DNA of 64,000 bases from Panagrolaimus kolymaensis. Lineage: Eukaryota > Nematoda > Chromadorea > Rhabditida > Panagrolaimidae. Numbering within the stretch: position 1 is the stretch's first letter; every line of letters begins with the position of its first letter. Below, one piece after another: positions 1 to 64,000 of this stretch. The notes below the pieces were generated by a model. It did not search any database. It worked only from the letters and a program-made list of their open reading frames with translations, and had not been told where the DNA came from. Location of the stretch: assembly GCA_028622995.1 (NCBI GenBank), contig JAJQJQ010000023.1, forward strand, positions 186,001 through 250,000, read 5' to 3'. Both the position numbers and the translations under genes were made by a program.

Positions 1-2359
1 CCCAAAAATTTACTATTCCTTTTTCTGATTGGCTTGAATTGAAAAAGTATGAATTAAAAAAAATTTTCTTTATTTTTTTAATTTTATTTTCTTATTTTAG
101 GTTGGAAAGAAATGAAATGGAGTAAGAATCTTTTTTTTTTTCACTGATACTTTTTTTCATTTTTTTGCAATCATTCCAAGCCACATTTTTTAGAAGCGAT
201 GAAAAATTTTGTATTAAAAATTACAAAAATCTTATTAAAAAGCGCAGACAAGAAGTCACAAATTTTTTTCCTTTAATTGATTGCTGTTTATGGAATGAAC
301 TAAATGATGCAAGATTATTTATTTTTACACATGAATTTTAATTAATAATATAACTATTTTAGCAAGGTTTCGCTTTGATAAAAGAAGAAAATATTGATGC
401 TTTAATATTTGAAGTTCTTATCAAAAATGATATTTTCTATGAAAAAGATATGCAAGAAACCGTTAGAAAGGTTACAAACGATAGAAAATTTCATGATCAT
501 TTTTTATGGTATAAATAAATGCCAGTAAGTTGTACAAATTTTTTCGAATTTAAAAATGTAAAATTTGTTAATAATGCTTTTAAAAAAATAACTTCTCTCA
601 ATGAAAACTTTTTTGGGTTTCAAATTTATAAAATAGTGTAAAAGAAAAATTATTTCTTTCAGCAAGCTTGGCTTCATTCAACAACTATGAAAAAATAAAA
701 AATTCTTCAAAAGGTTATCTTGATGATACAGAGTAAGGATATTATTGCGTTTTAAAACTTTTTTTTTCTACGAGTAAATATTATAGACGAAGGATCATAA
801 ATAAAAGAGAAGTTAAACCTGAAACTCTAGTCGAAAGCATATTGAATGCTTATGCAGCAGCTAAAAAAAATAAATGGAAAGAAAATGTTTCTCTATATTC
901 TCAAAGATTAGAAGAAAAGTTATTTACTATTGATAAAGGAATGTGGAATTATTATATTCAAAATGCACGAAAATACAATTTAGAAGTAAGTTTAGATAAT
1001 ATTATTTAAAAAAAAGAAATTTGTTAACAGAGAAATTAAAAATTTTTATTATTTTAAGAAAGTCTTGGATATTTATTCACGATATTGCCGATTCTTTGTT
1101 GATGATAAGAAAATCAGAAAAAATTATTTTGAAGAAATCAAAAAATCTGAAACACATTTAGACAACACAAAATGGATTTTGGATTCCATAAAATTGGAAA
1201 ACGATTTTGGATCGAAGAAAATTGCAAAGAAACTTCTCAAAAAGCTCATTAAACAGAAAATAAATAGTTCTAATATTACTTTAACTAAAAAATTTGAAAA
1301 TGATTATAAAATGGTTAAAGAAATTTTAACAAAATCCAAGAAAAATATGGAAGTTCTTGAGCAAAAGGTTATGTTTCAAGCATCTGGAATGATTTCACAA
1401 AACTTTGCCCTTCCAAAACTGTTGATTCACTATTTAAAAAAAAAATGCTAAATATGGAATAATTCAAAAATTACAATATTCTTCGAAGCAAATGTTTCTT
1501 TTTACCAACAAAACTTTATGTTTCAAATTATCCATTTCGCCTTTTGATGAAACTGAAACTCATGAAGAATCAATATTTGTTTCGTCAAAAAAACCAAATA
1601 TTGAAAATATTAAGAATATTTTGTTATTCAATACTTTGTTTGTTCAATCAGAAAAACCTGAAACTATATCAAAATTTATTCCGAAAATATGTAAATGCGC
1701 TGTGAAATTTTTGGTTCTTTACTCCCAAAATTTGACACTTGAAGAATATAATTTTTTAACAAATTCAAAAAATATTCAACTTCTTTGCTTTAATGAAACA
1801 ATCGATAAAAATCTTGATGAATCTTTAGCGACTTTAGAAGCTTTAATGATAAATCTTATAAATTCAAAGCATTTAAGGTAATTTATTTTTGATTTCTGAA
1901 GTTTTTAAAAAGACCTAATTAATGAAAATGAATTCTGATCGAGTTTATTATAGTTTTATTCCATCCCCTTCAATTAATTTGGAAACGTTTAATGTCCTTG
2001 AAAAACTTGAAAGAAATGTTAAAATCAAAAATTTATTTATTTCTCCAATAATCGAAAAATTTGAACCTTTATCATTTTGTAGATTTTTAAAAGTAAGTTT
2101 AATTTCAGATAAAACTTTAGATTCAAATTTAATTTTGCTTATAAATAATATTCTTTCTTGTTTATATAAGAAAATTTGTTTAAGCTCTCCATTTTTTTAG
2201 AAACACACTGGACCAAAGCCAAAAATTTACTTAAACCACGTTAATGAAGATGATTGGAATTATCTTGAACCATCGATCGTGGAAATGTTTAACGAATGGG
2301 AACCTAAAGACTTGAGACCAAGAATAAAATTTTATGAATATCATTATGCTTTTTCCTAA
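1..2359 (+). CDS. F-box-like nematode protein, 5' partial, frame broken in an A10 run
   Basis: I assembled these exons by hand: <1-46, 101-121, 194-308, 363-508, 668-732, 787-985, 1059-1877, 1954-2092 and 2201-2359. The gene starts before the window. All joins keep frame except one place: the frame used up to base ~1435 (ending with IHYLKKKC and a stop at 1451) must shift by one at a run of ten A (1436-1445) to continue as KYGIIQKLQYSSKQMFLF. The product after this point (around FALPKLLIHYLKK, then QKLQYSSKQMFLF) resembles the degenerate F-box start of expanded nematode F-box-like families. The later LTLEEYNFLTNSKNIQLL segment also fits them. The upstream half is basic and unrecognised. The intron 309-362 would be GC-AG. 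Either the extra A is an assembly error or this is a pseudogene; two adjacent genes are also possible. F-box function is an inference. Confidence 0.5.
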
Positions 2360-2995
2360 TAAAATTTGGCAACATTTTATTTTATTTTATTTTGACTCAA
2401 GATAAATATGTTTTTTTATGTTTTTTAATTTATCACAAAATAATTAAACAAAACCAAAATATAAAAACTTAAAGTTATTTTTTTCCATAATTAGCGTCGG
2501 CACTGCAAAAACCCAAAATTGGATGGATACTTATTGACAAAGAATTACAAACATCTCAAGCCTTTTGATTATAGAAAATATTGAGGATATCAAGTTTACA
2601 GCTTTTTGAAATAGTTCTTTATAAGTTTATTAATTTCTTTTATTTAAAAATTCCCGTACACGTATTTTCTATATAACAATAAAAGCCAAAAATCAGCCAG
2701 TTCGCAGCTTCTTTTAGCAAATAAAAAACAAAAACAATACAAAAAATGAGCAACAACAATAAATTAAAGCAGATTCCTTTTTAAGGATTTATTTTGGAAA
2801 AATAATATTAATTAAATTTATTGTCGAGTTTATTATAAAAAATTACCGGTATAAAATTGTGCACTTAATTTTCATAATCATTTTTTGTTGAAGCAAATTT
2901 TTTCACCGATAAATTTCTTCAAATTACTACGACATTATTTTTTTCTTTCTTGTGATACTAGTCTTTCACCCTTTTTTAAAGCATAGAAAAAAATG
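2360..2995. other. intergenic, no gene seen
   Basis: AT-rich spacer between the end of the F-box-like gene and the end of the convergent EB/C6 gene. It has only short runs of A and T; no exon with flanking splice sites, RNA gene or repeat was recognised. Confidence 0.6.
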
Positions 2996-5703
2996 TTAAC
3001 CAACACAGGTAACAGAATCTACGGGTCCTGTACCTCCGCCGGGTTCAGCTAATATTAATTCACCATCATCACTACAAGTTAATGCCCGCACAACCGGTGA
3101 AGTATCGAAAGATGATCCAGCATCACCTCCAGCATTAGTCCACTAAAAAAAGTTATAAATGGGTTTTTTTTATTTAAACAAAAATAATAATAGCTTACGA
3201 TGAGAGCAGAATCATCGCCAGGTGTTCCAGAGATGCATGTTACTGTATCAGTGACACATCCATTTGCATCTATTCCCAAAACTTGTGAAATCGTGCCACT
3301 TCCCGCTACCTCAGCTACCGCTCCACATGTCGCACACGCTGTGACTAAAATTTTTTTAGATTTTGCATTTTGGTACAAAAATAAAAGAAAATTAAATTCT
3401 TTCGTTAGAAAAAATTGTAATGCTTTAAAATCATAACTCTCTTTTACACTGTCGTTACTTTCTTAAATGTTTCGATGAAGAAAAATACTCAACCTATTTT
3501 AGACATAAGAGCTCACCTGGCTGTGTAGCAGATAAGCAATCAACTGAAGTAATAATCGTTGAAATACCTCCTTGAGAAAATACCCAATTACCATTAACAC
3601 ATGTAAGAGGCGCTACTACTCTTGATGTATCACCAGCTGTTGGTCCACCAATAAAACCATTAAACTAAAAGTATTTTTTTAAGATAAATTCTTAGTTGTT
3701 GCTAACATACTTGCATAGAAACAAGAGTATTTGGATCTAAACTATCACAAACAACAGCCATTAAATTACACCCATCGACAACTTGAATGCCCGCTGGAAC
3801 CATTGGTTGTTCACCTGGTCCAGTACCATTAATAAGAAGAATATCATCGAAAGTACAAGTTAGACAAGCGATAATTGGAGCTGTGGTTGTTGTAGTAGTC
3901 GTTGTGGTAGTAGTCGTGGTTGTGGTTGTTGTAGCATTTGGTAAATCTGTGGTAAAAGTAGGATAGATAGGTTCTAGTGTTGTTGAATATCTGTTTGCGT
4001 GGCTACAAAAACATAATTGAGATGTCACAGGTGTGCAACCAGGTTGCATGCTTTGTTTCATGCAAACAGATAAGTATCCGTTTAGAGCTGAAATTTTATG
4101 TTTTAAAGAGTTTTTTTCAAAAATAGAAAACTTACGATTGGCCAATGAAGGAGACACCGTTGTTGTTGTAACACTTAGCAACCTCCTGGGACAACACATA
4201 TATCGACTACCTCCTTCAAAGGAAGTATGAGTGCAAGTATACCCTCTAGCACACGATCTTGCAATACAATCAATAGGAATATTGGTTCCAAAACTAAGTT
4301 GAGGTCTTTCACCATTTGCACAAACTAAAGCATTTGAAATAGTTTGAGTGCAACAAACATAAGCATTTTGTGATCTCAAATAATTACAAACTGGATAATT
4401 TGTTGGGCATGTATCACTTTCGCATGATCTTAAAATGCATCCAAAATCTGCATATCCGACACAAACGTTCTCAACTAGAAGTTGATTAGTGGCGCATCCA
4501 GAATAGCAAACGCCATTGATACATGTTGAACCAGATAAACATTGAGCGGTGGTAGTTGTGCATGATTGATTGGATGCAGAATATTTAACACAAGCATTAT
4601 TAAATCGAAAATATCCAGCAACACACGCAATATTTTGCTGACAAACATTGTTTATGCATTGATATGGAACACTTATGCTCGCGGATGTTGTGGCGGATGG
4701 ACATTGAGCAGTAAAAGTACAACCTTGGCCAGCTGCCACTCGAGGGTAGCATAGATTTCCAATTTGGATTTCAGCAGATGCTATGCAAGCTAAAATCAAA
4801 ACTTTTATAAGTAAATCCTAAAAAATATTTTTGCGCTTACTTATCAATGAAAGAGTTCTGGGCGTTGGAATACTTAGGGTTGCCAAAAATGGAGCCAACG
4901 TTACTGGGGATCTTGTGAAGCCACTATAAATCGACCTGGAAGCTCCAGGTTTGTAAATAACAATATTAGGAGATGGTTGTAGCACTCGTTTGCGGTTTTT
5001 TGCAATATTATATTTTGTTATTTGCAATACTCTGGGTTTCCTCCTTTTTTCTGGACGCCTTTGAACTTCCATCGCTTCCTCAAAAATTTCATCTGATGTT
5101 TCCTGAATATCTTTATTTTCCACTTTTTTGTTTATATGTCTATTCGCTCTTCTCGCAGATTTGGGTTTACAACATTGATAATTATTTCCTTCTTCATGCA
5201 AAGTGCAAATAGGATAATTTCTTGGACATCCATTTTCTTCACAATTCGTATCAACACAATCTGGTTCACCATGACTCACACATTTTCCATCTATTAATAT
5301 TTCACCTTCGCTACATGCACCCAAACATTGTCCATCCACGCATAAAAGTCCCTGAATGCATTGTTGAGATCCAGCAGGACATTTTTGATTTGCCGCTGCA
5401 TAGGGTAAACATCCATTTTCCCAACTAAAAAATCCCATTGGACAATCCAATATCAGCCTGCATCGTTTATTTATACATTTTGATATAATATAATCAGTAG
5501 AAAAAATTTCACAATCTGATGAACTTTGGCAAGGTTGAGGTGATATTATATGACCCGGTAAACATGTGGCATCTATATGAGCGTTACATTCTGAAAACAA
5601 AAAAATTTCTGGATTTTTTCTCTAATTTTATTAACGATTTTCCTATACCTATATTTTTGAAAGCTAAAATTATCAAAAAATAAATTGGAGTATTTTTTTG
5701 CAT
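2996..5703 (-). CDS. secreted EB-module and C6-domain protein with poly-Thr linker
   Basis: Exons on the minus strand: 5703-5649, 5590-4841, 4789-4136, 4087-3711, 3664-3517, 3344-3199 and 3142-2996, together 759 codons (758 aa) in frame. The start is the ATG at 5703, which opens a clear signal peptide (hydrophobic YFLIILAF). Two long Cys-rich blocks follow, one in exon 2 and one in exon 3, each with the C-x-C/CC spacing of nematode EB modules and ending in a CC motif (YQCC, YMCC). A basic linker separates them. Next come a run of about 18 Thr, then two repeats with six Cys each, starting CLTC and CATC, that fit the nematode C6 domain. The product should be an extracellular matrix or surface protein; the function is unknown. 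The intron 4135-4088 is 48 nt, stop-free and in frame, so it can be read through. EB and C6 names rest on Cys patterns only. Confidence 0.85.
3885..3945 (-). repeat. poly-Thr coding trinucleotide repeat
   Basis: Alternating Thr codons (read on the minus strand as ACN repeats) encode about 18 consecutive Thr between the EB blocks and the first C6 repeat. Such tracts are usually O-glycosylated, mucin-like spacers, and their length is prone to slippage. Confidence 0.8.
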
Positions 5704-5828
5704 ACAGACAATTTAAAGCTGGAGTATATGAATTTAAAAAAGTTAAGGAAAAATTGCAAACTTTTTTCGATCAAATTACAACTAATTTTGCAGCGGAGTT
5801 TTTATGTTTTTTATTTTTAGAAAAGCCG

Positions 5829-6470
5829 CTTTAAAGTAGGGATGGGCAAGAGCTTCAAAAACGTTAGTGTTCCCCGCCTTTTTTTTCGTCCATCTCTTTT
5901 TTTTCAAGCGGGTGACGGTAGAATTTTTTTGTTAGTTTTATTATTTATTTTCCTCATGACTATAATATGTAATTTTTAACGCTGATTTTAAATATGTAGC
6001 TGTAAAATAAGTTGTTGCTTCAAAGTTGCAAAATATATACATTTTTGGCTCGTTTTCCCATATTCCGTCTTATTCCGTCAAGGTGCTTATACCATCGGAT
6101 AGAGAATTTAATTTTACATATATAGAAAAAATTACAACTTCCCGAAACTTCCCGATCCCATTCATTTTAAAGAAAAACCAATATACTAACGTAAAAATTC
6201 CTGAAAAAATGCTTTTTTGATATTAAAAAACTAGTGGCATTCTGCGTCAAAAGGGAAAAGCGCCTTTGATGAAGTGATGCAAAAGTGTCACCTGGACGAA
6301 AAAAATTTGATTTTTAGAAATTACAATCGCGTTTTTCATATACATTTTAATTGGCTTTCATTTTTTCGTTAATACAAAAGTTATTTCAAATGAGCTAACG
6401 TATCTTTTGAGATAGAAACCAAAAAATTCTGTCGATTTTGAAAAAAACGCTGCCCATCCCTACTTTAAAG
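5829..6470. mobile_element. hAT-type MITE with 8-bp target duplication
   Basis: The element spans 5837-6462 (626 bp). It begins TAGGGATGGGCA and ends with its exact complement TGCCCATCCCTA. Both sides are flanked by the 8-bp repeat CTTTAAAG (5829-5836 and 6463-6470). Terminal TAGGGATG and an 8-bp duplication are hallmarks of the hAT superfamily (Ac/Ds-like ends). There is no transposase-like coding, so it is non-autonomous. The duplicated site is itself a palindrome, so it could alternatively be part of the inverted repeat. Confidence 0.8.
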
Positions 6471-9400
6471 GTTGCAAAGAAAATATAAACTAAAAATACG
6501 AATTTGTTTAGGTCATAATTTTAGAAACTAACCTTGTCCTTTAACATATAAAAATAATACTAAATAATTAATAATACAAATATCAATAAACCCGTTTATA
6601 AAAGTATTATATTTCATTATTTCAAAATTAGCAGCAACAGCAGCCGCCAATATTACTGTAGCTTTTGCAGTAACTATTAACTGCAAAAAGCAATAAATAA
6701 TAAAATTTGCGAAATAAAAAATAAAATCAAGTTGACGCAATAAAACAAATAAAGAAATAATAATAAAAATTATATTACTCAACAACTTCTTTTTTAATAT
6801 AATGTAAATTGAAACCTTTGTAGTCTCCAAATAAAAATTCGAATAAAAAAAAACAACGACAAAACAATAAATGGAGGATCTAAGATCACATAAGTGTGAA
6901 AAGTAATAAGTAGCCTTCACTTCTTTTCTTTTCTCAAGTAAGTGAGTGTAAGCACAAAGAATAATAATAAAAAGCTGCAAATATATGCAAACAATCACCG
7001 AAGAATAAGGAGCGAGTAAGTTAGTTAGCTGAGGTTGCGTGATACTTGATTGAGTAAGTATTGAGTCAGCGTCGTCAGGTAATAAGAAAAAGGTGTAAAC
7101 CTTAAAAAAAGAAAATAGGTGAAAATAAAACTTTTTCTTTTTTCAAAGCTTCTCGTAGGTAGGTATCGTTCTTGATTGTAGTGTTCGCGCATTTTTAATT
7201 TTTTTTATTTATTTACGAACAGAAAAAAGTGACAAAAAAAGAAAACATTTTTTTTTCGGAAAAAAAATTCTTTTAAAGGTGTTGCAAAAGTTATCGATGC
7301 TAGCTGCCGAGAAAGGGCCAGTGATATATAAAAAAAGAAGAAAAGAAACCATCTCTACCGTTTCTTCTTTCTTCGCTTTTTTAATACCGTGAACAAAGAT
7401 TATCCTGAATGAATAATAAAAAAAAGCATCACGGAGATTTTTTTATTGGGAGCAGAGGAGCAAAACTGCGAAACTTTTAAAGCTTAAAATTCAACGTTTT
7501 GAAATCAAAAAAGGTGAAAAAAAATGTAACAATAGAAGGTTTAAATTCACGTTAAATAAATAAATAAATAAAAACTTTGCAGTAAAATAAAATAAAATAA
7601 GAAGTTAAGTTATAAAAGATTTTCTATGCATAAGTTGAGATTATGCTTTTTGCTTTATAAATAAAGGTTTAAGCTTATTATATATATACGTATGCGTGAC
7701 AAGATATTTAATAAGTATATAGGAAGAAAAAAAATATGAAGGATGACGGGTCACTGATTAAATGAACAAAGTTTCTTTGCTCACTAAATAAAAAAGTTGG
7801 TTTCTAGCAATCTCAAGCTATTCTTGTGGAAACAGACAAAATGCAAAAAAATTTTTAAAAACAGAAGAAAAAAAATCGAATGTAAAACAAAGAAAAATAA
7901 ATCAATGTTTGTTTGGTCCGCTTTCGGGGATCTCAGCGATCATTGATTTATAATAAAAAAATGATGATACACTCAAAAACTCAAAAGAGAGAGATGAATG
8001 TCCAAAATAATAAATAGAAAAAAGGTGTCTTTGAAGTGTTATTCTCGAAGTTTCTATTCCTTGAATAAAAAATAAATGAAAAATAAAGGAGCTTTGACAA
8101 TTTTTGGGCGTTTCTTAATTTCAATGAAGAGACGAAATAGCTTGAAAACATGGAAATAAAATGCCAAAAAATTTTAAATATGAAAACCCAATTTCATCAA
8201 CAAATTAAAAAAAAAGAAAAAGAAGGAATATTGGCATTAAAAAAATCTTCTTCCATTTACTTTGTGAGAAATCGTAAAATTATTAAAAGCAAAAGTTTAA
8301 AAAGCAACTCTAAAGGCAATATCCTTCTTTAAAGACAAATAGATAAATATAATTTATCGTTGACGCCAAAAACAGTAAATTGGAACCTATTTTAATATGC
8401 GCCTTAAATAGTAAATAAGTCTCAAAAACAAAAACATTAAACAAACAAAAAATATATTTAAAAAAAGACAACTCATTTTCTCATACTCAAATAAAAAGGT
8501 GATGGGTCGACGACGTCCTCTCTCTTTTACCTGCGGCTGCCTCTCTTTATTATTTTTTTACGTAAGCTTGCGCTTTATCTTTTTTTGGATAACAAAGAAA
8601 ATCATACGTATGCTTGCGAAATAATTTTATCCTTTCTATTTCTATTTTTTTTTTCGATGATTAAAACAGTAATGATCGAAGTCAAAGGCCTGAGAAATAT
8701 TTATACTCAAGTATCGGGTAAGTAAGTGATCGTTACCCATCCTTGAAAATCACCCTTAATAAACGAGCTATTTTTTGATTAAATAAATAAAGAAGGGAGA
8801 GTTGCTTTTTTAGAAATTAAAAAATTCTCAAATTTCTCATGAGAAGAAGCTAAATTTGGGATTGAATGAATGATGAAGTGGGTTTATAAACAAGCAGAAA
8901 ACATATAAAAATTTTTGGCAGTTCAAAATTAAAAATTGTTTCAAATAGCTTTCGATAAATTTTTTTATAAAAAAATTCATTTTCATTAAATTAGAATAAG
9001 ATTAAATAGAGGCATAAATAGACCAAAGAAAAAAGTATCGTTTCGCTTAGAAGACATTAATATCTAATAATTTTTCCTATTTTTTAAAGCAACATCTCAC
9101 TCTCTTGATTCATTTTGTGAACCAATAAAAATTAACGTCGCAAAAAAATGGATAAATAAAAACTTCAAAAAAAAGAATTGATCCACTTTAGATCGGTGAT
9201 AAATATCCATCCGTTTAGCTGTTACAAAATGGCACGGTACCATTAAAGATACTTATTTTTTTAAAAGTTAAAAATGGTAACTAAATTTAAAGCACTCAAA
9301 ACTTAATTAATTAGCAAAATAAAAGGTGGTGGATAAGTGTGACAGTCAAGGACAAAATCAACACTTGAAAGAGGTACATATGAATTAAGAGTAAAAAAAG

Positions 9401-9786
9401 GTTTGACTCAAATATCTTTTCTAACCCGATCTTTAAAGTATCTATTTTAAGTTTAGTACCAGGCGATTGATTTCATGGACGTCATCATTCCCTGTATCTA
9501 AAAAAGGATACAATAACCTTTCAAGATTTTCTTAATCCTTGGAATCTTCTCAAAGAAATTGCATTCGTTTTGTGTGGTTAAAAGTCATGTTTTAATGTAT
9601 CATAACAAAAAAAAGTTTGGAGTCATCGTTTATTTCTTTTGTACTTTTTTGTCACCTTTTTCGATGTATTATTTACAAACATGGATAAATAACAATGCTC
9701 GAAAAAAAATGCGCTCTGCTTGCTTTTTATTATAAAGAATGATCATTTTCGACACCCTTTTGCAACTACCAACAAGAAAAAACCGA
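6471..9786. other. long non-coding stretch
   Basis: About 3.3 kb, AT-rich, with many A runs and short tandem AAAT (7555-7570). Reading frames here are short and of biased composition (for example a hydrophobic, Ile/Phe-rich minus-strand frame at 6528-6998), with no convincing splice pattern. It lies upstream of the EB/C6 gene start and may hold its promoter or untranslated exons. Confidence 0.55.
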
Positions 9787-9787
9787 T

Positions 9788-10965
9788 CCCCCCGATTCAT
9801 TTCCACTGAAAAAAAACCGACAAAAAAATGATCGAAAACCGATCGTTTTTTGGCTCCATTAGCGACGTTATTTTGGCCTACAGCGTATTATAAACGACCA
9901 TGTTATATGGCCGTTTTGTGACTATAAAATAGTCGTTCTTCAACTTTTTTTTTGATCGTTAAACGACTATTTTTTCGGGCATGGTACAAAAAAAATTTCT
10001 TGAGTTTTTAGTGAAATTTTGAATATTTTAATATTATTTAATATGTCAATCAGATAAACTGATAGTAATCCAAAAATTAGATACTATGGTATACCAAAGC
10101 TTTTATAGCTGAAAGAAATGCATAGGCAATCCTTCGTTTATGCTAATTTAGGCCAGAGCTATTACTACTGAACCTATATTAACAATTTCTAGTTTAATAA
10201 TCTTCAGATGGAGTTACGCACGGCTATGCCGCCACCTTCAGAAAATGAACCAGAAATTAATCGAAACTTGAACCAAAGGTTGTTCCTTTATGTGATAGGG
10301 TATAAACACAAGGGCTACGTTTGGGTTTTCGAAAAAAATGTGAGCCAGAGAATAAAAGAAAATATTTAGTCGTTGAACGTAACAATAATAGTCGTAAAAT
10401 GATAGTTTTTACGATATGATGTTATAGAACGTTCATATTTTATGTGAACGTTCTAAAACCGATCCTATGATAGTCGTGAAACGATCATTCATATAGAAGT
10501 TCTTAAAACTACCGTATTTTGAACCATCGTTTTGAAAAAGATGAAAAAACCGTCGTAAAATTGCAAAAAAATAGTCGCTTTATAGCCAAATAAAAATGGT
10601 CGTTGAACGAACATTCGGTTTTTTTTTCAGTGTCATTTTCACGCTAAATAATGAAAACTTTATTATGTTTGCATTAGTTTTGACCTTTATTCTTTTCTTT
10701 TTCATATTTTGTGTTGGGTACAAAAATAAAATGTGATGATGATACATCATTAAAAGCAACAACGACCGATGCAAAATGGTTGCAAAGAAAAAAAAGCACC
10801 CGATATAGTCTTTCATAATTTTGTAGTCCCAAAGGTTTTTATAAGTTTGGAAATTGCAAAAAGTTTGATAGAAAAATCTAATAAAAAATCAAAAATAAGT
10901 AAAGCTAACTTTGCAAAAAATGTGGCTTTTCGCATTTTCTAAAGCACCGATAGCAACCTTTAGAA
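9788..10965 (+). repeat. left copy of a ~350-bp repeat, interrupted by a CACTG element
   Basis: Bases 9788-9803 and 10633-10965 are one repeat unit that recurs in inverted orientation at 24963-25773. The match is nearly base for base over the core (for example the segments around 10655-10690 and 10750-10815), ends near AGCGATAGCAAC and starts near CCCCGATTCATTT. The unit is split here by an 829-bp inserted element and lacks the foldback element that splits the other copy. Together the copies bracket the SecA-like gene and the small membrane-protein gene. Confidence 0.8.
9802..10634. mobile_element. CACTG-ended DNA transposon (non-autonomous)
   Basis: Element 9804-10632 (829 bp) begins CACTGAAAAAAAACCGA and ends TCGGTTTTTTTTTCAGTG, an inverted repeat. 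TC occurs on each side (9802-9803 and 10633-10634). The other copy of the host repeat, at 25750-25770, gives the unoccupied site with a single TC, so a 2-bp duplication is directly visible. CACTA/G ends with a 2-3 bp duplication suggest the CACTA (EnSpm) superfamily. GTCGTT/AACGAC motifs recur inside, as in sub-terminal transposase-binding repeats. No transposase is seen. Confidence 0.75.
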
Positions 10966-11125
10966 GCCACCAAAAAAAGTTACAACACATACGTAAATAC
11001 AAAAATTCATTTATTTGCTATCATTCAAAGTTAGAAATATATATATAAAAAAGTTTCTGATTGAAGATTTTTTCATTAGTCATCATCCATTTATCATCAT
11101 TACTTGATTGATTGAGGCTTGCTTT

Positions 11126-12037
11126 TTAAACATCTTTTGCTGGAGGTTCAGCTAATTGTGAGATAGGATTACCATCTTTATCAACGAAGATTCCATTTCC
11201 TTTGCTTACAAATTTATCATTTCCTGTTGGCAATAAAGTTGACATTGGCTTGATTTCAGTTTCAGTTTTTCCAACATTGTTGTAGTTTGTACGAGATTTT
11301 AAGTCTGGATCTTCTGCAATCTAAAAAAGAAAGGGGATTAATAACAAATACATATAAACAGGTTAACCAAAAATTGGAAAAAGGAAATGCTTGTAATCAG
11401 ATGATGATGTTTTAGCATCTTTTAAACCTCAAGATTCGATACTGAATAGACTAAGCATATTGACATTGATATGATTTTAGAGAAGTTATGCATATATAGA
11501 TAAAGCTTATACATCCTTATTTGTCTTTAAGCATATTCCTTACTTACCCAACAATAACTAATAGCATGTTACTCATCTATAGGTAAGGTTATAGCATCTA
11601 ATACTTATCACATTCAAGCCCAGAAAGAATCCCAAAAGGGAGTAAATAAAACATACATTTGTTGTTGTCTTAACTATAGTTGCTCCAGCTTTTCCTTCTT
11701 TTGATTTACCACCATTAGCTCCAGCTCCAGCTCCACCAGTAGCAGCATTAGCAGCATTTTGATCCAAAGTTACATCTTGAGTTTTGTCTAATGGTAATGG
11801 AGCACCACCATCGCCAGCGGCTGCAGGTGCGGGTGATCCAGGTGTACCAGGCGCTCCAGGTGCTGCTAAAAGTAATGCTCATTGAAAGTTTTAAAACAAA
11901 AAACAGCAAAAAATAAAGTAAAGTAACATACCAGGTTTTTTCTTTTTACAACAAAAAGCAAAAGTTGAAAGAGTTGCAATGATTTGAGTTAATATAAATG
12001 GAAGCCATAAAATTGAAAATATCAGTGATGTTGCCAT
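11126..12037 (-). CDS. small single-pass membrane protein, Gly/Ala/Pro-rich
   Basis: Exons 12037-11932, 11865-11657 and 11320-11126 give 170 codons (169 aa), all in frame with GTATGT-type donors and TTTTAG acceptors. The N-terminus is a hydrophobic segment (about residues 3-29, including LPFILTQIIATL) followed at once by CCKKKK, a typical type III membrane anchor with a cytosolic basic stop. The rest is low-complexity Pro/Gly/Ala sequence (APGAPGTPGSPAPAAAGDG, then GGAGAGANGGKSKEGKAG) and a more conserved-looking tail (TGNDKFVSKGNGIFVDKDGN). I do not recognise the family; short anchored proteins of this type are common in nematodes. It is the only other gene between the two inverted repeats flanking the SecA-like gene. 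Confidence 0.75.
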
Positions 12038-13010
12038 AATTCAGCCAGCTAATGAAGATGTTGTTGTTGCTTTGCTTTGATTTTCTTTCAATCGTCGGTT
12101 TTCGTCGTCGTTGTTGTCGTCGTCAGCAATGATGATCAAAATGAAGAATGAATAAAAAAAATGTGAAGAAGAAAAGCGATGGAAAAAAAGTAAAAACTTT
12201 GATGATGCAAATTTTTGCCAAAATGTTTTCATTGTTTGATGCGGCCTTCACACTGGTCTTGGGAAAAAGAAGCGAGAAAGTGATTTTGAAAACTTTGAAA
12301 TGGAAAAAATTATGCTAAATCAAAATGTTTTGCTGTTTTCTTTTTTTCATGGATACATCTTTTTTTTTGTAGAAATGTGTAGAATTTTTTCCTGCTAACT
12401 ATCAGAATCTCTGCCTTTTTTTGGATTGCAATAAAATCATTTTTCTATTTTTAAGTTTAACAAAGAGTATGAGAGTATGGACACATTGTGTTTTTTTTTT
12501 CACTTACATACAAGTTTGCATCAAATGATTTGATTCAAATCATTGATTTACTGCAAAAATTTATTAGGACACAAAAAATTGTCGCTTGCTTTAACTCCAA
12601 ATATGTACTACACCCGATTATTACGGAACAAAAAAGAAAAATTGTTATCAAAAAAAACTCATGATTTTTTCTATGCAATGTGTAAACCAACCAAAAGAGT
12701 AATAAAAAAAATAGACAAACGCAAATACTTTTTTTTCTTTTGTTTTCTTTAAAGATAAAAACTTTGAATTAAAACTATTTTGAAGTTTATAAGAAAGTTA
12801 AAATACCTTCAAAGGATTCATTTTTCACTCGAAAGCGAAAATTTAGATTTTTTTCTTTGAGGTGATAAGTTACAATAAAAAGATTAGCAAATATAAAAAA
12901 TAATTAGTGTATTTGAATTTTCCTCCATTATTCGCTAAACCATAGCTTTTTTAAGATACGTGAATGTTTATTTAAATAAAGACACGCTTTAAAAAATAAT
13001 AATTTTTTAG
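12038..13010. other. intergenic between divergent genes
   Basis: About 970 bp of AT-rich sequence between the starts of the small membrane protein (-) and the SecA-like gene (+), so it should contain both promoters. No specific element was recognised. Confidence 0.55.
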
Positions 13011-13021
13011 GGTAACGCAAA
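13001..13021 (+). promoter_or_regulatory. splice acceptor just upstream of the SecA-like ATG
   Basis: AATTTTTTAG at 13001-13010 lies 11 bases before the ATG at 13022. The same acceptor type is used by internal introns in this window. In a nematode this position fits a spliced-leader trans-splice acceptor; a 5' UTR intron is the alternative. Confidence 0.5.
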
Positions 13022-16000
13022 ATGCCGCCACAAGAAATTATCGAAAATGAACCACCTTTGCTTTCATTCGAAATTCAAGATCCTTCACCGAAAGATCAAT
13101 TAACCTTTTCTCATGCGGATGTAAACATAGATGAATTTGTTCGACTTGAATGGTCTTTGAATGAAGTTTTAACCCATTTTTTTGGAAGTTCTGACGAAGA
13201 CGCAGGAAATTTGAATGATCGCGATTCAACTTTTGTGACTATGTCATTCGCAGATAAATTAATGGCTTCATTTCCTCAAAAAGTTACAGAATTTGTGGAT
13301 GATTTAATTGCAACAAAAGATGAGAAAAAAATTGGTAATTTTTATGAATATTTGGAAAAGGTTGCAATTTCTAATTCTGAAATTTCTTTGGTTGAATATC
13401 TCTCAAATTTGTTTGGGGAAGAAAAGTTTGTGAATAATATTCTTGAATTAAACAATGTCGCTGGTTGTTGTAAAAAGGATGTGATTCTCCGAGTCGTACC
13501 AACAACATTCAAAGAAAAGTTTTTTAATTGTACAACTTTGCCCGGAGAATTAGGAATTTATCGAAGCATTGTAAATTCCCTAAAAAACTCTAAACTTTCT
13601 TCAACTTTTATTGAAAGCTTACAAATTTTATGGAAGCGATGTTTAGCAAAAGAAGGTGAAGAATCAGTGGATTGTGAAGCGGAAACCGATGAAATTCATT
13701 TTGAACATATTCTTTTTTCAAACTGCGTTAATTCAGTTATTAAAGAACTCGATGGTGGCTCACGAAAAGTTGGAATTAGCTATGAATTTATTCGAAAAGA
13801 TATTCGATCAATGTTTGTTCCATTGGGTTTCAAAATTTTCGAAGAAGATGGACATCATGTTTTAGAAGTTTCTGGAAGAAAAGTTGTAATTTCAGCTGTG
13901 ATGGCAAAACTTCAAAGCAAACTCAATCCTAAAATAACTCAAATTCGATTCTCCGCGGTTAATGAAATCATTGTTATTGAAGATATTACTCAACCAGGTA
14001 TTTCTATTTCAATTATTTCTCCAACGGTTACTATCAAAGGCCACGTAACCTTTGATATTTCGGGTGGAAATGCACAGGATAATAGTTCAATTGAAAAAGC
14101 AGTCGATGGAAAAGAAAAAGGTGAAGATGGTAGCGATGGAAATGATGGCGTTGCAGGCTCCAGTGCCGGACATTTTTGTATTCACTCAGAAACGGTTAAA
14201 AATGCTGAGAAATTACACATTATTTTAAATGGTGGAAATGGCAATCATGGCCAAGATGGTGGTGATGGAGCGGATGGGGATGATGGATATGGAGAAAAAT
14301 TCAATGAAGTTTTTTCCGAAGATGAAATATCCTCAATGAAATGGAAATCCGCTGGGAATGCTCTCACCGGAGGAATAGGATATAATCTTGTTGGAGCTTT
14401 TGAAAGAGCTATGATGAGTAGTGGAACTGTGAGAGTTACCAATCAATCATCTTATTATTTAAGTTCCCACATAATTTGTTATTATGAAGGCACTCAAGGG
14501 CGAACAGGTGGCCAAGGAGGTGAGAAATAAAAATATTAATTCGTAGAAATTTAATAAACCCTAATTTAATTTCAGGTCGAAATGGCTGTGGAGGAGAAGG
14601 TGGAAAAAAGGGTGAAGCCAGTATCATCAATTCCAAAGGTGGCGAGGCATTCCCTATACGAGTAACAGCTCAAAATGGATTAGATGGAAAAGCAGGAAAA
14701 CCAGGAAATACAGGTAAACATGGAAAAGAAGGATGGGATGTAGGAATCACCCGTCGGACAGGGGAAGACCCAAATGAATATGGTCGAAATCATAATCAAA
14801 AATTTGAAATAGATTTCGATAAAAATTATACTTCTAATCGAGTTTATGTTAAAGCTTTATATAATGGAAGTGGAAGTTATTGTTATGCAACAATAAAACC
14901 GAGAAATCGTGAACGTCAAATGCTTCAGGTTCATTCATAAATTAATCTTGTATTTAAGATTTATACCCAAATTTTTTTAGGATCATGAAAAAACCCGCCA
15001 ACGAAAAACTGATGCAGAAAGAAAGGGTGATGCCATAGCTCGTAAATCCACAGCGATCAATACTCAAGCCATAGAACAACGATATAGTGAAATGGCTGAA
15101 ACAACTATGAAAGAAGAATTAAATGTATCAGCGGATAAAGAAAGTGAAGCCCAATTGAATCGACTCGCAGTTCGAATAGATATTCCCAAAGAAGCTTCCT
15201 ACACAGAAATGAAAGAAGTTGTAGTTTCAAAACATGAAAATTTTGATGCAAGTGAAAACATTGAAGAAACAATTCAAAAACTTTGTGAAAAAATGGCTGA
15301 TTGGAATCTTTTAAAATCAACAAAAAATTCAAAATTGATTGAAAAACATTCGAAAATTCTTGAATTGAAACTAATTGTGAGTCGTTTACGCCATGAAGAA
15401 GCCTTCAAAAAAGCTTCAAAGGGAGAATTTGCAAAATGCATTCACAAATATTTAAAATCTAAAAAAGTTGAAGAAACCACTGAATTTCAAATGCTTCAAA
15501 TTGCTAAAATTGCTAAAAAGGTCCAAATTCTTGAAAGAAAAGGAATAAATTGCTCAAAATATATGCGACCTTTCACCGCTGAAATCACAGGGTTTTCTGC
15601 TTGCACTGAAATTCTTTTTAATGAAACACGTTGCAAAGAAGTCCTTTCAAAAACAATAAATGAATGCAAAGATAAGATTTTAACTTTTCCCGAATTTAAT
15701 ATGGTTGAATCTTTATGGGAATATTGGAGTGAAACAATTTTAATACATAAAAAGCCTCTTGAAAAGCATAGACTATTTTTGGAGAATGCTTTTGATGCAA
15801 TAAAACAAAATTATCAAACTGATAAGGCTATAGCAGAATTAAAAGCATTTATGGAAGGTGCATCAAAAATGGAAAAAGATGAAATTGAAAAAGTTGAAAA
15901 AGAAGCTGAAACTAATATCGAATTTATTATAAAAGCATCGAAAGGAAAATTTGACAACAAAAAATTAAATTTTGAAGGAGCAAAACTTTTATTTGTTTAT

Positions 16001-19000
16001 ATCGAAGCTAAATCGTTGGTTGATTCTTGCAAAGCTATCACAAACGCGCTGAAACTAATTTGTGAAGTTCAAACAAGCGAACGAGAATTTGTTGAAAATG
16101 GTTATCAATTTGATTATTCATATGTAACTCAAAAATGGCTTCATTTACTTGAAGAAGGCGGCAAAGAAAGCTTTCAAAAGGATTTCGATTTGATTGTTGA
16201 ATGTGGATCTTCATCGGCTGCTGGACGATCAATAATTGCATATGAAACAAAAACAAATCTTAGAATTTATTGCGATCAAAGAATTATTGAATTTCATTAT
16301 CCCAATGGAAAATTGGTTCATCATGTGAATATCGATTCTAAAGATGGAAAATTGGAGTTACTCGCATTTAATACAAATCACGTGGAACTTTGTGATTATC
16401 GAGAAAATTATGGTTCCACTTTTCGTCAACGCCTCGATCGATATGAAGATGATGGCCTTGGAATTAAAGGAGCTTCATTGATAGAAAAAATCAATGTTAT
16501 ACCAGAAAATGAAAAAGTTTTATGTGAAAATCTTAACAAACTTTTTGCATATTTTGACGCCAAAGATAAAACCATTTTACCAACTAAACAAAATTTGAAA
16601 CTTCTTTCCGATGAATTCCCTCTCACTGGTGCTCGTCTAATTAATTCGTTTCTTACTGTATTCGCCATGGAAGGATGTTACATTAATATTGAGCGGCTTG
16701 CATTTATTATTGATACAGCCTTTGATAATTGCATGAAAGCCAATTATCGCCATTATCTTTTCTCTTCCATTCTTCTATGTTATCCCCAAAATGAATGGAT
16801 AGATGAATTCTTTATGATTAGTTGCGAAGATTCATTATCTCATAAAATTCGAAGAAGTGGAGAATTGAAAGCTCGTTTATCCAAAATTACTGATGATCGA
16901 ATAAAAATTCTTTGCACTCAAAAAATGAATGAAAATAAAAACAATCTTAGCGAAGATTCACTTTTTGAACTTTTACACCTTTTGAAGGATGCCAAACTTG
17001 CATTTCCCGAACTTCGAAGTGTTGATATGGAAAAATGGGGAGAAATTATTCAAGGCACTCATGTTTATAATCTTTTAAAAATGCAAAAATGTTTATTAAA
17101 TGAAAAAGAAACAGAATTGGCTTTGTTTTGGTGTTGCAAAATCGCAGAAGTTTTTGGCCCTCAAGAAGCTGTTGGAGTTTTTGCTGTTCTCGCATCTCAA
17201 TGCAATCTTGGTTCAGAGGAAAATCCGCTGACAGCCAACATTAAAGATCAAGGCGAAATGAAAATTTCGTTATCGATTTTGGGTAGACTTGTTCAAAGAC
17301 TTTGTAATAATGAAATTGCCACGAGCGCTGGAACTGTATCACCCGCGAGCGTATTTTGGACAATTTGGTCTTCAATTCAAAATGCAGATGAACTTCCTAA
17401 ATCCCCTAATGAAGAAACAGAATTTTATCCTTTGCCATTGGTAGCAGCCGAACTTTTAACTCCTCCAACCGAATCAAAACCACGAGAATTGGAAACTATT
17501 ATGCAAATAATGAAAAAAGGTGATGAAAAATCAGAGGCTTTTGAAAAGGCTGCATTTTTGCTTTCTGGAAAATCAATGGATTCAAGTAAAAAATTTAAAG
17601 CTAAAAATGAAAGTAGCGATAATGAAGACGACGATGAGGATGGAGATTCTGTTGACGACGAAAGTGGTGAAGATGAGGATGACGAGGAAGAACATGTTCC
17701 TCCAGGATATCATGGAAATTATACATGGCAAGAAACCACAACTCGATATGATCCATATCGAAATTGTTACATAACAGAAACAAAAACTTACACAGGAACC
17801 CGTCGACCCCAGCAACAACGACAACAACAATGTCCACAAATGAAACAACAACAAAAAGAATGGGAAAAACAGCAGCGTCAATATCAAAAACAAGTGCGTG
17901 AACAACAAAAAGAAGCTGAGCGACGGCAAAAGGAGTATCAAAAAGCGGTTGAAAAAGAGCAAAAACTTTATGAAAAGCAATTTCGTGAACAGCAAAAGCA
18001 AGTGGCACGTCAACAAAAGGAATATCAAAAGGCGATGGGAAAACAACAAAATCAAATGAAAAATCAAATGATCGCTCAAATGAAACAACAACTTCGAAAT
18101 ATGGGTATGCATGGGCATTCTCAAGTTTTTATTAATGGTCAACCCATTCAAGTTAACCTTGATGAAGATGACGAAGATGAAGATGAGGATGAAGAAGCAA
18201 GCGACGAAGAGGATGAAGAGGAAGAAGAAAGTGAAGACGAAGATACCGACGAAGAAGACATAGAAGAATATTCAACTAAAAATAAAAAGAAAACAAACAA
18301 AAAGGTTGAAAAAAGCATTGAAGAATGTTTGAAACTTGTAAATGGAAATAGTGCGCCCGATCAACTTCGAGAATCCTTTGCTACCTCTTTTCCCAATGGA
18401 ACAGATAAAGATTTGGCTATGCTTCTAATGGTTGATGAAGTAATTCTAAAATATCGAGGATTTCGATTACGAGATAATCAAAAATTAGCTGTTCTTTGTG
18501 CATTAAAATCAAATGGAAGCATTTTACAACAAATTGCAACGGGCGAAGGCAAATCTCTTATAATTGCAGCAATTTCAATTATCTCTGTTCTCAAAGGTCA
18601 CACAGTAAATGTTGTAACTTCTTCCTCTACATTAGCGAAACGAGATGTGGAATCCCCAGCACCTAAAGGTTGCACAGATTTATACGCGGCTTTTGGAATT
18701 TCTGCTGCTCATGTTTGTGTTGAAGATTCAAGCATTCGACAAAATCTTTATGCATCAGCAAATATTATTTATGGAGATCTCACCAGTTTTCAAAGGGATT
18801 ATCTATTGGATACTTTTTATGGAATGAATATTGTTGGAAGTCGTCGATTTGATGTAATTTTGGTGGATGAAGTTGATAGCATGCTTTTGGATCAAGGTAG
18901 TAACATGCTTTATCTCTCCCATGAAATTCCTGATTTTGAATTATTGCAACCTTTATTTGTTCGAATTTGGCAAATTGTTAATGCGGCAGTTGGCAGTCAT

Positions 19001-22000
19001 GGAAGCGTTGAATTTGCAACCGATAAAGTTACAAGAAATGTTTATGAAAGTATTTTTTATGCTTTGGATTTAACTCAACTTCAAACTATGTTGGATTGCA
19101 CTGAATTTGAAGCAGAAAATCTTCGAATGAATTTATTAAGAAATAAAATTGTCGAAGCTGATGGAACTTTTATTAGCGACAATCCCACACTAATTAATGC
19201 AAAAATTGAATCCATTGAAGTAAGCTCACAAACTTTAAAAGATAGAATTCAATTTGTTGTAAAACAAATTTTTGATCAACAAAAACTATTCATTCCTAAA
19301 CATTTACATCCTTTTATTTCTCGACATTTGGATCAATTTGTTGATAACGCTAAATCAGCTTTATTTATGAAAGAGGGAGAAGGATATCAAATTGATTGCG
19401 CCCATATGGATTCCTCAATTTCATATGAACCCAGAGTAATTATCGTTGAGCAAGGCACTGGCGTGGATCTTCCCACAACTCAATGGAGTAATGGATTACA
19501 TCAATTTTTGCAACTAAAACATGGGTGTCGATTGAGTGCATTAAGTTTGAAAGCAGTATTCGTGTCAAATGTTTCATTTTTAAAAAAATATGAACATCTT
19601 TATGGATTTTCTGGAACTCTTGGAGCTGAGGCTGAACGAAAACAACTTTCTAATATGTATTCCCTTGATTGCATTGCCATTCCATCTTCCCTTCCCAAAC
19701 TTTTATATGAAGAATGTAGCATTGTGGCGGATAACGTGGATGATTGGATTGCAAATGTTTTTGAAGGTTTATTAATAAAATTAAAGCAAAATCGATCCAT
19801 TTTGGTTATTTGTGAATCCATTCGTCAAGTCAATACTCTTTCATCAGCGGTAAAAATTCATGCAAGAAAAGCCCTACAAAATGATGGAAATTTTCTTAGA
19901 TATTATGAAAATATAATTCTTTATCGTCGAGATCGAGAAACATTTGATTATGGTTGTGGAACAAAAGATTTGGAATGTGGAAAAATTATTTTTTCAACTA
20001 ATTTAGCTGGACGTGGAACAGATATAAAATTAGAAAAAGAATTGGTTAAAAATGGTGGTTTACATGTTATTGTTGCTTTCCTTCCAGATAATGTTCGAGT
20101 GGAAGAACAAGCTTTTGGTCGAGCGGCTCGTTGTGGTGAACCTGGAACTGCTCAGCTTATTGTCCTCAATGATTCTGAAACATCTGCGCATATTTCTCGA
20201 CTTAAAATTCATCGAAATGCTGAAGAAGTGAAACGCATTCAAGCAGTTACAACATTTTATGATAATTCTATCAAAGTTGAAGAAGATTGTTTCGACCAAT
20301 TTGCGGCTGTTTTTAAATCACTTTCATCTCAAATGGATACTTTTGAAGGGATTCAAGAGGATATGAAACAATTACTATCTCGAGATTTACTCGATCGATG
20401 GGCTGATTGGTTGGATACTCAACCTCGTGAAGGAATAGATGGAAAAATAAAAATTCAAAAAGCTGCCGATTTTGTTTCAACTTTAGATTTACCAAATCAA
20501 AAACCCATTCGTCCATTGAATAGAGTTCGATGTGGAGTTCTCAATGCTATTTCGAATAAATTTTCTGAAGCTGAAAGCGATTTTGATTATGTTATTTACA
20601 ATTTCCCCGATTGTTGCACCGAAGCTAAATATTATAAAGGTTTTACTATTATTAAACAAAATGAAATCACGAGCAGAAATGATTCAGCTTATCTTCAAGT
20701 TAAATCACTTTTCGATGATGCAAGACGAGGTTTTCAAGCTCGATTAGAAAGTTGCCAACGTGATCGAAGCATCATAGAAAGTTATCGACAACGAGATAAT
20801 CAAGCAAGATTTTCCATAGATATTTTCAATCAACAACAATCAGAAATTTCTCAACTTATGCAAATGTATGCTCAAAGTGTGGAAGGTTTAATTGGAGGTA
20901 GAATGGATTATCATGATTTAATTCAAGATGTAAATAGCGAAGAAGCAGCTTTAAAAGTTTATGAAGATTTCAAAAATTGTGGTGCAATTGAAGGCCTTCA
21001 ATTTGCTAATAATTTTGATGAAAGCAATATTGAAACTTTTTGTAAAACCAGCTTTGTAAGTAACAAAAAAGTTTTGCAATTACTTAAAAAAGCCCAATCC
21101 AGCGGCAATTCTATTGCGAATTTGCTTAATTTTGATATCGGTGAAACCCCATGTTTGGAAGAATTTTGGTCAGAATTAACTGAGAAAAATTTAATTCAAA
21201 ATCATCAACAACATGTATTTTTGAATAATTCAGCAGTGGAAAAATTGAATCCTGCTATGGCTGATTTGCTTGATAGATGCCGCATACAATACCCAGAAAC
21301 AGAAAATAAACCTATTGATGAGGATAAAAAAGTTGAAAAAGATCCAACAAAACCAAAATTGCCCCAACGATTTTTCATGAATTCCACGGTTTCAATGGAT
21401 GAAAAAAATTGGATTGAATTAAGCCTTCCTAATTTACATGCAAATGTGTCTCAAGAAGGAATAGAAACTTTGAAAGAAATTGGGGCAATTTTATTCACAT
21501 TTTCTTCGACGCTAAATGAAAAAGTAGAAGTTGAAAAAGCAGATTTTAACAAATTTAGTTATTTCACTGAAATGGATTTGATTGAAATTGGTATTCCAGT
21601 GTCGGACGCAAAATTAATTATCACTAAACTATGTGAAAATCAAGTTCTAGTTGAAACTCAAAATTATTACAAACTAAATATAACAACAAATTTGGAAGAT
21701 TCAAATTTAACGCAATGTTATGCTCCAATTGTTGAACAATTAATTAAAATGAAATTTGCATATACACTTGCTTATCGAACTATGAGAAAAGATGATTCTG
21801 AAAATAAACCAATTACCATTCATTTGCCATCACGTAAAGAATCCATTGCAAGTATTATGGATCTTATTGATAGCGGAGTTTTTGAATATGTTAACGTTAA
21901 TTTCAAAGCTCTCAGCGGTGAAAGTCAAGTCACTTCGATTCTTAATAATACCAAGCATCATCTTAATTCATATCTCCAAGCTTCACCATCCTCCGATAAA

Positions 22001-24757
22001 GTTATAAATAATTATGAAAAAATTGATTCAAATGCAACTCAAATATTCCAACAATTTAAAGGTAAATCAGGCATAGATAAATTTGAAACAGTTGATGCAA
22101 AACTTGTTGAAATTTGGAAGAAAATGGGTGCATCCAATCTTGTTTCTCTTCATGATACTTTTTTGTATACTTCTCATGTAGCTACTCATATCATAGAATA
22201 TATGGAGAAAAAATGGAGTTGGAAAATGTTAAAGAAAATTGCTTTAGTTGCCGCATTTGCTGTTTGTCAATTAGCTGCGGGTGCTGCAATCACTATGTGT
22301 ACAGCAGGAGCAGGCGTGTTTGTAGGCAAATTTTTTATCAGCGAAGGTATAACAAATATTTTTTATACGGTTTTAAAAAGCAAAATATTTAGGTATCAGT
22401 GATTTAATTTTTGCCCTCAAAGGTGCATGTACCGGATATGCTGGAAGTTATTGGGAGCATAAAAAAATGAGCATGATTTCATCAGCTCTTCTATGCGGTG
22501 CTGCGGCATTCATGGCACATGGAGCCCATTTTAATTCGTTGGCTCATTCACTCGTAGGACCTGGAGCTTCAACCGCTACAGGTGCAAAAGTGATGTCCCT
22601 TGCAGGTTCAGCATTATTCAAACAAGTTGGATTTATGAATGTCCTTTGGGCAGCTATAAAAGAAGTAGGAAAACAAGTTATTACGGCTCTAGCAAATTTA
22701 GCTGTTTTCACTGTGATTCAACAAGTAAATATTTTATTCAAAAATTCTAATTATTAAAAGCACAAATTTTATAGGCTTTACAAGGTTTAATCAAAACTGC
22801 CATTGCCAAAGCTCGCCAATACATTATGAGTTATTTAACTTCAAGCGGATCAGAGCGACTAAAAGCAACTTTATACAAAATTATCAAAGGACTTGGTATT
22901 GCTGCAGGTTCACAGCTTGCAAGCAAATGTGGCTCCTATGTTTTATCATCAAAAAATAAAATGGAAAGCTTTTTGGGAAAAGCATGCGATTTTATTTTCA
23001 AAGAATATCGCCATCTCTTTCTTGGAGTTTGTTCAGGCCTCCAACAAGGCGCAACTCATGCCCATTCCACCATGGGCATGGTAATGAAAGCAATAAGCAC
23101 AATTCCCACTTTGCTTATGGCTGGACAATTAACTCAAATGGTTACTCATATGATTAGTAAATTAACGGGCGTTCATGATGAAATTGAAATTGTCATTGTC
23201 GCTGAATTTGAAGCAAAACAGTGCATTTCTAAAAAATTTAGCAAAAGTGAAAAACCAAACCAACAAAAAGCGCCAAAGCCATTAACTGATTCAGAAATAA
23301 ATGAAGCTTGTGAAAAGCTTTTAAATCAATGGAAAGACCAATTAGCTCAAGAAGTTGATACAACAATTGAAACTCGAATTGCTACGCCTCTTTTGTCTAT
23401 GTTAGCAGCAAAAGTGGAGGGATATCTTGAATCAGCGGTAAAGGCAACGTATGCAAAAGTTATGGAATGGAGAGATGAATCGGCATTAGCCAAATATAAA
23501 CAAGATTACGAACATGAGAAAGGAGCACATGGAGAAAATGAAAAAGCTGCATTTGAACATTATGAAAAACGCCTCAATGCTTTAATGGAAAGAACCCGAA
23601 GTCCGGAAGTTATGAAAGAGATTATTGCGAATTGCAGTAAAATTGATATGACTTGCGCTTCAGCAGCTGGCACCATCATTTCAAATATTATTCATGGCCC
23701 CGTTAAAATGATTATAAAAGATGAAAATGGAAATTACTTTGAACATCCACCTGGAGATGTTCCTGGTGCAAAGGTTGTTAAAGTGGATTTAAAAGCGGAA
23801 CATTATGGTAATAAATTTACAATTAAAAACTTTTCTTGATTTACAAATAGCGTTTTAGGAACTCAAACGATTCAAAGTGGAAAAAATTCTTGCTTATATG
23901 ATGCTCTTTCCGCACATGTCCCCGAATTTCATAATGCCATTCATAACGACCATCAATTTAGAGAAATACTTGGAAACGTTGTGACTCATGATCCTTATTA
24001 TAAATTGCATATCACATCAGGATGGCATTCAATTGCAATTCAACAAGATCATATTGGAGGGAAAAAAAATCGATTTGGTCCAAATAATCCTCCACCAACA
24101 GATAAAATGCCACCTCCAATTTTAGAGGGCGTTAATCCAGGAACAATTGATTCAAATACTTGTCATACTATTATTCCCCATTTAACCAAAGATGAAGATG
24201 GCAATGTGGTTTGCGAATATGTTACAAAAGGCGATAAACTTTATAAAGTTGATCATGAAAATAAAACAGTTCAGGAAAAAAAGGTTGGAACTGTTGCAAA
24301 AGGTGGAGATAAACCTGCTCATGGAAAGGATAATGGTCATTGGATGCACAAATGTTTAGATGGTCCTGGAGAATATTGTCGTAAACAAGATTCACGAGTA
24401 AGAGTTGAAATTAATCTTTTATAAACAAAAAAATGTTTATAGGTCAATCGAGGACAAGATGCTCAGCATGCAAAAGAACATAAAGCTGTTTTAAGTATAA
24501 ACCCCGAGGAAACTCTAGGTGTAACTCGCATAACCCAAGACATGGCAAATAAATGGGATATTCAACAAACTGATTTTTATAAAAAAGGTTCAAGTGAATG
24601 CTTCATGACAATTGTTTCTAAGCAACCCCATACATATGATTCGACAAATAATGATGTGGATATATATCAACGAGTTGATGATTCTTCACTTCCAACTAAT
24701 TTGAAAAAAAAAGGATATACGTATGAAAAATACAAGAATAATGATAAAAAATTATAA
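13022..24757 (+). CDS. giant SecA-like DEAD motor protein with Gly-rich repeats and OTU-like end
   Basis: Seven exons (13022-14519, 14576-14928, 14981-22346, 22393-22724, 22775-23807, 23859-24397, 24443-24757) give 3,812 codons in frame. The SecA motor is explicit: RLRDNQKLAVL, Walker A ATGEGKS (residues 1803-1809), VVTSSSTLAKRD, IIYGDLTSFQRDYL, Walker B DEVDS (1913-1917), a preprotein-binding-like insert with WSNGLHQ, GFSGTLG (2159-2165), STNLAGRGTDI (2289-2299) and GRAARCGEPG (2330-2339). All nucleotide-binding motifs are intact, so ATPase activity is plausible. Before it lie glycine-rich collagen-like repeats (~361-424 and ~490-560), an acidic stretch (~1490-1525), a Q/E coiled linker (~1557-1651) and a second acidic run (~1677-1714). 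After it come a hydrophobic module (~3030-3240, with SEGISDLI) and an OTU-like segment with GKNSCLYDAL (Cys 3539). No signal peptide is seen. Cellular role unknown. Exon 3 alone is 7.4 kb, unlike its intron-rich neighbours. Confidence 0.9.
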
Positions 24758-24962
24758 ATTAATCTTATAATTAAAAAATAATTTAAATTTTATTATTTTA
24801 ATTTCATAAAATGTATTAAACTATGAAAAAGTTTGCAAATTAATTTTTTACACATTTGTTGTGACAATATTGAATGTAATAGGGAATATGCAAATTTCAA
24901 GCAAAAATAAATTATTGTAAAACTAATTTTTTTCTCTTCTTTTTTGTGTATTCTAAATGTAT

Positions 24963-25773
24963 CTGGCTTTTCACGTGTTGCTATCGCTTGAAAATGTGAA
25001 AAGCCACGTTTTTTCAAAGTTCAACGAATGGATTTTTACAAAATCAGCTTTACTTATTTTTGATTTTTAAAGGCACGTTTGAACGAAAGGTTCGTTGACT
25101 TTTTTCGTTGTAGGATCACTTTCGGTTGTTTTTTATTGAAAAATCTTGGACACCAAAATGTGTTTCGTTAGAGATATATTTCAATTAATTATGCCATTTT
25201 TATAGAGGCAGAAAAAATCAGCATAAAAACTCTATCGGGTAGCGTCGAGTTTGAGAAATCAAGAAAAAATTAACTTTTTTACAGGGGATACCAAGGGAAA
25301 TAGTTAATTTTTTTTGGATTTTTCAAACTCGACGCTACCCGATAGAGTTTTTTATGCTGATTTTTTCTGCCTCTATAAAAATACATAATTAATTATAAAA
25401 TATCTCAAACGAAACACATTTTGATGACCAAAATTCTTCTATTGAAAACCTTCGAAAAAAATCCCATCACGAAAAAGGTCAACGAACCAAAAGTGTGGGC
25501 ATCGTTCAAACGTGAAGGTATTTCAATTAAACTTTTTCAAGTTTATAAAAACCTTTTATTTGGGACTACAAAATTATGAAAGACTATATCGGGTGCTTTT
25601 TTTTCTTTGCAACCATTTTGCATCGGTCGCTGTTGCTTTTAATGATGTCATCATTACATTTTATTTTTGTACCCAACACAAAATATGAGAAAGAAAAGAA
25701 TAAAGGTCAAAACTAATGCAAACATAATTAAGTTTTATATTATTTAGCGTGAAAATGAAATGAATCGGGGATA
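24963..25773 (-). repeat. right copy of the ~350-bp repeat, interrupted by a foldback element
   Basis: Bases 24963-25073 and 25515-25773 match the repeat at 9788-10965 in the opposite orientation. It lacks the CACTG element found there, and a 441-bp foldback sits inside it instead. Its inner end is ~200 bp past the SecA-like stop codon. Confidence 0.8.
25070..25518. mobile_element. foldback MITE, ~210-bp arms
   Basis: Element 25074-25514 is one large imperfect palindrome. It runs from CACGTTTGAACG to CGTTCAAACGTG, with the inner arms around ACTCTATCGGGTAGCGTCGAG and CTCGACGCTACCCGATAGAGT. AAGG lies on both sides (25070-25073 and 25515-25518) as a possible 4-bp duplication. The left copy of the host repeat has an undisturbed sequence at this site. 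No coding. Superfamily not assignable from the ends alone. Confidence 0.8.
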
Positions 25774-25859
25774 GAGCTTGATGTTGTAAAATCAAAAAAA
25801 AAGAACAAAAAATTAAATCCAAATTTCAGCAAAAAAAACACAATATTTTCCACTCCATA

Positions 25860-26121
25860 TTAAAGGGAGTGTCTCAGCAAACGAGAAAACTTTTACTACA
25901 GCGGGTGTTCCTAGCCCGAAAGTTCATTGTCTCAAAAGCTTACAAAGTGCTACGAATTTTTGTAGCTTTTTGTAGCATTTTGAGAAAAAAAAACAAAGTG
26001 CTACAAAAAGCTACAAAAAATTTGAAGCTCTTTGTAAGCTTTTGAGACAATGAAAAAAAACTTTCGGGCTAGGAACACCCGCTGTAAGGAGTTTTCTCGT
26101 TTGCTGAGACACTCCCTTTAA
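25860..26121. mobile_element. foldback MITE with TTAA target site
   Basis: Element 25864-26117 (254 bp) begins AGGGAGTGTCTCAGCAAACG and ends with the complement. The palindrome continues inward past CAGCGGGTGTTCCTAGCCCG and through CTACAAAAAGCTACAAAA-type arms. TTAA lies on both sides (25860-25863 and 26118-26121), the target of piggyBac-type transposition; a 3-bp TWA target (Harbinger-type) is the alternative reading. Non-autonomous. Confidence 0.75.
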
Positions 26122-27440
26122 AAAGGTGATAACATGATAACACATTTCAAGATTTCCGTGAAAAATGGCAGAAAAAAAAGATAATACGATAATACCATAT
26201 TATCCTTACACCTCATCTTTCATAAAATAAAGCCTAAAATTCCTTCATCAAAGATTATTTAAAGAGAGAGAGAATAACAACAATTCGAAAAGCATACTAC
26301 TCAAAAAAAAGCGTGAAAACTTTCTCAAAAAAAAGGTAATAAAAGTTATAACGCATGATAACACAATCTTCTAATCCTTATTTACACCTTACAAGAAATA
26401 AAGCTTCCCATTCAACGAAATATAACATTTCATAGCTGAAAAAAAAAACATTTTCAATGTTCAATGTTTAAGTTTATATTCTAAAAACCTTTGTAAAAAA
26501 ATGAAAGACATGAAGTTGCTACTGATATTTTTGCTTAACTTGTTATTGACTGTAATAGTATATACTGAGAAATACCATTGCTCTCAAAATCATACTATTA
26601 TCTATTTACAGACAGATGAGATAGCATTTTATTATAGTGATTTGTTTGATTTTGCAAACCAATTTAAATGCAATATTACTTTTGTGTTGAATAGTACTCA
26701 TGATGTTGAAGTAAAATTTTAGCTTAAAAAATACAACAAAAAAAATTCATACAAAAATAATTTATTTTCATTCATATTTTTTAGAATGTTAGATGCTATG
26801 GAACAATTAGACATTTAGAATCATCAATTAATTTATCTCCCGTTTACTATTATTTTTCTCATAATCTATCCTTTTTGCCCATCTATGCTGTCAAGGAACC
26901 TTGGTATACCCAATATCTTGAAGGCAGTGTAATATTCGAAGATTGGGGAAATAGCTATTGTCCTTTGGAATCCATAAGCAGGATAAATCCTTATGAATTT
27001 ATTGATGAAAATCAAGTTTTATATCTTACTAACATAATCGATGGAACTAACACTATTATACATCCATGTAAATGGCAATTTATCTCTCATAATGAATATG
27101 GATTTAAAATTGTTATAGAAGTTTTTGAGTTCGATGGAAATACTAAATTTATTATTGAAAATCGAACTGATATTCTTGTAAAGTAAGTCACAAATATCCT
27201 AACGAGTAACAACGGCGACAACCGTCGCAAGATTATATATTTTGATTTTAGTGAAAAATCAGTTAAGCTTAACCATCCTATATACAATCCTGATACTTAC
27301 ATTCAAATTAATTTAATGAATCATAGCCCAAATTTACGCTTTCAAGCTTATATTTCTATTGTTAAAAGCACTTTTGTTAAAGAAGATGGAAATTGTAGCT
27401 TTTATCAAAATGTTGATCCATCTGCTTGGATTAAATACAG

Positions 27441-27645
27441 TGTACCCTCATAACCTGGTGGCTCGCCAACACACCTAAGCTCCGCCTATACAAGTAACTA
27501 TATAAAGCCTTGGTAGAGTACCACTAGAGGTGTGACTCCCACCTCAGGCGCATGGAGAACCTAATAAACGATACTTAACCATCTCTGTCTATAAACAGCA
27601 CAAAGGGACCAACACATATAGGAATACCATCTTACTTCCGTAACA
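27441..27645 (+). repeat. 5' LTR
   Basis: 205 bp, identical by eye to the copy at 30755-30959. It contains TATATAAAG (27499-27507), a plausible TATA box, and AATAAA as a possible polyadenylation signal. Confidence 0.9.
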
Positions 27646-29153
27646 TAATGGAGGGCCCACATTCCATCCTCATTTTTTCTGTTTGTGGAAAAAATGTTGA
27701 AAACGTCTTTGGTGTGGAGTCCACCGGAGAAAAGCAATAAAATAGTTTTTAGGCTAAACGAAGTTATAAGCGCTAATACCAAAAAAAAAAAATATAAATT
27801 TTTTTAAATCCAAACCGTAGTGTCCAAATTACTTGGGGATTTGTGACACGCTTTTCGAGAATTTTTAAATTAATGCTAGCTTATTTTTTGAAAACCTGTG
27901 CCATTTTATATTGAATATTGATAATTTTTTTGCTAGCGTGTGCGCGTTTTATTTTAAATTTAGGCGGGGCAGTGCCGGAAGGCAACTAAATAATATGATA
28001 ATAGCACTGTTGTTGAAACAAGAAAAACCCAGCGGGACCTGAAGAAGCCGCCTAATGATGATAATGAATGATAATATATGCACAGGCAGGTCGGTTTTAG
28101 CTTGATTTCATTATAATAACTTCATAAAAGTTATTTTTGTTTTTTTTACGCCACACAAAACGGTTTGGTGTGTTAAGTGAGGGCTGATAAGCTGGACATA
28201 CTCGAAAAGTAAAAGTCCTTAAATGTGACATTTTTAATAAATTACATTTTTTTCTCTCGCCTTCCAAAACTAAGGGAAGCCAAAAAAAAAAAAAATATTA
28301 CCGCTTATTTTTGGATTAGTTGTTTTAATTTCTAAAAAATTCGCCAGCCATTGGAAGACTTGATCACTCGCTCCAGTGACGTAACTTTTGTATTTTAATC
28401 GCGCTCCTAAATTTAAAAAAAATAAGATCTCGCCGGTCATAAAAGTGTTTCAATCATAATTTCTTTCGAGAGTAAAGAAACCGGTTCAATAACGATAAGA
28501 CAACACCCAAAAAAAAAAAAATCACAAAATAAAGGTTAAATTTACGCAACCATCGTCTCACATTTTTAATCATTTTATGCAAATGTGGTTTTAATATGAA
28601 ACACTAAATTGTCACCGAACCGACAAAATCTTGTTTCCCCTTTCAAAAAAAAAAAAGAAAAAGAAAAGAAAAAGATCGAGTAATAAAAAGTACTAGTTTC
28701 GAGAACGAAACGAGTTTTAATTTTGGTTTGTCGAGAAATAGTCAAATTTAATAATTGCATAAGAAAGTAAAAAGTCATAGTTCACAAAAAAGTATAATAA
28801 AGTGGAACGATAAACTTTTTGGCATTTTTAAATATTAAGAAACTAGTTTCTTAACTTTTGGTCAAAAATAGAAATAATTAAACTATTGTTAAAAGATAAA
28901 CTAAATAAAAATGAATACTTGGTTGTTACCTTAAAAAAAAAAAAGGGAAAAAATAAATAAATAAAAGAAAATAGTTAGTCAGTCATGTTTTTATGATCGC
29001 TTAGTAGCAAGTCGCTCTTTCGATTTTCGGTTAGGTATTATTACCAGAAAAGCTAAACTTAAGATTAATCGTGCGACGGCACGTATATATCGCTTATAGT
29101 TCGACTGAAGTTATTTTGCCAACAGCCAACTGATCCATTTATTATTCAAACAG

Positions 29154-29456
29154 ATGGAAAATCAACCACTAGACGACTATGCAAAAGCAATATTAATTAT
29201 GGTCGACGATGTTTTTCGAGTGGAAAATGGATTTGATGAAAATTTAAAAGAAAAAGAAAGAATTCGATTCTTTGTTCGAGGAGTGAAAAAGCCAATAAAA
29301 TTACATCAGAAAGGTAAAAGATTTGATTCCTTCGAAAAAGTTTTGGAGAGAGCACACGAACTTGAAAAAGATCAGAATCCCGCGATCACTGATGGAAAAC
29401 CTAATGACTCAGCTACAATAAACAATTGTCAACAAGAGATAAGTTTGAAAATTTAA
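29154..29456 (+). pseudogene. Gag-like fragment of the LTR element
   Basis: A 100-residue frame has the pattern of retrotransposon Gag proteins: LDDYAKAILIMVDDVF, then KERIRFFVRGVKKPIK, then FDSFEKVLERAHELEK. There is no zinc knuckle and no protease or reverse transcriptase follows. Just upstream, in another frame, QQPTDPFIIQTD (around 29115-29152) looks like the start of an RNase H domain, which would be out of the normal gag-pol order. Best read as rearranged remains; family assignment is tentative. Confidence 0.5.
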
Positions 29457-30754
29457 AAAAAACTTAGTTTTAATTTTAAACCAATAAAAACGGTTATAAC
29501 AAAAAATAATAACAATATTTTTTTTTCGGATTTATACAAAACTAACAAAAATAAATTTTAAAATAAATTTGAATTCTCTAATACGAACAATTAATCAATT
29601 AACCATCACTTTTGTTTGATTTTTAACCTTGAACGCAATCAAAAAAAATATTGCGTCCGTCTTTATCTTCTTCCTTTTTTTTTATCCCTGCATCCTTCTT
29701 TAGAAATAAAATGAAAATTGAATTGCCCCTTATTTGAGATTTTTTAAAGAATATGCTTGGCTAGGATTATTTTTTATTTTAAATTGTTATAAAATCTTCG
29801 CTTTATGTAAAATATGATTTACACCAACAAGAAAGGCCAACTTCTTCAATGATCATTATGCCATTGCCATATACAAGTTCTTCTTCATTTTGCTCAAAAC
29901 CTACAACGTTAAAAAAAAAAATCTTCGCAACAACTTTATGAATGCCATGCACTTTCATCATCTAATGCTAAAACATAGCTCCAGTCGCATATACCTTTCC
30001 TTCCTTTCACCATAACCTAATGATGACTAAATTGGAAGATGGTTGCAGCCATCTTTACCAATGGTTTTTCTAGTATGCCATGATCAAAAATATCTGATGC
30101 AGTTTAAAGAGGTATAAAATTTCGTCCCCCAAGTACGAAGCCATGAAAAACTTGTTCATTATGAAATCACTACTCTATAGATTGTGGACAATCTACATTG
30201 ATGATGGGGTGGCTCAAGGAAATACTTAAATCAGCGAAAAAAGATGAGAGAACATCAAGCGTCAATCACTAAATAACAACGACATATCAAAAAAAATGGG
30301 AATAGCAGAGGCACATTACTTTAGTTGCTAGAAGTTGAAAATAAGAACCCGTTGAAAAAAAGATGAGCAGAATAAATTTTTCCCGTCAACTTCAAATATT
30401 TAAATTGAATGGCAAACAAACAATCGCTTATGACATCTAAATGATCCATGCAAAATCATTATTTAAAATAAAAATTATGCTTAATTTGCTTTGTTTTAAT
30501 TTGTAAGTAGAAAAATTTTGCTAGATACACCCCCTTCCTTATTTTTATAAAATTATTATAGTAATTTTTGCTGTAAAGAAAAAAAAAATTTTTTTTGGAT
30601 AATAGTTTTTACATTTTTTGTAACTCAAACAATGTCTTCCAATAAGCACCTGCGTGTGCTACTTTTGATAACATCCGTGATTTGTATTTGTTTGAATATA
30701 AAATAGCAACGAGAATAGGTGCCCAGGTGGGCTACCTACCGGAGTTGGGGGAGA

Positions 30755-30959
30755 TGTACCCTCATAACCTGGTGGCTCGCCAACACACCTAAGCTCCGCC
30801 TATACAAGTAACTATATAAAGCCTTGGTAGAGTACCACTAGAGGTGTGACTCCCACCTCAGGCGCATGGAGAACCTAATAAACGATACTTAACCATCTCT
30901 GTCTATAAACAGCACAAAGGGACCAACACATATAGGAATACCATCTTACTTCCGTAACA
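30755..30959 (+). repeat. 3' LTR
   Basis: 205 bp, identical by eye to the 5' LTR; followed at once by the second ACAG and by the continuation of the interrupted exon. Confidence 0.9.
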
Positions 30960-33436
30960 ACAGATATGGTAATAACCAAGAATGTACCATGAATATTTCT
31001 GTTTCACCAAACACGGAAGTTTTGGTTTCTGGTGAATCGTTTTTTGCTCTTGGAGATGTTGGTGATTATGTTGGATACTTTGATGACGAAAATATTTTTG
31101 TAAAATTCGAACCTTTGACGTGCGTTGTTTGATTATAGTAGTTGAAGAGAGAATCATTAGGGGATACTTATTTCTAAAGATGCTTACTTAACATTTTTTT
31201 AATTTTTTTACAACATTTTTCTTTAGTAACGATTATTATACATACCACTTTATGTTGTTACCCTACAAAAATGAAAGTACTCCAAGAATCGTTACATGGA
31301 AATTTATCAGTGATGGAAGCATTCCAGGTTTAGGTTTTACTATTGAGTTTACTCATATACGTAAGCGATTTCTGATATTTATTCTAATGACATATTTTTC
31401 TATTTAACAAACAAATAATAGCTTGCCTTTTTTTAGTATGTGAATGTGAAAGTGTAATTAAGTGTGGCGTTACTACTCATGTTATGAATACTGCATCTAT
31501 AACTTATTGCAGTAATCTGGAATGTACACTTAACGTAAATTTTAGAGATTTAAAACTTTTTCTTTATTGTTATTATAATCTTAATTGGAGTTAACTTCTT
31601 ACTAATTTTTTTAGATTCAACCTTGTTTAGCTAAATTTACTCGTTTAAATATAGGTGTTGATGCGCCAGAGGGTACTTCATATCCTGACCTTTTTCAAAT
31701 TTACTCTAACGATTCGCATATACGTGATTTTTACTATTCTAATGTTCAAACATCGTAAAGATTTTTTGCTTTTCCTTAATGTAATGTTTTTGTTCATTTA
31801 GAAAGTATTTTTTTCTTTTAAACTCTGATAACGAAAACATCTTGAAAGCTTTCACATTTCACTCTACGAAGATGCGACATTTGTCCTTTAAAACTTTACC
31901 ATTCGATGGTAAGTTGTTGTTTGATAGTTTGATACCATTATTTAGAGGTATAAAGCATTTCAGTTCCACCTATCTCCGCTCATGTAATCCTGTCGCCCGA
32001 TAATCCAAGTTATATTATTGATTCACAGTTTCATCCTTTAATATTAATTGAAATATCAAAAGAAATGGTATTCTTTTTGATAATAATTATTAATTATTAT
32101 TTAATCTTTTTAGGAACCATATGACTATGCGTTTGAAATTCATCGAATGTATGATGGAAGTATTCTTTTATATGATAACGAAAATTTAACAAACCAATTA
32201 AACGAAAATTGGTAAAAAAATAATAATTATATTTGCCTGATTTATTCATTATCAAACTTTTTAGCCCATTTGAGCCAAATACCAATTATAAAGTGATATA
32301 CACTTGCAAAATTTTGAATTACAAAACTTTTGTCGTTTTGGACTCCAGTACCCATCTGCCTTACCAGAATTCATTTTATCCGTATGCCGCCATCCAGCTA
32401 TTAAGTTAATTTTATCCTTCTTTTCCACCAAGTAAAAGAATATAACTGTTTTAGATGTCAAGAAAAAATGTATATTTGATAAATCAATATTTCAACAATT
32501 GGTAAGCTTTAGACAAGTTTGTTTCTAAAGGAGCAAAAAAACCTTAAATCAACAGATATTAATAAAAAATTTGAGAATGGTTTTTTAGGCTAACCCCAAT
32601 AATAACATCCCTGATGATCAAATAATTGCGGCTATATCAAATCCTTTTGAATCATGCATGATAACATTTTTAATTCCACTTAGTGCCGTTTCAAGCGTTA
32701 TGGAATTTCAAACAATATTTCCATATATTCCTAAAGTATGGACAACTTCAAAAAATGAAAATGTAAAAGTTTATGCTGGAAATTACCGAAATCAATCACT
32801 ATTTGAATACAAGTTTGTATTTATTTTTTTTCTTTCATAGTTTCCATTTTGAGAAAATAATTACATAAATACAATTCTTTCTTTCCTTTCAGTTCTGCTA
32901 CACAAAATTATTGGAAAAATATTTTATTGGAATCTCCTGTGTATACATTTGAAATTCCAAAAAATTCTTCAATATTTGTAGCTGTATCTAGCATTCAATT
33001 TAATAGCTTTAATAGCTTAGGTCACAACATTCGAGCTATCAATGTAACCATATCCGAGTTCCCATATTACTCGGTAGCTTCAACGCCATGTTTTGGTCTC
33101 TCCAAAGGAGTGTGTCAAGAAAACTTGCATCAAAGATTTGATATAGGAAAATATGCTGTAAAATTTACTGCCAAATATTTAAGTTTGCCCGAACTAACAA
33201 GTGTTTCACTTTTAGTTAATTCAACAGAATACAGGTAAGCCAGCAAGCAAGCATGTTATTATTATTCTAAAATCGGTTAATAAAAATAGATATATTTTTT
33301 AAGGTTCCTTCATACCGGAGAAAGTCATATTTTTCGCAATCAAGTGGTCCTTTTCGGTTACTCAAATTTTACGATAGGAGATGTTAATTCTGGAGCTATA
33401 ATTACAATTGAATCTTTAAATGTTACAATCGGTTGA

Positions 33437-34240
33437 TTGAGAATGTGTGATAATCCCAATACTTTATTAAAAGAAAATCATATTGATTGATTAGCCTCCA
33501 TCGAATAAAGTCATTCTTCTATTTACAATTTGTAAAAATATTGTTGTTGAATTTCAATTAGAATATCCAACTTTTAAAAAAAAGAAAAAATTCAAACAAG
33601 CTTACTTCCTGAATCCAAAAAAAACAACAACAAAAATATGTTAGAGAACTTTTTTAAAAAAAATTCTAAATAGTTCCTTTTTTTTCACCGAACAAAAGAT
33701 TTTTTTAGTTGACTTGACTGACTCATTCTATTTCGACAATTATTTTTTTGAGTCAACTCAAAAAGAAAAGAAAAAAGAAAGAAAAACATATGACATTTTT
33801 TTGTTGTTCTTCAATGTTTTAAGGCAAGCAACAAACAACCAACAAACAAGAAGAAAAAAAATGCACACAGGAAAAAGTCTTTTACGCTTCGAGGCGAGCA
33901 ACTAAAAAAAGTGTTTTTACTTATTTATTTCAAAAATAAAAGAAAAAGAAAAAAGCTTTTTTAGTTTTAGTTTTTTGTTGTTGTTTTTTTTTCTTCAAAA
34001 CAACCTCCTTTTTTTTGCGTCTCCAGAATATTTTTTCTTCAACATCCTGAAAAACTTTTTTTAGTTGTTGAGTTGCATTCGTGTTTTTTCGAACAAAATA
34101 AAAAAAGAGCAGCAGCATTGTCCTTGAAAACGCATATTATATTTTATATTTTTATTATAATATGTTTTTATCGACGCGAGTGGTTGCTGTTTGATTGATT
34201 GATTGTTTTATAGAAATAATTATTTTTTTCGTTTAAAATA
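33437..34240. other. intergenic, no gene seen
   Basis: About 800 bp of AT-rich, A/T-run-dominated sequence between two genes on the plus strand. The frames at 33714-33905 and 33930-34118 are lysine/phenylalanine-rich consequences of the A and T runs. Confidence 0.55.
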
Positions 34241-35678
34241 ATGGATTCTTTTAATGGATTTTTTTATTGTTTATTTTTGTTTATTTTTTGCAGCAATATA
34301 AATTTGGCTAATGCTTCCTGTGATTCTGATGACATTCAAGTAAGTCATATTTGTTTTTTAAAAGTATTTAAAGAAGATTTGCTTTATTTTTAAATGCAAA
34401 AATACAAATATCTAAAATCGTATTGGATGTTGATGGACATATTTCCACTCAATCTCAAAACGATCTTAAGGCATAGATATCGATTATTACTATAGAGCCC
34501 CCGAAATAAAACACTTTTTAAAATGATTTTATAAAATTTCTTTTTAAAAAAAACTTTTTTTTAGCTATTTTTCTGCGCTTTTTTTTGAAAAGCAAAAAAA
34601 TGTCATCTGCAGCAGCTGTTTCGACTCAAAAATGTTAAAATGTTTGCAAGAAAAGAAAACTAAAAAAATTTTTTGTCGTTTTTTTAACCAAACTTAATAT
34701 TTTTATAAAAGTTAAATGCATAATTTTTTTTAATCCCTTGACTCAAACTTTTTTTATCTATTTTAAAATTAGTCAAATTTTTTAGACGATAAGCGAATGT
34801 TATAATGAACACATATTCCGCAAACTTCGAATATCTCCACGTACTTTTGCAACCGAGCAAAATGCGAAATTAGCCCTTTCAACCCCAGATAATTTGGAGC
34901 GTTCATGTGCAGCTAAAAAGGATTTGGATCGATGCATGGATGCTTCAATAGTTCAACGATGTTTTAATACTAAAAATTTTATGAAGGTTCCATTTGCAAA
35001 TACTGAAGAATTAGCAAGAAAATATATGACTAATTATTTACAATTTGATTATGCTTGTGGCGATGGATATCGAAGTAAGTTTTTAGACTTTAAATGGAAA
35101 TAGAAAAACAAAATCGTGTTGAAACTTAAATTTTTTTTGAAATAATATAAATTATATTTCTTGTTTAAAATAATCAGAGCAAATATAAACTTTTTCATTT
35201 TCAGTTCTCTAATTTTAGTAAAAATTTTTTAAAATATTTTTGTCGCTAGAATACTTAATTTTAAAAATTTTTGGAGAGCTGCAGCTTGGTTATATTTTAA
35301 ATTTATTTACTATTGTTAAAAATACATAAACCTGGTTCATCTTTAGTTGCTCAAAAACGCTGTAGTTTTTCCCCAAAACCATGCCAACGAAATGCGGTGG
35401 GTTCATGCAGTAAATCACAAAATCAAGCTACATGTTTAGCCGAATCTGCTGTAGAAAGCTGTGGAAGAACTTATGGTTGTTATATACAAAAGATTGAAAT
35501 GCTAAACATTTGTTATAATCAAAAAGATTGTGGTGTTTGTAATTCTTTGTCAACAAGTATCAATCCAATTTGGGGCGTTTGTAGCGCCGATGTGAATGAT
35601 GGAAATAAAATCACTTTGAGCTTTACATTTTATATTTTTGTTTTATGTAGCTATTTTGTATTTAATCAAATCGAATAA
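34241..35678 (+). CDS. small secreted Cys-rich protein, hydrophobic C-terminus
   Basis: Exons 34241-34339, 34786-35074 and 35347-35678 give 240 codons (239 aa). The ATG at 34241 opens a signal peptide (FFYCLFLFIFC, likely cleaved after LANA). The mature part has about 16 Cys in two blocks (CNEH-like CYNEHIF, CAAKKDLDRCMD, YACGDGYR, then KRCSFSPKPCQ, CSKSQNQATC, CGRTYGCY, CYNQKDCGVC). The last ~20 residues are hydrophobic (LSFTFYIFVLCSYFVF), so a GPI anchor or a membrane tail is likely. The Cys pattern is reminiscent of nematode DUF19 (T20D4.11-like) proteins, but this is a weak call. An AATAAA overlaps the stop codon. Confidence 0.75.
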
Positions 35679-36589
35679 ATATATTTTTATTTTCCATTTT
35701 AAAAGTTATTTTTAAATTTTTTTTAACAAAACAAATTTTTTAATTTTTGCTAAAGAATAACTTAAAAGCCATTGGGAAACTTCAAAGCTAGAAACCAATC
35801 AACAAAATTTGTAGTTTCAACGTTTACACAAAAAATGACAAACATATTTTGTTTTATTATTTTTGTTGTCTTTTTTTAAACATGAAAAAGTTTTAAATTC
35901 TTTGTTAACAAAATTTTTGTTGCTGTTTTGAATATTTAAATTCTATAAAATTTTTTTTTTGAAATGTTTAAAATTAATTGCGAAATATTTATAATAAATT
36001 AATTTAATGAAAGCTTTATCTATGAAAATATATAAGCACAAATGTAAAAACACAACTTTATGTTATCCAAATATGCATGGATTCCGAAATTCATTATTTA
36101 TATGGTCTTTTTATTGTTGACGATTAAAATAATTTTGTTCGTTTATTTTATTTAGGGGTTACAAACAACCCGGAAAGACGCTTAAATGGACATTTATAAA
36201 CAACAAGTAATTCACTACTACGATAAAAAAATGAAAATCTTTGTTACATATAATATTGCGCAACAAAAAAAGTAAATAAAAAAACGAAAAATCCTAAACG
36301 TTTATAATTAATGGAAAATAAACTCATCATTTTTTTGTTGTTGCATGATCCAGCGTGATAAATTCTATATCAAAATCTTTGACTTTGAGTTGTTTTTTTT
36401 TATCATTTCGCCGCCCCATTCTCCATCTTCATTTGATTTCCATTAATATAAAGATCAAAGGCTCCATGGAAAATTTTGGTCATTTTGAGAGTGTTACATG
36501 ATACTTAGATCGAATGTAAGAAAAAATTGTTATAAAATAAAACTGTAGCGAAAAGGTGGCTAACCCTCCGAGAGACAACTACTTTTTCT
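35679..36589. other. intergenic with a possible orphan exon
   Basis: Mostly A/T runs. At 36157-36207 a short plus-strand frame (GYKQPGKTLKWTFINNK, then TAA) follows a good TTTATTTAG acceptor and could be a terminal exon, but no upstream exon was found. Confidence 0.35.
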
Positions 36590-36796
36590 TTAGATCTTCA
36601 AGATCGTTATTTTTTTGGGTGGTAATTCTTGTTCAGCCACTTCGGATGCTTCATCGCTACTTTCTCCTTCGGCATTGACCGTTTTTTGTTTACGTTCAGT
36701 TAATCTTGTTGATCGTCTTTTGTTGGCCATTGAAGGTGTAGGTGAATCACTGGCTCGAGTTTCTTCCGATATGCCTTCTTTATTGAATGGTTCCAA
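36590..36796 (-). CDS. hypothetical short basic/acidic protein or terminal exon
   Basis: A 68-residue frame with a protein-like composition: SPTPSMANKRRSTRLTERK, then EGESSDEASEVAEQELPPKK, ending at a stop. The mix of a basic patch and an acidic Ser-rich stretch suggests a nuclear protein. It has no ATG at its start (first codon TTG), but an AG precedes CTTTGG, so it is probably the last exon of a gene or of a broken copy. No upstream exon on the minus strand was found. Family unknown. Confidence 0.35.
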   Translation of the reverse strand: MEPFNKEGISEETRASDSPTPSMANKRRSTRLTERKQKTVNAEGESSDEASEVAEQELPPKKITILKI

Positions 36797-37464
36797 AGCT
36801 CATCCAAATAATTGCAATACGAGGAAAATATTACATTTTTGTCAATTAATCTTCATGTTTCAAAAAATAATAATAAATAAATTCAAAAAAAGACCAATGT
36901 AATTAAATATTAAAAAAAATTATTAGAGCTTTTTAAATGAAAATTTTTTGTAGCTTTGAGTGTGATTGAGGCCGTTTGGAACTTTATAAAGCAAAACCAA
37001 ACTACAAAATTTGTAGGTTGAACTTTTTTCTTTTAAAAACCTGAGTTAACAGAAATTTTTTGTTTTGTTTTTGAGTTAAATTGAATTTTAAGAATTTTGA
37101 ATATTTTAATATTATAATTTTATTGTTTTGTTTTTATTTTTATATTTACTTTTCGCGGTTATAGACTGTGGCCACTTTCCAACACTCTGGTTCGACCAAT
37201 GATTCTTATATCAAAAAATGTGATAAAGAAAACAAATACAAAGATGCGAAGGTATATCAATATTAAAAACATTTTACCGCTTCATGTACGGCGTTCAAAA
37301 AAAGTGCTGCATTAAAAATAAGAAAATAATGTGTATTGTCGCCGGAGGGGGATATTTCCTTACCGACATTTAATTGAATAAATTTTAGACATACAAACAA
37401 GAAGCAGTAGCAAAAAAGAAAGTTTTATTGTAGAACAATAATTTAAAAAAGATACAAAACTTTG
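36797..37464. other. intergenic with a possible orphan exon
   Basis: At 37166-37251 a plus-strand stretch with acceptor TTATAG and donor GTATAT encodes VATFQHSGSTNDSYIKK and some lysine-rich residues, but no partner exon is visible. The rest is A/T runs. Confidence 0.3.
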
Positions 37465-37575
37465 TTATAAAATTAGTAATTTTATGACCCTCTTAACCTC
37501 TGGTAGCTCGATGTCTTCAATGTTTAATTTTATGCTTTCGAAAAGATCTTTAATTCCGTATATAAAAAGATAATA
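37465..37575 (-). pseudogene. relic of an LRR-membrane paralogue (C-terminal tail)
   Basis: On the minus strand YGIKDLFESIKLNIEDIELPEV aligns by eye with the cytosolic tail of the LRR proteins in this cluster (RHRIKEFYERTKSNIEHIKLQEY). No LRR or LRR C-cap sequence is left upstream, so it seems to be the end of a decayed or truncated copy. The match is short. Confidence 0.45.
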
Positions 37576-37728
37576 ACTGTAACAACATTCATCACATGTC
37601 GTAGAAAATCGCTTAAAAATACAAGAATTTGATTTCCAGTTATAAGCTATAAACCATGAAAATATCTTGCCATGATTCATGACCTAATCAATGAATAGGT
37701 TTGTAGATCAATAATTAAAAGAGAAATA

Positions 37729-37800
37729 AGCTCAAGTGTTTTTTGTTTAAACTTTAAAAAGGTCAAATGACAAAAAAAAGACTGAAAGTGATTCATTTTT
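37729..37800 (+). promoter_or_regulatory. conserved upstream block of LRR copy 1
   Basis: The block runs from AGCTCAAGTGTTTTTTGTTT through CTTTAAAAAGGTCAAATGAC to ACTGAAAGTGATTCATTTT. It ends 50 bp before the ATG. The same block sits 50-62 bp before the ATG of all six LRR genes (near 41381, 43181, 46651, 48966 and 51241), so it is a promoter or 5' UTR module that is copied or conserved with the genes. Confidence 0.7.
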
Positions 37801-37850
37801 ATTTTTTTGTTTGTATTAAATAATGCAACATTCAGTTAGTTGACTAAACA

Positions 37851-39331
37851 ATGAATTTAATTATTGAAATATTTTTTATTTTTGCTTTAAATTTTAATAT
37901 TGTTTCTTTTAAAGCATGCAGCCTTTCGGGTAAGATTGAATGAAGATGATTGCTTTACTCACATGCAAAACTTTTGTTAATCAATAATAATATTTAGACT
38001 CAGTATGTAAATACGATAATGGTACTCTTAATTGTTATGGAAATAAATCTAAAACAAATGAACTACAACCTTTTGAAGAAATTTTGCGAAGCAACCCAAA
38101 AATAAAGGAAGTTTGTTTAGAATCACCATGTGTTGCTGCTGGAGATTTGGATAGATTTGATTCATTAAAAACTTTGTTAATTATTGAGTACTCTGAAGAA
38201 CCAATTGAATTACAATTATTCGATGAAAATATTTTTACTCCAAAACTTGGTTCAGTTTTAGAAGTATTAACCTTTCATGGAAATTATTCATTTTCAATTT
38301 CTTCTTTCAAAAATTTAAAAAATCTTACTTCTCTTACAATTATACTTAATTTCAAACTTAAACCAATGCTTACAAAAGAATTTTTATCTGATTCATTATC
38401 AAATCTTAAAATTTTGGACATTACTTCTTCAGGTATTTCAAGATTCGATGGAGATATGTTTATTAATTTAAAGTTAGTTTTTTACGTTAATAGAAAGCTT
38501 TCAATTAAAAATTTAAATGTCTTTTTTAGAAGTCTTGAAACATTAGAAATATATGGAAACAATTTAACAGAATTTCCAAAAGGCATCGAATTTGTTCCAA
38601 GTTTAAATAAATTATATGTTGGAAATGATGGTTTTGGTTTTGTAATTTTGAAAAAGCCTTTCAAGACCATTCTTCCCAATTTAGAACATTTGGAATTCTT
38701 TTCTCTTTTATCGTTAAAATCTATTGGAAATTGCGCATTTTGTAATTTTCCCAATCTAAAAACGGTTTCGTTTGCATATTGTGGAAATCTGACATGGATT
38801 CATGAAAATGCTTTTGGAAGTTTATTACCAGAAAATGATGATCATTATTGGGGTCGAAAAGTGGAAAACCTAGAATCTTTTGACATTCAACTTTGCAATG
38901 TATCAGTTTTGCCAGAACCTTTATTAAATTGGTCAAAATTAAAACACATTTATTTGGGCGATAATAAATTTATTTGTAATTGTTCAAATGCTTGGTTGAT
39001 TGAAGATATTCAAAGTTCAAACCCAGTATTTTCTGATAGCCTTAAACGTCAATATGGCCGCGGACATAAATCTCAACTAACTTGTTATGGTCCCGAGCAT
39101 GTTAAAGGAAAACTTTTCAAAGAAATTTCTACCGAAGGATGCAAAGAAATGATTTGCGAAAAGGCAACAAAAACGGAAACATTTGGATTTTTTTCTGGAT
39201 TCTTTTTAGCAATATTTTTAATGATTGTTACTGTTACCATTATTATTTATCGACATCGGATTAAAGAATTTTATGAAAGAACAAAATCAAATATCGAACA
39301 TATCAAACTTCAAGAATATGGAGATTCATAA
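37851..39331 (+). CDS. LRR type I membrane protein, copy 1
   Basis: Exons 37851-37929, 37998-38472 and 38530-39331 give 452 codons (451 aa). It has a signal peptide (IEIFFIFALNFNIVSF), an N-terminal Cys cap (CSLS, VCKYDNGTLNCYG), about eight leucine-rich repeats, and an LRR C-terminal cap (FICNCSNAWLIEDI, CYGPEHVKGK, GCKEMICEK). One membrane span (FFSGFFLAIFLMIVTVTIII) and a ~30-residue cytosolic tail ending IKLQEYGDS follow. The second intron, 38473-38529, is 57 nt, in frame and stop-free, so an unspliced form would stay open. Surface receptor or adhesion role is inferred from the architecture. The upstream block 37729-37800 is shared with the other copies. Confidence 0.9.
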
Positions 39332-39465
39332 AATCACCCATTTTTATAATTAACATTATGTCTCTCTTTCTTTTTTCTTATGTTTGTTTTTAAAAAAATA
39401 AAGAAAATGCCTTCTTTTTTTTACTATTTTTTAATCAGAAAAAAAGAATGAAAAAAAATATATAA

Positions 39466-39522
39466 ATGATTCACTTCCAGTTTTTTTTGTCATTTGAGCC
39501 ATCAAACAAAAAACACTTGAAC
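39466..39522 (-). promoter_or_regulatory. orphan copy of the LRR upstream block
   Basis: On the minus strand this reads CAAGTGTTTTTTGTTTGATGGCTCAAATGACAAAA-like sequence and then CTGGAAGTGAATCATTT, matching the block before the LRR genes. Downstream (below 39466) there is no LRR start, only the 3' end of copy 1 at 39331. It is probably left from a lost paralogue. Confidence 0.65.
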
Positions 39523-39858
39523 TTGTTTTGCTTTGAAAGATGGATTACAAAACTTTGTATAAAGAGATTTGATTATGAATCATAGCATGAGAGTCGGTAA
39601 ATTTCAGCAATTTTTATAGCGGAGATATTTTTGTATTCAAGATAAATGTGGGATTAAGCACAATTTCAAAGCCTTAGAGGAATCGTTAGCACGCCGCGTT
39701 TAGGGATGTCATCATTTTTTCGAATTAAAATGCTTTATTGCTATGAATTTGAGGATGCAGTTTATTCTTTGGATTTTTTAAATTTAGCAAAAATTTATTT
39801 TATACATATGTATCATTTATTACAAAAATAAAAATTAAATATAATTGTGTTAGCAATA

Positions 39859-41319
39859 TTATGGATTGGTGTATTCTTGCAAATGAATATTCTCACTATT
39901 ATTCGACTGCTGTAATTTTTGATAAAATCCTTTAACACGGTTTCGAAAAATAATTAATGATATAAAAAGCATTACAAGCACGGTCGTTAAAGCTCCAGAA
40001 ATGAACCCAAAAATTTGTGATGTTGGTGTTTTTTCGCAAATCATTTCTTTACAACCTTCAGTTGAAATTTCTTTTAAAGGCTTTCCTTTAACATATTCAG
40101 GGCCATAACATTCTAGTTGGGATTTATGTCCATGACCTAATTGACGTTTAAAATTATCTGAAAATGCTGGATTCGAGCTTTGAATATCTTCAATCAACCA
40201 AGCATTGGAACAATTGCAAATAAATTTGTTTCTGCTCAAATAGATGTGTTTTAAATTGGGCCAATTCAATAAATGTTCAGATAATACGGAGACATTACAA
40301 TTTACAATGTTGAATGTTTCCAAATTTTCCACTTTATGACTACCCCAATATTTATTATTATAAACTAATGAGTCACCAAAAGCATTTTTATGAATCCATG
40401 TAAGATTTTCATTATTTGCTAAATTAAGAGTTTTGAGATTTGGAAAATTACAAAATGCGCAATCTTCAATGGCGACGATAGATTGAATATGGCTAAATTC
40501 TATGAATTCTAAATTCGGAAGAATAGCTGTAAAAGGTTTTTTTAAAATTTCTATTCCATTGTAACTGGCGTGTAAGTTTTTTAAACTTGAAATATATTGA
40601 ATTGCTTTTGGAAATTCTTTTATGGGATTAAAATTTAGTTTCAAAGTTTCCAGACTTCTATAAAGCGAAAAATTCTCCTTATTGTAAACTCCGAACGTAA
40701 AAACAAACTTTAAATTAATAAACATATCTCCATCGAAGCTTGAAATACCAGAAGAAGTAATGTCCAAAATTTTAAGATTTGATAATGAATCAGAAAAAAA
40801 ATCTTTGGAGAGCCTTGACTCAAGGTTAAAATTAGATAATAATGTAAGAGTTGTTAAATTTTTAAGGTGTTTGAAAGGCGACGAAGAAAATAAAAAATTT
40901 CCATTAAAAACTAGTTCCAATAAAGTAGAACCAAGTTTCGCGGTAAATATATTTTCATCTAAGTTGAGTACTGAAGCTCCAGATAATTCCATAATTTTTA
41001 AAGAATCAAATTTATCCAAATCGCCAGCTTTGAGACAAACAGAAGAATCTAAACTAAGCTTAGTTATTTTTGGATTATTTTTGAAGATTTCGGAAAATTT
41101 TGGAAGTTTATTTGATATATGATATCCACATTCTAAAGTTTCGTTATTTAATTTACATACATCATCTAAAAATCATTTAGTAGTGATAAAAAGCGAATTT
41201 TTATAGCTATGTTCCTCCACTTTAACTTATGGTTAAATATACTTACCGTAAAGGCCACATGCGTAACAAAAAATAAATTTAAAGGCAAAAATAAAAAATA
41301 TTTCATAAAACAAATTCAT
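39859..41319 (-). CDS. LRR type I membrane protein, copy 2
   Basis: Exons 41319-41247, 41165-40709 and 40657-39859 give 443 codons (442 aa). The architecture is that of copy 1: signal peptide (FYEIFFIFAFKFIFCYA), LRRs, Cys cap (FICNCSNAWLIEDI, GCKEMICEK), a membrane span (ALTTVLVMLFISLIIF) and a tail ending LQEYTNP. The second intron, 40708-40658, is 51 nt, in frame and free of stops, as in copy 1. It points at copy 1 tail to tail. The tail has an Asn/Ser-rich change (QQSNNSENIHLQEY) relative to the others. Confidence 0.9.
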
Positions 41320-41721
41320 TTAAAATAAATCAATTTTTACTAAATCGACTATTTTGCTTTTTTATCTAACAAAAAAATAAAATGATTCATTTTTCGTGTC
41401 ATTTGACCCATCAAATAAAAATAAAAAACGCTTGAGAGTGTTTGATTTCAATTAATTCTCACACAAAACTTTAAATAACTATTAATAAACTAAATCATTA
41501 TTAATCATTGCAAAAAATACTAATAACAAGAAATAAAAAACAAGACAATGATTTTAAATAAAATTTTGAATCAAGCTTTAAATGGATCAAAAATAACTAA
41601 TCGGAATTTTATATGACAGGTAACAATATTTTTTGTATTATTTATGGTTACAAAATAAATTTTTATAATGCTTTTTTATTTATAAAATAATAACATGAAA
41701 ATAAAATATTTAAAAGAAAAA

Positions 41722-42097
41722 TTATTGATCGCACAAGCCACCTCTTTGACAATATTTTAAAAATGCTTCATCTGAGCAACATTTCATACAACATTCGTCA
41801 ACTATTTCACCTAAAAATATTTATGAGACTCTTAAACTATAAAAAATTCTATTACCAAAATCAACAGTGTTGAGAGAAGTATTTGGGGAGCATAAACGAT
41901 TACGGCGAAGTATAATTGGCATATAATCGCAATGAAATGTTTCCTAGAATATTGTAGCTTGTTTTTTTTTGAACATGTAACTAATAAATTATTAAAATCA
42001 ATTAAAAAAGCAAACTTACGCATTCAGGAACCAATATGGCTTGTGAATAAAAAGCAAAAAAAACAAAAGTCAATTCAAAAAGAAAAAACCGGAGCAT
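41722..42097 (-). CDS. insulin-like peptide
   Basis: Three small exons, 42097-42020, 41943-41856 and 41810-41722, give 85 codons (84 aa) with all phases matching. Residues 1-20 form a signal peptide (RFFLFELTFVFFAF). The B-chain-like part has FHCDYMPIILRRNRLCS with Cys 12 residues apart. The A-chain is ECCMKCCSDEAFLKYC, an exact CC-x3-C-x8-C insulin signature, followed by an extra GLC Cys near the end. There is no obvious dibasic C-peptide, as in many nematode insulin-like peptides, which signal through the DAF-2 type receptor. The extra Cys pair (PEC, GLC) could form a further disulphide. Paralogue not assignable. Confidence 0.85.
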
Positions 42098-42470
42098 GGT
42101 TAAAATTTTGCTTCAAAACTTTTTTTCGATAAAATAATTTAATACGTCTAAAAAGTGGTCGTGTTAGCTTTTTGCTTTTGCTTTTAATTCATTTCTGACT
42201 TAAATTAAAAAAATAATCGCTTTGATCTTTTTAAAAGTGTTTTTATTATAAAAATTTTTAATATCCGATTTTTTTTTTGTGTTTAATTTTTTTTAAATTA
42301 GAAAACACTTTAAAAAAGTTTATTTATAAACAATGTTTCAAAAACAATAATTTTTTAAAAAGATGTTTTGATTCTCAAGCGCATGATCCATTTAAAATTA
42401 GCAACGTATGAACAAAATCTATTGAAAAAGAACAAAACACTCTCTTTTTTTTACAAACGCTTTTGTTTAG

Positions 42471-42574
42471 ATTCACATTACCCTCTTGCTGAATATGTAT
42501 GTTGTGACCGATGTTGTTCAGATGAATTTTTTGAAAACGCAGGGTACTGTAGTAAATTTATATGCCCTTCATAA
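42471..42574 (+). pseudogene. orphan insulin-like A-chain exon
   Basis: After a TTTTGTTTAG acceptor the frame reads SHYPLAEYVCCDRCCSDEFF, then ENAGYCSKFICPS and a stop. This is close to the A-chain of the insulin-like gene 400 bp away on the other strand (ECCMKCCSDEAF...). The last A-chain spacing is longer (10 rather than 8), and no signal peptide or B-chain exon in a compatible phase was found upstream. It is either a decayed duplicate or a gene whose 5' exons I have missed. Confidence 0.5.
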
Positions 42575-43306
42575 AAATTCATATTGTTACGATTGTTTAT
42601 CATATGAAACCATAATGTTTAAGCAAAGTAAAGCTTTATTTGTTGGAATAAAATAAATGCAAATTTTATTTTTTTGTCTTGCAATCTATAGTATATACAG
42701 TTAACCGTATAAATTTAGCTTAAAATGTATTCTTCTGTTCTCATTATATAGCAAAAAAATGAGTGAGTAAGTGATAAGTAAATTTTTGTTGGAGCACAAA
42801 AGAAAGAAAAAGCTCAGAAGAAGAGGAACAATAAAAGAGCAGTAGTGTAGTCAAAAAATCACGGCCCATGGGCTTTTTTTTGCGAGCTAGTTGTTCCTTT
42901 TATTTTCTCAAAGACTGCTTTTATTTTTTAAAAATGAAGTCATTGTTAATAAGAAGAACAGAAAAAAAAATTTTTCTTCGTGTACATCAAAAATATAAAT
43001 ATATAGATACATTTACCTGTAACAAATGGTTTGACCTCATGCAATTGTTTCTCCAAAAAGGATTGCATAATCTATCAATAAAAATGTCATTTACTTAGAA
43101 AATGAAATTTCTTGCCATGATTCATGTCTGACCTAATCAATAAATATTTAGTAATGTGATCAAAAATTAAATACAAAATAAGCTCAAGTGTTTTTTGTTT
43201 AAACTTTAAAAAGGTTCAAATTACAAAAAAAAACAAAGAATGAATCATTTTAGTTTTTTGTTTGTATTAAAAAAATGCAACATTTGGTTAGTTGGTTAAT
43301 TAAAAA

Positions 43307-44776
43307 ATGAATTTAGTTATTGGAATAATTTTTATTTTTGTTTTTAATTTAATTACAATTATTTCTTGTAAGGCATGCAACCTTTCAGGTATACATACTC
43401 AGTTGAAGGATCGAAAATTCGTTAATTTATAATTGATTTTTAGACTTAGTATGTAAATACAATAATGAAGAACTTACTTGTTATGGAAATCAATCAAAAA
43501 CAAACGAACTTCAATCTCTTGAAGAAATTTTTCAAAGCAGTCAAAAAATATCGATACTTCGTTTAGAATCACCATGTGTTTCTGCTGGATATTTGGATAG
43601 ATTTGATTCGTTAAAAATTTTGGATATTATTGAGTACTCTGAAGAACCAATTGAATTACAATTATTCGATGAAAATATACTTACTCCAAAGCTTGGTTCA
43701 ACTTTATTGAAATTAAGTTTTTATGGAAATTATTCATTTTCAAATTCTCCTTTTAAACATTTAAAAAATCTCACTTCTCTTACATTTATGTTTAATTTTA
43801 AACTAGAACCAATGCTTACAAAAGAATTTTTTTCTGAATCATTATCGAACCTCAAAAATTTGTCCATTACTCATTCTCGTATTTCAAGATTCGATGGAGA
43901 TATGTTTATTAATTTAAAGTTAGTTTTTGTATTAAAAATTAAATTTAAGAATAAGTGTTTTTCGAACCTTGTCATTAATTTTTGGTTTTTAGAAGTTTGG
44001 AAGACTTGGACATATATGCTAATGATTTAAAAGAATTTCCAAAAGCAATAAAATATATTCCAAGTTTAAAAAGTTTAGGAGCAGCCATTCAAGACAATCT
44101 TCAAAGTTTAAAATACCCATTTCCCGAAATTATGCGTAATTTAGAAGTCATAGATTTCGGTTTTATGTCATCGCTAAAATCCATTGGAAGCTGTGCATTT
44201 TGTAGTTTTCCAAATCTCAAAGATATATTTTTTGGAAATAGTACGAATCTTACTTGGATTCATGAAAATGCTTTTGGAGGTTTAAAAAGTGCCGATTCAG
44301 CGTATAAAGTAAAAAACTTACAATCATTTCACATTGAACATTGTAATGTATCGGTGTTGCCAGAACATTTATTAAATTGGTCCAAATTAAAACACATTTA
44401 TTTGGGCGATAATAACTTTATTTGCAATTGTTCCAATGCTTGGTTGATTGAAGATATTCAAAGCAAAAATCCAGTATTTTCTGAGAGCCTTAAAGGAATG
44501 TTAACTTATGGACATAAATCAAATTTAAAATGTTATGGTCCCGATCATGTAAAAGGGAAACTTTTAAAAGAAATTTCAACTGAAGGTTGCAAAGAAATGA
44601 TTTGTGAAAAAGAACCAACATCAAAAGCTTTATGGTTTTTTAATGGATTCTTTATGGCAGTACTTTTGGTGATTGTTACTACCATTATTCTATTCCGAAA
44701 AAAGGTTAAGAAGCTTTATGAAAGCACAAAATCAAATCTTGAACACATCAAACTTGAAGAGTATAGTGAATCATAA
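43307..44776 (+). CDS. LRR type I membrane protein, copy 3
   Basis: Exons 43307-43388, 43444-43918 and 43993-44776 give 447 codons (446 aa). It has a signal peptide (GIIFIFVFNLITIIS), LRRs, C-cap (FICNCSNAWLIEDI, CYGPDHVKGK, GCKEMICEK), a span (FFMAVLLVIVTTIILF) and a tail ending IKLEEYSES. Intron 2 (43919-43992) contains stops, which confirms the splice sites used for copies 1 and 2. Its upstream region resembles that of copy 1 over ~150 bp beyond the core block (43123-43250), so copies 1 and 3 look like the closest pair. Confidence 0.9.
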
Positions 44777-45117
44777 TTTTCAAAACATTCTAACCCATCA
44801 TTGTTTATTTGAATTTTATTTATGGTTTAATTTTACAATAAACAAAACTTTTTTTTATATGCCATCTTCTTAATCAAGGATATGGGTCTTTACAAATGAA
44901 AATTCTAAACACATAATGGTTTTATAAAGAAATATCAATGCTTTCATTTTCCAGCGTGAATCTGTAAGTTAATCTTCTGTTTATCAAGATGATTCATAAA
45001 TCAGAAACGGTAGTTTTTTTTGCTGGTATTAGTGAATTTACAACTTAATAAAAGAATGTTGGTATCGTTTTTATTACAAAATAAATTTAAAAATAAATTT
45101 AGATAAACTTGAGAAAA

Positions 45118-46594
45118 TTATGAATCAGTGTATTCTTGCAACGTGATATGCTCAATGTTTGATTGAAGACCTTCATAAAATTCTCGAACACGTTGTCGAA
45201 AAACAATTAATGTTCTAATGATCATAACAAGTACGGTTAACAAAATTCCAACAAAAATCCATAAAGCTTTTGAAGTTTTTTCACAAATCATTTCTTTGCA
45301 GCTTTCAATCGAAATCTCATTTAATAGTTTTCCTTTAGCATTCTCAGGACCATGACATTTTATATGGGGTGTATGAATATCGCTAGCAAACTGTTGGAGG
45401 TTATCAGAAAATGCCGGATTCAAACTTTTAATATCTTCAATCAACCAAGCATTTGAACAATTACAAATAAATTTGTTTTCAATCAAATGAATGTGTTTTA
45501 ATTTTGGCCAATTCAACAAACGTTCTGGCAAAACTGATACATTGCAACCTTGAATATCAAACGCTTCCATATTATCCAATTTATAACCCCAATGGTCATC
45601 ACTAAATGGTAATAATCCCCCAAAAGCATTTTCATGAATCCATGTAAGATTATAACTATAATTAAAATAAATGCTTTTGAGATTTGGAAAATTACAAAAT
45701 GCACAATTTTCAATCGACGTTAGAATTTGCATTCCCGTAAACCATATGGATTCTAAATTGTGTAAAATATGGGGAAACGGAGTTTTTAAAGTTTTAAGAT
45801 TTTCTTGATGGCCAGCTCCTAATATTTTTAAACTGGGAATATATTGGATGGCTTTTGGAAATTCTTTTAATTTATTTACATATATATCCAAGAATTCGAG
45901 ACTTCTGAAATAAGAAATGGGAAATTTAATAAGCCTCAAATTTTTCAAAAAATACTAAATTAAAAAACTAACATTAAATTAATAAACATATCTCCATCGA
46001 AACTTGAAATACCAGAATGAGTAATAGCCAAATTTTTGAGATTGGATAATGAAACAGAAAAAAATTCTTTGGAAAGTAAAGGTTCAATTTTAAAATTATG
46101 AATAAATCTGAGATTATTAAGGGTTTTTAAGTTTTTTAACGCTGAAATCGAAAAAGAAAAATTTCCATCAAATTTTAAATCAAATAAAGTTGAACCAAGT
46201 TTTGGAGTAAATATTTTTTCATCCAATAATTGCGTTGACCCTTTTAAAAATTTTAACGTTTTTAACGAATCAAATTTATCCAAATCTCCAGCTTCGAGAC
46301 AAACAGATTGTAGAAATAATTCTGTGATTTTGTGATAGTTTGGAGAAAACACATGAAAAGATGGAAGTTCATCTATGCTGTTGTCATGGCTTCCATTACA
46401 ATTAAGAGTATAATTATCCAATTTGCAAACTGAGTCTAAAAATTATTAATAATTTAATAATGTTTGCAAGCGCAACACTCCTGTTTAATACCAATCTCTA
46501 AATAGACATACTTACCCGAAATACTGCAGGCATTACAAAAAACATTAAATAAATTTAAAACAAAAATAAGAAATATTCCACGAACTAAACCCAT
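45118..46594 (-). CDS. LRR type I membrane protein, copy 4
   Basis: Exons 46594-46516, 46435-45973 and 45904-45118 give 443 codons (442 aa). The signal peptide is LVRGIFLIFVLNLFNVF. LRRs, C-cap (FICNCSNAWLIEDI, CHGPENAKGK, SCKEMICEK), a span (IFVGILLTVLVMIIRTLIVF) and a tail ending ITLQEYTDS follow. At the exon 2/3 junction the usual Lys codon is replaced (AAT TTA AT before the donor) but the frame is kept. Confidence 0.88.
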
Positions 46595-47457
46595 TTTTTA
46601 ATTAACTATAAAATGTTGCATTATTTAATCCAAACAAATAAATAAAATTAAACACTTCCAGCCTTTTTTTGTCATTTGAGCCATCAAACAAAAAACACTT
46701 GAGCTTATTTTGCTTACATTTATTGATGATTTACAAAATTGATTACGTTAAATCATGGCACCGGAATGAATTGTTGCTTACACCAAATTTTTTGGAACCA
46801 AAAAAAACTGCTGATTAGTTGTTTCTGGAAATTGTATTTGATAATTATTTTTTGAAGCAAAGAAAGTATCCAAAGGGACCATTTCAAATTTTGCTTACAT
46901 ACTTTCATAGAAATATTCTTTATCAATTTTATTTATTCACGAAGAAGTTGTTGTGTGTCGGAATTTTCTTTTGACCCTTTCCTATGCAATATTTGACATT
47001 CCACACGTGTAAACCCAAATCAGAATATAATAGAATTTTAAAGGAACTTTTAAATATGATTTGAAAAGTCTATCATCGGCGCGCAAAAATGATCCATCAC
47101 ACTCAATAGAAAATGTGAATTGCTTATTAGAATTTTTCATGAAGATCCTTTCTAGTAAAACAGGTTGTCATTTTTCCGTGTCAATTTACTTTTTCATTCA
47201 CAGAAAAAATGAAAGGAAAAAAAATTTACATAAAACTATCTTTCATGCGCAATCAAAAAAAGGAAAAGAAAAAATTTACATAAAATAGTTTGAGCATCAG
47301 CTTAGTTACAAAAATTGTTATCATTAAAGGTAGCTGTAACATTTACTTGGCGCGCCGAAGGTGCGCCTTTTTGTCTAGTATGCATTAAGAATGAGAAGGC
47401 TTAATATACTTTATTACAAAAAAAAGCATGTATTTACATAAAAAAAAATAGATTAAG
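46595..47457. other. intergenic with conserved upstream block and a GC-rich hairpin
   Basis: Contains the upstream block of copy 4 (46651-46705). At 47349-47367 is the isolated GC-rich hairpin GGCGCGCC-GAA-GGTGCGCC followed by TTTTT. No gene seen. Confidence 0.5.
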
Positions 47458-48911
47458 TTATGAATCGCTGTATTCTTGTAAAATAATATGTTCTATGTTT
47501 GATTGAAATCCTTCATAAAATGTTCTAACACGGTTACGAAAAATAATAAGAATTGAAAAAATCATTAAAATTGCAGTCATTAAGGATCCAACAAAAAACC
47601 ATAAAGCTTTTGATGTTGGTTCTTTTTCGCAAATCATTTCTTTGCATCCTTCGGTCGAAATTTCTTTTAAAAGTTTTCCTTTTACATGCTCAGGGCCATA
47701 ACATTCTAGTTGGGATTTATGACCTTTGTCATAGCGAACTTTGAGGTTATCAGAAAATGCAGGATTCTTGCTTTGAATATCTTCAATCAACCAAGCATTT
47801 GAACAATTACATATAAATTTATTTCCGCCCAAATTAATGTACTTTATTTTTGACCAATTTAACAAATGTTCGGGTAAAACCGAAACGTTGCACTTTTCAA
47901 TGTGGAACATTTCTAAATTTTCGACTTTATAACCATAATTCTCATCATTTTCTGGCAATAAGCCGCCAAAAGCATTTTCATGAATCCATGTTAGATTCCC
48001 ATTATCTCCCAAATAAATGCTTTTGAGATTGGGAAAATTACAAAAGGCACAATTTCCTATGGACGTAAGAGATGGAATAAACATAAACCATATTAATTCT
48101 AAATTGTGCAAAATTTTCCCAAATGGTTTTTTTAAAACTTGAAGATTATCAAAATGACCAGCTCCTAATTGTTTTAAACTTGGAATATGCTGAATCGCTT
48201 TTGGAAATTCTTTAATTGGGTTTACATATATGTCCAAAATTTCGAGACTTCTGGAAAAGATTTTTAAATGTTTACAGCTTTTTCAATAAATTTAAATTAA
48301 AAAACTTACTTTAAATTAATAAACATATCTCCATCGAATCTTGAAATACCAGAATGAGTTATTTGTAAATTTTTCAGATTTTTTAATGAATCAGAAAAAA
48401 ATTCTTTGGAAAGTAAAGGTTCAATTTTAAAATTAGATGTAAATGTGAGATTATTAAGTTTGACTAAATGCTTGAAAGGGGAATTTGAAAATGAATAATT
48501 ACCATCAAAATCTAATTTTAATAAAGATGAACCAAGTTTTCGAGTAAATAAATTTTCATCCAATACTTGCGTTGAACCATTCGAAACTTTTAAAATATTC
48601 AGAAAGTCAAATTTATCCAAATCTCCAGCTTCGAGACAAACAGATGTTAAATAAAGCGTTGTTATTTTTTGACTTTTTGGTAATACTTCTTCAAAAGGTT
48701 GAAGTTCATTTGTTCTTGATTGATTTCCATAACAAGTAAGGACTTCATTATTGTATTTACAAACTGAGTCTAAATATTATTATTGATCAACAAAAGTTTT
48801 GCGGGAGAATAAAGACAAGCTTTTATTCAATTACTTACCGGAAAGGCTGCATGCTTTACAAAAAACTGAATTAAAAATAAAAATAAAAACTATTCCAATA
48901 ACTAAATTCAT
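47458..48911 (-). CDS. LRR type I membrane protein, copy 5
   Basis: Exons 48911-48839, 48769-48310 and 48250-47458 give 442 codons (441 aa). It has a signal peptide (VIGIVFIFIFNSVFC), LRRs, C-cap (FICNCSNAWLIEDI, CYGPEHVKGK, GCKEMICEK), a span (FFVGSLMTAILMIFSILIIF) and a tail ending IILQEYSDS. The upstream block (48966-49034) is close to those of copies 1 and 3. Confidence 0.9.
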
Positions 48912-49214
48912 TTTTTAATTAACTAACCAAATGTTGCATTTTTTTAATCCAAACAAAAAACTAAAATTATTCACTTTCAGTCTTTTTTTGTCATTTGAAC
49001 CTTTTTAAAGTTTAAATAAAAAACACTTGAGCTCTTTTTCAGTATGTTGATACAAAGTTTTTAAATACGTTAATATGTTTACAATTTATAATCAACAAAA
49101 TTATTCATTTATTAGGTTTTGCATTTTGGCACATGACTCGGTAGATTTTCCGAGTATTATTTATTTTAAAATTCATAGAAAACAAAAAATATAACAAAAT
49201 TAGATTTTTGAATC

Positions 49215-49329
49215 ATCGTCATCAGGGCTGCACGAAATTTCGTTTCGTCTTTCGCTTTCGCGAAATTTCCCGAAATTAAATTTTAAAAATTTTTTAATCT
49301 TTCCAATTTCGTGCAGCCCTGATCGTAAT
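49215..49329. mobile_element. short hAT-type MITE
   Basis: Element 49223-49321 (99 bp) begins CAGGGCTGCACGAAATT and ends AATTTCGTGCAGCCCTG. The flanks ATCGTCAT (49215-49222) and ATCGTAAT (49322-49329) match at 7 of 8 positions, as expected for an old 8-bp hAT target duplication. Confidence 0.75.
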
Positions 49330-49710
49330 TAGCGCTTCGGTTCATCGAAATACTTTGGTTTTTGATTTTTGGTTTGAACTGGAACCCAATGTTTCTCGCT
49401 TTTTGGTTTTTTAGTCTTTATTTTTATTTTTTTCGGTTCTGTTTCAGTTGATTCGGTTCTCTGAAAATCGAACCGAAAAAGCGAAAATCGCAGCGCTGAT
49501 TTTAATAAACAAAATATTAACTTTCTTAGACATGCTTGAAATTGAAAGATATAAATTTTCTTTTTTCGAATGAAACAACACATGATTTATATTGTCCTAT
49601 GTTTTTTAAAAAATATACAACGATAAAAACCTGGTAAGCAAAAATTTTATGGTGAAAGATACATAAAATTTAATTCAAATAAATATTCATGGATTAGAAT
49701 GTTTGGAAAA
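49330..49710. other. intergenic, no gene seen
   Basis: A region rich in GGTTC/GAACC and TTTTGG motifs (49335-49500), possibly another decayed repeat, then A/T-rich sequence down to the end of LRR copy 6. Confidence 0.4.
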
Positions 49711-51183
49711 TTAGGAATCACTATATTCATTAAGTTTGATAAGATCAATATTTGGTTTTGTTCTTTCATAAAATTCTATAATCCGTTGCCGAAATATAAC
49801 AACAGTAATAACAATCATCAAAACTACTACCAATAAAAATCCAGTAAAAACCCAAAAAGCTGCCGATAAATTTACAAAAATTTTACAGTCTTTTGTAGAA
49901 ATTTCTATTAAAAATTTCCCCTTCACATCTTCAGGACCATCACATTCTAATTCTGATTTATCTCGAAAAGATTTGTGCCTTTTAAGATTATCCGAGAAGA
50001 CTGGGTTCTTGCTTTGAATATCTTCGATCAACCATGCATTGGAACAATTACAAATAAATTTATTTCCGCCCAAATATATATGCTTTAATTTTGACCAATT
50101 TAATAGGTTTTCAGATAATACAGAGACATTACAATATTCAATGTGGAACGTTTCTAAATTTTCCACTTTATAACTACCCGAATGATCATCATTTTCTGGC
50201 AATAATCCACCAAAAGCATTTTCATGTATCCATGTAAGTTTATTATTAAAACCCAATTCAAGAATTTTGAGATTTGGAAAATTACAAAATGCACAGTTTT
50301 CAATGGATTTTAGGTTTTGGTTAAAAATTAATATCAAATGTTGGAAATTGTGGAGAATAGTTGTAAAAGGTTTTTTTAAAACTTCTAATTCATTGTGTCC
50401 AACTTCAAGTTCCTTTAAACTCGGAATATATTGAATTGCTTTTGGGAATTCTTTTAATAAATTAAATTCTAGTTTCAGAGTTTCCAGATTTCTAAAATAT
50501 AATCACGATTAATTTCGATATGCATATTTCCAAAAACATTTTTAGCAAAAAAAGCTTACTTTAAATTAATAAACATATCACCATCGAGACTTGAAATACC
50601 ACAAAAACTTATTTGTAAACTTTTTAAATTTGATAATGATTCAGAAAAAATTTCTTTTGTAAGAATAGGCTCAAGCTTAAAATTAGCACTAAATATGAGA
50701 GAAGTAAGATTTTTAAAATGTTTAAAAGTTGAAGAAGAAAACAAAAAATTCCCATTAAAATTTAATTCAAATAAAGTTAAACCAAGTTTTGGAGTGAAAA
50801 TGTTTTCATCAAATAGTTGCGCTGACTCTTTAGATAATTCCAACGTTTTTAAAGAATCAAATCTATCCAAATCTCCAACTTCGAGGCTAACATAATTTAA
50901 ATTAAGTTTTGATATTTTATGATTAAAAAGTTGTTGAAAAGATTGAAGATCAATTGGTGTGGGAAAATATTCAACAGGTAGGGAATGATTTCCATAACAT
51001 TCTAGAGTTACGTTATCGTATCTACACTTGGAATCTAAAAATTATTTTGATTAAAGAATAGGCGTACATATAATAAATTGGCGATTTCACTGATAATATC
51101 TGCTTACCGGAAAGATTACTACTACACAAAGTTAAAATTAAGTAAAAAACGAAAATAAAAAATATCTGACAAAACAAATTCAT
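49711..51183 (-). CDS. LRR type I membrane protein, copy 6
   Basis: Exons 51183-51108, 51034-50560 and 50491-49711 give 444 codons (443 aa). It has a signal peptide (CQIFFIFVFYLILTLC), LRRs, C-cap (FICNCSNAWLIEDI, CDGPEDVKGK) and a span (FTGFLLVVVLMIVITVVIF). The tail ends IKLNEYSDS. It is the most divergent copy: the C-cap end reads DCKIFVNLSAAF where the others have GCKEMICEK, so one Cys of the cap is lost. Block at 51241-51313. Confidence 0.88.
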
Positions 51184-51371
51184 TTAAAACAAATAAACTC
51201 AAATCAAATTGATTATATTGCTTTTATTTCAAATAAAAAAAATGAATCACTTTCAGTTTTTTGTTTTTTTATTTGACTCTTTAACGTTTAAACAAAAAAA
51301 AAACACTTGAGCTGTTTTTTGCTTATAATTTTTGATTACAAAAATTTTTTTGTATATTTTTCCCAAATTCG

Positions 51372-52690
51372 CAATGAAATGCTTCTTAGAATCCTATGCC
51401 CTATTTTTTTTTCTTGAACATTATAAAACACTTACAGGAAATACTCAAAACAAAAAAAATACAAAAACATACGCATGTAGTGAAGTTCGTCTTGACCAAG
51501 TAAGTTTGAGGTTTGAAACAAAAGCGAAAATAAAAGTCAAAACCAGAGCTGTCGTTTCGCTGCGCCAGCGAAAAGCGCTAAACGCCCAGCGTTCTTTCGT
51601 TTGAATAAACGCCAGCGAACGCTGGCGTTTTTTTTAAAAAGCTTTTGAAGCGCTGCGCTGAAAACAGCGTTCAACGCTGTCGCTGGCGTTTTCGCTGATC
51701 GCTGTTTGATTCATACATGGAAGTTCCATTGCTACATATTTTTATTTTAGTAGTATATTTTAACCATCCACTTAAATTTGATATTTTCTTATGGTTTATA
51801 GATTTTCGACCATGGAGAATCCGAATATGAATCCCATTACCCTTATTGTATATACATAAAAGCGAGTTTTAGCTATACAACGTTACATTTAGGCTAATTA
51901 TGCGTCACCGAGGCTATAGATTATGAATTTGCTTATTTCATTCCAAGGAGAATATTTTTTAACCTTAAAGGTATCTAGATATAAAAAAAAAACAAAGGGA
52001 TATCTATCATTTACGGATTTTTCAAGGCGGAAACATCGAATGGGCGAATTATTAAAAGAAAGAATTCATAAATACATGAAAAAATTCAAAATTGTTTTTA
52101 AAAAAATAATAAATATTCCTGAATTTACTGATAACAATTTTTGCCCTAGTTATTATGCTAATTAATGCACCGCCCACTTGAAGCAACTAATGTATTTGGG
52201 AGGTCTTCTTAAATCTCCGTAAATTCAAAATCTCTTATTCTTCAGCTAAAATTATTTTTAGTTTATGCTTTAGACATCGAAGCATGCAAATCTTAAATAT
52301 ATTTTTAGTCCAAAAATAAACATAATAACAATTTTAGCTTCTCAAAATTAACAATTTTGGCTTTTCAAATTTTTATTTAATATTTTTACGCTATAAAACG
52401 CTGGCGCCAGCGCGCTTTTTTTCAGCGCGCCAAATTCAGCGCTTTTTGTTTTCGCTAGAAAACAGCGTCGCTGAAAAGCGCTGATTGCCAAAGACGCTGT
52501 CGCTGGCGAAAAACAGCGAAACGACAGCCCTGGTCAAAACAACCAACATCAAAAAAATCACGAATAATTAAAGTTTTGCTAAAAATAATTTTTGTTTGTA
52601 TGGTAAATTTAAATATATCTATGATAATAATGGATGGTGGTGATAGCTTTTTACATAGGTTTTTAATTCATTTCTGACATAAACCACGAA
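51372..52690 (-). pseudogene. relic of an insulin-like gene region, split by a hAT element
   Basis: GCAATGAAATGCTTCTTAGAAT (51375-51396) matches the exon 2 start region of the insulin-like gene (41930-41950). TAGCTTTTT...TTTAATTCATTTCTGACATAAA (52646-52686) matches the sequence upstream of that gene (42165-42205). The parts between are similar in layout but decayed, with no open signal-peptide exon. The middle is interrupted by the 989-bp element at 51544-52532. Confidence 0.45.
51536..52540. mobile_element. hAT-type element, 989 bp, with 8-bp target duplication
   Basis: Element 51544-52532 begins CAGAGCTGTCGTTTCGCTG and ends CAGCGAAACGACAGCCCTG. GTCAAAAC lies exactly on both sides (51536-51543 and 52533-52540). 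Many CGCTGG/CCAGCG motifs fill 150-200 bp at each end, as sub-terminal repeats do in hAT elements. The interior has only a short lysine-rich frame (51923-52165) that is not transposase-like, so the element is non-autonomous. Confidence 0.85.
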
Positions 52691-53554
52691 TGTTACCGTA
52701 TTCAAAAACAAACGCATGTACGAATTAATTTAATTTTTTTTAGTTAAAAGATCTTTTTAATTTTTTTGCATTCTATTTTCTTCAAAATTTTTTTTCTTTT
52801 TAGTTTTTTGTTGTTGTAAACTAACAAAAAAAATTTCTTCTTCTTTTCTTTTTTTTTCTTTTTGCTTTTGCTTCCCTTCTTTTTATCTTTTTGGTAAAAT
52901 AAATGGTTGTCGTCGTCGTCTTTGAGAAGAAGAAAAAAATAAAAGAAAAAAAGAAAAACGGAACAACCACCACCAACTCACACAACAAAATAAAAGCGAC
53001 GCATGACATTATTCTTTTCTCCCTATTTTTTTTTCTATTTTCTATCTCTCTTTTTCTTTTCTGTCTTCCTTTCTTTTTTTTCCAGAGCATCAAAAAAATT
53101 CTTTCTTTATTTATCGATCGCCGCTCGCTCACATATATTTTTTTTTCTTTCCAGCAGCAACAACGTCTCGTTTCTTTTCTTTTTCCTTTCTTCTCCTTCT
53201 CCTCTTTATTTTTTTTCTCTCCTTTTTTAACCCAAACACACACACAAACAAAAGATCCTTTCTTTTTTTTCTTTCCTTTTTTTCGCCAACAACTCTCTCC
53301 TCTCTTTTCTTCTTTTTTTTCTTTAAAGTAAAAAAAAAATATGCAACGTATAGGAAAAAATATTTTTTTATGTTTTGTTTTGTTTTGGTTCGCTTCAGTC
53401 AAGTCACAGAAAAAAAAATAGGCTCTTTCTTTTTTCTTGTTTCTTCCTTCTTTTTTTTCCTTGCATTTTCTCGTATTTTTTTTTATTTTTGTTGGAAAAA
53501 ATAAAGTTTTTTTAGTTAAAAAATAAAGAAAGAAAAAGCCTCGATAAAAAAGTG
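52691..53554. other. intergenic, pyrimidine-rich
   Basis: Dense T, TC and TTTCT runs with a GTCGTCGTC tract near 52905. The long frames here on both strands are low-complexity Phe/Lys-rich artefacts. It probably holds the promoter and 5' UTR of the zinc-finger gene. Confidence 0.5.
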
Positions 53555-55386
53555 ATGTTGGAATGTGTTGGATGCCCAGCAAGTGACTTCGAATCCAAGC
53601 ATGATCTGGAAGCTCATGTAGCTGCAATACATTTTAATTATTTACCATATGAATGTGAAAAATGCCGTTTTGCTAAATTTCCTACTGAATATGCAATTAG
53701 GTATCATTGGGAATTCGAGCATCAAATCAGTGAATATTGTGTAAGTTTATTTTTTCTTTCTTTTTATGATTTTTTGCTTTTTTTTGACAAAATTTATTAT
53801 TAAAAAAGTCATAAACTTATCAATATTGCCTGAGGCAATTTCTTTGAAAACTAAAGGTTAAGAGTAAGAAAAGTAAAAAGTTCTAAGAAATTAGTCACTT
53901 CAAAAATAATTCTATTTCCACATAGATAAAACGTTGGAGCTTAATGAATTTTTGCTTTGAGAACTTACAGCTTAAAATTTTTTTAGTTTTGTAAAACTAA
54001 ATTTTCAAAAGCATTTTATCTCAGGAAAATGAGAATAACTGCATTTTTTTCTCTTTTTTAAACTTTTTTCCTTCCTATTTTTTTTTGTTTTCACAAGACA
54101 TCACCATTCTTTTTTCCTTTTTTCCTTTCTTTCACGATTTTTTTAATCAATATTTTTTTTGTCTCTTTTCTTGCTTCTTTCAAAAGAAAAAAAAAATAGA
54201 AAACGAAGAAGAAAAAAAAACAGACAAAAAGTGTTTATCAAAGTTCTCTATTAGCCTTATTTTTTTTTGCTTCTCGCAGCGAAAGTTAAATTTTAAACAG
54301 AACTTTGGAACAAAAATAATTATTTACAGAGTTTTTAAACATTCTAAACCTGAAATGTTTTTTGTAGATCCGCTACCGTATTTCTCCTGAACTTATTGCA
54401 AAGCGACAAGAAATAGTTGATTATGTTCAACAATGCGTTGATCGACAACCAACAACAACAAACACAACCACAACGACTTCATCATCCAATATAGGTTTTT
54501 AAATATCCCAAATTTTCAATAATTTTTTATAAGCTTTTTTTTGTAGATTCAGCATTTGATACTGAACAAATTGAAGAAAAACCTGTGATAAATCCTGAAT
54601 CATCGATTACTGAATCATCGGGAAATTTTCCGGCTTCAAGTCTTTCGCCTACTTTAAAAGATTTGTTGAAAACTTCTGAATTAGCTTCAGAGACCCGACT
54701 TGGAGGTAAAAAATTGTTTAAAAATTAAACTAAGAAAATAAAATTTTAGATGCAATTAAAAAAATGAAAAAGAGAAAACGCCACAATATCACTTCATTTC
54801 AAGTTCCAATTTCTATGGTTTCTGCCCCAACTTCGATAATATCTGAATCAACTTCTAACTATGTTGGTGGCAATCCAGCTACAGTGGAATGCACGGAATG
54901 TAAAAGGATCATTGCTAATCAAGCCACAAGTGTTATGTATCACACAAATTCAAGGTAATTTTATTTAGGCCATTATTGAAAAATATAAGCAAATTTTTGT
55001 TAAAAACCAAAAAAATTACAGAAAATTAATTTTTTTCTTATTTTGTTGGAAAAAGTATTTTTGTGATTTAAAAAACATTTAGTTTCTATAAAATAAAAAA
55101 AATCTTCATTTTTAGGCACCTCCAACTCCCTGTATTTACTTGCACTCCATGTAAAAGAATTTGGACCACCATATCTCGAAGCGATTTATTAAAGCACGTC
55201 AAAAATTTCCATAATAATGATATGAGCGTAATCATCGATAAAAAGGATGAATATGTTAAATTAATAAAACAAAAATGTCGTGAACTGTTCCCTAATCGTG
55301 GTGCAATGATTTCAAAACGTCGATGTTATGGAAGCAGCCCAAATGGATTTGCTGAAGATGGAATTGATGGAGAACAAGATGAATGA
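53555..55386 (+). CDS. C2H2 zinc-finger nuclear protein, four fingers
   Basis: Exons 53555-53740, 54368-54494, 54547-54705, 54750-54954 and 55116-55386 give 316 codons (315 aa). Two N-terminal C2H2-type fingers (CVGCPASDF...HVAAIH and CEKC...HWEFEH, both C-x2-C-x13-H-x4-H) are followed by IRYRISPELIAKRQEIVDYV. Next comes a Thr/Ser-rich linker (TTTNTTTTTSSS), a basic KKMKKRKRH likely to be a nuclear localisation signal, and two more fingers (CTECKRII...HTNSRH and CTPCKRIWTTISRSDLLKH...H). The split layout resembles nematode-specific C2H2 regulators of unknown targets. I chose the ATG at 53555. DNA or RNA binding is inferred. Confidence 0.85.
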
Positions 55387-55485
55387 ATTTAATAAATTTT
55401 TTTGATATTTGCTTGAAATTTTGTAGTTTATTTTTTGAAGTTAATAAAGTTTTTTGAAAAAAAAATATAAAAAGAATTCCATTAT

Positions 55486-57052
55486 TTAAAACTTTTGAAT
55501 TATTGAAATCCTTATTCTGGTATTATAGGATAATTCTTTGTAAGATTTTTGAATCGTGGTCGAATAGAAAGCCGAACATAAACAAACATTTATAGCTGTT
55601 AGAGTTGCAGCATAATTCCCAAGGTATTTAATGGTTAACATTGTGAACTGAAAACAAGCAATTAAAAAATTATCTAATGAAAAATATTTTGGATTCTTAT
55701 GAATTTTCGTCTCAGTAATCCAATTTTTATTTTCGCATTGCATTATCAAATATAACTTTTTTGATATAAAAAAAATATACTTTAAATATTATTTTATTGA
55801 TTAGGATATATGTAATTAAGCGCTCTGTATGATGAATAGTTTTTTATTTTTATGTTTCCATATAAATTGTTAATATGGGTTTGAACTGCTTGTATCACCT
55901 TTAAGTTCAAAATTCTACAAGAACAGCACCTTTTTTAATGTAAAATTTTACATAAAATTTCTAAATAACAAAAATTTGAGTTTGAAAGTTTAAAATCTTT
56001 TTAAAAAGGTTATAAAAAAAGTGAAAATAAAATATTCAAAACTAAAAATGTTAAGAAAAAAAATGCATTCAGCGAGGTAGATTTTTTTAAAAGAAGAAAA
56101 AAAGACAACGATTTTTTTTTTTCGTTTAAGTTGTGTAATTTTATTGATCGAAAATTGTCCTCTTCTATTTTTTATGTGTATTCCTTTCTGTGCTTGATTT
56201 TCTTTTTTTCTTTTTTTTTTGCATAACGTCGCTAAATTTTTCTCTAAACATTTTTTTTCACACTTGAATTTATTGTGATTTTTTTAATAAAAAAAACAGA
56301 TAATAATAAACGCTTACTTCAGGAAAAAATTCAGCCATTATAGTCGGTGCAACATCCAACACCACATTTATAAATAAAACAATTATCACAGTTTTGCAAA
56401 CATTTCTCATTTTTTCAGTTTTTAATTTTCGATAAAATTTTAATAAACAAAATAAAATTATTCCACTTATCATATTGCTGATTGTGAAAGCCAAACGGAG
56501 CTGCATGGAATATAAGTTTCGATGCATTAAAATAACGCATGTAAAACTTTGGCAAGCTTTAATAAATTCATCGGTTGCCATGTTAATTAATAAATTTATA
56601 TTGAAACCAATGAAAATAAATAATGGCAAAGACAAAATTAAAATTATAGCGAGTAAAGTTTTGGATTTTTTAGTGTACTGTATTGGCAAAATTATAGCCA
56701 AGCATCGATCAATGGACAAAAATAAATCCACCACAGGATTAACATACATGCAAAACCATGGAAAAATTCCAAAAAAATAAAGCATAGTTCCATTGTAAAT
56801 TAGCATATTTGGACGCCAAAATATTAAAAAATGAATACTCTCTATTACCGTTGCCGAACACCAAAGTGAGAGAAAAAAGAAATAAACAGTAATGACAGGA
56901 GAAAGTTTTTGACTTTCAGTTCTGAATGTTTTGTAAAAAAGTACTCTCAAAGAAAATCGCAGCGACACTAAAGATAAAAGCATTGTTATAACTGTATTTG
57001 CCAAAGTTACATAAGCTGAATATTCTTCAATAATTTCCTCCGTTTGGTCCAT
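55486..57052 (-). CDS. nematode serpentine (7TM) receptor
   Basis: Exons 57052-56318 and 55647-55486 give 299 codons (298 aa). Exon 1 carries six hydrophobic segments and exon 2 the seventh (YLGNYAATLTAINVCLCSAF). After the third segment is DLFLSIDRCLAIILPIQYTKK, the DRY-like motif region of nematode chemoreceptor-type GPCRs (DRC here). I start at ATG 57052 (DQTEEIIEEYSAY), because the frame upstream has no earlier ATG. The intron between the exons (670 bp) is the longest in a gene of this window. Subfamily (Srsx/Srw/Srbc-like) is not certain; a chemosensory or peptide receptor role is inferred. Confidence 0.8.
55648..56317 (-). other. long intron of the serpentine receptor gene
   Basis: 670 bp between donor GTAAGCG and acceptor TTTTCAG; only A/T-rich sequence seen, no nested gene. 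Confidence 0.5.
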
Positions 57053-59974
57053 TTTTAAAATGAAGGCGATAAAAATGGGTGACAACTGCTAATATTTGAA
57101 AATTTTTACAAAACAACTTTCGAGCTTTAATTCATTCACCAAAAATCACTTTTTTAAATAAAATTTGATTATTAAACATAGAAAAAGCTTTAATAAATTT
57201 TGCTACTATATATCAAACAAAAATTTTGAAGGCGTAAAATGATGAAAAACACTTCTAAAAAATATTTCCACATACATAGGTTGGTAAAACTATAATTGAA
57301 TTAACTTATGAAGGTTGCTTAACCAATTATGAAAATATTATTTCTAAACTTTGTTTTAAAGAAATATAAAAAAAAATTTGTTTTAGAAAAAAAAAATTTT
57401 TAACTTTAATAATATTTGACTTCCAAAAATGCGTAAAAAAAATAATCATACAAAAAACATTTAAACTTATTAACATACTTATTTTGAAATCTTTTTGACA
57501 TTATAAAATTATAACTTTTTTGATTCGTTTTTTAGGTATCTCGAAGAAAAAAAATATGACATGAACAAGAACTTCAAAAAAATACGCGTTTTGCTTAAAC
57601 TAAAATCTTCGTAGATACTTTAATTTATATTTTTGTTCATTTTCTAGCAGTCTGTACATGTGTAAATGTTCAAAGCTTATTCGATTTGGGCCGTTTTTCA
57701 TTGACCATATCAAATGTTTATTGAAAATCAGATTATTTAAAATAATATTTATTTTCTTTAAAAAGAATTCAGGCATTTCGAAAACAGAAAAACCATACTT
57801 CGTTGATTCTAATTTAAAAAGCAAATAAAACCCAAAAAAACAACAAAATATTCAAAGTTTAAACAAAATTAATCAATAGTATTTTTTATTGAACATCTTT
57901 ATGGAATAAAAAAGTGTAGAAATAAAGTTTACCCTTTTTTGGATGGATGAAAGTTTTTATTTATAAAATCAATAGCGCTCAATGCATTTTAAAACTGAGT
58001 GGACATTTTTTTCTTGATTTAAAAACCTTTTTATTTTGAAACGATTGCTTTTTATCAAATTTATTAAAAATTCTAAGCCAAAGAATTGCCCTTAGATTGA
58101 AAAGATTTAAGAGAAATATGTTTTTCTCTATCGAATTACAAAAAAGCCCTTTATTTCTTTTTCTTTTCTCATTCAGCTGAACAAATTTGAACTGAACTGG
58201 TTTTTTATTTCTTTTCTTTTGCAGCATAGGAAAAAAAATCAGATATAAATGTAACCTGCGCAATTGCAGCTCAGATGGCCCGCTTGGATGGTGCAGTGGT
58301 AATAACAACATCGCCACATATATTGCGCAACCAACCAAGTGTGGCTAGGTTCAACATCCATCGTTGGGCTTTCGTTAAAAAAATTTGAAAAATCTAAAAA
58401 AAATTAAAAACTAAAAAAGAAAAAATCAAATAAAACAACAAAATAAAATAAAAACTTTCCCGAATGCGCATAAATAATTCTAGAATTTATGCAATTGGTT
58501 CGAGCCTTCTCAGGTTTGCCAATGGAGTCATTCATTAGGGGTAGGAGTCTTTTTTTCTTTTATTTTTGCTTACTGTAATAATTATTTTTCAGTTTCTTTT
58601 TTGTTTTATCTTTGATTTGTTAATTAATACTTTTTTAATATTATTTTTAAATTAATTTATTTTCAAAATAACAACTAAAAAACTAAATAAATTTTAAAAC
58701 ATTCATTCATGTTTTAAAAAATGACAAATAAATATCGAAATTTCTTTTTTGTAAAATTAAAATAAAAAAATGCAACAAGAAAATAAAGAATTAAGTTCAT
58801 CATTAAAAAAAACCATTATTAAATATAAGTAATTACTAATAATAATGAAATGGAACTAAAAAAAGGATGACAAATAGATATGACAAAAAAATTTAAAAAT
58901 TAAAAAAGCAGACGACAACAAATGAATAAAAAAAAGCTATAATAATCATAAAAAAAAATTAAGAAGATACCGAAGATTATAAGGGATAAGTAAAACCAGT
59001 AGTAAGAAAAATAATTTCAGAGAGAGAGATGACACCGGAATACAAAAAAAAAATTAATAATAAATCAACTAATAAAAGAGACCAACAAAATTAAAGGGCG
59101 ACAAGCGCCAGCGCGCGTCGCAAACTAATTTTTTATTTTGTGGTGAAAATAAAACAGCGAGAAAACATGGGCTTTCACAAACTAACAAAATTATAAAAAT
59201 AACAAAAAAAAGACCTAAGTTTTTTAAATAAAAAAAATGCCCGCAATTTTGCATAAAAAAATCATTCTTGAACTTTATGGAAAAAAACTGAGAAAACCAA
59301 TGTAAATTTTTTTAATAATAAAAAAATAACCAGTTTTAAATAATAAAAAAAAGTTTATGAGTTAGATTCTGTAGTAAAAAAATAAATTCTAAAAAAAGTT
59401 TAAATTTGAACCGCTTTTATTAAAAAAATGAGAGAAAAAATAATGTTTTTTTAGGGAAATTTTTTTTAATAAGTTTTTAAAAAAAAGAAGTAAGTTTGTA
59501 AGTTAATAGATAAGTTCTTGTTTTTCATACAAGCTTGTAAAAAAAAGAGAAGAAGAATACTATAAAGTTAGAGAGTTTTTTAAAATCAAATTTATGAGAG
59601 CTTTAAAAAAAATAAAGATGGTTTTGAAGGGAAAATTTAAATTATTTTAGTGAAAACGAAATTTTCTGCCAAAACAAAAGAATTCAAGATTTTTAATTTT
59701 CACCGTTCCAAAAACTCAATTTTAAATAATATAATTACTTAATTATTATTATTACCTGAGATAACTATTATAAAAAAAATACTACGTAAATCCAAAAAAG
59801 AAGAGATATATAAAGAGAGAACAACTAACACGACGACGACGACAATGGAGGACCCAAATAAATGTTTTTCAGGGAGGAAGAAAAAAAAACAGACAAAAAC
59901 TAACAAAAAAAAATTAAAAATGTGGACAAAGAAAACCGAGTATTTAGAAGAAAAAAATATTGAAGAAACTATGC
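57053..59974. other. 2.9-kb intergenic stretch
   Basis: Between the serpentine receptor start and the nuclear receptor stop. Almost all A/T runs. A less AT-rich patch at 58255-58375 has a tRNA-like A box (TGGTGCAGTGG) and a degenerate B box (GGTTCAACATCC), with outer pairing GCCC...GATGG/CCATC...GGGC. It does not fold as a tRNA. No protein gene seen. ACGACGACGACAATGG near 59830 is a short repeat. Confidence 0.5.
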
Positions 59975-62924
59975 CTAAAATTTAAAATCATTTGAATAAT
60001 CATTATTTTGATGATTTTGATTTTGATTATTATTGTGATTTCCATGATTATTTCCATTTCCACCATTATTTTGTGAATGATGATGATCAAAAAAGGTAGA
60101 ATTATTAAATGGTCCAGCTGATTGAATTCCATTAGTATGAATGTTATCAAAATTAAATCCATTGGTTGTAATATTTTGTTGTTGTTGATAATTAAAATAA
60201 AATGGATATATTGGAGCTGAAACTATTGGTTGTTGTTGATGATGAGCAGCGGAAGCATGATGACTATCAGGTGAATGAAGGAAATTGTTTGAGAGATGAC
60301 TGCTCGAATTATGATGGCTGACAATCAATGGTGGAGGTTTATGTGAGCCGGAATTATTTTGAATTACTGGAGTGGAAGAAGCTATTGTGGGAGTAGCAGC
60401 TGATGTTCGGGATGAAGATGAATGTTGGGATGATTGGGAATAGCATGGAGGTGAAATCATTTCATTATTATTATTATTATTATTCGTGCCAGGACCTCCT
60501 GTATTGTCGCAAACATTAATACTTTGTTGTTGTTGGTGGGAATGATGATGAAGTTGGTCAAGAAGAGGCGAACTATGATTTGAATGTGAAATAATTGGTG
60601 GATTATCAGATAAATCCAATCCAAGCGCAACCAATTCATTTCCAATTCGTCCAAGTTCTTCAGATTCTGAATAATTTGTTGTTTGAGTATCCACATCAAA
60701 TCGACGGTTTTGTCGTTGATGATTTTTTTCCAAATCATGTGAATTTGAATTATCTGACGAAGAATCTGTGTCATTTAGCATAATTTCCAGAACATATTTA
60801 TCCACGGGTTGTACGCCAAACATTTTAGCCATTTGAACATTTTCATTATAAACCGCTGAAAATCTCGCAACTGTGGGCAAAAGTAAAAGTAAAGTAGCGA
60901 ATCGATTAGCTGCGTGAGTGACATTTGGAATATTATCGCAGCAATGTTGAAAAAGAGATAATTGAAGCCGATTTTTTAAGGAACTAAGTTGATGAGCAGT
61001 TTCAGCGGACATTCCACGAGATTCTGATTCCAAGAAAAGCAACGCTGTGAGAACAGACTTTTCAGCATCACTAATTCCCAATTTTCCACATGGAATAACT
61101 AATTCATCAATAAGCTTAGGAATGATATTATTTGAAAAAAATTGAAGTTCATGCAAATGTCGAGGCAAATCTCGTGGAATAAGCGAGCCATTAGATAAAA
61201 CTAAACATTCACAATTTTCTGTTGCTGCATTCGTGCTAGCCATCATTCTTGCAGATTGAGTGGCTTTTTGAAGGACACAAAATGAACTAAATGCATTTTT
61301 AAGCATTGACATTTTTTCAATTAAAATTTCGCTACTATTCGTTGTAAGAGAATTATTATTATTTATTTGTGCCAAATCAAATATTGAATTCACCCAATCT
61401 ATTGCAATCACGACATATCGCCTCATCGCATGATGAAATTGTTCCACAGTTGCAATTCGACCTGCTTCACCTGGCATGGAAACTCGATAAGCATTCAAAG
61501 CTCCAGGAGATTGAAATAAAGTCATCACTGATGAATCTGGATCAGATTTAATTCTCATCAAAAAATTATTATTATTCGTTGTTGATATTCCTATTGGAGA
61601 AGTATAATCTTGTTGTAAAGGATTTTTAGTTTCAACATTTATTATATAATTTAATAACATATCATTCGTGTCGAGCGAAGTTGAATAACCTCCATAACTA
61701 AAAAATTAAGCAAATTTTTATTTTTTATATTTTGATTTGAATAAAAAAAATTTACCTATTTATTCCATGATTGCTATTATTTTCATCTGTGGGTGATGGA
61801 AGGCAATTATTTTCTTCACGCTTCAACTTTCTTTTACGTGGATTTTTTTGTTTTCCAATTACATCTCTATCTGGTCGAATTGCTAAAAAAATAAATATAT
61901 TATTGTTGGTTTTGTAAGATTCAAAAAATAAATAAATACAAATACAATTTTTTTGTTTTGTTTTAATGTTTTATTTTTTTTTGCAAGGTCAAAGCTTAAG
62001 AAACTAAAGGGATTAAAAATATTATTTGCAACTTCCTTTGAATTTTTGAATATCAATTTATAAAACATTTTTTGTTGTTAAAAGATTAAAAATTTTCATT
62101 TTGTGACTTCATACTGTATTTAAGTTCAAGGTTTAATACCTAAAAGTTTTTCTGTGAAGAAACGCCTATTAAACTTAATTTTTTTTTGCAGACAAATTGC
62201 ATTCGTTTTTTTTGAATTGCAAAAAAATTCAGATGTCTGTACTTTTGAAATATATATGAATATCTGATTTTATAAAAGGTTTTTATTTAAAAACTTTAAA
62301 ACGGAAAAGATGAATTAACTGCAAAGAATATTATTATTTTTTATTTTTTGTTGTGACCTTAAAAGGAATAGATAGAAAAACACCTTGAGGCACCACACCG
62401 GATATGTATATTAAAAATTAATAAACTAAGGCAAAAAAATAAATAAATATCAGATGTTTTTGTTGCAATTTTTTAATTTATTTTTTTCTCAATAAAATTT
62501 TAAAATAAAAGCAGCTGAGAATTTTTTATGGAATACTGTAACTTTTTTTTAGAGAAAAACACAAATTATTTTTGCTAAAGGGCACGTCGCGGTAAAAAAA
62601 TTTTAAGGCTGGTTTTGAAATGAAAACTTGGGGATATTTTTTTCGCTAAAGTTTGGAAAATTACAAACCTTCTGGTTCCATGCCAACTTCCAAACATCTT
62701 TGAAATCGGCAAGCTCGACACGCATTTCTCTGATCTTTATCAATCAAACATCGCTGTTCAAATCGACATGAATATGACTGTTTAGCGCGGATGGTGCGAC
62801 GAAAAAATCCTTTACAACCATAACATGCGGCAACGCCATAATGTTTCCCGGCTGATTTATCTCCACAAACACTACATATTCCTTCCGTAATATTTAATAC
62901 TAATTCCATTCGGCCATTATCCAT
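59975..62924 (-). CDS. nuclear hormone receptor, HNF4-like supplementary type
   Basis: Coding exons 62924-62669, 61882-61756 and 61697-59975 give 702 codons (701 aa). Exon 1 is the DNA-binding domain: two C4 zinc fingers with [15 protein letters not shown]-box [10 protein letters not shown], and [17 protein letters not shown]. Exon 2 continues with the basic [18 protein letters not shown] extension. The large last exon holds the ligand-binding domain (helices with [51 protein letters not shown]) and then a ~250-residue low-complexity Asn/Gln/His/Ser tail to the stop. The family includes many nematode receptors of metabolism and development; I cannot name the orthologue. The 5' UTR appears to be spliced (see the small exons upstream). 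Confidence 0.92.
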
Positions 62925-63590
62925 TTTTTATTATTCTTTTTTTTGTCGTTTTGTTGTTGTTTTTTTCTTTTTGTTTTGTCCCCTAAAAAATTTAAAACAA
63001 ATAAATAAAAAAACTTATTATTAAAAAGTAAATACATATATTTTTTTGTGGAAACAAAAGCCGCGGTTCTCGGTCGGTTCTGGAGGAGCATTAAAAAAAA
63101 CACGCAAGGCCACTTCTTCTTTCTCGAATGAGAGAAAAAAAAGAAGAGAGGAAATAAATTAAACAAAAAAAATAAAGAAAAAGAAAAGAAAACTTTTTTG
63201 AAGGAAAAAAGAAAGAAAAAAAAAATGGATTAAGGATAATCTTATATTTGGTAGGATAAAAAAATTTGCTGGTTTGTTGCAAAATACAAAATACATACAA
63301 AAAATATTTGAGTGGAATAAAAAAATATTTGGGTGGAAAGAAAGGAAGAAAAAAAAATAAATGTTATAAACGTGCAAATTTCAGTTATTTAAATGGTTGC
63401 TGCTACTCCAAAAAAATTATAGGACAGCGACCTCCCATTTTTTCTTAAAAGGGCAAAGGATAATGATTTGTTGTTCGTAAACTTACCGAGAGGCAAGGCA
63501 GCTGTAAAAAAATGCAAATTTACAATATTTTTTAAATTATTTTCCCAAAGGTGCAAAACCACAAACTTACTTTAAAATAGAGAGAGAGAG
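62925..63590 (-). other. 5' UTR exons of the nuclear receptor gene
   Basis: On the minus strand AATTTTTTAG ends at 62983, so the first coding exon would start with ~58 bp of leader (62982-62925). Further up, a 15-bp exon CTGCCTTGCCTCTCG (63502-63488) lies between TTTTTTTACAG and GTAAGTTT. Beyond that is another donor, ATTTTAAA|GTAAGTTTG (63571). These fit a multi-exon leader; which parts are used is inference. Confidence 0.45.
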
Positions 63591-64000
63591 CAAAGAAGCA
63601 ACCTACAAGAAAAGCAACTTTTTTAGTTGTTTTTATTTTTGTTTTTGCATAAAACTTTTAAAAACTTTAAATCTCAAAAATCATACAACTTTTTGGAGCG
63701 TAAAAAACTTTTTATGTTAGAGAATGTTTCTTTTTAAACGAACGATAGTATTTTTTTGCAATAATAAAACTGAATTTAATTCCAGGAAAACGGAGGAGTT
63801 TTAGGAATAGAAGCAAGAAACCCTTTAGAAAATGGTTTGTAAAAAATAAATAAAGGAAAATAAAAAGGTGGATTTTGGACTTTGAACTAAAAATTGTTTT
63901 TATGGCGGCTGGAAGCTTTAAAAAACAAAGTTTAATAAGGAGTTGTAAAAATGCTAAGCCGACCGACCGTAAAAAATAAAAAAACTATTAGAAAAGAAGG
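63591..64000. other. window edge, no gene seen
   Basis: A/T-rich with a GAGA repeat (63580-63592). It may be upstream leader or promoter of the nuclear receptor gene. Confidence 0.4.

Follow-up and report, generated by a model that had tools for sequence, protein, structure and literature searches.

Giant SecA-like genes have been described from Wolbachia and from arthropods. A eukaryotic-like giant secA is carried by the prophage of strains wBol1-b and wHa (wBol1_1092), with homologues in insects and Daphnia (Duplouy 2013, PMC3639933; Bordenstein 2016, PMC5062602), and the gene examined here belongs to the same family. In the passages of those two papers that deal with the gene, the SecA domain and its transfer are covered; tails, tail exchange, the domain that we call C4, and the nematode and rotifer members are absent from those accounts. 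SecA-like domains also figure, in the relevant part of a 2012 paper (PMC3482391), in effectors of Amoebophilus. CifB and other Wolbachia effectors have variable C-terminal modules which have been likened to polymorphic toxins in the pertinent section of PMC11342252; variable C-terminal domains are a feature of the present protein as well, and the word SecA has zero occurrences in the main text of that paper. Three other papers (PMC9111745, PMC8163844 and PMC7046167), in the parts that bear on the subject, concern ordinary SecA genes. A description of SecA giants as polymorphic toxins was not found among the titles and abstract openings of the open-licence PMC papers listed.

How does a nematode member of this family compare? 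The window analyzed is a stretch of 64,000 nucleotides of Panagrolaimus kolymaensis DNA (C22:186001-250000), taken from an assembly of 265.8 Mb in 807 contigs.

Gene structure and genomic setting

The original prediction placed a giant animal gene of about 3,800 residues and seven exons at 13022-24757. Splicing reproduces those exact coordinates: removal of the six predicted introns leaves a single open frame of 3,811 residues (Table 1). The introns are all GT-AG, 45-56 nt long, with phases 1, 0, 1, 0, 1 and 0. We aligned the protein at full length with 34 of the best 120 listed family matches, and for junctions 1 to 6 the rows with residues on both sides number 32, 32, 34, 32, 33 and 19, each out of 35; junction 6 lies inside the variable tail, and its support comes mainly from P. 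davidi. Introns of the giant secA genes are mostly spurious according to the published work, in the portions treating them, whereas those of the window gene are supported.

Table 1. Coordinates of the gene and its parts in the window
Feature	Residues	Position	Strand	Remark
Giant SecA-like gene	1-3811	13022-24757	+	7 exons, 3,811 aa; predicted by splicing, junctions compared with relatives
Exons of the gene		13022-14519, 14576-14928, 14981-22346, 22393-22724, 22775-23807, 23859-24397, 24443-24757	+	
Conserved Gly-rich (GxxGxxG) N-terminal region	~345-560	14054..14758	+	Spans intron 1; 35-row alignment
Acidic, Gln-rich linker	~1480-1725	17567..18304	+	Lineage specific; alignment occupancy 0.09-0.62
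SecA motor core	1745-2420	18362..20389	+	Profile, structure-sequence and alignment matches
Insert at SecA preprotein-binding-domain position	~1940-2100	18947..19429	+	Position only
C3, hydrophobic helical domain	~3000-3240	22127..22945	+	Spans introns 3 and 4
C4, Cys/His domain	~3440-3598	23543..24070	+	His3526, Cys3539, His3584
Variable C-terminal tail	~3597-3811	24065..24757	+	Intron 24398-24442 inside
Stretch missing from third haplotype C36		14512..24964	+	blastn of 8500-27500 to C36

Genes of nematode type, encoding an Srbc chemoreceptor, a nuclear receptor and an EB module, share the window; since these neighbors lie with the gene on a large assembly contig, the gene is nuclear. The contig also has homeologs, and it is not a bacterial one. 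Comparison of exon 3 with the homeolog on contig C29 gives a dN/dS of 0.112, which excludes chance and decay, and for the SecA core against the homeolog the ratio is 0.043. The body is thus under purifying selection. Within the window, a search for remnants of a second SecA copy gave no significant match, none of the RNA families searched was found, and an ORF downstream of the gene (26785-27186) had no family match.

A SecA-type motor

The motor motifs ATGEGKS, DEVDS, GFSGTLG, AGRGTDI, GRAARCGEPG and WSNGLHQ are intact, as had been predicted for a SecA of prokaryotic type. SecA_DEAD (PF07517) matches the protein at 7e-25 in an exon-by-exon scan, and all 24 of the solved-structure sequences matched are SecA (best 3.6e-28), with alignments that span every listed motif. 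Because the profile and all the structure sequences agree, the motor is assigned to the SecA family and other DEAD families are ruled out. The proposed preprotein-binding-like insert is present by position, but the profile for that domain (PF01043) finds no match in the window protein, scanned exon by exon; it matches relatives weakly (P0034, 3e-5; P0050, 0.0018; L082, 0.0065).

The resemblance to the canonical SecA translocase lies in the DEAD motor motifs and their order. In contrast, the window protein is about four times longer, and the wing/scaffold domain SecA_SW (PF07516) and the C-terminal PF02810 are unmatched in it (exon by exon), as they are in P0001, P0050, P0034, L082 and L001. 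Both domains are present in the canonical relatives P0235 and P0238-P0240. In a tree of 77 rows, the five canonical SecA rows form a separate clade with support of 100 on a branch of 2.0. As judged from its sequence, then, the protein is a SecA-type motor but no SecA translocase, since the wing domains were not found and canonical SecA lies far away in the tree.

Distribution and descent of the family

SecA-like frames had been thought to occur in a few invertebrates and to be annotated only automatically. They are more widespread than that, and they have been discussed in print, in the relevant passages of PMC3639933 and PMC5062602. Sorted by source names, the best 120 of 699 above-threshold matches comprise 43 arthropod, 29 nematode, 9 rotifer and 9 Rickettsiales sequences (8 of them Wolbachia), and 30 without an organism name. 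By homology the window protein belongs to a family of SecA-like giants found in nematodes, rotifers, arthropods, Wolbachia and other intracellular bacteria. The homology is colinear and extends far past the motor; against Wolbachia P0050, for example, four pieces align between residues 1043 and 3597. Apart from the motor, C3 alone was detected in the prophage relatives L081 and L082, in L001 from a Legionella MAG, and in the Megaera and L. geestiana relatives.

A scan of viral contigs with query A1 returned L081-L083; the window core, A3 and P0050, used as queries in the same way, returned no relative. Scanning genome contigs gave at least 80 loci, of which L001 was examined, and the rest are 23-36% identical and look like ordinary SecA; bacterial giants among such contigs are therefore undercounted.

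From what source did the nematode gene come? The tree, which bears out the separation from canonical SecA, does not show the simple acquisition from a bacterium that was originally envisaged. The window gene falls in a Panagrolaimus/Halicephalobus clade, the nematode copies do not form one clade, and the sampled Wolbachia copies stand among arthropod copies and are nearly identical to some of them.

A constant body and a variable tail

A constant body of about 3,600 residues comprises the Gly-rich N-terminal region, a helical middle, the SecA-type ATPase, C3 and C4. By eye, C3 might be likened to a latrotoxin-CTD, but the likeness was not confirmed: a protein search returned its own query only, and a search of phage records gave no such protein. 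C4 resembles the OTU proteases, a tentative likeness first proposed from a motif. An AF2 model of the whole C-terminus (pLDDT 54.6) was too poor for use, and gave no fold match at E <= 0.001.

The main feature of the gene, an exchangeable C-terminal tail, was no part of the original prediction. Past the junction, the tail is strongly diverged or replaced between copies in the nematode genome. The homeolog C29 is 94% identical to the window in DNA over 11,111 nt, and the similarity ends at 24064; past residue ~3,596 the two tails are 40% identical (77 of 192 aligned), and are still one family. The C29 break reaches beyond the tail, and a larger rearrangement there is possible. Three further C4-bearing copies lose similarity to the window protein at residues 3596-3598, so that the junction seen between copies in this genome is the one seen in the family. 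Against P. davidi, identity drops from 69% before the junction to 31% after it.

In the family, BLAST sorts 68 tails, that of the window protein among them, into 12 clusters, all behind one conserved C4 domain. Among 55 Wolbachia or Wolbachia-like pairs, 35 are 78-100% identical over the last 1,000 body residues with tails at most 26% identical, and in the other 20 the tails are 90-100% identical. One extreme is a pair of Wolbachia proteins with 100% identity (rounded) over those body residues and 19% in the tails. In all three swapped Wolbachia pairs that were profiled, the break comes directly after an FGG motif. Tail exchange at one junction behind a constant body appears to be a new point on the SecA giants.

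What do the tails encode? Relative P0011 has an OTT_1508 deaminase domain, and a GIY-YIG nuclease domain is found in P0089 (above the curated cut-off) and P0106 (slightly below). In the prophage relative L081 the C-terminal end is a WHH nuclease (8e-17), and the next gene is an immunity gene of the SUKH-1 type (3.7e-23). Its sister L082 has a near-identical body, a different tail and a different next gene, and the divergence between the two sisters is gradual. The window tail has the pattern GH..L.G.G..VN.GQ..H...H, conserved within its own three-sequence tail family, and no family match in Pfam or NCBIfam. A likeness to Endonuclea_NS was considered from a motif and rejected, as neither a family nor a structure match was obtained.

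A toxin arsenal in animal chromosomes?

With polymorphic toxins (2012, PMC3482391), the family shares a constant body with a variable C-terminal tip; the Wolbachia members share the sharp junction as well, and the prophage relative L081 the immunity gene. Unlike such toxins, the window copy has a SecA motor in its body, is animal-encoded, spliced and under selection, and has no recognized immunity gene. On balance we lean toward the view that the window gene encodes a giant protein of polymorphic-toxin build. Working with C3, the motor might push the tail through a membrane or unfold it for the passage, and C4 might cleave near the junction or else act on host ubiquitin. The released tail would be the active payload, nuclease-like in the window copy by motif only, and the worm would keep the protein as an effector against symbionts, microbes or rival genomes.

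A broader proposal, which we offer tentatively and hold to be possible rather than probable, is that nematodes, rotifers and arthropods maintain a chromosomal arsenal of polymorphic toxins on a SecA-type motor, whose payload tails pass from copy to copy inside a single animal genome and are common to the animals, Wolbachia and its phage. Motor and C3 would then be a self-contained device by which a cleaved enzyme is delivered, be it to symbionts, to microbes or to competing cells. If so, toxins with swappable tips are not weapons of bacteria alone, many being kept in animal chromosomes, where strong selection acts on their protein-translocating motor. For this family, whose nematode members bear the UniRef label 'Chloroplast protein-transporting ATPase', a function would be suggested, and the giant genes common to Wolbachia phages and animals would be partly explained. 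Tail activity, cleavage by C4 and motor-driven transfer are testable predictions.

One might think instead of a domesticated intracellular helicase or translocase that serves in housekeeping or under stress, the tail being a fast-evolving, non-toxic end. The selection on the body and the common family of the C22 and C29 tails would suit such a role, as would the SecA DEAD-like unigene among the top 30 up-regulated in sexual females of Daphnia similoides (PMC5037449, its Table 1). It is at odds with the exchange of unrelated tails between bodies that are near-identical, with the toxin-type enzymes that some tails contain and with the immunity gene next to a prophage member, and we regard this role as unlikely, though a serious candidate. 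A selfish toxin-antidote element, in which the protein is the toxin and is kept by copies that also carry the antidote, would behave like a gene drive. Such an element would account for the copy number (at least 27 SecA_DEAD matches in the genome, alleles and broken frames counted in), for tail differences between haplotypes and for the state of C36, which retains exon 1 to 14511 and has lost 10.4 kb of the gene. No antidote candidate was found, however, and the motor's low dN/dS and the presence of the family in several phyla fit general retention at least equally well; we judge such an element decidedly unlikely.

The near identity of Wolbachia and some arthropod copies might raise the suspicion that the gene is a bacterial contaminant or was inserted from a bacterium very recently, but this is refuted for the window locus by the introns, the nematode neighbors, the long contig with its homeologs and the clade in which the gene falls, and we give it virtually no weight. 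The gene lies between inverted repeats at 10633-10919 and 25033-25758, which share 93% identity along 221 bp, and a mobile element had been among the origins first suggested. A TIR-bounded DNA transposon carrying the SecA gene is nevertheless rejected as highly improbable, the arms being neither dispersed nor moving with the cargo: across the 265.8-Mb assembly the 221-bp arm is matched only five times, in each case at this locus on one of three homeologous contigs, and both arms stay on C36 despite deletion of most of the gene. The sharp edge of the left arm is the point at which it meets an inserted stretch (9804-10632), at least 797 bp of which is high-copy repeat.

A SecA-type gene in the worm genome

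The original prediction, that a bacterial-type SecA motor is encoded here in an animal gene with introns, has held up; the gene is real and unusual. The SecA motifs that it listed are intact in the window protein, and the domain is of the SecA type, as a profile scan of the protein gives a SecA_DEAD match with E = 7e-25 and all 24 of the solved-structure sequences that it matched are SecA proteins. The exon junctions are compatible with the proteins of relatives, junction 6, in the tail, being backed mainly by Panagrolaimus davidi. The assembly holding the window (C22:186001-250000) comprises 265.8 Mb in 807 contigs, and the same window encodes an Srbc-type chemoreceptor, a nuclear-receptor domain, EB modules and leucine-rich-repeat proteins. 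Among the matches listed, the closest proteins belong to P. davidi, at 81% in the core, and to Halicephalobus, at 62%, which makes the host a panagrolaimid-like nematode.

Features of the window (C29 and C36 are contigs homeologous to that of the window, C22)
Feature	Position	Strand	Remarks
Giant SecA-like gene	13022-24757	+	7 exons, 6 short GT-AG introns, 3,811 residues, stop-free
Inverted repeats flanking the gene	10633-10919 / 25033-25758		93% over 221 bp
Inserted stretch	9804-10632		not at the homeologous C29 and C36 sites
Direct repeats, 205 bp	27441-27645 and 30755-30959		100% identical; start TG, end CA
Two foldback (palindromic) elements	25089-25488 and 25855-26126		first inside right inverted-repeat arm
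Leucine-rich-repeat gene array, about six genes	37660-51342	both	~70-77% DNA identity

Is the window protein a SecA translocase? Canonical SecA has the scaffold/wing domain PF07516 and the C-terminal PF02810, whereas neither gave a match in the window protein or in the five relatives scanned; judged by its domain content, the window protein is not a SecA translocase. By source name, the best 120 of 699 full-length matches include 29 nematode, 43 arthropod, 9 rotifer and 8 Wolbachia proteins and one Rickettsiales MAG, with 30 bearing no organism label, and several of these 120 lie on chromosome-size contigs. The occurrence of giant SecA-like genes in animals is already known: excerpts of PMC3639933 report that Wolbachia wBol1-b and wHa have giant secA genes with full-length matches in insects, and excerpts of PMC5062602 and PMC9203015 place SecA in the eukaryotic association module of phage WO. 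The reading proposed here, in which the window gene belongs, as an animal-encoded member, to a polymorphic-toxin-type family, was not found in the literature searched.

A constant body and an exchangeable tail

The body of the protein, which ends with the OTU-protease-like Cys/His domain C4, is under selection, the tail is exchangeable or strongly diverged, and the tails of some relatives are toxin-type enzymes. In a 35-row full-length alignment (the window and 34 chosen matches), conservation begins with the Gly-rich N-terminal region and lasts until about residue 3,598, past which it is almost nil. Within a set of 241 proteins (240 matches and the window), 71 extend to the C4 end, and their 68 tails of at least 60 residues fall into 12 BLAST clusters, with sizes of 26, 24, 5, 3, 2 and 2 plus six singletons. 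Among 11 Wolbachia or Wolbachia-like proteins, seven named Wolbachia by their source and four metagenome proteins assigned by similarity, the last 1,000 body residues are 78-100% identical in all 55 pairs; the tails agree at 90-100% in 20 of these pairs and at 14-26% in the other 35. Within this set P0054 and P0055 have a body identity of 1.00 and tails at 19%, and P0048 and P0068 have tails at 95% and bodies at 80%. Three swapped pairs were profiled, among them a moth protein against a Wolbachia one, and in each of the three identity drops directly after an FGG motif. Animal proteins follow the same pattern, one Wolbachia tail type occurring in a bee (P0069) and the other in a moth (P0057).

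What do the tails encode? Among ten scanned, that of P0089 matches a GIY-YIG nuclease (6e-5), that of P0106 comes close to doing so (2.5e-4, slightly short of the curated cut-off), that of P0073 matches it weakly (0.024), and that of P0011 matches the OTT_1508 deaminase (2.4e-8); six of the ten, including those of the window and P. davidi, gave no informative family match. A Cys-rich stretch precedes the GIY-YIG tails of P0089 and P0106, a combination that we take to be reminiscent of Penelope-type retroelement endonucleases. The window tail forms a small family with those of P. davidi and Panagrolaimus PS1159, and their common pattern, GH..L.G.G...VN.GQ..H...H, is presumably reminiscent of non-specific endonuclease toxins; a profile search of the window tail against solved structures found no match.

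Bacterial and phage relatives

Giant ORFs of 3,557 and 3,555 residues are found on two IMG/VR contigs, L081 and L082, and phage terminase and portal genes adjoin that of L082. In both, two of ten segment models matched, the motor and the hydrophobic helical domain C3 (C3 E about 1e-10 to 1e-11). Compared in 150-column blocks, the pair stays at 92-100% identity as far as column ~2,850 in 18 of 19 blocks and is at 77% in the remaining one; beyond that, identity steps down from 85% to 19%, so that the change is not sharp in the prophage pair. The C-terminal end of the L081 protein is a WHH nuclease (8e-17) and the next gene is a SUKH-1 immunity gene (3.7e-23), so that one bacterial member is, by the usual genomic criteria, a predicted polymorphic toxin with its immunity gene. 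L082 has a different tail and a different next gene, and a recognised family was found in neither. Past the SUKH gene, an ORF at L081 16206-16844 repeats, by eye, part of the pre-tail sequence (FDIDPNA..TPIPY) and resembles an orphan tail cassette; a Pfam scan of it gave no match.

More giants reside on plasmids of Megaera (5,225 residues), Bandiella and Legionella geestiana, and those of Megaera and L. geestiana, when compared, have the motor and C3 in common. On the Megaera plasmid (L084, 347-20815) the giant gene is followed directly by a SecA-like gene of 1,589 residues, whose product could be a co-motor or a protective factor; excerpts of PMC3639933 contain a comparable pair, 1091/1092, in Wolbachia wBol1-b.

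Copies and haplotypes

The worm genome holds at least 27 SecA_DEAD matches, alleles and broken frames included. The locus is present on the three homeologous contigs C22, C29 and C36, and these three haplotypes are consistent with the triploid parthenogenetic Panagrolaimus described in excerpts of PMC6889759. C29 retains the gene, with 11,111 nt at 94.3% identity to window 12967-24064, where DNA similarity ends. Between window and C29, dN/dS is 0.112 for exon 3 (2,453 codons) and 0.043 for the SecA core. The two tail proteins are 40% identical (77 of 192 aligned), whereas C29 DNA 5' of the gene is 83.5-89% identical to the window; divergence is thus greater in the tail than in the flank upstream. 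Because C29 realigns downstream no earlier than about window 33740, at 71-75%, the break at 24064 is possibly the start of a larger rearrangement or diverged segment. On C36 (L099, 1232500-1241500), exon 1 is kept to 14511 and the sequence resumes at 24965, a 10.4-kb deletion; this haplotype is without most of the SecA gene, which gives presence/absence variation within one genome. In three more copies with C4, one on contig C27 and two on C24, similarity ends at residues 3596-3598; some of the three may be allelic.

Possible function

How might such a protein work? By analogy with SecA biochemistry, the ATPase may move a polypeptide, which here may be the protein's own tail, passed through C3 or moved together with it. 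The position and fold of C4 suggest that it would cleave near the junction or remove ubiquitin, and the overall pattern, that the protein may serve in conflicts with symbionts, with microbes or with rival genomes. Table 1 of PMC5037449 lists a SecA DEAD-like unigene of Daphnia similoides among the 30 most up-regulated ones of sexual females.

Evolutionary history

What history accounts for the distribution of these genes? In a motor-core tree of 77 rows, five canonical SecA rows form their own clade (support 100, branch length 2.0). With the root drawn at the midpoint, chlamydial, gammaproteobacterial and Margulisbacteria rows are on the same side of it as these five. Legionella, prophage, fish, Globodera and a few other rows fall outside the giant clade; the SecA-like proteins that fish genomes also code are P0188, P0193 and P0198. 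Inside the giant clade the window belongs to a group of 9 rows (support 100) together with Panagrolaimus and Halicephalobus. Elsewhere a spider pairs with a Rickettsiales MAG, and one Panagrolaimus row with Rotaria. A single nematode clade, a group chosen after tree inspection, was rejected (p-AU 3e-63) with a set of 56 rows, from which 21 of the 77 had been dropped as long or distant, and four host groups require 8 changes on the tree (51 labelled rows of the 56). Both horizontal transfer and ancient paralogy followed by loss can produce so scattered a host distribution. The motor cores of Artemia (P0044) and Chilo (P0057) are near-identical to Wolbachia rows, and may be read either as very recent transfer or as Wolbachia DNA within those assemblies.

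Repeats around the gene

The flanking inverted-repeat arm has five genome matches, which are confined to this locus on C22, C36 and C29. The inserted stretch is a young transposable element; 9804-10600 at least is a repeat with dozens of genome-wide matches, several of them 99-100% identical. The direct-repeat pair is probably a young LTR element, with ACAG on the outer flank of both repeats and a gag-like ORF, recognised by eye, between them (29109-29456).
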